In this document: positions 1 to 34,365 of the stretch, piece after piece
Layout of the letters: each line of letters begins with the position of its first letter
Position numbering within the stretch: position 1 is the stretch's first letter
DNA from: Sedimenticola sp.
GTDB taxonomy: Bacteria > Pseudomonadota > Gammaproteobacteria > Chromatiales > Chromatiaceae
Length of the DNA: 34,365 nucleotides
NCBI GenBank assembly: GCA_026994195.1
Contig: JALWRH010000122.1
Span: 1-34,365, forward strand
Reading direction: 5' to 3'
Position numbers and translations under genes: made by a program
Notes under the pieces: generated by a model
Database searches by the model: none
The model's input: the letters and a program-made list of their open reading frames with translations, nothing else
What the model was told of the DNA's origin: nothing

Positions 1-341
1 TCTTTCAGCAATTTCCCCTGGGTGGTCAGTACCAGGATGCGGTGCGCAGAAGGATCGGCGACATAGAGCAACCCCTTGTCGTAGGCGATATCCGTGGCCG
101 GCATTTCCCCGGCAGGGAGCATCACGCCATGGACCAGTTTTCCCGCGTTATCGAAAACCTGTATGCGCCTTTGCAGTCCGTCCAGCACGAAGGCCCGCCC
201 ATCTTCCGCCACGGCAACGGCGGAAGGCTGCTGCAAGCCTTCTTCCAGGATCATGACGGACTCGGCCGTCATGGCGGCATGGGACGGAGCGGCGGCCCGC
301 AACGTCAACAGCACAAACAACAATAGACGGCACGCACTCAT
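1..341 (-). CDS. NHL-repeat (beta-propeller) secreted protein, 3' part missing
   Basis: Reading the minus strand from the ATG at 341 gives an open frame of 113 codons that leaves the window at base 1 without a stop. The N-terminus (MSACRLLLFVLLTL...) is a Sec signal peptide ending near the AHAA-like stretch at residues 20-24. Then follows a propeller-blade pattern: 'QQPSAVAVAEDGRAFVLD', 'RRIQVFDNAGKLV', 'ATDIAYDKGLLYVADPSAHR', 'ILVLTTQGKLLK'. That alternation (position in the path, 'V.D....RI.VFD..G') is typical of NHL repeats. The ATG overlaps the stop of the upstream trihaem gene (bases 338-341), so translation is probably coupled. NHL proteins are often found beside multihaem cytochrome genes; here it may scaffold or bind a partner in the periplasm or outside the cell, but this is inference. 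It is the last visible gene of the operon. Confidence 0.8.
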   Translation of the reverse strand, partial: MSACRLLLFVLLTLRAAAPSHAAMTAESVMILEEGLQQPSAVAVAEDGRAFVLDGLQRRIQVFDNAGKLVHGVMLPAGEMPATDIAYDKGLLYVADPSAHRILVLTTQGKLLK

Positions 342-1048
342 TCAAGCAGATCTCTCAGCTCTATGCGGATCACGGGATCCTGCGCCGTTTTGGGCTCCGT
401 GCGTTGCAGGAAGCGGGCAATGGGGTTTTCCTGCAGTTCCCGTATCCGTCCAGCCTCATATCCCAGCCTGCGCCAGTCCAGCATCCCTTTCCTGTCATCA
501 TGGCAGGCCGTGCAGTCCGGGCCTTTTTCTTCCAGGGGCTTGTGCAGACGGGCCTTGATTTCCACCCTCTCTTCCTTGTCTGCCTTTTCCCAGTCCTGGG
601 CCAGGCGGCGCGCCCAGGGTTCCTCCGCCATGGTCATCACCGGCTTTCCATTCACCAGGGGTGCAATGAACTCCTCTGCCATCCCCGGTACCCGCTCATA
701 ATCCAGGGAGATGCCCTCTGGCCGCCAGTGGCAGGTTTCACAGGCAATCTGCTGGCCATGCATGTTCAGAAAAGCTCGCTTGCGGGCGCTGCGATGGTGG
801 GGCGCATGGCCATGACAATCCCGGCAAAAGCTGGTGACCCTTTCTTCCCGCGCAGCCTGCTGGTGAAAAGGCGGTACGAACAGGGGTTGCGTCAAGGGTT
901 TGGCACGCGGATTCTCCAGCTGTTTACGAGCCTGTTGCAAAGCCTCTGCATCTGGCCTGGACGCATCCACCGCTTCGGTATAGGGATTGGCCGCAGCGGT
1001 TCCTGCGGCAAACCCCATGGCAACGGCAAGAGCCAATGATTTAATCAT
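338..1048 (-). CDS. Periplasmic trihaem c-type cytochrome
   Basis: 236 residues with a signal peptide (residues 1-20, cleavage after AAA) and three CXXCH haem-c motifs at C75 (CRDCH), C103 (CETCH) and C179 (CTACH). Extra His residues lie around the first two motifs (HAPHH at 81-85, H97), which could supply distal ligands for bis-His haems. The region between the second and third haem is highly charged and helical (residues 145-170). The start overlaps the end of the NapH-octahaem gene by four bases (1045-1048). I cannot place it in a named family; by size and location it should be a soluble electron carrier working next to the NapH-octahaem protein. Confidence 0.85.
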   Translation of the reverse strand: MIKSLALAVAMGFAAGTAAANPYTEAVDASRPDAEALQQARKQLENPRAKPLTQPLFVPPFHQQAAREERVTSFCRDCHGHAPHHRSARKRAFLNMHGQQIACETCHWRPEGISLDYERVPGMAEEFIAPLVNGKPVMTMAEEPWARRLAQDWEKADKEERVEIKARLHKPLEEKGPDCTACHDDRKGMLDWRRLGYEAGRIRELQENPIARFLQRTEPKTAQDPVIRIELRDLLE

Positions 1049-3240
1049 TCCCTTTTCCTCCCATTGCCAGGTTCAGGTTTCTTCTTTCTCTTGCGGCTAG
1101 GCATCTCCAGCATGCGCTGGCGGAAAATATCGCCGCCAAGCGCGGCATACACCTTCCCCTTGGTCTGCTTGCCAAACAGACTGCCCAGCACCCACACCAG
1201 CAGCATCAGCCCCGTGAGCAGGGCCAGCACCAGCAAGGCACTGTTCCAGGCGGACTCCCTGTCGAATGCCGTGGACAGCCCAGGTTCTTCCGTTAGCTGC
1301 GTCTCCAACATAATCGGCGCCAGATCCAGGTCATGCATGTCCGTGTGCAGAAAACCTTCATTCATGGCGTTGGCGGCAAACCCATGGCATCCCCGGGCGG
1401 CGCAGGTGTTGCCCAGTTCGTCTTCATGGGTGGAGGCGCCGGGCTTCTCGTCTTCCTGAATACGGTGATGCAAGCCGCCCGGTGCATGACAATCCAGGCA
1501 GGAGGCGCCGGCATCCCGGCCCGCGGCAATGAGCCGTCCATGCAGGGTCAGTTCGTAACTGGCATTGGCCAGCAGGAAACGGACATCGGCCGGCTCCGGG
1601 GCCTTGCGCCCGGCCTCCCGTTTCACCTTCTTCATGCGTTCCCCATCGGCATGGCATTTCGCGCACATGGCGTTGCCCTCGGCCTTGGTCCAGCGCCCGC
1701 CCAGCAGGCGGCGCAGGATGTGGCCGGTAAAGCGTTCCCGCCACACATCATCCTTGTGGCAGTTGCCGCAGGCTTCGTCGCTGTGGGCAAAGAGCTCCCG
1801 AAACCGGGGCATCTGCACTTCGCTGATATAGCCGGTGTTGCTGTGACACAGGCGGCAGGAAGGGCTGGCGTCCTTTTCCGACTCTTCCAGCCGGTTGCCG
1901 CCGGTGAGACCCTTGCTTCGGCCCTTCCCATGAACGGAGTCTTTCATTTCCTCCACAACTTCCTTGTGGGTGTAGGCCGATCCTTCCGACGGCTCCTCGA
2001 TATGACATTCGCTGGCGCAGTCCACGCCCTTGTCCTCTTCATGGGGAAATCGGCGGATGGCGGTGTGGCAGTCACTGCAAGGAACATTGCCGTGAAGGGA
2101 GGCCCCATAGTGCTTCCGGTCTATTGTCAGGTTCCGGCGCAGCCCCCTGTCATCCACGAATTCAAATCCGGGCAGAGCGTGGCAGACTAGGCAGCCATCC
2201 GGGTCATTCTGTTTTTTCGCCGCGCCTGCCGTGCGTGTCCACAGCAGCAGCCCCGCCAGCAGCACCAGAATCAGCAGCAGGACCCGGCGGGTGGTGATGA
2301 ATCCCTTGCGCGGCTTGTGCAGGGCAATCCATTCCGGCAGAGGGTGGAACTCCACGTCCTTCTTCTTGCGCCTGTGCTTGATCTCCGGCGGCACCGTGAG
2401 CCAGTCGATGGCGCCCCAGTCACAGACATCCGCGCACTCATGGCAGGACATGCAGGACAACTGATCCACCACGGCGATCTTATCCACCATAGTGATGGCC
2501 CCGCACATGCACTTCCGGGCGCATTCGTTGCAGCCGGTGCAGCGATTGCGCTCCACGCGGATGCGGCGGGTGAAACGGAAGTGCGAACCCAGGCGGTTCA
2601 CCACGGCATCGATGGCCCCGATGGGGCAGAGAAAGGCGCAATAGGCCCGCCCCTTGTTGGCGAACAGCCCCAGTAGCAGCACCAGCCCCAGGTTTACCAT
2701 GCCCACAGTGGTCACCAGGAAGGCCAGGCCCCGCCAGTCGCCGCTGAAGGCCTGGAAGATGCGCGGCACGGTGATGAAGTTGCACAGGGTGCAGGCGCTC
2801 ACCCCCAGCATGGGCATGAGGAGCACGAAGGTCAGAAAATAGCCGTAACGTATGGGCACCTGTGGCAGCCAGCGGTATTCCAGCTTCCAGCGCTCCCCAG
2901 TGATACGGCTGGCCAGTTCCGGCACCCCGCCCATGGGACAGAGGTAGGCACACCAGATACGCCCGAAGAAGAAGGTGGTGACCAGGATGAGCAGCAGGAA
3001 GCCCGCGCCAATGGCGGCCACGCTGATCTGGTTGAGCAGGTCGTCCCAGCTCATGCCAGGGAAGTAAAGATAGAAACGGCGCATGCACAGGGGGCCGCAC
3101 AAATCCGGGTTGCCGAACAGGGAGGGAATCAGGGTGAAGGGCGCGAGCAACAGCAGGGCCGACAGCACGATCAGCGCATAGCGGTATTTCTGCCCGGCGG
3201 GAATGTTTTTCAGTCTGTCAAACATCTTTCCTTCAATCAT
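1045..3240 (-). CDS. NapH/NosR-like polyferredoxin membrane protein fused to an octahaem c-type domain
   Basis: 731 residues. Part one (1-290) is NapH-like: transmembrane helices near 22-42, 72-95, 133-150 and 172-195, two CXXXCP signatures (C97-C101, 'FFGRIWCAYLCP'; C201-C205, 'GRAYCAFLCP'), further Cys pairs C48/C52 and C150/C153, then two CXXCXXCXXXC 4Fe-4S sites (C234-C244, C263-C273). A helix at 318-338 crosses the membrane. Part two (340-660) carries eight haem motifs: C350, C388, C408 (CX3CH), C462, C491, C526, C581 and C613 (CX4CH). A last helix (about 665-690) and a Lys/Arg-rich tail end the protein. NapH normally passes electrons from quinol or the cytoplasm to a separate periplasmic cytochrome; here the acceptor appears built in. 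Start: ATG 3240 overlaps the upstream stop by one base (TGATG); ATG 3225 is an alternative, preceded by AAGGA but very close. Confidence 0.9.
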   Translation of the reverse strand: MIEGKMFDRLKNIPAGQKYRYALIVLSALLLLAPFTLIPSLFGNPDLCGPLCMRRFYLYFPGMSWDDLLNQISVAAIGAGFLLLILVTTFFFGRIWCAYLCPMGGVPELASRITGERWKLEYRWLPQVPIRYGYFLTFVLLMPMLGVSACTLCNFITVPRIFQAFSGDWRGLAFLVTTVGMVNLGLVLLLGLFANKGRAYCAFLCPIGAIDAVVNRLGSHFRFTRRIRVERNRCTGCNECARKCMCGAITMVDKIAVVDQLSCMSCHECADVCDWGAIDWLTVPPEIKHRRKKKDVEFHPLPEWIALHKPRKGFITTRRVLLLILVLLAGLLLWTRTAGAAKKQNDPDGCLVCHALPGFEFVDDRGLRRNLTIDRKHYGASLHGNVPCSDCHTAIRRFPHEEDKGVDCASECHIEEPSEGSAYTHKEVVEEMKDSVHGKGRSKGLTGGNRLEESEKDASPSCRLCHSNTGYISEVQMPRFRELFAHSDEACGNCHKDDVWRERFTGHILRRLLGGRWTKAEGNAMCAKCHADGERMKKVKREAGRKAPEPADVRFLLANASYELTLHGRLIAAGRDAGASCLDCHAPGGLHHRIQEDEKPGASTHEDELGNTCAARGCHGFAANAMNEGFLHTDMHDLDLAPIMLETQLTEEPGLSTAFDRESAWNSALLVLALLTGLMLLVWVLGSLFGKQTKGKVYAALGGDIFRQRMLEMPSRKRKKKPEPGNGRKRE

Positions 3241-4115
3241 CAGTCATCGAATTGGTGACAGGCCCGGCACAGACTGCCATCCGCGGCAGGAAGGCGCATG
3301 AGCACTTCCCCGACCAGGCGCCTGTAGTCCAGGTTCACGGGTTGACCCAGCGTTCTTTCCAGCTCAACCAGGCGTGCTTCCTTGTCCGCCCTGTAGATGG
3401 GGCTCCAGCGGCTGGGCTGATAGTCCGGGCCGTCCTCCACCGGCCGTTCCGCCACCTGGCGTCCCGCCGGATGCCCCGGGTCTATCACGCCCTTTTGGTG
3501 CGGGCTGTGACAGGTCACGCAGCTGACCTGCCCCTGTTCCCCCAGGGGCAGGATAATCTGGTGCGTCTTTTCCGCTTCCGCCATGCGTTTACGCATCTCT
3601 TCTTCAGGCTTGCGGCTGTGTTCCACGGCATTCAGATGCGGCGTGTTCAAGTGACAGCCCAGGCAGATACGCTCCACCGGCAGACGCAGTTTCAGGTCCC
3701 CGCGTTTCGGGGGATGCTTCCGGTCCGGCACCTCGCGGTGGCAATACTTGCAGTTCTCCTCCCCCGGCTTTCCCTGCTCATCCAGCTGAACGTGGATGTT
3801 CAGCCGCTGATAGGGCTGCTCGTCATGGCACTGGAAGCAGAAATCATCCAGCTTCTTCCAGGGACCGCCGCGCAAAAAGTCATCCGCATGACGCCGGCGG
3901 ATCTCCTCGATGTCCTCGCGCTTGCGCTTTTCCAGATTCTCGACGCCATGACAAGTGGAACAGGCTAGCTGTCCCTGGTCATCCGCTTTCATGCCTTCAG
4001 AAAGTTTCATGGTTTCCGGCACGCCCACCCCCACAGGATGGTGACGCGAGGACAGCTCCAGGGCGCCGGCGGAGGGCAGCATGGCCATGAGCATGAGCAA
4101 CAGCAGGGTACGCAT
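3240..4115 (-). CDS. Periplasmic hexahaem c-type cytochrome
   Basis: 291 residues from ATG 4115, chosen because it opens a clear signal peptide (MRTLLLLMLMAMLPSAGA) and sits one base after the stop of the upstream cytochrome gene. The open frame reaches further upstream, but that part lies over the neighbouring gene and has no signal sequence. Six CXXCH motifs are present: CSTCH, CFQCH, CKYCH, CLGCH, CVTCH and CRACH. The spacing and the 'SRHHPVGV' segment after the signal peptide recall cytochrome c7/c3-like and doubled-CXXCH (paired haem) proteins. Many His residues are available as second axial ligands. It should carry electrons in the periplasm between the membrane NapH-octahaem protein encoded just downstream and the other cytochromes of the operon; partner and potential are unknown. 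Confidence 0.88.
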   Translation of the reverse strand: MRTLLLLMLMAMLPSAGALELSSRHHPVGVGVPETMKLSEGMKADDQGQLACSTCHGVENLEKRKREDIEEIRRRHADDFLRGGPWKKLDDFCFQCHDEQPYQRLNIHVQLDEQGKPGEENCKYCHREVPDRKHPPKRGDLKLRLPVERICLGCHLNTPHLNAVEHSRKPEEEMRKRMAEAEKTHQIILPLGEQGQVSCVTCHSPHQKGVIDPGHPAGRQVAERPVEDGPDYQPSRWSPIYRADKEARLVELERTLGQPVNLDYRRLVGEVLMRLPAADGSLCRACHQFDD

Positions 4116-4116
4116 A

Positions 4117-5214
4117 TCAGAGCCCGGCCTGCCCCGCCTGCCCATGAGCATGACAATCGCGGCAGTCGCCGGAGGCCTGGTGCAGACCGGGCAGGCCGTT
4201 GCCCGTGTCCGTTTCCGAATCCTGCCCTTCCCTGTCCATTCGATGACAGAGCACGCAGAGCTGGGCGTACTGTCCCTCCTCCCCTGTCCACACAGGCACG
4301 GCATCCAGCCCCAGGGCGGGGTCCAGCCGCGACGCCCCCTTGGCGGCCAGGTCGATGAGCAGGCCGGTATTTTCCGTGCCGTGCATGGCATGGCAGTCTG
4401 TGCAGTCCACGCGGGAGGCATAGGCATAGCCTTCCCTCAGCCCCCGGTAGGTGCCGTTGCCGCCCGCGCGATGGCCGTGGCAGTCGATAAAGCGGTAATT
4501 GTCTTCCATGGCCACCAGGGGATCACGCCAGTGCCTGTCATCCATCTCGAAGCCGGGAATCTGGTGATCGCGGTTGTGGCAGCGCAGGCAAAAATCCGCG
4601 TTGGAGAAATAGGGCGCGGGCCGCTGGTGGGCATCGGGAAACAGGGTGAGGTCCTGCTGCATCTCGAAACGGCCGTCCATGTCAGAGTCCAGGTGGCAGG
4701 TCACGCATTCCCCGTCCAGGTCCATGCCCGCGAAATCATGGCGAAAACTGCCGTCACGGTGCGGCCTGGCCGGAAGATCCTTTGGGTTGTGACAGATGAC
4801 GCAGGGCCGTTTCCTTCCCGTGCCATTGCTGCCATGACAGCCCATGCAGCTGGCGTATTCCTTGTCACGCACCATGCCGCGGATGCCCGCGGCGGACTTT
4901 CCTTGATGGATGCGCCGCAAGGGATGGCAGGCCGCGCACTCGGCCTGCTTCCATGCAGAGCCGTCATCACCGTGTCGGGGCGTGAGCAACAGGCTTCCGC
5001 CAGGGGCGCTGCCCGCAAGAAACAGCAGGATGAGCAACAGCAGCAGCTCAGTTCGGCGGCTCCCCGAGCGTCTGCGAAAGGGGGCGGAGTCAAATGGCAG
5101 CACCCTTGGACAGATTCCATGATTCGGGAATTGTCCGCTTCCTTTCTCTGCAAAGGCTCGGAGATGATTTGACTCCGCCCCTTGGAGTGCAAGGTACTGA
5201 ATGGTCGGCTTCAT
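4117..5214 (-). CDS. Octahaem c-type cytochrome with a ninth, degenerate haem site
   Basis: 365 residues from ATG 5214, which overlaps the upstream stop (bases 5211-5214). Eight CXXCH motifs: CAACH (C93), CMGCH, CVICH, CVTCH (C170), CLRCH, CTDCH (C271), CVLCH and CRDCH. A ninth site reads FIDCH (F242-H246), with the first Cys replaced by Phe (codon TTT; Cys TGT is one base away). The membrane/signal stretch (residues 54-70, ELLLLLILLFLAGSA) does not begin at the N-terminus: 50 residues precede it, and they are largely encoded by a 101-bp inverted-repeat element at 5081-5181. The original start was probably close to the signal stretch and the element seems to have lengthened the protein in frame, or export now depends on an unrecognised start. 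The rest resembles periplasmic multihaem cytochromes with bis-His haems. Confidence 0.82.
   Translation of the reverse strand: MKPTIQYLALQGAESNHLRAFAEKGSGQFPNHGICPRVLPFDSAPFRRRSGSRRTELLLLLILLFLAGSAPGGSLLLTPRHGDDGSAWKQAECAACHPLRRIHQGKSAAGIRGMVRDKEYASCMGCHGSNGTGRKRPCVICHNPKDLPARPHRDGSFRHDFAGMDLDGECVTCHLDSDMDGRFEMQQDLTLFPDAHQRPAPYFSNADFCLRCHNRDHQIPGFEMDDRHWRDPLVAMEDNYRFIDCHGHRAGGNGTYRGLREGYAYASRVDCTDCHAMHGTENTGLLIDLAAKGASRLDPALGLDAVPVWTGEEGQYAQLCVLCHRMDREGQDSETDTGNGLPGLHQASGDCRDCHAHGQAGQAGL
5081..5181. repeat. Short element with perfect 15-bp terminal inverted repeats (REP/MITE-like)
   Basis: The sequence GGGGCGGAGTCAAAT at 5081-5095 is repeated as its exact reverse complement ATTTGACTCCGCCCC at 5167-5181, 71 bases apart. 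Similar 'GGGG-GGAGTCAAAT' termini are, to my memory, common around REP-associated (IS200-like) tyrosine transposase sequences in gammaproteobacteria, but no transposase is present here. The element lies inside the first 50 codons of the octahaem cytochrome gene (4117-5214) and keeps the frame open. No clear target duplication is visible at its ends. Confidence 0.7.
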
Positions 5215-5810
5215 GGGCCAATCTCCCGGTGACAGTCGAAACAGTAGGACGGGTTGTGACAGCTGCCGCACTGGGCCGGGTCCATGCGCGCTTCCAGACC
5301 GTGGGAAAGACGATAGCCCGGTCCATGCTTGCGGCGCACGGCGGCATCACGGCGAAAGTGACAATCGATACAATCGCTCATGTCCAGGTGGCAGACCTGG
5401 CAGGCCGTTTCGTCCCGGGCCGCGTCCGGCCCGTGCAGGCGCACATAGTCGAAATCGTGATCCCGGGGCCAGATCTTCTTCGGATCGGGATGACAGAGCC
5501 GGCATTGTGCGGGCGCGCTGCGGTCTTCAACGTGACAGGAATGGCAGATGGCCTTCAGGGGTTCGTTGGCCACCAAGGCCACAGCTGCCGCCCGTTCCGG
5601 GTCCGTTTCCTCGATGCCGCTGAACGGATGGCAGGCCAGACAGGTGACGCCGCTGGTCTTCATCACCTTGTCATGGGCCTTGTGGGGAAAGTAAAGCTCC
5701 GGTTTCTGGCGGTGGCGCTTTTCCCACCAGCGTTCCGGTTCCTGCTTTTCCGCGGCACCCGGCTGCGCCCAGCAGCAGGTCAGCAATATCATGAGCAGCA
5801 GCAACCTCAC
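5211..5810 (-). CDS. Periplasmic heptahaem c-type cytochrome
   Basis: 199 residues starting at GTG 5810. This start is chosen because it overlaps the upstream stop (5807-5810) and is followed at once by a signal peptide (MRLLLLMILLTCCWAQPGAA). The longer open frame upstream is an antisense-like reading of the barrel gene's 3' end. Seven CXXCH motifs follow in only about 170 residues: CLACH, CHSCH, CRLCH, CQVCH, CIDCH, CGSCH and CFDCH. One haem per 25 residues is the density of cytochrome c3/c7-type and doubled-CXXCH proteins. 'FPHKAHD' near residue 42 is the usual distal-His segment before the first haem of such proteins. Position directly after the beta-barrel gene suggests it may plug into or feed the barrel, as MtrA-type cytochromes do; it is shorter and has fewer haems than MtrA. 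Confidence 0.87.
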   Translation of the reverse strand: MRLLLLMILLTCCWAQPGAAEKQEPERWWEKRHRQKPELYFPHKAHDKVMKTSGVTCLACHPFSGIEETDPERAAAVALVANEPLKAICHSCHVEDRSAPAQCRLCHPDPKKIWPRDHDFDYVRLHGPDAARDETACQVCHLDMSDCIDCHFRRDAAVRRKHGPGYRLSHGLEARMDPAQCGSCHNPSYCFDCHREIGP

Positions 5811-7093
5811 CGGTAGTCCTCCGCGCCCCTGGCGGGCAGCTGGTAGATCAGCCTCAGGCCAAAACGCAGCTGGTCGTAGTCCTCCAGTCTTCCCCGGGAA
5901 CGGGCCAGCTCCAGCATGCCGCTTAGGTGCAGGTCCCGGGTCCACATCCAGTCAAGGCGCACTTCCCCAGCCATTACCGAGCGGCTGCCGTCCAGGCGGC
6001 TGCGTTCGTCGCGCAGGGCGCCGTTCACCTCCAACAACAGGCGCGAATTCAGGGGACGCTGGTAGCCCAGATACAGCCCCGCCGTGTGTTCATCATCCCC
6101 GCCCAGCCAGTCCGCCCGGCCCTGCAGCAGCTGCCCCTGGTCCAGCTGCCAGTTCAGGGACAGTTCCAGTCCCGCGCCTTCCACGCCCCGCTCCCGGGCA
6201 ATGCCACGCAAGCTGCCGCCCCAGGTGATACGCGCATCCATCTGCTGCCGGTACCCGGCTTCCAGCACCATCTGCCAGCCCCGGGCGTAATAGCGATAGA
6301 ACCTGTCCTGGAAGGTGGCGCTGCGATCCGGCGGACCGTATCGTCTTGCCCGAAGCCACAGCTGGCTTTTCCCATCCAGGCGCGTACTGGCCTGGGCATC
6401 GAAGGTTTCGATGAAACCGCCGCGGGTATCCAGCACCAGGCTGGCGTCCATGGCTACAGGCTGCCAGTCTCCTCCCGGCGACCAGGTGCCGGAAAAGCCG
6501 CCATCCAGCTTCATGGCATCCATCCCGGAAAAGTGATAACGCGCTCCCAGTGACAAGCGGGCCTTGTCAAAGCCGTTCAGGGTCACGATCCGGGACAGGC
6601 TCACACCGGCCAGATACTTGCTGTCCGGCGAGTTCACGTCTTCATCACGATCTGGAATGACATAAGACTCGGTACGCCCGGGCTTGCCGATGAAAGCGTT
6701 CCAGCGTATTCCGGAATCTGCCTGCCACCGCGCATCCACCCCATCCAGGGTATAGAAGCCGGCCGCATCGATACGCTCGAAGCGGCCGGCTCGCACGCTC
6801 AGACTGTTTTCCAGGAAACGCATTTCCACGAACAGGCGATGGAGATTCATCCAGCTTTCTTCGCCGGATGCCCCCCAGTTGCCCAGCAGGCTCCAGCTCA
6901 GGTTCTCATCCCGGCGGCGGTAGTCCAGGGTCAGCCACTGCTCCAGGTAGTTGCCCGGATCGAAATGACTGTCCGACTGGAAACGGGTTTCCAGGCTGCC
7001 GCTGAGGGCCGCCCGGGCCGGCAGCGCCAATGCCTCCAGGAAGACAAACAGCAGGGCCCGCAGGCCAGGCAGAAGGCGCGGAAAACAGGACAT
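5807..7093 (-). CDS. Outer-membrane beta-barrel protein, candidate porin partner of the cytochromes
   Basis: 428 residues from ATG 7093, which opens a signal peptide (MSCFPRLLPGLRALLFVFLEALALPARA). The mature part is made of alternating amphipathic strands rich in Trp, Tyr and Arg: 'GSLETRFQSD', 'YLEQWLTLDYRR', 'NLSWSLLGNWG', 'SVRAGRFERID', down to a last strand 'LRFGLRLIYQLPARG'. No Cys pairs and no haem motif in the mature part. Size and strand pattern fit a 16-20-stranded barrel. It begins 8 bases after the small Cys-rich gene and overlaps the heptahaem gene by 4 bases. MtrB/PioB-type barrels in porin-cytochrome complexes are larger (about 700 residues or more) and often have an N-terminal CXXC; that is missing, so a role as electron-conduit sheath is suggested by context only. 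The frame upstream of 7093 overlaps the small gene and is not used. Confidence 0.8.
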   Translation of the reverse strand: MSCFPRLLPGLRALLFVFLEALALPARAALSGSLETRFQSDSHFDPGNYLEQWLTLDYRRRDENLSWSLLGNWGASGEESWMNLHRLFVEMRFLENSLSVRAGRFERIDAAGFYTLDGVDARWQADSGIRWNAFIGKPGRTESYVIPDRDEDVNSPDSKYLAGVSLSRIVTLNGFDKARLSLGARYHFSGMDAMKLDGGFSGTWSPGGDWQPVAMDASLVLDTRGGFIETFDAQASTRLDGKSQLWLRARRYGPPDRSATFQDRFYRYYARGWQMVLEAGYRQQMDARITWGGSLRGIARERGVEGAGLELSLNWQLDQGQLLQGRADWLGGDDEHTAGLYLGYQRPLNSRLLLEVNGALRDERSRLDGSRSVMAGEVRLDWMWTRDLHLSGMLELARSRGRLEDYDQLRFGLRLIYQLPARGAEDYR

Positions 7094-7101
7094 GAGGCCG
7101 G

Positions 7102-7323
7102 TCAGGCATCCCGTCCCGGCCCTGACGTGCTCTTTCCAGCCCGCCACAACGCCCAACCACCAAGGCCCACCAGTGTCGCAAGGCAACCGCCGCAAGCTGA
7201 ACAATGGCCGCTGCGCGCCACGGAGCAGCCGCTGCCGCCGGCCAGGGCGATCTGGGACAAGGCCATGCCCACGCCCAGGGCTGCCGCCTGCAGGCTCCTG
7301 CGTTTTTCGTTTTTTGCTTTCAT
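7102..7323 (-). CDS. Small Cys-rich exported/membrane protein of the cytochrome operon
   Basis: 73 residues. An N-terminal signal-like stretch (KNEKRRSLQAAALGVGMALS, cleavage near ALA-GG) is followed by a compact Cys cluster: 'GSGCSVARSGHCSACGGC', that is CX7CX2CX2C with one His. A second hydrophobic helix follows (residues 49-62, LATLVGLGGWALW) and a short basic tail. It lies between the octahaem gene and the barrel gene with no room for another start. The CX2CX2C cluster could bind a metal or a cofactor, or take part in thiol chemistry for haem attachment. No known family recognised. An ATG with only a weak upstream GGGA is the start; translation may depend on the preceding hairpin region. 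Confidence 0.65.
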   Translation of the reverse strand: MKAKNEKRRSLQAAALGVGMALSQIALAGGSGCSVARSGHCSACGGCLATLVGLGGWALWRAGKSTSGPGRDA

Positions 7324-7343
7324 GGCGAATCCCAGAAAACGCC

Positions 7344-7362
7344 CCCGCTGTCATGTAGCGGG
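7344..7362 (-). other. Intercistronic hairpin after the octahaem gene
   Basis: A perfect 6-bp stem CCCGCT / AGCGGG with a 7-base loop lies between the stop of the octahaem cytochrome (7378) and the next start (7323). On the minus-strand transcript it is followed, after a few bases, by only four U. It is too weak for a full terminator; it may protect the 3' end of the first cistron or reduce read-through, giving more octahaem cytochrome than downstream products. Inference only. Confidence 0.35.
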
Positions 7363-7377
7363 AGCGGATCTCATGGA

Positions 7378-10158
7378 TCAGTTGCCGCAGCTTTCCGGCA
7401 AGACACAACTGGCCACGATGGCCCCCTTGCGGTCGGCAATGGCGAAATAACCCATGTCCGTGGCACGGACGATGACATAACCGGCCAGGCCGTCATGGGC
7501 AGGCTTCACCGCCAGGATGTCACTGGCGCCCAGGTTGTCCCAGCTGGCGCCGTCCACGGAAGCCAGCAGCTGCAGTTTGCCTGGCGCATTCATACCCCCG
7601 CGGTAGGGCAAAACGACCAGCATGTCCACGTCCAGCAGATTGCTGATCACATCACCTTCGGCGTTGATGACTTCCAAGGCCACCAGGTCTGATGCCAGCC
7701 GGCTGCCTTTGTCCGCGGCACCTTCCGCCGCCTTGGTGACCGCGGCATCCTCCACCAGAGCAGCGCGGAAGCTGGTATAGGGCATGATCATGTCCAGCAC
7801 GAAATCAGATGGCGTGAGGATGCTGACACCCCGGATGGGTGCCACACCATAGTTGGGCCGGAAGATGTAACTGTCTTCGCCACCCAGCTCTTTCATCACC
7901 AGCTTGCGATGCCTTTCATCCCAGATACCGGCAGTATTCATGGCCTTGATGGCGGTCACCCGGCGGGCCTGGCCGCGCTGGGACGGCGTGATCTCGTTGT
8001 TCAAACGGGTCATGGATGGGTTCACCAGGGTGTAGTAGAGGATGTCCTCCACCGTCTCCGTCACCTTGCCTTCCTCGTCCATCTTCATGTAGGGCAGGTC
8101 CAGAACCACCAGGCCGTCTTCCACCATCTTTGGATCAGGCAGGGTGGTGACTTCCTTGACATTGCCGGAGCCGAGGATGCTGTCCGGTGCCACCAGGGAA
8201 CTGATCACCCCGTTCTGCTTGCGCCTGTGGCAGCTCTCGCACTCCAGGGCCTCGGTGGAAGGCCGGGTGTTGTGGGACATGAGGTAGTGATTGATCTCCG
8301 TCCAGACCAGGGCCACATCGGGATTGCTCACACCCTTTTTCGCCAGCAGCTTGTCGTAGACATTTTTCAGGGCGGCAAAACCTTCATAAGTGTCCGGATC
8401 GCTGTAACGCAGGCTGCCATGGGAATAACGGGCCGACACTTCCAGCACCACTTCGCCCGTATCCGGATCCCTGACCTGACCCACTTTACTGCCGTCTTCC
8501 TTCACCACGTATTCAAACACGCTGTTGCGCTCGGTCTTGGTGAGCACGCGGCCGCTGTTCTTGTCCTTCCAGAAATAGCGGGCGCGCGGGTTGTAGGGAC
8601 TCATGCGCAGCTTGCCGTCTTCCTCGCGGCGGTACTGGTAGAGAATCTGCAAGTCGCGTCCCCGATTCTTCTTGTTGGTGATGTGGCAGGTCTGGCAGGA
8701 CACTTCATCCAGGTGGGTCTGGGTGATGCTCTCCAGTTCATCCTTCGCATAGCCGCGCAGGTCACCGCCGGACTTCCACAGGGCCAGGTGGGCGTCCTTC
8801 ATGTTCTTGTGTCCTGAAGGCGATACGGGCGCCGGCCCCGTGTCATGGCAGTAGATGCAGGACTTGGCCTTGGGTTGGTAATCCCTGTGGTCCGCCAGGT
8901 TCATGTCGGAATTGCCTTTGAGGAAGTTGTGGTCCGCGTCCAGATCCACGTTCTTCCAGGGCTCGCGATAGTAGTTGCGCGCGTGACAGGCGTTGCAGGT
9001 GTTGATTTCCCGGGACTCGCCATTGGCCTCGGTGAACACCTTGCCGTAGTGCACATCATCCTTGTAGTCATCAACCAGCATGCCTTCTTCGTCGTAAACG
9101 GCCTCGGCATCTTCACCAAAGCCATAGAATCCCCGGCGGGAATTGCTGGTGCGGTGGCACTGCATGCAGTTGTCATTGGGCGGGAAACCCATCATGGGTA
9201 TGGATACCTTGCCGTTCTCGTCGAAGGCGGCCCGGTTCCAGGTGAGCTTGGGATTACCGTTATTGTCCAGGTCCAGCTCGTAATCCACATCCGTGCCACG
9301 ATGACCTTCTTCCACAGTAATGTTTTTCTTGGCCACCGTGACCAGGTTCACGTCCTTGTTCACGCCATCGGGATGCCTGATGTTCAGGTATTCCATCATC
9401 GCCGTGGCGTTGTAGCGGAAGAAACCATTGTCGATGAATTTGTAACGGCGCAGGGTTCGCCACAGGTCGTAGCCGTCCGGGCCATCCTCCACGTTCAGGC
9501 GCTCGTCGAATACCTGCAGCCGCCCCTGATCGATATGGCACATGAGGCAGTCGTTCTCCACCACGCCGCTTTTCTTCCAGTCCCATTGGGACACCACGCT
9601 GGCATCAGCCGGCTGGTTGTTGGAATCCGTGCCACGGTTGTAATAATCACCATCGAACGGCTTGACAGTATCCGGATCGACTTCATCATAACGGCGGCCC
9701 TGCCGGTCCTTTTCCATCCAGCCGCCGCCGCTGTGACATCCCTCGCAGCGCTGTATCCATCCCGCCGCGCCCTTGTCCGCAAAATCATCCGCCGAAGCAT
9801 TGTCCTTTTTCGCCAGCTGGTCCGGGTTGTTGCTGCCCATGCAGCTGTAGCCGCCAAAATAACCGGGGCCGACGAGCTGTGGCAGGCCGATTCTCTTGCC
9901 GAAATCGTCATCTGTTTCATCCCTGCCCTGCTCGATGTGGAAGGAATGAGTGATGGACTCGTAGTCGTGACACTGACCGCAAGTAGTGCGGGGGCTGTAG
10001 GGCTTCCCGCTCTTGAGTACATTGGCGCCTGATTCATCCAGCAGCGGAATGGCCGGATGCAGTTTTTCTTCGTCCACCGGTTGCGCGCCAGCAACTGAAG
10101 CTGCAACCACAGTCGTTGCCAGCAGTGAACCCACGGTTACCCGCCAAAACTTATTCAT
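7378..10158 (-). CDS. Large secreted octahaem c-type cytochrome, first gene of the operon
   Basis: 926 residues with a signal peptide (MNKFWRVTVGSLLATTVVAASVAGA). Eight CXXCH motifs: C60 (CGQCH), C138 (CEGCH), C204 (CLMCH), C331 (CMQCH), C388 (CNACH), C434 (CIYCH), C488 (CQTCH) and C640 (CESCH). Haems are far apart and separated by large acidic, non-haem segments. After C640, about 280 residues have no haem and end in a beta-rich domain (residues 820-920) finishing with Cys at 917 and 923, perhaps a disulfide. This layout suits a catalytic or cell-surface cytochrome more than a simple carrier. It is much longer than hydroxylamine oxidoreductase-like or octahaem tetrathionate reductase proteins, and I see no diagnostic active-site motif, so the substrate is open. 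A good ribosome site (AGGGGG, 8 bases before ATG 10158) and a sigma-54 promoter precede it. Confidence 0.88.
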   Translation of the reverse strand: MNKFWRVTVGSLLATTVVAASVAGAQPVDEEKLHPAIPLLDESGANVLKSGKPYSPRTTCGQCHDYESITHSFHIEQGRDETDDDFGKRIGLPQLVGPGYFGGYSCMGSNNPDQLAKKDNASADDFADKGAAGWIQRCEGCHSGGGWMEKDRQGRRYDEVDPDTVKPFDGDYYNRGTDSNNQPADASVVSQWDWKKSGVVENDCLMCHIDQGRLQVFDERLNVEDGPDGYDLWRTLRRYKFIDNGFFRYNATAMMEYLNIRHPDGVNKDVNLVTVAKKNITVEEGHRGTDVDYELDLDNNGNPKLTWNRAAFDENGKVSIPMMGFPPNDNCMQCHRTSNSRRGFYGFGEDAEAVYDEEGMLVDDYKDDVHYGKVFTEANGESREINTCNACHARNYYREPWKNVDLDADHNFLKGNSDMNLADHRDYQPKAKSCIYCHDTGPAPVSPSGHKNMKDAHLALWKSGGDLRGYAKDELESITQTHLDEVSCQTCHITNKKNRGRDLQILYQYRREEDGKLRMSPYNPRARYFWKDKNSGRVLTKTERNSVFEYVVKEDGSKVGQVRDPDTGEVVLEVSARYSHGSLRYSDPDTYEGFAALKNVYDKLLAKKGVSNPDVALVWTEINHYLMSHNTRPSTEALECESCHRRKQNGVISSLVAPDSILGSGNVKEVTTLPDPKMVEDGLVVLDLPYMKMDEEGKVTETVEDILYYTLVNPSMTRLNNEITPSQRGQARRVTAIKAMNTAGIWDERHRKLVMKELGGEDSYIFRPNYGVAPIRGVSILTPSDFVLDMIMPYTSFRAALVEDAAVTKAAEGAADKGSRLASDLVALEVINAEGDVISNLLDVDMLVVLPYRGGMNAPGKLQLLASVDGASWDNLGASDILAVKPAHDGLAGYVIVRATDMGYFAIADRKGAIVASCVLPESCGN

Positions 10159-10235
10159 TGTTGTTACCCCCTGGTAAAAAGCGTATTCAGAGCGGACTGA
10201 GCCTATAGTGCGTGCAGTACCATTCCGCTACAAAA

Positions 10236-10250
10236 GCAACATCCATGCCA
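10236..10250 (-). promoter_or_regulatory. Sigma-54 (RpoN) promoter for the multihaem operon
   Basis: On the minus strand the bases read TGGCATG-GATG-TTGC, followed by T. The known consensus is TGGCACG-N4-TTGCW; only one consensus position differs, and the invariant GG and GC lie exactly 12 bases apart. Initiation would fall about 12 bases further on (near 10224), leaving a 65-base leader before ATG 10158. A sigma-70-like TATAGG also occurs around 10203-10208 without a clear -35. The promoter implies control by an activator ATPase that is not encoded in the window. Confidence 0.6.
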
Positions 10251-10266
10251 AACATGAGTATTTCGT

Positions 10267-10288
10267 AATATCAGCAAGTTAAGATATT
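10267..10288. repeat. Inverted repeat AATATC / GATATT upstream of the sigma-54 promoter
   Basis: AATATC at 10267-10272 and GATATT at 10283-10288 form a dyad with a 10-base centre, about 50 bases upstream of the predicted sigma-54 start. It is AT-rich and could be a binding site for a regulator, or chance. No known operator recognised. Confidence 0.3.
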
Positions 10289-10328
10289 CGTGTCTCAGAA
10301 AACCAGGTATTTAGTGGCATTTGGCACA

Positions 10329-10367
10329 TGAGGCCGTTGGTTATGACACACCCACTTACAGGCCTCA
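10329..10367. repeat. Perfect 7-bp inverted repeat TGAGGCC / GGCCTCA in the divergent promoter region
   Basis: TGAGGCC (10329-10335) and GGCCTCA (10361-10367) are exact complements 25 bases apart. The centre is about 125 bases upstream of the predicted sigma-54 transcription start, a usual place for an enhancer-binding activator, and about 100 bases upstream of the cytochrome b promoter on the other strand. Which gene it serves is unknown. The rest of the 382-base region holds the promoter elements listed separately. Confidence 0.4.
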
Positions 10368-10445
10368 AACATAATCCTCTCCACAACCATGTAGTCGTTA
10401 CCGATGGTTCAACCTGGGTAAGTAATTGCTTTACATGGCGCTAAT

Positions 10446-10500
10446 TTTCAGTCTGGTTTCAGTTTCGGTTAAGGATGGTTTCATGTTGTTCTTGTAGGCT
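10446..10500 (+). promoter_or_regulatory. Promoter with response-regulator direct repeats, SHP/cytochrome b operon
   Basis: TTTCAG (10446-10451), spacer TCTGG, TTTCAG (10457-10462) repeat with an 11-base period. Continuing in the same register, GTTAAG (10468-10473) and TTTCAT (10479-10484) follow. Ten bases after the last half-site comes a -10-like TAGGCT (10495-10500). The 6-N5-6 layout is that of OmpR-family activators such as PhoP and PmrA. The same motif occurs at 12332, 16473 (minus) and 16537. A strong ribosome site GGAGG then precedes ATG 10541. Confidence 0.7.
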
Positions 10501-10540
10501 TTTGTTCAAGAGCCGATTACTACCAATAACGGAGGCAAGA

Positions 10541-11170
10541 ATGGCTATAGAAATCGAAAATGAGGAAGTCAGAGTCTGGGATCCGTTGATCAGGCTGTTT
10601 CACTGGACCCTGGTGGCGGTTTTTGCCGTGGCCTACCTGAGCGGTGATGAGCTCGACCAGCTGCATGTCTGGGCCGGCTACCTTATCACTGGCCTGCTGG
10701 TGTTCCGGCTGATCTGGGGATTCGTGGGGAGCAAGCATGCCCGGTTCTCGGATTTTCTCTACTCCCCTCGCCAGGTGATCGGCTACACCCGGTCGCTGTT
10801 TGCCCGAACGCCCAGGCGTTACCTGGGGCACAATCCTGCAGGCGGGGTGATGGTGTTCCTTCTGCTGTTCAGCCTTTCCTTCACCGTGGGCAGTGGCCTG
10901 GTGCTGGATTCTGGCGCTGGCGCCTCATCAATGACTGAAATCGGTCAGGTAGTGCTGCGAACAAAGGCCTGGGCGGATGATGACGATGATGATGAACATG
11001 AGGGCAGGGAGAATGAGATGCTGGAGGAAGTGCATGAATTCTTCGCCAATCTGACCCTGCTGCTGGTGTTCCTGCATATTGCCGGTGTAGTGGTCAGCAG
11101 CCGTCTGCACCACGAAAACCTGGTGCGGGCCATGATCACCGGCAGGAAGCCGCGGGAGCCTGAGGGCTGA
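10541..11170 (+). CDS. Cytochrome b561-type membrane protein of an SHP locus
   Basis: 209 residues from ATG 10541, preceded by GGAGG at a spacing of 5; an upstream ATG-like start at 10475 would overlap the promoter. Four hydrophobic helices carry candidate haem b ligands: H21 (LFHW), H42 (QLHVWAG), H165 (EEVHEFF) and H179 (VFLHIAG). The 'LGHNPAGG' loop (96-102) is typical of the cytochrome b561/Ni-Fe hydrogenase cytochrome b family. Between helices 3 and 4 is an acidic loop with six Asp in a row (residues 146-151) that may bind Ca2+ or dock a basic cytochrome. In known SHP loci the cytochrome b passes quinol electrons to the dihaem DHC and on to SHP. Followed after 17 bases by the cytochrome b-DHC fusion. 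Confidence 0.85.
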   Translation: MAIEIENEEVRVWDPLIRLFHWTLVAVFAVAYLSGDELDQLHVWAGYLITGLLVFRLIWGFVGSKHARFSDFLYSPRQVIGYTRSLFARTPRRYLGHNPAGGVMVFLLLFSLSFTVGSGLVLDSGAGASSMTEIGQVVLRTKAWADDDDDDEHEGRENEMLEEVHEFFANLTLLLVFLHIAGVVVSSRLHHENLVRAMITGRKPREPEG

Positions 11171-11187
11171 GTGGGCAGGATGCAGCC

Positions 11188-12330
11188 ATGGTCAGCAGCA
11201 AGCTTCGTGTCTGGGATCTGCCCACCAAGGTATTTCACTGGGGACTGGTATTGAGCTTTGTTGCCGCCTGGCTGTTGCGCGGCGACCGGTATCTGCATCT
11301 CCATGTGCTGGCGGGTTATCTGTTCTTCTTCCTGCTGCTGTTCCGTTTGTACTGGGGGCTGGCGGGTTCTTTCCATGCCAGGTTCAGCAGTTTCATCCGC
11401 CCGCTGCCCGAAGTATGGGAATACCTGAAGAAAGCCACCGGCAGAAAGGCGCCACGCCATCTGGGACACAATCCAGCCGGGGGCTGGGCGGTCCTGCTGT
11501 TGATGTCATTGGGGCTGATGATCTCCATCACCGGTCTGCTTACCCTGGGCGTGGAAGAAGGCCATGGCCCCTTGGCGGGAATCCTTGGACGGGAATGGGC
11601 TGCCCTGTTCCATGCGTCACATCAAGCGCTCGCCTGGGCCATGCTGTCAATGGTTGGCCTACATCTGGTCGCGGTGTTCAGGGAAAGTGTGCTGCACCGG
11701 GAAAACCTGCCCCTGGCCATGCTCACCGGGTACAAGAGAACGGATACCAAGGCAAGAGCAGAGAATGTTCAGCCTCATGCGGCTGTTGCCTTGGCCCTGC
11801 TGGGGGTTATGCTGGGATTCTCCCTGTGGTGGGGAAGAGGGTATCTCCTTCATTCAGGCAATGAGCCATACCTGCCGTTTTCAGGTCCGATGCTCTCCCG
11901 CAATGCGCTCTGGGAGGAAGAATGCGGCGCCTGCCACCTTGCCTACCATCCTTCATTGCTGCCACGCCGGTCTTGGAACAGGCTGCTGACGCAGCAAGAG
12001 AACCATTTTTCCGAGGACCTTTATCTGGACGCGGGCACGATTTCACGGCTGCGGGCCTATGCTGTGACAGGTGAAGCCGGAAACACCGTTACAGAGGCAT
12101 CGTGGAAGATACACAACAGCATCCCTGCGGCGAAGACACCTGTTCGCATCACCGAAACCGGCTACTGGAAAAACAAGCATAAGGATATTCCGGAAAAGCT
12201 GTGGACGCGATCCGACATCGGCGGCCGGCACAACTGTACTGCCTGTCACCTGGACGCCCGGCAGGGATGGTTTGAAGACGGTGCCATGCGCATTCCCTTC
12301 AATGAGAAAAACATGACACGAATAATGTGA
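11188..12330 (+). CDS. Cytochrome b561 fused to a dihaem cytochrome c (DHC) domain
   Basis: 380 residues. Residues 1-185 repeat the b561 layout of the preceding gene: H17 (VFHW), H37/H39 (LHLHVLAG), 'HLGHNPAGG' (91-99), H142/H145 (LFHASHQ) and H159 (GLHLVA). A further helix at 198-217 leads to a periplasmic domain (225-376) with two haem c motifs, CGACH at C246 and CTACH at C350. This domain follows the DHC family pattern closely: 'ECGACHLAYHPSLLPRRSW' matches 'ECGSCHMAYQPGLLPTHSW' of the DHC protein encoded at 12844, and both have 'HNCTACH/SNCDACH' near the end. It is thus a natural fusion of two neighbours that are usually separate. AGGA with spacing 7 precedes ATG 11188. Probable role: quinol-to-cytochrome c electron transfer toward SHP. 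Confidence 0.87.
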   Translation: MVSSKLRVWDLPTKVFHWGLVLSFVAAWLLRGDRYLHLHVLAGYLFFFLLLFRLYWGLAGSFHARFSSFIRPLPEVWEYLKKATGRKAPRHLGHNPAGGWAVLLLMSLGLMISITGLLTLGVEEGHGPLAGILGREWAALFHASHQALAWAMLSMVGLHLVAVFRESVLHRENLPLAMLTGYKRTDTKARAENVQPHAAVALALLGVMLGFSLWWGRGYLLHSGNEPYLPFSGPMLSRNALWEEECGACHLAYHPSLLPRRSWNRLLTQQENHFSEDLYLDAGTISRLRAYAVTGEAGNTVTEASWKIHNSIPAAKTPVRITETGYWKNKHKDIPEKLWTRSDIGGRHNCTACHLDARQGWFEDGAMRIPFNEKNMTRIM

Positions 12331-12331
12331 T

Positions 12332-12364
12332 ATTCAGCGATGTTTCATGTTCATGTCATAACAT
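12332..12364 (+). promoter_or_regulatory. Internal promoter with degenerate response-regulator repeat, before shp
   Basis: ATTCAG (12332-12337), spacer CGATG, TTTCAT (12343-12348), then exactly 10 bases and a -10-like TAACAT (12359-12364). It shares half-site spacing and distance to the -10 with the promoters at 10446, 16473 and 16537, though the spacer fits the consensus less well. It begins right after the stop of the fusion gene. It could raise SHP and DHC expression relative to the cytochrome b genes. Confidence 0.5.
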
Positions 12365-12393
12365 TAAACATACCAACAGATGTGAGGTAGGAA

Positions 12394-12816
12394 ATGGCGA
12401 TTAAAGTAAATAGGAGAATGATGTCTGCGATTTTTCTTGTTGGCATATCGTGTGGGCTTGTTGTAACAGCACAGGTATCTGCCGTTCAGGAACTGCTTGC
12501 GGAATACGGGAGGGAAGGAGCCGGAAAATACAATGCGGTGAATGGTGAGAAGCTCTGGAAGCGCGTTCAGGTGGATGCCAAGACAGGGCAGAAGCGCTCC
12601 TGCGTCACCTGTCATACGAATGATCTCCGCAAGCCAGGAAAACATGCCCGTACGGGAAAGTTGATAAAACCCATGGCACCATCAGTCAATGCGGACCGCC
12701 TGACCGACAAGAAGAAGATCGAAAAGTGGTTTCATAGAAACTGCAAATGGACGTTGGGTAGAATCTGCACCCCGCAGGAAAAGGCCGATATCCTGGCTTA
12801 TCTTGCAAATCAATGA
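12394..12816 (+). CDS. shp: SHP-type oxygen-binding cytochrome c (DUF1924)
   Basis: 140 residues with a signal peptide (1-30, TAQVSA). The mature protein of about 110 residues fits SHP, the sphaeroides haem protein. One haem c motif CVTCH (C70-H74) is followed by 'KLIKPMAPSVNADRLTD' and 'IEKWFHRNC', and C117/C125 flank 'KWTLGRI', matching the disulfide loop known in SHP. N116 is in the place expected for the unusual Asn sixth ligand that leaves on reduction and lets the haem bind O2 and other small molecules. The physiological reaction of SHP is still unclear; oxygen or peroxide chemistry has been proposed. GAGG lies 7 bases before the ATG. Electron donor is probably the DHC encoded next. Confidence 0.88.
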   Translation: MAIKVNRRMMSAIFLVGISCGLVVTAQVSAVQELLAEYGREGAGKYNAVNGEKLWKRVQVDAKTGQKRSCVTCHTNDLRKPGKHARTGKLIKPMAPSVNADRLTDKKKIEKWFHRNCKWTLGRICTPQEKADILAYLANQ

Positions 12817-12843
12817 AGTTATGTTACACCCGGAGGTATTGAA

Positions 12844-13401
12844 ATGAAAAGACTCAATGTATATATGCTGGCCATATCCATGATTACAACAGGGCTGAGT
12901 GGCATGAGCCTGGCCGATGATGATGACGGGCGGTACATGCGCCCTTGGGGCGTCAACGCGCGACCGGGTGTGGCGCCGGTGGATAATCCTCTCTATCTCA
13001 ATGAGTGTGGATCCTGCCACATGGCCTATCAGCCGGGATTGCTTCCCACCCATTCCTGGGAGCGGTTGATGGCTGGACTGGAAGATCACTTTGGCGAGAA
13101 CGCAGAACTCCCCCGGGAAGAACGGGATGCCATACTCGGCTATCTCCTTAATAATGCTGCGGGGCGCAATAACTATCGGGTGAGCAACAAGCTGGTTCGC
13201 GGCCTGAGAGGAACACCTCTGAGAATCAGTGAACTTCCGTATTTCGTGCATGAACATCGGGAGATACCCGCACGCCTGGTAAGAGGCAATCCGAAGGTCG
13301 GTTCCTTCAGCAACTGCGATGCCTGTCATACCGGCGCCAACAGGGGCTCCTACAATGAACACCAGGTCAATATTCCCGGTTACGGACGTTACGATGATTG
13401 A
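12844..13401 (+). CDS. Dihaem cytochrome c (DHC), partner of SHP
   Basis: 185 residues with a signal peptide (1-24, MSLA) and an acidic mature start (DDDDG). Two haem c motifs, CGSCH (C55-H59) and CDACH (C158-H162), enclose a helical region with 'MAYQPGLLPTHSWERLMAGLEDHFGE', which is the DHC family signature. 'LPYFVHEHREIPARLVRGNPKVGSFSNC' has His residues for axial ligation. Known DHC proteins have two bis-His haems and reduce SHP. A strong GGAGG with spacing 7 precedes ATG 12844, 27 bases after shp. The domain is duplicated in the fusion at 11188-12330, so the locus has two DHC modules. Confidence 0.88.
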   Translation: MKRLNVYMLAISMITTGLSGMSLADDDDGRYMRPWGVNARPGVAPVDNPLYLNECGSCHMAYQPGLLPTHSWERLMAGLEDHFGENAELPREERDAILGYLLNNAAGRNNYRVSNKLVRGLRGTPLRISELPYFVHEHREIPARLVRGNPKVGSFSNCDACHTGANRGSYNEHQVNIPGYGRYDD

Positions 13402-13425
13402 TGTCGGTTGGGTCAGGAATCGATT

Positions 13426-13725
13426 ATGACTATGAAATATAATGGCGCAACAACCATATTGCTCCCGTTTTTCCTGCTGTTATCCGGTGGCTTTGCACTG
13501 GCTGATGAAGGTGGCGTCTACAGTGCTTATGACAGTAATGCCGACGGTTACCTGGATCGGGAGGAGTTCAAGGTCTTCCTGAAGAAACACCGGGTAAGGG
13601 AGCCTTATCAGCATCTCTGGGTATTCGAGAAGGTGGATAAGAACAGTGATCAGCGCATTTCCAACCAGGAACTCGTGCATACGCTGCAGGAGGAAATGAA
13701 GCTGCGCAGCCGGAAAAGGCAATGA
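13426..13725 (+). CDS. Small exported EF-hand calcium-binding protein
   Basis: 99 residues from ATG 13426 (AGGA with spacing 7 upstream). A signal peptide (residues 1-25, LLLSGGFALA) leads to two EF-hands: 'DSNADGYLDREEF' and 'DKNSDQRISNQEL', each with Asp/Asn at loop positions 1, 3 and 5, and Glu at 12. The link between them is short, as in calmodulin-like pairs. C-terminus is helical and basic (KLRSRKRQ). It lies 24 bases after DHC and overlaps the next short gene by four bases, so it belongs to the SHP operon. Role unknown; calcium sensing or stabilising of a periplasmic complex is possible. The acidic loops in the cytochrome b and DHC proteins fit a calcium link, but this is speculation. 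Confidence 0.8.
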   Translation: MTMKYNGATTILLPFFLLLSGGFALADEGGVYSAYDSNADGYLDREEFKVFLKKHRVREPYQHLWVFEKVDKNSDQRISNQELVHTLQEEMKLRSRKRQ

Positions 13726-13832
13726 TAGTACCATCTACGGGAACCCGGGGACTTGTTCTTTTTCTGTTGCTGGGTGCTGCCGGGCTGGTGTTCACGGGCT
13801 GGTGGCTGTGGAAGGAAACAGAGGGTATCTAG
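13722..13832 (+). CDS. 36-residue single-helix membrane peptide (possibly the head of a broken gene)
   Basis: ATG 13722 overlaps the EF-hand stop (13722-13725). The peptide has one hydrophobic helix (residues 10-30, ending in GWWLW) flanked by a basic start and KETEGI, then TAG at 13830-13832. The frame stays open after the TAG for another 118 codons with PepSY-like content (see next entry). So this is either a true small membrane protein or the N-terminal anchor of a PepSY protein cut by a nonsense mutation. Confidence 0.5.
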   Translation: MIVPSTGTRGLVLFLLLGAAGLVFTGWWLWKETEGI

Positions 13833-14186
13833 AACACCCGGAAGCACCGGTCCGCCATCAAAAGCGCGATTCTCCAGGAGTTGCGCGAAAAAGATAATAG
13901 CCCGATCCTGGGAACCAGCCTGGACAGTCATTGCGGCAAGGCTGTTCTGTCCGTGGCGGTGGGCGGCCAGGGAGAAGTCATCCGCCATTACCGGTATGAC
14001 ATTGATACGGGGCAGCCGGTATCCGGTGAATGGTGGGATAGTCTGTCCCTAGAAAATTTGGACTACTACACTTCAGGCAAGCGGCAGCAGCAGCACCGTG
14101 CGCAAACCACCCAGCCGGGCCGAGTCTTCCAGGCGCAATTCCCCGCCGTACTGCCGCACGATATCATTGACAATGGCCAGCCCTAG
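13833..14186 (+). pseudogene. In-frame continuation after a TAG stop: PepSY-like remnant
   Basis: The reading frame of the 36-residue peptide continues past TAG 13830-13832 and stays open to 14186. It includes 'KSAILQELREKD', 'KAVLSVAVGGQGEVIRHY' and 'DIDTGQPVSGEWW', a strand-turn pattern similar to the PepSY domain ('[26 protein letters not shown]') of the protein at 16029-16373. The first possible start after the stop is TTG 13881. The last 114 bases lie antisense over the end of the histidine kinase gene, which is unlikely for a real end. A +1 frame would stop at TAG 14050-14052. I read it as a decayed or mis-sequenced anchored PepSY gene. Confidence 0.4.
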
Positions 14187-15389
14187 ACCATGACCAAGCT
14201 GGTTCTCATCCAGTTTCTGACCACGGGCCAGCAGAACCTCACGCTGCTCCGGGGCTATTCCCGGCCCGTCGTCCTCAACGATCAGCACCAGCTCACTCCC
14301 CGCCAGCAATTGCGTATGAACCCTGTGGCTGGCCCATTTGGCGGCATTGTCCAGAAGATTGCCCGCCATCTCCAGCATATCGTTCTGGTCCACCGCCAGG
14401 GATTCAGGCGCATCCACCTCCAGCTCAAACTCCAGCTCCTTGTCACGATACAGGGTGTGCACGGTTTCAACGATATCTGCCAGGTCTTCTTCAGGGCGAA
14501 AATGTTTTCCCGCCACGGCACGCCCGGTAATACGTGCCCGCTTCAGTTCCCTTTCCACAAGCTGCTGCATGGTTTGCGCCTGTTGCCGAAGCTGACTATC
14601 TCCACTCCTTTCACCCTGGCGGGCGATGAGACTCAGGGGCGCCTTGAGGGCGTGAGCCAGGTTCCCCACGGCATTCCGGGAACGCTCCTGATGCTCCTTC
14701 CAGGTATCGAGAAGCCGGTTGAACTCCCTCACCACGGGCAGCACTTCCGCTGGTACGTCCTCTCCCACCTGGCTGCGCCTGCCCACTCGCACTTCACGCA
14801 GGTCCTGGCGAACCGGGTCGAGGCGGGCAAAGGCCCGGCGTATCACCACGCGCTGCACCGCCAGCATGAGCAACACGGCCGCCAGGGAAGCAACCACGCC
14901 TATCCACAGGAAGTGGCTTATGGCCTGCAACAGCGGCGCTACATCTTCAGCAATAGCAATAGAGAATCTCTGTCCGTCTTTCTCATATGGCGCCTGCCAG
15001 ATCAGCAGCTGCTGTTCCCGCGGTCCCGGCGCCAGCCAATAGCGGGGGCCATCCACATCCCCTCTTTCCAGCACCAGCTCCTGGTCCCACAAAGAGCGGG
15101 ACAACAGTTTCTGGCCATCGGGAAAAACAATCATGTAATAGTGCCCAGAAAGCGGCTGAGTATAGATGGGTGGCAATGAACGCAGCACCTTGCGCTTCTG
15201 CATGTCCATGCTGCTGATAATAGCCTCTGCATCATGATGCAGCCGTGACAAGGCAAACTGGATGGCGCTTTCACGGCCGATCCAGGCGGCAATGCCAAGT
15301 AACGCCATGAGCACCACCAGCAACAGCACGCCCATGCCCCAGCTGAGGCTGCGTTCCAGTGAAACAGTCTTGCTATCCCTTGAAGACAT
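14073..15389 (-). CDS. Membrane histidine kinase (PhoQ/QseC-like)
   Basis: 438 residues from ATG 15389 (GTG 15401 is possible); it overlaps the regulator gene's end by 17 bases. Helix 1 lies near residues 15-38, a periplasmic sensor of about 115 residues follows, then helix 2 (about 162-185) and a HAMP-like linker. H-box: '[14 protein letters not shown]', N-box: '[11 protein letters not shown]', G1: 'VEDDGPGI', G2: 'GHGLGLAIV'. The H-box 'AHALKAPL' is the form of PhoQ-like kinases. It senses a periplasmic signal and phosphorylates the OmpR-type regulator encoded just upstream. The signal cannot be read from the sequence; the adjacent PepSY protein may tune it. The gene faces, and nearly meets, the SHP operon. 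Confidence 0.9.
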
Positions 15390-16032
15390 AACCCTGGCCA
15401 CGCCTGGTCTCTATGCGTTCCTTGCCAATCTTCTCTCTGAGGCGGCGTACATAGACTTCGATGAGATTACTGTCCCGGTCAAAATCCTGCTCATAAACAT
15501 GTTCAGTGAGCCGGGTCTTGGAAAGCAGCTTTCCAGGATTCATCATAAAATAACGCAACAGGCGGAATTCCGTTCCAGTAAGAGGCACAATGGCGCCATC
15601 ATCCAGAAGGATCTGCTGGTATTCCTCATCCAGTGTCAGGCCCTCCGCCTTCAGCTGGGTAACCACCGTATCGTGACTGCGCCGTAACAGGGCCTGCAAC
15701 CGGGCCAGCAGCTCCTCGAAATGAAAAGGCTTGGTGAGATAGTCGTCGGCTCCCGCCTTCAATCCATCCACCTTTTCCCGCCAGCTATCTCTTGCAGTCA
15801 GAATGAGCACGGGCACTTTGTTGCCATCCGTTCGCCAGCGCTCGAGCAGTTCCAGACCATTCATGCGCGGCAATCCCAGGTCCAGGATCACCACGTCATA
15901 ATTTTCCGTAGTTCCCATGAACAGGGCTTCTTCTCCGTCACCGGCAAGATCCACGGCATAGCCGGCACGACGCAACTCCAGCACCAGGTCCGCCGCCAGG
16001 GCGGCATCATCCTCTACCAGCAACAGTCTCAA
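15373..16032 (-). CDS. OmpR/PhoB-family response regulator
   Basis: 219 residues. Receiver domain (1-115): acidic pair E7-D8-D9, phospho-acceptor D51 ('VVILDLGLP'), T/S switch in 'LILTARD' and conserved K in 'YLTKPF'. DNA-binding winged helix (about 125-219): '[31 protein letters not shown]' and '[15 protein letters not shown]...[11 protein letters not shown]'. This group (PhoP, PmrA, QseB) binds 6-N5-6 direct repeats, which is what is seen at 10446, 12332, 16473 and 16537. Start ATG 16032 overlaps the PepSY gene end by four bases. Expected to activate its own operon, the SHP/cytochrome b operon and the metal efflux operon. Confidence 0.92.
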
Positions 16033-16373
16033 TCTTCTTCCTCCTGCTTCACTACCTTTGCGGTATAGGGGTCGATCAACAGTTCGAAAATCCTGCCTTC
16101 CGCGTTCACCAGCTCGATTTCGTAATACAGCTTCCCGCCATGAGGTTCTCTTTCCACTTCCAGGATGCGCGTATCCTCCGGCAGCTTCAGGCGCTGGAGG
16201 ATTTCCTGCAGAGACAGCATGCCTTCCGAAAGTTCAGCAGTCTTTCTCAATCCGGAAGCGTCATGTTGCCTGGCCTGGCGCTCATATCCTCCCCATTGCC
16301 TCTCCGCCATCCATAAGGCGACAGCGCCGAGCAGCAACGCCAAGAAAACGATGATGACAAGTGGTTTAAGCAT
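16029..16373 (-). CDS. Membrane-anchored PepSY-domain protein
   Basis: 114 residues from ATG 16373. This start puts a transmembrane anchor at residues 1-20 ([20 protein letters not shown]); a longer frame to 16451 exists but would begin at or before the predicted transcription start (-10 at 16457-16462). A linker and a C-terminal PepSY domain follow (about 48-110: '[56 protein letters not shown]'-type pattern, here cited by position). PepSY proteins often accompany two-component systems and SHP loci, and may act as sensor partners or inhibitors in the periplasm. First gene of the PepSY-regulator-kinase operon, overlapping the regulator by four bases. Confidence 0.82.
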
Positions 16374-16456
16374 GGAGTCTGGCCTGTAGAAATGGACAAG
16401 CGAAGATACGACGCCGGTACTGACGGTATCCGCCTGCATAGTCCGGTTCATTGCTG

Positions 16457-16489
16457 ATAGTACCTAATCAAGCTGAATCCAGCCTGAAT
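16457..16489 (-). promoter_or_regulatory. Promoter with response-regulator direct repeats, PepSY-RR-HK operon
   Basis: On the minus strand: ATTCAG (16489-16484), spacer GCTGG, ATTCAG (16478-16473), exactly 10 bases, then the -10 hexamer TACTAT (16462-16457). This is the same layout as the promoters at 10446 and 16537, and implies autoregulation of the two-component operon. Transcription would begin near 16450, leaving a leader of about 75 bases before ATG 16373. Confidence 0.7.
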
Positions 16490-16536
16490 CTTCCAACGCC
16501 GGCGATTAGAACCATCTTTGCCTGCATCCTCCTGGT

Positions 16537-16569
16537 TTTCAGCTTGGTTTCAGGAAGCGTCTATACAAT
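16537..16569 (+). promoter_or_regulatory. Promoter with response-regulator direct repeats, czc operon
   Basis: TTTCAG (16537-16542), spacer CTTGG, TTTCAG (16548-16553), exactly 10 bases, then TACAAT (16564-16569), a near-perfect -10. No -35 hexamer is evident; the repeats occupy its place, as in activator-dependent class II promoters. Only about 48 bases separate it from the divergent PepSY promoter, so one regulator bound here could serve both. Ribosome site GAGG is 7 bases before ATG 16609. Confidence 0.72.
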
Positions 16570-16608
16570 TGCCGCCAATTTAGACAAATTCCACTTCGAG
16601 GAAAACCG

Positions 16609-17826
16609 ATGAAACCCGGTTCCACAATGAACACCCTGTTCCTGGCTCTGCTGCTGTCAGGCCAGGTTCCCAGCCTGTGGGCGACCAGCCTGGCGGAAGT
16701 CGTGCAGAAATCGGTGGAACGCCATCCCCGTTATTCCTATCCCCAAGCCTTGCGCAAGGTGGAAGCCGGTTACCGCCAGCAGGCAGAAAGCCTGCTGGGG
16801 GGCGATCCATCAGTCAATGTTTCTGCCGCCGGCGATTCCATGGGCAGTGATTTCGGCTATGAAGAGTACGTCGCCGGCATTTCCATGCCCGTTGCCCTGC
16901 CCGGCCAGCGCAGCGCCCGCCGCAGCATCGCCGAGAAGCTGGCGGCTCAGGCCGACCGGGAGCTGGCCCGACTGACCTGGGAAGTATCAGGTGAAGTACT
17001 GGATCGCGCCTGGCGCCTGAAGATCACCCGGGCAGAAATGAAGCAGGCCCTCAAGCAGTGGGCCGCCGCGCGCGCCCTGGAAAAGGACATTGCTCACCGC
17101 TATGAGGCCGGCGAACTGACGCGCAATGACCTGCTCCTGGCCCGGCAGGACGTGGTGGATACGGAATCCGCCTATCAGGAAGCGGTGAACCTGCATCAGC
17201 AGGCCAGACAGTCCTGGGTCAGTTATACCGGCCTGCATGAACTGCCGGACGATCTGGAACGGTTTGCCCGGCTTCAGCTCACACCGGCCCTTTCCCGCCA
17301 TCCCCGGCTGCAGGCGGTGCTGGCCAACAGCGAGACGGCGCATGCCAAGGTCAACGACAGCCGGCAGCAGCGCCGGGCATCTCCCGTAGTGTCTTTCTAC
17401 GCCAAGCACGACCGCGGCGCGCGGGGCGAGGACTATACAGATTCCCTGGGCATAGAGTTCAGCATCCCCCTGGGCACCCGGGCCCAGGCGGCACCGGCCA
17501 TCGCCGAAGCCGAAGCCGAGCTGACCAGCGTCCAAGCGGAAGCCATGCTGGTGAAACGGGAGCTGGAACTGGGCATTGCCAATGCCGAACAGGAACTGGC
17601 CAAAGCCGAACAGCTGCTGCAACTGGCACGCAAGAAGCACGAATATGCCCATACCCGGCTGCTGCTGGCCCAGCGTGCATTCGAGCTGGGGGAAATGGAC
17701 CTCTTTCAGCTGCTGCTGGCCCGCCAGCAATCGGCCCTGGCCGCGAAAAACCTGGAAATACGTGACCTGGAAAAACAACAGGCCATGGCGAAAAAGAATC
17801 ATCTACTCGGAGTTGTCCCTCAATGA
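16609..17826 (+). CDS. czcC: TolC-family outer-membrane efflux protein, CzcC-like
   Basis: 405 residues with a signal peptide (residues 1-26, VPSLWA). The two long helical hairpins of the TolC family are evident: Ala/Glu/Gln/Leu-rich heptads at about 95-205 ('AEKLAAQADRELARLTWEVSGEVLDRAW', 'YEAGELTRNDLLLARQDV') and 280-400 ('AIAEAEAELTSVQAEA', 'RAFELGEMDLFQLLLARQ'). 'GDPSVNVSAAGDSMGSDFGYEEYVAGISMPV' is a barrel strand pair. It forms the outer-membrane exit of the tripartite pump with the two next genes. Overlaps czcB by four bases (17823-17826). Preceded by the shared direct-repeat promoter. Confidence 0.88.
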   Translation: MKPGSTMNTLFLALLLSGQVPSLWATSLAEVVQKSVERHPRYSYPQALRKVEAGYRQQAESLLGGDPSVNVSAAGDSMGSDFGYEEYVAGISMPVALPGQRSARRSIAEKLAAQADRELARLTWEVSGEVLDRAWRLKITRAEMKQALKQWAAARALEKDIAHRYEAGELTRNDLLLARQDVVDTESAYQEAVNLHQQARQSWVSYTGLHELPDDLERFARLQLTPALSRHPRLQAVLANSETAHAKVNDSRQQRRASPVVSFYAKHDRGARGEDYTDSLGIEFSIPLGTRAQAAPAIAEAEAELTSVQAEAMLVKRELELGIANAEQELAKAEQLLQLARKKHEYAHTRLLLAQRAFELGEMDLFQLLLARQQSALAAKNLEIRDLEKQQAMAKKNHLLGVVPQ

Positions 17827-18899
17827 AAAAGTCACTCTTTGGAATGGCCCTGCTGTTTGCGGCCAGTGTTTCCGCCGCCCCACTGATCAAGATCGATCCT
17901 GCGCAACAACAGGCGCTGGGCATCACCACCACTGCCGTGGAGCCCGTATCAGAAGCATGGGGCAATGCCTATCCCGCCAAGGTGCGGGTGCCCAATGCAC
18001 AGCTCATGGTGGTCAGCGCACCCCAGGAAGGCCTGCTCACCACCTTGGCCGTTGCCGAGGGCGAAACCGTACACAGCGGGCAGATCCTGGCCACCATCCA
18101 GAGCCCCAAACTGGTGGAAGAACAGCGCCTGTACCTGGAAGCCGCCACCCGCCTGGAGCTGTCCCGCGCCGAACTGGCGCGCGACAAACAGCTCAAGGCC
18201 GAAGGAATCATTGCCGAGCGCCGTTTTCTGGAAACCCGGGCCCGTTACACCCAGGCGCGCACGGAAGTGGAACAGCGCCGCCAAGCCCTGCAACTGGCCG
18301 GCATGAACGAGAACGCCATTCGCCATCTGGAGAACAGGCACAGCCTCTCCGCCATCCTGCAGGTACGCTCGCCCATGGACGGCGTGGTTCTGGCCCAGCT
18401 GGCCACACCGGGTCAGCGTATCGATATCGCCAGCCCCATCTATCGCATCGGGCAGCTCGATCCCCTGTGGCTGGAGATCCGCGTGCCCCTGGAAAAGCTG
18501 GCGGGCATAAAACCCGGTACCGCCGTGCGGGTGGAAAAACCCGCCACCACCGGCCACATCATCACCGTGGGCAGCATGATTCACGGCGAAGACCAGAGCG
18601 TGCTAGTGCGTGCCGAGGTAGCCAATCCCGATTCCGCTTTGCGCCCCGGCCAGTTCGTTCAGGCCCAGCTGGCCCTTGGCGGCAATGGCAGCGCCTGGCG
18701 CATTCCCCGCCAAGCGCTGCTGCGGGTGGATGGCAGAAAATGGGTGTTGATCAAGGACGGCTCCGCCTTCCGGCCCCTGGAAGTGCGCATCAGCGCTGAA
18801 GAGCCGGACAGTCTCATCATCCTTGGCCCGCTACACAGGGGTGACCAGGTGGCCATCAGCGGCACTGCCGCTCTCAAGGCGGCCTGGCAGGAAGGATGA
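17823..18899 (+). CDS. czcB: RND efflux periplasmic adaptor, CzcB-like
   Basis: 358 residues with a signal peptide (1-18, SVSAA). Domain order of membrane fusion proteins: lipoyl half ('VSAPQEGLLTTLAVAEGETVHSGQILATI', residues 63-92), alpha-hairpin (about 98-165), second lipoyl half ('VRSPMDGVVLAQLATPGQRID', 180-200), beta-barrel (205-280) and membrane-proximal domain ('IPRQALLRVDGRKWVLIKDG', 'ISAEEPDSLIILGPLHRGDQVAISG'). Links the inner-membrane CzcA pump with the CzcC channel and may deliver metal. The N-terminal His-rich extension of C. metallidurans CzcB is missing. A 31-residue ORF separates it from czcA. Confidence 0.88.
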   Translation: MKKSLFGMALLFAASVSAAPLIKIDPAQQQALGITTTAVEPVSEAWGNAYPAKVRVPNAQLMVVSAPQEGLLTTLAVAEGETVHSGQILATIQSPKLVEEQRLYLEAATRLELSRAELARDKQLKAEGIIAERRFLETRARYTQARTEVEQRRQALQLAGMNENAIRHLENRHSLSAILQVRSPMDGVVLAQLATPGQRIDIASPIYRIGQLDPLWLEIRVPLEKLAGIKPGTAVRVEKPATTGHIITVGSMIHGEDQSVLVRAEVANPDSALRPGQFVQAQLALGGNGSAWRIPRQALLRVDGRKWVLIKDGSAFRPLEVRISAEEPDSLIILGPLHRGDQVAISGTAALKAAWQEG

Positions 18900-18901
18900 G
18901 C

Positions 18902-18997
18902 ATGAATGATGGTCACCGGGTCAAACTGACCATTCTGCATGAACAAAAAGTTCAGACGCACACCCCGTACCACTCAACCAAAGGTTCCCTACGCTAA
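18902..18997 (+). CDS. 31-residue ORF between czcB and czcA, coupled on both sides
   Basis: ATG 18902 has a strong ribosome site AAGGA (18892-18896, spacing 5) that overlaps the end of czcB. The peptide is hydrophilic, basic, with four His (residues 5, 14, 20, 24) and no membrane helix. Its TAA (18995-18997) overlaps the czcA ATG at 18997 (TAATG). czcA itself has only a weak, badly spaced ribosome site. The ORF may therefore be mainly a device that delivers ribosomes to czcA, or a short metal-responsive peptide; no known family. Confidence 0.55.
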   Translation: MNDGHRVKLTILHEQKVQTHTPYHSTKGSLR

Positions 18998-21900
18998 TGC
19001 TTGCACGCCTCATACAATTCGCCCTCACTCAGCGCCTGCTCATGCTGCTGGTGGTGGCCCTGCTCGCCGGTGGCGGCTGGGTGGCTTTCCAGAAAACCCC
19101 CATAGACGCCTTTCCCGACGTATCCACCACCCAGGTGAAGATCATCATCAAGGCTCCCGGCATGACACCGGAAGAAGTGGAATCCCGCATCACCGCCCCC
19201 GTGGAAGTGGAGATGCTGGGCATTCCCAACATGAACATGCTGCGATCCATCACCAAATACGCCCTGGCGGACATTACCGTGGATTTCGAGGAAGGTACGG
19301 ATGTTTACTGGGCGCGGCAGCAGGTGGCTGAACGCCTGTCCGGCATCTGGGGTGATCTGCCCGCGGACATCGAAGGCGGCATCGCTCCCCTCACCACGCC
19401 CCTGGGCGAGATGTTCATGTTCTCCCTGGATGGCGGTGATCTGGACCTGAAAGCACGCCGTGACCTGCTGGACTGGGTGATACGTCCCGCCTTGCGCACG
19501 GTGCCCGGGGTGGCCGATGTGAACGCCCTGGGCGGCTTGGTGCGCACCTTCGAGGTAGTGCCGGACAACGCCCGCATGACCGCACGGGGCATCAGCCTGG
19601 CCCAGCTGCGCGATGCCCTGGAAATAAACAACCGCAATGACGGCGCCGGCCGGCTCAATGACGGCGAGGAAGTGCTGGTGGTGCGTACTGAAGGCGCCAT
19701 CACCAGCCTGGAAGACATCCGCAACATCGTGGTGCGCCCCGATCCCACCCTGCCCGTGCGCATCGGCGACGTGGCCGAAGTGCATATTGGCTCCCTCACC
19801 CGCTACGGCGCCGTCACCAAGGACGGCAGGGGTGAAGCCGTGGAAGGCCTGGTGCTGGGCCTGCGCGGCGCCAACGCCAACGAGCTGGTGCGTGGCGTGC
19901 GCGCCAAGCTGGACGAACTTGCCCCGGGCCTGCCCGAGGGGGTGAACATCAACGTGTTCTACGACCGGGGCAAGCTGGTTTCCCAGGCCGTGGGCACGGT
20001 GACCAAAGCCCTGGGCGAAGCCATCGTACTGGTAGTGGCACTGTTGCTGCTGTTCCTGGGCAATCTGCGCGCCGCCCTCACCGTGGCGCTGGTTCTGCCC
20101 CTGGCGGCCCTGGTGACCTTCATCATGATGCAGCAGTTCGGCATGTCGGCCAACCTCATGTCCCTGGGCGGCCTGGCCATTGCCATCGGCATGCTGGTGG
20201 ACGCAGCCGTGGTGGTGGTGGAAAACATCATCACTCACTTGGCCCACAAGAGCGAAAGCCGCCTGCCGCGCATGCATCTCATCTATCGCGCCGCGCGGGA
20301 AGTGGCTGTGCCCATGACCGCAGGCATCTTCATCATCATCATCGTATTCCTGCCCCTGCTCACCCTGCAGGGCCTGGAAGGCAAGCTGTTCATTCCCGTA
20401 GCCCTGACCATCGTCTTCGCCCTGTCGGGGTCCCTGCTGCTTTCCCTCACGGTGATCCCCGTGTTCTCCTCCTACCTGCTGGGCAAGGTGTCCCACGAGG
20501 ATCCCTGGCTGGTACGCCTGCTGCAGAAAATCTACACCCCGGTGCTGACCTGGTGCCTGAACCATGTAAAAACCGTGGTTACCCTGGCCCTGGCCATTCT
20601 GGCGGGCGCGGGCATTCTCTACACCCAGGTGGGCAAGACCTTCATGCCCACCATGGATGAAGGCGATCTTATCGTGCAGCTGGAAAAACTGCCTTCCATC
20701 AACCTGGAACAGTCCCTAAAGATCGACATGGCGGTACAGCGCGCCCTCATTGAACGGGTGCCGGAGGTGACCAGCATCATCGCCCGCACCGGCTCCGACG
20801 AGCTGGGCCTGGACCCTATGGGTCTGAACGAGACCGACAGCTTCCTGGTGCTCAAGCCCGTGGAAGAATGGACGGTGCCGGACAAGGACACCCTCATGGA
20901 CAGCATCCGTGATGTACTGAAGGATTTCCCCGGTGTGGCCTATGCCTTCACCCAGCCCATCGAGATGCGCGTCTCCGAGATGCTCACCGGCGTACGCGGC
21001 GATCTGGCCATCAAGATCTTCGGCGAAAACCAGGGGGATCTGAACCGCACCGCCGACGCCGTGGTGAAAGTGGTGCAACAGATCAGCGGCGCTTCCGACG
21101 TCTATACGCCGCGCAATGAAGGCGCCCAGTATTTCAAGCTGGTGGTGGACCGACTGGCCGCCGGCCGCCTGGGCCTGGACGTGGACACACTGGAGGACAG
21201 CCTGCGCGCCCAGATCGAGGGCCTGCGCCTGGGCACCGTGTATGAAGGCACGCGCCGGGTGCCCCTGGTGATCAAGGGACCGGAAAGCCTGCGCAATTCT
21301 TCCGCCAATTTTGCCGGCCTGCACCTGGCCCTGCCCGACGGCCGCCGCGTGGCCCTGTCCAACCTGGTGAAGATGGAGCGGGTGGAAGGCCCGGTATCCG
21401 TGCAGCGGGAGAAAGGCAAGCGCATGTCCGTGGTCATTGCCAATGTCTCTGGCCGGGACCTGGTGAGCTTCGTGGAAGAGGCAAAACAAAAGGTAACCGA
21501 ACAGGTGAAACTGCCCACGGGCTTCTACCTGGAATGGGGTGGCGAATTCGAGAATCAGCAGCGCGCCGCCCAGCGCCTGTCCATCGTGGTGCCCGTGGCC
21601 ATCGGCCTGATCTTCCTCATCCTGTTCTCCACCTTCCGCTCCGCGCGGCAGGCGGTACTGGTGCTGTCCAACATTCCCTTTGCCATGATTGGCGGCATCG
21701 TGGGCCTGTGGATCACTGGAGAATATCTGTCGGTGCCGGCCTCCGTGGGCTTCATCGCCCTGTTGGGCATCGCGGTGCTCAACGGCGTGGTCATGGTGAC
21801 CTACTTCAACCAGCTACACGCCATGGGCAAGACTTTACAGGAAGTGGTGGTGGAAGGCGCCCGGCGCCGACTGCGCCCGGTGCTCATGACCGCCAGCATT

Positions 21901-22071
21901 GCCGCATTCGGCCTGGTGCCCCTGCTGTTCGCCACCGGCCCGGGTTCGGAAATCCAGCGTCCCCTGGCCATCGTGGTCATCGGCGGCCTGATCTCCGCCA
22001 CCCTGCTCACCCTGATTCTGTTGCCCATACTGTACCGGCGCTTCGCTTTCGCCGAGGAGAAAACCGCATGA
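18997..22071 (+). CDS. czcA: Heavy-metal RND efflux pump, CzcA/CusA family
   Basis: 1024 residues, the usual length. Helix 1 at residues 12-30, six-helix cluster near 338-495, helix 7 near 525-545, and six more at 858-1015. In helix 4 'AIAIGMLVDAAVVVVENI' (395-411) carries D402, the proton-relay Asp of CzcA, and E409. 'TQPIEMRVSEMLTGVRGDLAIKIFG' (about 650) is the periplasmic signature of HME-type pumps. Proton-driven export of divalent (Zn/Co/Cd) or monovalent (Cu/Ag) ions; the helix 4 form 'VDAAVVVVEN' is between the classic CzcA and CusA motifs, so I do not fix the metal. The start overlaps the small ORF stop; the end overlaps DUF3240 by four bases. Confidence 0.9.
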   Translation: MLARLIQFALTQRLLMLLVVALLAGGGWVAFQKTPIDAFPDVSTTQVKIIIKAPGMTPEEVESRITAPVEVEMLGIPNMNMLRSITKYALADITVDFEEGTDVYWARQQVAERLSGIWGDLPADIEGGIAPLTTPLGEMFMFSLDGGDLDLKARRDLLDWVIRPALRTVPGVADVNALGGLVRTFEVVPDNARMTARGISLAQLRDALEINNRNDGAGRLNDGEEVLVVRTEGAITSLEDIRNIVVRPDPTLPVRIGDVAEVHIGSLTRYGAVTKDGRGEAVEGLVLGLRGANANELVRGVRAKLDELAPGLPEGVNINVFYDRGKLVSQAVGTVTKALGEAIVLVVALLLLFLGNLRAALTVALVLPLAALVTFIMMQQFGMSANLMSLGGLAIAIGMLVDAAVVVVENIITHLAHKSESRLPRMHLIYRAAREVAVPMTAGIFIIIIVFLPLLTLQGLEGKLFIPVALTIVFALSGSLLLSLTVIPVFSSYLLGKVSHEDPWLVRLLQKIYTPVLTWCLNHVKTVVTLALAILAGAGILYTQVGKTFMPTMDEGDLIVQLEKLPSINLEQSLKIDMAVQRALIERVPEVTSIIARTGSDELGLDPMGLNETDSFLVLKPVEEWTVPDKDTLMDSIRDVLKDFPGVAYAFTQPIEMRVSEMLTGVRGDLAIKIFGENQGDLNRTADAVVKVVQQISGASDVYTPRNEGAQYFKLVVDRLAAGRLGLDVDTLEDSLRAQIEGLRLGTVYEGTRRVPLVIKGPESLRNSSANFAGLHLALPDGRRVALSNLVKMERVEGPVSVQREKGKRMSVVIANVSGRDLVSFVEEAKQKVTEQVKLPTGFYLEWGGEFENQQRAAQRLSIVVPVAIGLIFLILFSTFRSARQAVLVLSNIPFAMIGGIVGLWITGEYLSVPASVGFIALLGIAVLNGVVMVTYFNQLHAMGKTLQEVVVEGARRRLRPVLMTASIAAFGLVPLLFATGPGSEIQRPLAIVVIGGLISATLLTLILLPILYRRFAFAEEKTA

Positions 22072-22406
22072 ACGCCCCCCGACTCGAAGACCTTGAAGAA
22101 AAACAGGACGAGGCTCTGCTGTCCCTGGTCTTTCCCCCGGCCCTGAACGACCTGCTGGTGGACTGGCTGCTGGAACAACCGGAGGTCAAAGGGTTCATCA
22201 GTCTGCCAGTGAATGGTCATGGCGGCTCGGAACACAGCATGAGCGCGGCAGAAAAAGTAGCGGGCTACCGCAAAGGCGCTATGATTCAGACCCACATGTC
22301 CCAAAAGAAAGCCTGCGAGCTGCTGCGCAGGCTGAAAAAGGCTTTCCATGGCAGCGACATCCACTACTGGATGACGCCGCTGATCGTAGGGGGACACCTC
22401 GGATAA
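22068..22406 (+). CDS. DUF3240 small cytoplasmic protein
   Basis: 112 residues from ATG 22068, overlapping the czcA stop, with GAGGAG upstream. No signal peptide or helix in the membrane. 'LLSLVFPPALNDLLVDWLLEQPEVKGFISLPVNGHG', then 'VAGYRKGAMIQTHMSQKKACELLRRLKKAF' and 'IHYWMTPLIVGGHLG' fit the ferredoxin-like, PII-related fold predicted for DUF3240, which is regularly found behind CzcA-type pumps. It could sense metal and modulate the pump, by analogy to PII-like proteins; untested. Last gene of the efflux operon. Confidence 0.8.
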   Translation: MNAPRLEDLEEKQDEALLSLVFPPALNDLLVDWLLEQPEVKGFISLPVNGHGGSEHSMSAAEKVAGYRKGAMIQTHMSQKKACELLRRLKKAFHGSDIHYWMTPLIVGGHLG

Positions 22407-22492
22407 GGAGCAGAAAACGCCCCTGCAAGCAACCGTTGCATATCACACACCGGATTTCACCAAGGCATCCCGAAAAGGCTTTCCAAAAAAAA

Positions 22493-22514
22493 CCGGTGAG
22501 CTTTCGCCCACCGG
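22493..22514. terminator. Bidirectional terminator between convergent DUF3240 and copper receptor genes
   Basis: Stem CCGGTGAGC / GCCCACCGG (one mismatch) around a TTTC loop. Eight A precede it on the plus strand, giving a U8 tail to minus-strand transcripts of the receptor gene. On the plus side a TTTT follows three bases after, so it also ends the efflux operon. Confidence 0.8.
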
Positions 22515-22592
22515 CACTTTTGGGAGGTCAGACATGTTTTTGTTTACTGTGGGCTGACTGGCTGCAGCACCTACACCCAACAGAAAGTGTGA

Positions 22593-24629
22593 TCAGAACT
22601 TATAAGCCGCGTTCAGATAGAAGTAGCGTCCCGGCTCATTCATCAGAATCACCTCTTGACTCCCGCTTTCCAGCAGGGTGAGATCCTTGTAGGTGTTGCT
22701 TACTGCATAGGTTTCATCAAATACATTGTCGATGCCCAGAACGACATCGATATGCTTGGTCAGCGCATGCTCCACTTTGAGGTTAAGGATGGCCCAGCTG
22801 TCCAGCTCCTGTTCACCGTTGTCAGCGTCATAGCGGGTCCAGCTGTCGGAAGCCACCACCTCGGCACGCGCCAGGCTGTCATCCATATACACCCAGTTCA
22901 GGGAGACATTGCCTTTCAGGGGCGGAATCTCCGGCAGATCCTTGTCGGTCTGACCCGGTTGCGCTTCATCCTTTTCTCCCCGCTGCCAGGCCAGGCCGAA
23001 ATCCAGGTAGAGCTGATCCGTGAAACTGTAGGAACCGTCCAGTGAGAAGCCATAGATAGTGGAATCCACATTGTCGAATCGGCGCATCATCTTACTGTCG
23101 TTGTAAACAATGAAGTCCCCCAGCCAGCTGTAGAACAGCTTGGGCTTGAGGTACAGGGAACCGGCATTGAGTTCCAGGCCAAGATCGATTTCGGTGTTGG
23201 TCACCTGATCCAGATCGGGATTGCCGATGAGCATGCCGCCCATCATGGGCATGCGGATATAGAGTTCCCTGGCATCCGGAACCCGCGCGGAGCGGCCAAT
23301 GCCGCCAAAGAGTTTCATGCCGTCCCACAGCCCATAGGTGCCAAAGGCGTAGGCGCTGAAGGCCGTGTAGTCGTTGGACGGCTGGTCGCCCGCCGGCTCG
23401 ATGCTGGTGTCGTCATAGCGCGCCCCCAGTTTGAGATCAAAACTGCCGAAGTTCTTTTCGGCTTCGATGAAAATGGCCGTGTTGTCCGTGTCCACGTCAT
23501 CGATGCTGACAAACCCATCGACCATGGATGCCATGCCCTTGCCCTCAAAGGCGCCATCCCAGTTGCGGCGGCTGAAATCCAGCCCCAGGGTCATGGCCGT
23601 GCCGTCAGCCAGATCCCAGCTGTTCTTGATCTTGGCACCCTGCATGTGGGTTTCCAGGTGATGGGTCTTTTCGTTCATGGAACCCGGCCCGGAAGACAGG
23701 CGGTAACGGTTGGACATGGGATGGTCCACCTTGGAGTTATAGTAGTGAATGCTCAGTTCCTGGGACCAGTCACCCAGACCACTGATGATATACTCCGCGT
23801 CGAAGATATCGGAGTCGTCATAGATGGCATCCATGGGGCTGCTGGGATAGAGCACGTCATCACTGCGGTTGGCGGTGTAAGACAGTTTCAGTTCCTGGTT
23901 CTCCATCACATCCACGTACAGTTTGCCCATGAAGGTGGACTTCTCATAGGCATCAAGATCCCGGTATCTGTCCTGATAACGGCTCTTGGTGGCGGGATCG
24001 TAGTTCTCTATCTGCTGGGCAAAATCGTTGCCGTCACCATCTTCATACTGCTCGCTGGTTTCTCTGGAAACACTGGCCATGGCCCGCACACGATCCGTGC
24101 CGCCGGACAGGGTGGCCGCGCCCTTGAGATAGTTCCAACTGCCCACATTGAGGCTGACCTCGCCATGCATGCCCTCTTCCGGTTCCTTGGTGGTGATCTT
24201 CACCGCGCCGCTGAGGGTGCCAAAGTTTTCCACGTCATAAGGGCCTTCCGTGATTTCCACGGACTCGATGTTGTTGGTCAGAATGTGGGAGGTGGGCGGG
24301 TCCATGCGGTTGGGGCAGGCGCCGTAGATCTTGCCACCATCGATGAGAATGTTGATGTTGTCCTTCTTCTGGCCACGCAGGATGATGTCATTGGCGATGC
24401 CGCTGCGGCGCACCATGGAAACCGAGGCCGATTTCTTTGCCAGGGCCTCCGCCAGATCCGCGGACTTGACCTCCTTGCCCGCGATATCATCGAGGCGCGT
24501 ACCCTCCACCACCATTTGCGGCATTTCTTCAGAATCTTCCTTCTTCTGGGGATCGGGCTGCTCCGCGGCTGCGCCCGCGGCGCTCAGGCTGCCAACGACA
24601 ATCAGGGGTAGGATCTGCTTTTTGTTCAT
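22593..24629 (-). CDS. oprC: TonB-dependent copper receptor, OprC/NosA-like
   Basis: 678 residues with a signal peptide (1-22, GAAA). Plug domain at 35-150: 'MVVEGTRLDD', 'GIANDIILRGQKKDNINILIDGG', then the OprC/NosA hallmark 'GACPNRMDPPTSHI' (C105, M109). A second motif, HPM (H303, M305), matches the CXXXM-HXM copper site known from OprC. The barrel follows and ends in aromatic 'YFYLNAAYKF', as needed for BAM insertion. It takes up copper across the outer membrane with TonB energy (no TonB genes here). It faces the czc operon tail to tail. In denitrifiers this receptor supplies copper to N2O reductase; here it could feed other copper enzymes. Rich in Met ('RMPMMGGMLIG'). Confidence 0.88.
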   Translation of the reverse strand: MNKKQILPLIVVGSLSAAGAAAEQPDPQKKEDSEEMPQMVVEGTRLDDIAGKEVKSADLAEALAKKSASVSMVRRSGIANDIILRGQKKDNINILIDGGKIYGACPNRMDPPTSHILTNNIESVEITEGPYDVENFGTLSGAVKITTKEPEEGMHGEVSLNVGSWNYLKGAATLSGGTDRVRAMASVSRETSEQYEDGDGNDFAQQIENYDPATKSRYQDRYRDLDAYEKSTFMGKLYVDVMENQELKLSYTANRSDDVLYPSSPMDAIYDDSDIFDAEYIISGLGDWSQELSIHYYNSKVDHPMSNRYRLSSGPGSMNEKTHHLETHMQGAKIKNSWDLADGTAMTLGLDFSRRNWDGAFEGKGMASMVDGFVSIDDVDTDNTAIFIEAEKNFGSFDLKLGARYDDTSIEPAGDQPSNDYTAFSAYAFGTYGLWDGMKLFGGIGRSARVPDARELYIRMPMMGGMLIGNPDLDQVTNTEIDLGLELNAGSLYLKPKLFYSWLGDFIVYNDSKMMRRFDNVDSTIYGFSLDGSYSFTDQLYLDFGLAWQRGEKDEAQPGQTDKDLPEIPPLKGNVSLNWVYMDDSLARAEVVASDSWTRYDADNGEQELDSWAILNLKVEHALTKHIDVVLGIDNVFDETYAVSNTYKDLTLLESGSQEVILMNEPGRYFYLNAAYKF

Positions 24630-24672
24630 GGATTCCGGATCTCTTTATCAGTATCTAAAGGTTAAGGTCCGG

Positions 24673-24702
24673 TATATAAAGCAACTCTTATGCCATCAAC
24701 AA
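24673..24702 (-). promoter_or_regulatory. Putative sigma-70 promoter of the copper receptor gene
   Basis: On the minus strand TTGTTG (24702-24697) and TATATA (24678-24673) are 18 bases apart, with the -10 about 45 bases before ATG 24629. No Fur or CueR site was recognised. The rest of the 277-base gap (24630-24906) contains near-direct repeats TGCCACAGTT / TGGCACAGTT (around 24766 and 24790) but no clear gene. Confidence 0.45.
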
Positions 24703-24906
24703 ATACCTCGAATAATCAACCACTTGCTTAATCTCTTTGGACAAATTGCGGAAACAACTGGGTGAAATGCCACAGTTTTGGTGGTCATATGGCACAGTTG
24801 AGGAGATGGAATGGGAAAATGGTGGCAGGCAGGAAGACCCTGAGTAGCGGTCAGCGCCGTGCTAACCTGTTGGCCAAGACCATCATCTGCCCACAGGAGA
24901 TTCGCG

Positions 24907-25245
24907 ATGAAAATCGCCGTAACCAGCCAGAACTTCCGCACCATCACCGGCCACGCTGGCAAGACCCGCCGTTTTCTCATCTATGCCGATGACGGCATGG
25001 GAAAGGCCGTGGAAGTGGAGCGCCTGGATCTACCCCGGGAAATGGCCATGCACGAATTCCGTGGAAACGTGCACCCCCTGCAGGAAGCCGATGTGCTGAT
25101 TACTGCCAGTTGCGGTCAGGGTTTTGTGCGGCGCATGGCGGATTGGGGAATCCAGGTTATCGCCACCAGCGAAACCGATCCCCAGGCTGCGGCCCAGGCG
25201 GTACTGTCCGGCCAGCCTCTGCCACCGCCGACACCTCACGAGTAA
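24907..25245 (+). CDS. NifX/NafY-like dinitrogenase iron-molybdenum cofactor family protein
   Basis: 112 residues, with AGGAGA 6 bases before ATG 24907. 'MKIAVTSQNFRTITGHAGKTRRFLIY' and 'LQEADVLITASCGQGFVRRMADWGIQVIATSETDPQAAAQAVLSG' are the two ends of the PF02579 fold (as in NifX, NafY, NifB C-terminus and the MTH1175 group). No other nif gene is near, so this belongs to the stand-alone members, which are thought to bind or ferry iron-sulfur or molybdenum-type clusters, but have no settled role. Single gene, convergent with the sortase operon. Confidence 0.82.
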   Translation: MKIAVTSQNFRTITGHAGKTRRFLIYADDGMGKAVEVERLDLPREMAMHEFRGNVHPLQEADVLITASCGQGFVRRMADWGIQVIATSETDPQAAAQAVLSGQPLPPPTPHE

Positions 25246-25259
25246 AATGACACTCGCCT

Positions 25260-25318
25260 GTAGGTCGGACTTCAGTCCGACACACAACGGTGGGTTGTCA
25301 GGCTAAAGCCCGACCTAC
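25260..25318. repeat. REP-type double hairpin (BIME-like) at a convergent junction
   Basis: Outer arms GTAGGTCGG (25260-25268) and CCGACCTAC (25310-25318) are exact complements. Inside, GTCGGACT-TC-AGTCCGAC and GTCAGGCT-AA-AGCCCGAC form two hairpins, the latter with one mismatch. This is the common 'GTAGGTCGGGCT..AGCCCGACCTAC' REP family of gammaproteobacteria. Lies between the convergent nifX-like and sortase genes and may stop read-through. Confidence 0.8.
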
Positions 25319-25352
25319 GACCATAATGCGATTTCACATTTGTAATGGGCCG

Positions 25353-25928
25353 TCAAAATACCTGCTCGCCAGCGACTGGCGCCGCCGTCACCACGTAGCG
25401 CAAGGGACCGCCAGGCACCAGGGCATCGAAGGGATAGCAGGTGACCAGATGCAGCACCGTGCGGCCATCCTGGCGCAGGATGCGGGTATCCTTTTCATCG
25501 ACCACTGCCGTGCCCTGCACCCGGTAACGGCGCAGACGCCCGTCCGGTCGCTGCAGGCGCAGCTCATCCCCTTTCTTCAGCCCGCGCAGCCAACGGAAAT
25601 GGGTATCGCGATGACCACTGATGACGCTGTTGCCCTCGTAACCGGGGATCGCGCTGCCCGGCACCTGACCCGGGCCAAAAGCCAGGGTCCGGCCGGTGGC
25701 GCCGGCCAGGACGTACTGGCGGATACCCAAAGCAGGCGCTTCCAGGCGCGCCACGGGCCAGGTATCCGCCCAGGACCAGGGCTTGGGCTGTTTCTCCCCG
25801 TTCAGACGCCTTGCCCAGGCATCCTCGATGAGATACTGGGCAAGCAAGGCCTTGGCGTGGATCCAGGCACCCTGACCGAAAGCCAGTGTGGATACCAGCA
25901 GCAAGCCCGCCAGCAGCGCCTTTCTCAT
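25353..25928 (-). CDS. Class GN (Gram-negative) sortase
   Basis: 191 residues from ATG 25928, overlapping the stop of its target gene (25925-25928). N-terminal membrane helix (1-18), then the sortase barrel: 'YEGNSVISGHRDTHFRWL' holds catalytic H106, 'VLHLVTCYPF' holds C164 and 'VPGGPLRYVV' holds R177. The family (TIGR03784-type) is found in marine proteobacteria, each with one dedicated substrate next to it. It cuts after Thr in an LPXT-type signal and transfers the protein to an unknown acceptor at the inner membrane. The longer frame to 26249 is only the antisense/alternate reading of the target gene. The usual PdsR/PdsH/PdsO companions are not in the window. Confidence 0.9.
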   Translation of the reverse strand: MRKALLAGLLLVSTLAFGQGAWIHAKALLAQYLIEDAWARRLNGEKQPKPWSWADTWPVARLEAPALGIRQYVLAGATGRTLAFGPGQVPGSAIPGYEGNSVISGHRDTHFRWLRGLKKGDELRLQRPDGRLRRYRVQGTAVVDEKDTRILRQDGRTVLHLVTCYPFDALVPGGPLRYVVTAAPVAGEQVF

Positions 25929-27991
25929 GCCCGCCTCCGATACAGCAGGAGGGAGGACAGCAGGCCCAACAGGCCCAGCAGCAGGTAAAGATCGGCCGGA
26001 GTGGCGGTCTGGGGCAGCTGCCCGAAAAGCGCATTGGCAGACCATCCTTTGGGCAGGGATGTGGGTACGGGCTGGGAGTCCAGCATTTCTTCCAGGGGAC
26101 GCACGGGCGTCTTGTCCACGGCCACCAGGCTGGAGAAACGGCTCACCAGATGATGCGCCAGGGCCACGGCCTGGATGCGCTGCTTCCAGTCCGCGCCTGC
26201 ACCACTCACTCCCTGGCCCATGAGATGCCGGATATAGCGCCGCGCCCAATACACATGCAGGCCGGGATGCTCCTCACCAGCTGCCGTGCGCAAGCGCTGA
26301 CTCCAGACCTGGCCTCCGGCATTTCCCGAAAGCGCCACGCCATCCAGAGGCTGCTTACTGCGCACCGCCACCAGCACCGGCTCCCCGGCGTAAAGATCCG
26401 GCACGGTTTGCGGCCATTGCTCCACCTGCTGTCCCCAGTCGAGACGGATATCCGTGAGGGCCGGGGATTCCAGTTGCAGGAACAGGCGCTGCATTTTCTC
26501 CCCCACTTCCGCCACGTCGCCGATGTAGGTGTAGCTGCCCCGCCCATGCTCGGCGGCGCGGCTCATGAAGTAACCGTTGGGGGCGGAGCCTATGCCCACG
26601 GTGAACAGGCGGCTGTCTCCCAGCTTGTCCTCGATCACCTGGAACAGGGCAGTCTCGTTGCCCACATCACCATCCGTGAGAAAAACCACCTGGCGCAGCA
26701 GCCCGTCATGGGTCTTGCCATCCAGGGCAAGCGCCATGGCCTTGAGCATTTCCGTACCGCCGTCCGCACGCAGCCCCCTGACCCAGGCCAGGGCCTGGGC
26801 GCGATTGGCCTCGGTGACGGGTACGGAGGCCGGATACAGGGGATAGGCATCATGATTGAAGCGAATGATGTTGAAGCGGTCGTCAGGCCCGAGGCGCTTC
26901 AGAGCCAGTTCCAGGGCCTGTTTTGCCTGGACGATGGAATCCCCTTCCATGGAGCCGGAAACATCCACCACCAGAATCACTTCCCGGGCGGGAGTCCGGG
27001 GCAGCTTCTCCACGGGCGGCGGCACCAGCATCAGCAGTCCATAGTAATAATCCTGGTAGGTTTCAGTGAACCAGGCGGCGGAGGTGTCCGTTCCCGGCGC
27101 GAACTGCCAGTTGAGCACGAAATCCCGGTTGGCCGGGGTGCTGCCCTGCTCCAGCTCCACCTGGTATTCCCCGTCCGCCACTTCCCGCACTGTCACCGGA
27201 TGATAGGGGCTGTCCACGAAAGACAGGGGCAGGCCGGCGTGGAGACGGATGTTCAGGCTCACGGCGTTGTCCGGACGGCCTTTCCCGGGATTCACCGGCG
27301 GGGTGATGCGGGCGGCATCAGGCACCTGGTCGGTATTCCGCGCCCAGCCCATGCCGCCCCCAACGGACTTCTCCCTGTCCTGGACGGGAACGCCCGAAAT
27401 ATAGCGCGGCCCCACCACCATGGGAAAGCGCAGGGAAAACAAGCCCGCGTCGTACTGAACATTCTGCTGGTACTCGATCTCCACCCGCACCGAGGCGCCG
27501 GGAGGGATGTTGGCTACAGAGGTGGTGAACATATTGGGCCTTTCCTGCTCCACCAGGCTGGCCTGCTGGCCGGCATCCCGGGCCTGTTCATACGCCTGCC
27601 TGGCTTCCTGGCGGGTGCGGATTTCCCCTTCCACATAGCGCTCGCCTATCCATAAGCGCATATGGTCCACGGCCGCATCCTCCGGCAGGGGAAACACATA
27701 GATGCCTTCCTGCCAGCGGTCCGTGACGTTGTGGAATTCCTGGTTCACCCTGACCCGGGCCAGGATGCCGGTGATCTCCATGTCCACCTGGGTATCCAGC
27801 AGGGGGGCTTCGCGCACCTGCCCATCCTCTGCCTCGCGCATGAACAGACTACCCTGCTTCACTGACGCCGGGGAAACGACTTCCGCAGCCACCATGCCCG
27901 GCCACAGCGCCAGCAGCGCCATTGCCAGCAGGCTGAACCCCAGCCCTCCCGCCCAGGCCAAAGCCAAGGTACGCAGTATCCACCTGTTCAT
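25925..27991 (-). CDS. Marine proteobacterial sortase target protein (VIT + vWA)
   Basis: 688 residues from ATG 27991, which has a strong GGAGG ribosome site and overlaps the upstream small ORF. Signal peptide (about 1-36, WPGMVAA). VIT domain at about 50-190 ('VDMEITGILARVRVNQEFHNV', 'WQEGIYVFPLPEDAAVDHMRLWIGERYVEGEI'). A vWA domain starts at 337 with a full MIDAS motif DVSGS (D343, S345, S347), 'GGTEM' and 'LTDGDVGNE'. The C-terminus is a sorting signal: LPQTA at 659-663, a hydrophobic helix and RRRA. The pair with the adjacent sortase matches the inter-alpha-trypsin-inhibitor-like TIGR03788 family. Likely an adhesive surface or periplasmic protein depending on divalent metal. Confidence 0.92.
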   Translation of the reverse strand: MNRWILRTLALAWAGGLGFSLLAMALLALWPGMVAAEVVSPASVKQGSLFMREAEDGQVREAPLLDTQVDMEITGILARVRVNQEFHNVTDRWQEGIYVFPLPEDAAVDHMRLWIGERYVEGEIRTRQEARQAYEQARDAGQQASLVEQERPNMFTTSVANIPPGASVRVEIEYQQNVQYDAGLFSLRFPMVVGPRYISGVPVQDREKSVGGGMGWARNTDQVPDAARITPPVNPGKGRPDNAVSLNIRLHAGLPLSFVDSPYHPVTVREVADGEYQVELEQGSTPANRDFVLNWQFAPGTDTSAAWFTETYQDYYYGLLMLVPPPVEKLPRTPAREVILVVDVSGSMEGDSIVQAKQALELALKRLGPDDRFNIIRFNHDAYPLYPASVPVTEANRAQALAWVRGLRADGGTEMLKAMALALDGKTHDGLLRQVVFLTDGDVGNETALFQVIEDKLGDSRLFTVGIGSAPNGYFMSRAAEHGRGSYTYIGDVAEVGEKMQRLFLQLESPALTDIRLDWGQQVEQWPQTVPDLYAGEPVLVAVRSKQPLDGVALSGNAGGQVWSQRLRTAAGEEHPGLHVYWARRYIRHLMGQGVSGAGADWKQRIQAVALAHHLVSRFSSLVAVDKTPVRPLEEMLDSQPVPTSLPKGWSANALFGQLPQTATPADLYLLLGLLGLLSSLLLYRRRA

Positions 27992-28146
27992 GACTTGTCC
28001 TCCTTTTTGTCGCACTCCAGGGGGGAACTTGCAGGCAGCGAAGGGTTTGGAGCCGGTCGGGTACCCAGGGGGCGCTGCCGGTCAACTTCCATGATCTGGG
28101 CAAAGGTGTGCAGCCAGCGGGCGCTGCGTGTTTCATTGATACACAT
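27988..28146 (-). CDS. 52-residue small protein leading the sortase operon
   Basis: ATG 28146 has an excellent ribosome site (GGAGG, spacing 7). The stop overlaps the start of the VIT/vWA gene (27988-27991). The peptide has no signal sequence: an amphipathic N-terminal part ('RSARWLHTFAQIMEV', residues 8-22), a Pro-rich middle and an acidic/basic end with two Cys (residues 2 and about 45). The leader upstream has ATGAATCCT (28229-28221 on this strand), an exact complement of the ribosome-site segment AGGATTCAT (28156-28148), so initiation could be masked. No family recognised. The frame extends to 28233 but the ribosome site supports 28146. Confidence 0.6.
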   Translation of the reverse strand: MCINETRSARWLHTFAQIMEVDRQRPLGTRPAPNPSLPASSPLECDKKEDKS

Positions 28147-28259
28147 GATGAATCCTCCGTCGTTGGACCAGCGCGCCTTCCCTGGCGGGGATGCGGGCGT
28201 CCTGCCCTGCGCCGGTATGCAGGATTCATTCAACTACAGTGAAATGCAGGGGTCGGGAT

Positions 28260-28290
28260 GAAAAATGGCCGGATGGAGAGGAAAAATGGC
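28260..28290. repeat. Perfect 10-bp direct repeat, two helical turns apart
   Basis: GAAAAATGGC occurs at 28260-28269 and again at 28281-28290, 21 bases apart. They lie between the sortase operon (minus) and the IPTL protein gene (plus), in a 323-base gap without other genes (28147-28469). The spacing would put both copies on one face of the DNA, as for a tandem operator. Confidence 0.45.
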
Positions 28291-28386
28291 AAACCTGTGG
28301 CAACGTTTTAAAACAGCGCCAGGAACACCGTACCTGCTGCTTACCTGATACCCAGGCTTCGGTATGGAGCAACCATTCCCACCACA

Positions 28387-28409
28387 AGGAAAATGTGCTA
28401 GGTTTTCCT
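28387..28409. repeat. Palindrome AGGAAAA / TTTTCCT upstream of the IPTL protein gene
   Basis: AGGAAAA (28387-28393) and TTTTCCT (28403-28409) are exact complements around nine bases. The site lies about 60-80 bases before ATG 28470, where an operator or an early leader hairpin would be found. No known regulator site recognised. Confidence 0.4.
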
Positions 28410-28469
28410 ATCATGGTCGCAGAACCGCGATCTGGACAGAGTCTTTGTAACGGACGACAGGAAAATCCC

Positions 28470-29282
28470 ATGCGCTTCAATCATCTTCCCACCATCGGCA
28501 TTTTTGCCGCCCTGCTCTGGGGAAACCTGGCCCAGGCCGCCCTCCACGATCGGGGCAACGGCCTCATCTATGATGACATTCTTGGCGTCACCTGGCTGCA
28601 GGACGCCAACCTGGCGGCTTCCGAAACCTTTGGGGTTTCCGGCATTCGAGACGACGGCAGTTTTGAATCTTGCCGTGATGTTGGACCTTGGTTACACGCG
28701 ATGAGGAACGCCCACTACAAGGGCTACAACGACTGGCGACTACCGAAGAACTCTTTTCCTGTGAATGGCCACACATATCAGAATGATCTCAGCTACGACG
28801 GCTCCACCGACAACGCCTACAACATCGGCGTACCAGGTTCAGCCTACCCAGATTCCAAAGCCTATCCCCTGGCACACTTGTTTTACCGGAGCCTGGGCAA
28901 CCAGGGATGGTATGACCTGAATGGAGATCGCAATGTTCAGGGCTGCCCGGACGACACCAATGGCTGCCTGCGCAACACCGGCCCCTTTATCAATATGCAA
29001 CCAGGCATCTATATCGATTCTGACGAGTTTTGCGATGCCATCATTGGGGTCCCCCCCCCTCTCTTTATGCTCACATTCGATTTCAGAACGGGACAACAGA
29101 GCTTCTTTTCCACGGCTATGGTACCACCACTTCCACCAAAACCGTTTGTACTGCCCTACCGCTTTGGTGATGTAAAAGGCTTCAGGCACGTACCCACGCT
29201 TTCTCCCTGGCTCCTGGGCGCTATGGCTGGACTGCTGCTTGTGCTGGGCGGTTATCGCCTGCGCAGGAGATCTTCACGATAA
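28470..29282 (+). CDS. DUF1566-type surface protein with IPTL-like C-terminal sorting signal
   Basis: 270 residues from ATG 28470 (AGGA, spacing 7). Signal peptide 1-23 (GNLAQAA). 'GLIYDDILGVTWLQDANLA' and 'GYNDWRLPKNSF' are the typical DUF1566 (Lcl C-terminal-like) motifs; the domain covers about 25-215 with several Cys that could pair (e.g. in 'QGCPDDTNGC'). The C-terminus from residue 241 is VPTLSPW, a hydrophobic helix, then RLRRRSSR: the pattern of IPTL-CTERM proteins, handled by exosortase/archaeosortase-like enzymes. No exosortase is in the window. It lies divergently to the LPXT sortase operon, but its own signal is of a different class. Function unknown; other such proteins are exported and surface-linked. 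Confidence 0.78.
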   Translation: MRFNHLPTIGIFAALLWGNLAQAALHDRGNGLIYDDILGVTWLQDANLAASETFGVSGIRDDGSFESCRDVGPWLHAMRNAHYKGYNDWRLPKNSFPVNGHTYQNDLSYDGSTDNAYNIGVPGSAYPDSKAYPLAHLFYRSLGNQGWYDLNGDRNVQGCPDDTNGCLRNTGPFINMQPGIYIDSDEFCDAIIGVPPPLFMLTFDFRTGQQSFFSTAMVPPLPPKPFVLPYRFGDVKGFRHVPTLSPWLLGAMAGLLLVLGGYRLRRRSSR

Positions 29283-29292
29283 TTTTAGCCCC

Positions 29293-29362
29293 CAGGTCGG
29301 GTAAACCCGGCAAACAGGCTTCGCCCATTATGGCAGCTATTGTCGGGCTGAAGCCCGACCTG
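29293..29362. repeat. REP-type hairpins at a convergent junction
   Basis: CAGGTCGGG (29293-29301) pairs with CCCGACCTG (29354-29362), and GTCGGGCT-GA-AGCCCGAC gives a perfect inner hairpin at the right end. Same REP family as at 25260-25318. It lies between the convergent IPTL protein gene and the membrane protein gene at 29394. Confidence 0.78.
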
Positions 29363-29393
29363 CGGTCGTATCCTGAAGCCTTACAATCGCCAG

Positions 29394-29945
29394 TCAAAAA
29401 AACCGGGAGCTTAGTTTCCACAAGCGGCGGCGGACACGCTTTATCGTGTAAATGGTGCCCAGGTAGATGTCCGAGGACTTGAAGCGCTGCAGCAGGCCAT
29501 AAGCCCAGGCAATAAGGCCGAAGGACAGGAGCTTGTCCCGGTTGGCGCTGAAGATATCAATGGCCGGCACCGCCACCAGACCCTTGGAGACATAGACCAG
29601 CAGCGCGCTCTTCCAGTGTCCCTCCGCCGCCAGGGCTGCGGAAGCCAGGCCCAGCAGCTCCATGGGTACGAACAGGGACAGGTAAATGAGCAGCACCAGA
29701 TAACGGTTCCGGCGGGCGGTGAAACGGTTGATGGCCGCCATGAGACGCGGGTAGTAGCGGCGGAACGCCAGCAGATCGTGCAGGACTTCCCAGACTTCCT
29801 CGAAAACAAGAAATACCAGCACCAGCCCGTAGAGTAGCAGATTGCGCAGCCACAGAAGCAGGTACATGAGGCCATCGCTGGCGCGGATGCGCCGGCGGGT
29901 TTCAGCCATGGCCCTGAGTAGGGCTTGTCCCATACCTTTCAGCAT
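29394..29945 (-). CDS. Inner-membrane protein of unknown function
   Basis: 183 residues from ATG 29945, which overlaps the regulator gene by 7 bases; ATG 29933 is another choice. Basic N-terminus, then about four helices: near 27-48 (LLLWLRNLLLYGLVLVFLVF), 82-105 (YLVLLIYLSLFVPMELLG), 112-128 (SALLVYVSKGLVAVP) and 138-152. Arg/Lys-rich tail (KRVRRRLWKLSSRFF). Several positive loops suggest N- and C-termini inside. I do not recognise the family. Co-transcribed with the XRE-type regulator upstream. Confidence 0.72.
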   Translation of the reverse strand: MLKGMGQALLRAMAETRRRIRASDGLMYLLLWLRNLLLYGLVLVFLVFEEVWEVLHDLLAFRRYYPRLMAAINRFTARRNRYLVLLIYLSLFVPMELLGLASAALAAEGHWKSALLVYVSKGLVAVPAIDIFSANRDKLLSFGLIAWAYGLLQRFKSSDIYLGTIYTIKRVRRRLWKLSSRFF

Positions 29946-30691
29946 GGCTTGCCGGTATCGCGCTGGTATTGCTGGAAGATGCCATAGCGCCAGCGGCGCA
30001 TGGCCAACACCACGGTCATGCCGTTGCGCTCGGCAAAAGGCAGTCCGGCATCGTTTTCACACAGGGCATCGAATTCCCGGGCCAGTTGCTCCAGTTTGCG
30101 CTGGAATACCGGCAGCGAGTTTTCCGCCAGCATGCCGTTGACCACCAGAAGTTTTTCATGATCCTCATCGAAGCGGGAGGCAAAGAAATCCTGCTGCAGG
30201 CGGCTGAGGAAGAAGCGCTGTATGGGGCCGTTCTCCCGCCACTTGAAATTGGGCGCCACCCGCAGCCTGACCCGGTTCCCCGGCAACAGCTCGATCATCT
30301 TCAGGCGGTCCAGGCGCATGAGCAGATTGATCAGGCGGTGTTCTCCAAAGCTGAAGTACTCCAGCAGTTCCTCGAACCGCCAACGGTTCAGCACGCAGAC
30401 GGTCACCAGCAGCAGCTCCAGATCATCGACAATCTCCTGCTCCTGTTCGGGATCGAGTTCCACCAGGGTTCTTGGATCACCTTCCTGGGCCAACAGGGCC
30501 AGGTCGGAGATCTCCATATCCAGCATCTGGCAGATGGCTTCCAGGCGCTGCAGGGTAAAATTCCCCCGGGAGAACAGGCGCTTTATACTGGCTTCGGACA
30601 ATCCAAGATGACTGGCAACCCGGGCATAGGTGATGCCCTGGGCCTTGAGTGTCCGCTTGAGGGCGGCAATGAGTTGCCGGGACTGGGCCAC
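29939..30691 (-). CDS. XRE-type helix-turn-helix regulator with large C-terminal domain
   Basis: 250 residues from GTG 30691, which has AAGGAG at spacing 6. The frame runs on to 30898 but that part is the G/C-rich repeat block and has no ribosome site. HTH of the Cro/cI type at about 12-62: 'LKAQGITYARVASHLGLSEASIKRLFSRGNFTLQRLEAICQMLDM'-pattern (cited by position, key helix 'SEASIKRLFSR'). The remaining 180 residues are helical, with 'LIRLDRLKMIELLPGNRVRLRV' like a second winged segment and no known ligand pocket. Possible control of the neighbouring LplT-Aas gene, which is divergent. Confidence 0.8.
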   Translation of the reverse strand: MAQSRQLIAALKRTLKAQGITYARVASHLGLSEASIKRLFSRGNFTLQRLEAICQMLDMEISDLALLAQEGDPRTLVELDPEQEQEIVDDLELLLVTVCVLNRWRFEELLEYFSFGEHRLINLLMRLDRLKMIELLPGNRVRLRVAPNFKWRENGPIQRFFLSRLQQDFFASRFDEDHEKLLVVNGMLAENSLPVFQRKLEQLAREFDALCENDAGLPFAERNGMTVVLAMRRWRYGIFQQYQRDTGKPC

Positions 30692-30751
30692 GATATTCTC
30701 CTTGGTGTGAAAATGGAACCCATATCTCCCCCACCATACGCGGGGAGGGTT

Positions 30752-30851
30752 GGTGAGGGGGTGAAGAAGGCCTGTTCCCCCCTCACCCTGGCCCTCTCCC
30801 CCCAAGGGGAGAGGGAATATCAAATCTCCCTCCCCCAAGGGGGACAGGGAG
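30752..30851. repeat. C/G-rich inverted-repeat block in the regulator/LplT-Aas gap
   Basis: Three hairpins follow one another: GGTGAGGGGG (30752-30761) with CCCCCTCACC (30778-30787); CCCTCTCCCC (30792-30801) with GGGGAGAGGG (30806-30815) around CCAA; and CTCCCTCCCCC (30826-30836) with GGGGGACAGGGAG (30839-30851), bulged by two bases. This 'CCCTCTCCC' type of intergenic repeat is frequent in proteobacteria. It fills a third of the 313-base gap (30692-31004); the remainder (30852-31004) has only a weak GTAGC/GCTAC hairpin at 30892-30908 and no clear promoter. Confidence 0.7.
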
Positions 30852-31004
30852 CATCCATGAGCCGGGGTGGGTTCATGGCTCACGAGAGTTAGTAGCATTT
30901 TTCGCTACCCAACGGTCTATTTTATGCGCCTGTTTTCAACATAGTAGCCTATATGGCCACAAGGCGCTAATCTGGGAACCAGCAATAACAACAGGGGTAA
31001 TACT

Positions 31005-34000
31005 ATGGACAGCTTGTTCAGGCTTCGGGGCTTTTTGCCCTACATAGGGGTTCTGTTTCTCAACGCCTTCGTGGATCTGGGACACAAGATCCTCATCCAG
31101 AACACCATCTTCAAGGTCTATGACGGCCAGACCCAGATCATCCTGTCCGCCATAGTCAACGCCCTGATCCTGCTGCCCTTCGTGCTGCTATTCAGCCCCT
31201 CCGGTTATCTGGCGGACAGGTTCCGCAAACCCCGGATCATGCAGATCAGTGCGGCGGTGGCCGTGGGCCTGACCCTGCTCATCGTCCTGTCCTATCACCT
31301 GGGCTGGTTCCGGGCCGCTTTTGCCCTGACCTTCGCCCTGGCGGTGCAGAGCGCGTTCTATTCGCCGGCCAAGTATGGCTACATCAAGGAACTGACAGGC
31401 GCCTCCCGGCTGGCGTCGGCCAACGCCATTGTCCAGGCGGTGACCATCGTCGCCATCCTTTCCGGTATCTTCGTATTCTCCGTGCTGTTCGAAGCCAGCC
31501 TGGAAGGGAAAGATCTGCACAGCGAAGCGCCTATCCTGCAAGCCATGGCGCCCATCGGCTGGATTCTGGTGGCCTGCTCGGTGGCGGAGTTCCTGTTTAC
31601 CCTGCGCCTGCCACTGACCCGGGCGGAGGCCCCGGATCTGGCATTCCGCCTGAAGACCTATGCCTCGGGCCATTACCTGCGCGACAATGTGCGCAAGCTC
31701 GTTTCCAACCGCAACATCTGGCTGTCCATCGTCGGCCTGTCCGTGTTCTGGGGGATTTCCCAAGTGGTGCTGGCCGCTTTTCCCGCCTACGCCAAAGAAT
31801 ACCTGGGTGAAACCAATACCGTGGTCATTCAGGGACTCATGGCCGCCTCGGGCATCGGCATCATCATCGGCTCCCTGATTGCCGGACAGGCGTCCAGGTA
31901 CAGCATCGAGACAGGCCTCATTCCCTTGGGCGCCCTGGGCATCGTGTTCAGCCTGTTCTTGACGCCGCAACTGGATTCCAGTCTGCTCCTGGGCCTGGAT
32001 TTTCTGCTGCTGGGCGTGGCCGGCGGCCTGTTCATCGTGCCCCTGAACGCCCTCATCCAGTTTCATGCCGGCGAACGGGAGCTGGGCACGGTGCTGGCGG
32101 GCAACAACTGGGTGCAGAACCTGGTCATGCTGGCCTTTCTGGGCCTGACCGTGGCCTTCGCCCTGACAGGCATGAGCAGCGTAGGCCTGTTCCACCTGCT
32201 CACCCTCACGGCCCTGGCCGGTGCCCTCTACACGGTCTGGCAGCTGCCCCAGTCCCTGGTGCGCTATCTCATCAGCCGTCTGTTTGCCGGGGGCTACCGC
32301 ATCCGCGTCATGGGCTTCGACAACCTTCCGGGCCAGGGCGGCGTTCTCCTGCTTGGCAACCATATCAGCTGGCTGGACTGGGCCATGGTGCAGATCGCCT
32401 GTCCCCGGCCAATCCGCTTCATCATGGACCGCAACCTCTACCAGCGCTGGTATCTGAAGTGGTTCCTGGATTTCTTCGGCGTGATTCCCATCGGCCCGGG
32501 ACACAGCAAGGAGGCCCTGGCGCAGATCGGCGAGCTGCTGAAGCAGGGCGAAGTGGTCTGCCTGTTCCCGGAAGGGGCCATCAGCCGCAACGGCCAGTTG
32601 GGAAGCTTCAAGAAGGGTTTCGAGCGGGCAGTGGCGGAACTGACCGATAAGGATGGCGTGATTCTGCCCTTCTACCTGCGCGGTCTGTGGGGCAGCCGTT
32701 TCTCCCGCTCCAGCCAACAACTGCAGCAGAACCGCCGCCGCGGCCTGCGCCGGGAAGTCATTGTCGCCTTTGGCAAGCCCCTGCCGCTCCATGCCAGCGC
32801 CATACAGGTCAAGCATCAGGTCGCCGAGCTTTCCATCAGCGCCTGGGAAGCCCATACCCACAGCCTGGAGCCCGTGGCCCTGCGCTGGCTGCGCATGGCC
32901 AAACGCCGGGGGGGTGCCGATGCCGTGAGCGAAGCCCGGGGTGGCAAGAGCCTGTCGGCCCGCCGCTTCGTCACCGCAGTGCTGGCCTTTTCGCGCCTGA
33001 TCCGCCGGCGCAGCCCGGAACAGAACATCGGCCTGCTCCTGCCCACCAGCACCCCGGGGCTGATCACCAATATGGCGGTATTGCTCCTGGGCAAGACCGT
33101 GGTCAATCTCAATTTCACCGCCAACCTGGCGGCACTGCAGGCCAGCCTGGACAAGGCGGAAATCCGCTCCATCTACACATCCCGGCAATTCCTGAAGAAA
33201 CTGGAACGCAAAGGCATGAATCTCGCCCCCCTGTTCCGGCATGTGGAAGTCTTCTACCTGGAAGATATGGCCGGGGAAATCCGCCCGGCGGGAAAACTGT
33301 TCTTCCTGGCCTGCGCCACCCTGATGCCGGCATCCTGGCTGTATGCCCTGTTCGGCAGACGGGTGTCCATCGAACAACCTGCCGCCATCCTGTTCTCCAG
33401 CGGCAGCGAAGGCGCGCCCAAGGGCGTGATGCTCAGCCAGCGCAACATACTGGCCAATATCCTTCAGGTCTCCGACGTGCTGGACACCCGCAGCGACGAC
33501 TGCATCATGGCCACCCTGCCCCTGTTCCATGCTTTCGGTCTCACGGTCACCGGCCTGATGCCCCTGGTGGAAGGCATCCCCGCGGTCTGCCATCCGGACC
33601 CCACGGATGTGCTCAATATCGCCAAGGGGATCTACCGCAACCAGGGCACCATCCTCTGCGCCACGTCCACCTTTCTGCGCCTGTTCACCGCCAACCGCAA
33701 GGTGCACCCCCTGATGCTGAAGTCCCTGCGGGTGGTGGTGGCCGGGGCGGAGCGCCTGAGTCCGGAAGTGCGCGATGCCTTCAAGCTGAAATTCGGCAAG
33801 GAGATCTACGAGGGTTACGGTTCCACGGAAACCACGCCAGTGGCCAGCGTGAACCTTCCCGACCGCCTGGACCCTCAGACCTGGAAGGTGCAGGTGGGGC
33901 ACAAGCCGGGCACGGTGGGGCTGCCCCTGCCCGGGGGTGCCTTCCGCATTGTCGATCCCGACACCCTGGAAGCCCTGCCCACTGGCGAAGACGGCCTGAT

Positions 34001-34365
34001 ACTGTTCGGCGGCGCCCAGGTGATGCTCGGCTATCTGAAAGACCCGCAAAAGACCGCCGAGGTCATCGTGGAGATGGACGGCCACCGCTGGTACAAGACG
34101 GGCGACAAGGGCCATCTGGACCAGGACGGCTTTCTCACCATCGTGGATCGCTACTCCCGGTTCGCCAAAATCGGCGGAGAGATGGTCAGCCTCGGCGGCA
34201 TCGAGACGGCCCTGTACCCCCTGCTGCCCGAGGGCGTGGAAATCCTCGCCACTACGATTCCCGATGGCAGGAAGGGGGAGAAAGTAGTTTTGCTCTACAG
34301 TGGCGGCATCACCGAGGATGACTTGCAGGCGCTGATCCGGCAATCTTCCCTGAACACCCTGGCCC
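31005..34365 (+). CDS. aas: LplT-Aas fusion: transporter / acyltransferase / acyl-ACP synthetase (3' end missing)
   Basis: Open from ATG 31005 (AGGGG, spacing 7) to the window end, 1120 codons so far. Residues 1-420: MFS-type transporter with about 12 helices ('FLNAFVDLGHKILIQN', 'FYSPAKYGYIKEL', typical of LplT). About 430-620: PlsC-type 1-acyltransferase with HX4D in 'GNHISWLDW' and 'FPEGAISRNGQLGSFKKGFERA'. About 640 onward: AMP-forming ligase with the P-loop 'ILFSSGSEGAPKGV', 'YEGYGSTETTP' and 'RWYKTGDKG'. It flips lysophospholipids inward and re-acylates them, as LplT plus Aas do together in E. coli. Only the last part of the ligase's C-terminal subdomain is missing. High GC gives a 1051-codon open frame on the other strand, which is a shadow. 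Confidence 0.92.
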   Translation, partial: MDSLFRLRGFLPYIGVLFLNAFVDLGHKILIQNTIFKVYDGQTQIILSAIVNALILLPFVLLFSPSGYLADRFRKPRIMQISAAVAVGLTLLIVLSYHLGWFRAAFALTFALAVQSAFYSPAKYGYIKELTGASRLASANAIVQAVTIVAILSGIFVFSVLFEASLEGKDLHSEAPILQAMAPIGWILVACSVAEFLFTLRLPLTRAEAPDLAFRLKTYASGHYLRDNVRKLVSNRNIWLSIVGLSVFWGISQVVLAAFPAYAKEYLGETNTVVIQGLMAASGIGIIIGSLIAGQASRYSIETGLIPLGALGIVFSLFLTPQLDSSLLLGLDFLLLGVAGGLFIVPLNALIQFHAGERELGTVLAGNNWVQNLVMLAFLGLTVAFALTGMSSVGLFHLLTLTALAGALYTVWQLPQSLVRYLISRLFAGGYRIRVMGFDNLPGQGGVLLLGNHISWLDWAMVQIACPRPIRFIMDRNLYQRWYLKWFLDFFGVIPIGPGHSKEALAQIGELLKQGEVVCLFPEGAISRNGQLGSFKKGFERAVAELTDKDGVILPFYLRGLWGSRFSRSSQQLQQNRRRGLRREVIVAFGKPLPLHASAIQVKHQVAELSISAWEAHTHSLEPVALRWLRMAKRRGGADAVSEARGGKSLSARRFVTAVLAFSRLIRRRSPEQNIGLLLPTSTPGLITNMAVLLLGKTVVNLNFTANLAALQASLDKAEIRSIYTSRQFLKKLERKGMNLAPLFRHVEVFYLEDMAGEIRPAGKLFFLACATLMPASWLYALFGRRVSIEQPAAILFSSGSEGAPKGVMLSQRNILANILQVSDVLDTRSDDCIMATLPLFHAFGLTVTGLMPLVEGIPAVCHPDPTDVLNIAKGIYRNQGTILCATSTFLRLFTANRKVHPLMLKSLRVVVAGAERLSPEVRDAFKLKFGKEIYEGYGSTETTPVASVNLPDRLDPQTWKVQVGHKPGTVGLPLPGGAFRIVDPDTLEALPTGEDGLILFGGAQVMLGYLKDPQKTAEVIVEMDGHRWYKTGDKGHLDQDGFLTIVDRYSRFAKIGGEMVSLGGIETALYPLLPEGVEILATTIPDGRKGEKVVLLYSGGITEDDLQALIRQSSLNTLA

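What the first reader, a model, noticed from the sequence alone, without database searches (positions are those of the whole stretch)
1..10158. Nine-gene multihaem operon resembling an uncharacterised electron conduit
One continuous minus-strand run encodes about 40 haem-binding motifs in six cytochromes (8, 7, 8, 6, 8 and 3), a polyferredoxin module, an outer-membrane barrel, a Cys-rich mini-protein and an NHL propeller, with 1-4 base overlaps at nearly every junction. Known porin-cytochrome systems (Mtr, Pio, Ext, Omb/Oma/Omc) share the idea but not this gene set: the NapH-octahaem fusion and the 926-residue octahaem protein do not match any component I know. It might carry electrons out of, or into, the cell.
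Basis: partly seen in the sequence, partly recalled or inferred. Interest (0 to 1): 0.82.

Follow-up and report, generated by a model that had tools for sequence, protein, structure and literature searches.

The report
Nine-gene haem wire through envelope
A block of nine neighbouring genes, kept in the same order in many marine gammaproteobacteria and in a tubeworm symbiont, appears to build an electrical wire of more than fifty haems from the inner membrane to the cell surface, so these microbes may exchange electrons with minerals or neighbouring cells.

Summary
Window 3-10158 (minus strand) holds nine genes A-I with 40 haem motifs. The ninth is cut by the contig end; in a near-identical contig (99.8% over 1601 bases) it is an NHL propeller fused to 14 haems, giving seven cytochromes and 54 motifs. 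All nine genes stand in one order in 18 loci of 18 genomes; 11 more loci, cut by contig ends, agree. They span at least ten genera in six families, with a Lamellibrachia symbiont among them. In 210 genomes of the order, mini-protein and barrel occur only where the 926-aa protein does. D, E, F and the core of I have exactly one extra invariant His per haem, as electron-transfer wires do. The barrel models as 22 strands (pLDDT 82). E carries a lipoprotein signal in 10 of 16 sequences. G joins a NapH-like module to eight haems.

Best reading: a self-contained inner-membrane-to-surface porin-cytochrome conduit, like Mtr, Omb/Oma/Omc, Ext, PCC3 or Uet in design but with another gene set. Direction undecided; outward slightly favoured. 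No description of this gene set was found in the open-access library searched. Function rests on anatomy and conservation; nothing was measured.

The parts
7378..10158 (-). Gene A: 926-aa octahaem cytochrome with signal peptide; C-terminal 722-911 models as a ZU5-like beta-sandwich
   Evidence: 8 haem sites and 9 other invariant His in 13 sequences (the first site reads CX4CH in 9 of the 13); partial match to TIGR04315 42 bits vs cut-off 375; fold match Z 9.5 to ankyrin ZU5, though no Foldseek match reached E 0.001; haem part of the model is poor
7102..7323 (-). Gene B: 73-aa mini-protein with four invariant Cys (33, 41, 44, 47) beside a hydrophobic segment; probably membrane-anchored, possible Fe-S or disulphide site (inferred)
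   Evidence: in 210 genomes found only where gene A is
5807..7093 (-). Gene C: outer-membrane beta-barrel with signal peptide, 22 strands in the model
   Evidence: (pLDDT 82.3, pTM 0.70)
5211..5810 (-). Gene D: compact heptahaem cytochrome, candidate wire inside the barrel; GTG start at 5810 overlaps the end of C by 4 bases
   Evidence: 7 haems and exactly 7 further invariant His
4117..5214 (-). Gene E: octahaem cytochrome; lipoprotein signal in 10 of 16 sequences, none of them of the window's genus; start uncertain (5214 or 5103); about 170 bases near the start match no other fetched locus
3240..4115 (-). Gene F: hexahaem cytochrome with signal peptide, probably periplasmic
   Evidence: 6 haems and 6 further invariant His
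1045..3240 (-). Gene G: inner-membrane NapH-like polyferredoxin (16 invariant Cys, four hydrophobic segments) fused to an octahaem domain held by two further hydrophobic segments; two adjacent genes in some MAGs
   Evidence: (TIGR02163 67 bits)
338..1048 (-). Gene H: trihaem cytochrome, N-terminus signal-peptide-like by eye
3..341 (-). Gene I, cut by the contig end: NHL propeller fused to a 12-18-haem cytochrome (14 in the near-identical L026)

Best explanation
The nine genes build one trans-envelope electron conduit. G sits in the inner membrane. Its NapH-like half exchanges electrons with the quinone pool and passes them through Fe-S clusters to its periplasmic octahaem half. F, H and probably A relay electrons through the periplasm. 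D, a dense heptahaem wire, lies in or under the 22-strand barrel C and carries electrons across the outer membrane. E, an octahaem protein that is a lipoprotein in most sequences seen, docks at the barrel. I, a propeller with 12-18 haems, is a terminal arm that binds the partner or surface and can be lengthened by a 69-residue two-haem module. A may instead be the terminal oxidoreductase. Shown: gene set, order, co-occurrence, haem and ligand counts, barrel model, lipoprotein signals. Inferred: locations of the individual proteins, complex formation, electron flow. Direction is not shown; outward from quinol is slightly favoured (about 50% outward, 35% inward, the rest both or neither) because NapH acts as a quinol dehydrogenase in the Nap system (recalled). 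The confidence below is for a conduit in either direction.
For: Order A-I complete in 18 of 29 loci holding any of it; the other 11 are cut by contig ends and consistent. In the same 210 genomes: A in 16 (two of them fragments), B in 13, C in the same 13, E in 14 of which 13 are in the A set; the fourteenth is a 3980-base contig cut inside the cluster. G occurs fused or as two adjacent genes. Invariant non-CXXCH His equal haems in D (7/7), E (8/8), F (6/6) and the haem part of I (12/12; the thirteenth, H144, is in the propeller). Barrel model. Lipobox-like sites in 10 of 16 E sequences. Haem number of I is 12, 14, 16 or 18 in 14 sequences, with a 69-residue two-haem repeat. One genome keeps only scraps of A, H and I between the matching flanks, so the locus was lost together.
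Against: No expression, haem or electrochemical data. No complex was modelled. The A model is poor over the haems (mean pLDDT 51). The E sequences of the window's own genus lack a lipobox, so E could be periplasmic there. A 22-strand barrel is smaller than MtrB (26 strands, recalled). The hosts already have napA (over cut-off in 15 of 15) and mostly ccoN (12 of 15), so a need for an extra acceptor is not evident; 7 of the 15 genus genomes show no match to A, so it is not essential.
Confidence: 0.72

Rival explanations
1. The locus is an inward conduit (a directional variant of the best explanation): electrons from metal sulphides, Fe(II), a cathode or a partner cell enter through I/E, cross C-D and reduce quinone through G, feeding the Nap or cbb3 chain and CO2 fixation.
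For: dsrA over cut-off in 15 of 15 (in 0 of 14 controls), napA in 15 of 15 and ccoN in 12 of 15 genus genomes: probably lithotrophs with ample acceptors. Two loci (L021, L023) are from bins D100SM and D96SM, which I take to be the Dive100 and Dive96 vent samples of PMC9769843 (passages).
Against: NapH is known as a quinol-oxidising partner (recalled); no donor is shown; the 7 genus genomes without a match to A also carry dsrA and napA.
Confidence: 0.3
2. The locus is a respiratory system for one soluble substrate: A is a catalytic octahaem reductase or oxidase (OTR-like), the other cytochromes feed it from quinol through G, and the barrel is a substrate channel.
For: A is the first gene and among the most conserved (48-90% identity); partial match to TIGR04315 at 330-510 and one spare invariant His.
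Against: Match far below the cut-off (42 vs 375 bits); a single substrate would hardly need over 40 further haems, a lipoprotein and an extendable propeller arm; D, E, F and I look all bis-His.
Confidence: 0.15
3. Already described in substance: the locus is a form of PCC3 or Uet under other names.
For: PCC3 was reported in tubeworm endosymbionts (PMC5566968); Uet has a barrel and NHL proteins and occurs in cathode-oxidising Tenderiales (PMC10734462).
Against: PCC3 has four components, median 34- and 21-haem cytochromes and a porin with up to 42 transmembrane regions; Uet has 11-, 4- and three 3-haem cytochromes plus a peptidylprolyl isomerase; neither list fits here.
Confidence: 0.06

Closest known systems
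Uet, undecahaem electron transfer complex (Tenderiales, some Gallionella)
   Same: Barrel, several multihaem cytochromes, trihaem proteins and NHL-repeat proteins; known from a cathode-oxidising group (PMC10734462, passages)
   Different: Has 11-haem UetJ, 4-haem UetA, three 3-haem proteins and a peptidylprolyl isomerase; NHL proteins named apart from the cytochromes; no NapH-octahaem fusion is named in the passages read
PCC3 (Sideroxydans, Leptothrix, tubeworm symbionts)
   Same: Barrel, outer and periplasmic multihaem cytochromes and an inner-membrane protein in one cluster; tubeworm symbionts among its hosts (PMC5566968, passages)
   Different: Four components; 34- and 21-haem cytochromes (medians); porin with up to 42 transmembrane regions; ~300-aa inner-membrane protein of unknown function; here nine genes, at most 18 haems per protein, 22 strands, NapH-type module
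OmbB-OmaB-OmcB and ExtABCD/ExtEFG/ExtHIJKL (Geobacter sulfurreducens)
   Same: Barrel of similar size (18-21 transmembrane domains in Ext), periplasmic cytochrome, lipoprotein cytochromes; clusters without shared homology do this job there (PMC6148476, passages)
   Different: No NapH module, NHL-cytochrome fusion or 926-aa octahaem protein in the passages read; haem counts differ
MtrCAB, MtoAB, PioAB
   Same: Design: quinone-side protein, periplasmic wire, barrel, surface cytochrome; the MtrC/F domain II/IV model (PF22113) is matched just over cut-off in A, E, F and clearly in I
   Different: Barrel does not hit TIGR03509; no decahaem MtrA/DmsE or OmcA/MtrC protein over the family cut-off
DFE_0448-0451 and DFE_0461-0465 (Desulfovibrio ferrophilus)
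   Same: Multihaem genes beside NHL genes (PMC9769857, passages)
   Different: No apparent porin-cytochrome conduit there; NHL genes separate; three deletion strains kept Fe(III) oxide reduction

Membership tests
[quoted passage not shown]
   Window barrel gave no NCBIfam match at E<=0.01; the genus-wide search of TIGR03509 was empty but so were all 14 controls, so that search is inconclusive
Mtr/Mto/Pio porin-cytochrome system | Decahaem periplasmic cytochrome of the DmsE/MtrA family (TIGR03508, cut-off 192.2) | tested here: not met
   Best window protein 24.3 bits; the 16-haem I of L027 reaches 88.6 bits in five stretches; no protein has ten haems
OmcA/MtrC surface cytochromes | TIGR03507 over cut-off 209.3 | tested here: not met
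   Best 24.7 bits for window proteins, 32.8 for full-length I of L028
PCC3 | Two giant cytochromes (medians 34 and 21 haems), large porin, ~300-aa inner-membrane protein | tested here: not met
   Largest cytochrome 12-18 haems, barrel 22 strands, inner-membrane protein is NapH-like, by counts against PMC5566968 passages; direct homology not tested
Uet | Undecahaem UetJ, tetrahaem UetA, three trihaem proteins, PPIase UetB | tested here: not met
   Haem counts 8, 7, 8, 6, 8, 3, 14; no PPIase model among the Pfam matches of the nine proteins; direct homology not tested
Geobacter Omb/Oma/Omc and Ext | Sequence homology to their barrels and cytochromes | not tested
NapH quinol dehydrogenase ferredoxin subunit | TIGR02163 over cut-off 213 | tested here: not met
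   67 bits over residues 52-277: same kind of module, not a NapH
Octahaem tetrathionate reductase family (TIGR04315) | Whole-length match over cut-off 375 | tested here: not met
   A: 41.9 bits, residues 330-510 only
Porin-cytochrome conduit (kind, not family) | Outer-membrane barrel encoded with outer-membrane and periplasmic multihaem cytochromes | tested here: met
   Barrel model, gene order, lipobox in 10 of 16 E sequences; locations are predictions
Porin-cytochrome conduit (kind, not family) | Electrons pass across the outer membrane | not testable with these tools
   Needs reconstitution or electrochemistry

The most novel reading that the evidence does not exclude
A new, self-contained class of trans-envelope wire, with its own quinone module and a surface arm lengthened by adding two-haem modules, is passed among chemosynthetic gammaproteobacteria as one cassette. 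It lets vent sulphur oxidisers and tubeworm symbionts exchange electrons with minerals, other cells or even host tissue.
Probability: 0.4. Interest if true: 0.82.

Novelty: new variant of a known kind. Interest (0 to 1): 0.62.

Why it matters
Few complete conduits from quinone to cell surface are known. A conserved nine-gene set, seen mostly in MAGs of marine gammaproteobacteria, would give a genetic marker and testable parts for electron exchange in chemosynthetic ecosystems. Its presence in a Lamellibrachia symbiont raises a direct question: what does an animal symbiont exchange electrons with? The near relative that has lost the locus is a natural comparison.

Tried and rejected
Artefact or chance: rejected by shuffles and conservation. 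Solved-structure searches by sequence: no relative of A (E<=0.1) or D (E<=0.01); only chance-level hits for C; two weak c-type hits for E; only ferredoxin parts for G; only propellers among the 60 of 79 rows shown for I. B, F and H were not searched in this way. The fold of the haem part of A could not be judged. MtrB does not appear in the 50 listed fold matches of C, which is not evidence of absence.

Phyletic link to other respiration genes in the genus: uninformative, because dsrA and napA are in all 15 genomes. Spread beyond the class: one sample of 398 genomes of the phylum gave only the window's genome and one weak 82-residue match, which lies in a different, b561-fused protein. Other phyla were not searched with A; the genome-contig scan with G covered bacteria and archaea but finds close relatives only.

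They showed that L057 holds two scars, not one, that G423's E hit is the same contig as L017, and that full-length I reaches no family cut-off except the generic doubled-CXXCH domain.
Full report
WHAT IS THERE. The window is one whole contig of a 3.0-Mb genome in 126 contigs. On the minus strand, positions 3-10158 hold nine genes, here A to I. A, D, E, F and H carry 8, 7, 8, 6 and 3 CXXCH motifs. G carries 6 plus one CX3CH and one CX4CH. Together 40; shuffled proteins give a mean of at most 0.07 CXXCH motifs and never more than 2. Gene I is cut by the contig end. L026 (JALVEW010000100.1, titled Sedimenticola sp.) matches window bases 1-1601 at 99.8% and completes it: NHL propeller first, then 14 CXXCH motifs. 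The full set is thus seven cytochromes and 54 motifs.

CONSERVATION OF ORDER. I collected loci with the G protein from genome contigs (15 loci) and with A from whole genomes, and fetched flanks. With profiles of the nine proteins, 34 stretches were scanned. Four duplicate others (L029=L014, L030=L013, L031=L015, L054=L027; taken from contig lengths and equal gene coordinates or 100% identity). One, L057, is a decayed locus. Of the remaining 29, 18 hold all nine genes in the order ABCDEFGHI on one strand, each from a different genome record; some are close kin (L020/L021 97%, L027/L052/L053 95%, L013/L014 92% identical DNA over their longest match). In L020 gene I is cut by the contig end, and in one genome (G192) A is doubled in tandem. 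The other 11 are cut by contig ends and hold consecutive parts; in L024 E lies in two frames. Printed swaps 'ACB' (L028, L048) and 'GACB' (L042) come, in my reading, from an over-long open frame for C that starts upstream of B; the 'G' of L042 is a 63-bit match in a b561-fused cytochrome farther upstream. In several MAGs G is two adjacent genes, NapH-like and octahaem, which supports the functional link. Not counted there: contig-end fragments of A in G014 and G008.

DISTRIBUTION. A was found in 11 of 92 relatives (one match was weak, and one of the 11 had only a fragment), 16 of 210 genomes of the order (two are fragments), 7 of 369 of the class and 2 of 398 of the phylum (one weak, in a different protein). 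Each count includes the window's own genome, and the samples overlap. Matches fall in at least ten genera of six families. The named hosts are titled Sedimenticola, Chromatiales, Gammaproteobacteria and the endosymbiont of Lamellibrachia anaximandri. In the same 210 genomes B occurs in 13 and C in the same 13, all among the 16 with A; the three without are G014 and G010 (A at a contig end) and G476 (decayed). E occurs in 14: 13 of the A set, and G423, whose 3980-base contig is identical to L017, which holds E-F-G cut at both ends. A FastTree of A places a protein of family f68 with genera g21 and g8 of the window's family (support 1.0) and one of f138 with g34 of that family (0.99) (seven fetched rows have no family label). 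This, with the patchy occurrence, suggests transfer between families, though losses are not excluded.

ANATOMY. D, E, F: besides the CXXCH histidines, D has 7 invariant His for 7 haems (the script listed H135 with the proximal ones; it is not in a CXXCH), E 8 for 8 (H265 likewise) and F 6 for 6. The haem part of I has 12 for its 12 core haems; the thirteenth, H144, is in the propeller. This is what all-bis-His electron-transfer cytochromes show. A has 9 for 8 and G 11 for 8, H 4 for 3, so these could keep a spare ligand. C: AlphaFold2 gives 22 strands, mean pLDDT 82, pTM 0.70 (strands counted from its list), matching outer-membrane barrels in general, Z up to 19.6. E: 10 of 16 sequences have a lipobox-like site before the first haem; the four of the window's genus, L015 and L043 do not. 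G: four hydrophobic segments and 16 invariant Cys of the NapH-like part, then a hydrophobic segment, eight haems and another hydrophobic segment, so the haem domain is probably periplasmic and tethered on both sides. I: haem number 12 in 8, 14 in 4, 16 in 1 and 18 in 1 of 14 sequences; haem spacings show a two-haem unit of 69 residues, two in a row in L026 and four in L015. Three full-length I proteins reach no NCBIfam cut-off except the generic doubled-CXXCH domain. B: four invariant Cys; hydrophobic segments on both sides of the Cys are clear in one homologue (L022), only the second in L016, and none passes the threshold in the window's own B. A: the model is unusable over the haems (mean pLDDT 51), but residues about 722-911 are confident and resemble ankyrin ZU5 domains (Z 9.5, rmsd 3.2, 125 residues, 22% identity); Foldseek's best E-value is only 2.6e-3 and no Pfam match supports it.

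HOW IT MOST LIKELY WORKS. Quinone pool to G; G to F, H and perhaps A in the periplasm; to D within barrel C; to E and I at the surface. The membrane part of G, the barrel and the lipoprotein signals are predictions from sequence; the path and the positions of F, H, A and I are inference. Direction: NapH oxidises quinol in the Nap system (recalled), which favours outflow. Against that, genomes of the genus carry dsrA (15 of 15), napA (15 of 15) and ccoN (12 of 15), all over the family cut-off, so they have acceptors and are probably lithotrophs, which makes uptake from sulphides or Fe(II) sensible. I leave it at about 50% outward, 35% inward. The cassette is dispensable: 7 of 15 genus genomes show no match to A, and in G476 (same genus as the Lamellibrachia symbiont genome G477) the flanks of L053 are present at about 90% identity but the locus is reduced to two scars in tandem with a repeated upstream flank: one joins about 64 bases of the start of A to the end of I, the other keeps about 239 bases of A, 87 of H and 101 of the end of I. 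The locus was therefore apparently duplicated and then lost.

COMPARISON WITH KNOWN SYSTEMS. Not Mtr/Mto/Pio: no MtrB-family barrel, no decahaem MtrA over cut-off. Not PCC3 by component counts (PMC5566968, passages). Not Uet by component list (PMC10734462, passages), although Uet shares barrel, NHL and trihaem proteins and is the nearest in idea; the 2017 Tenderia paper (PMC5371394, passages) names an undecahaem cytochrome and three trihaem ones but no NHL, porin or NapH. The Geobacter clusters (PMC6148476, passages) show that unrelated sets can do this job; homology to them was not tested. In D. ferrophilus, NHL genes stand beside multihaem genes but no porin-cytochrome conduit is apparent (PMC9769857, passages). 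Murali et al. (PMC10553843, passages) describe the OetI-type conduit (a periplasmic cytochrome, a porin and an extracellular lipoprotein cytochrome); the words NHL and NapH do not occur in its main text. A 2024 homology-free survey (PMC11475568, passages) reports 440 gene clusters without known markers and lists the Riftia symbiont among its validation genomes; its tables could not be read, so this locus may be listed there without a description. Passages of PMC13322032, PMC11279179, PMC13343851, PMC6295460, PMC13186404, PMC9769843 and PMC12016550 describe no such set; the last mentions a multihaem locus with two NHL proteins in Geoalkalibacter.

VERDICT. A real, conserved, uncharacterised nine-gene unit, most likely a complete porin-cytochrome conduit: a new variant of a known kind. 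Not found described in ten searches of an open-access library; subscription papers are mostly missing from it.

Noticed in passing
window 10475-13401 (+): Divergent from the cluster: a cytochrome b561, a b561 fused to a dihaem cytochrome (DHC), a DUF1924 protein with one haem motif and a second DHC; this is the cyt b/DHC/SHP set by recall. In L060 proteins of like sizes and haem counts stand upstream of A with an HlyD/FtsX/ABC efflux set between them.
   Followed up: partly
window about 5031-5208: About 170 bases inside the start of E have no match in the closest relative (L028) or any other fetched locus; looks like a recent insertion.
   Followed up: partly
L057 10002-10088 and 12714-13131: Two deletion scars of the cluster in tandem in G476, with the upstream flank repeated, followed by a mechanosensitive channel gene absent from that place in L053.
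   Followed up: yes
L043 1585-14585: A single-contig genome (G192) has two tandem A genes and, just upstream, a 9-haem protein and an 8-haem protein with a PKD domain.
   Followed up: partly
L058 9764-13417: A 1217-aa protein joins haem stretches similar to the N-terminal third of A (27%, E 5e-21) to a cytochrome b561 domain: a distant relative of A tied to the membrane.
   Followed up: partly
L042 9216-13233: Near a partial cluster in G123: a nonahaem-b561 fusion and an 8-haem protein of family PF13447.
   Followed up: no
L060 10087-11002 and L059 4608-5531: Contig-end fragments of A 99% identical to the window in G008 and G014; G008 also has an 89% copy with B-E, so these bins may mix strains or hold two copies.
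   Followed up: partly
window 14073-34364: By reading the open frames (recalled names): a two-component pair, an RND efflux set, a TonB receptor, a sortase with a VIT/vWA protein, and a fused transporter-acyltransferase-AMP-ligase gene.
   Followed up: no
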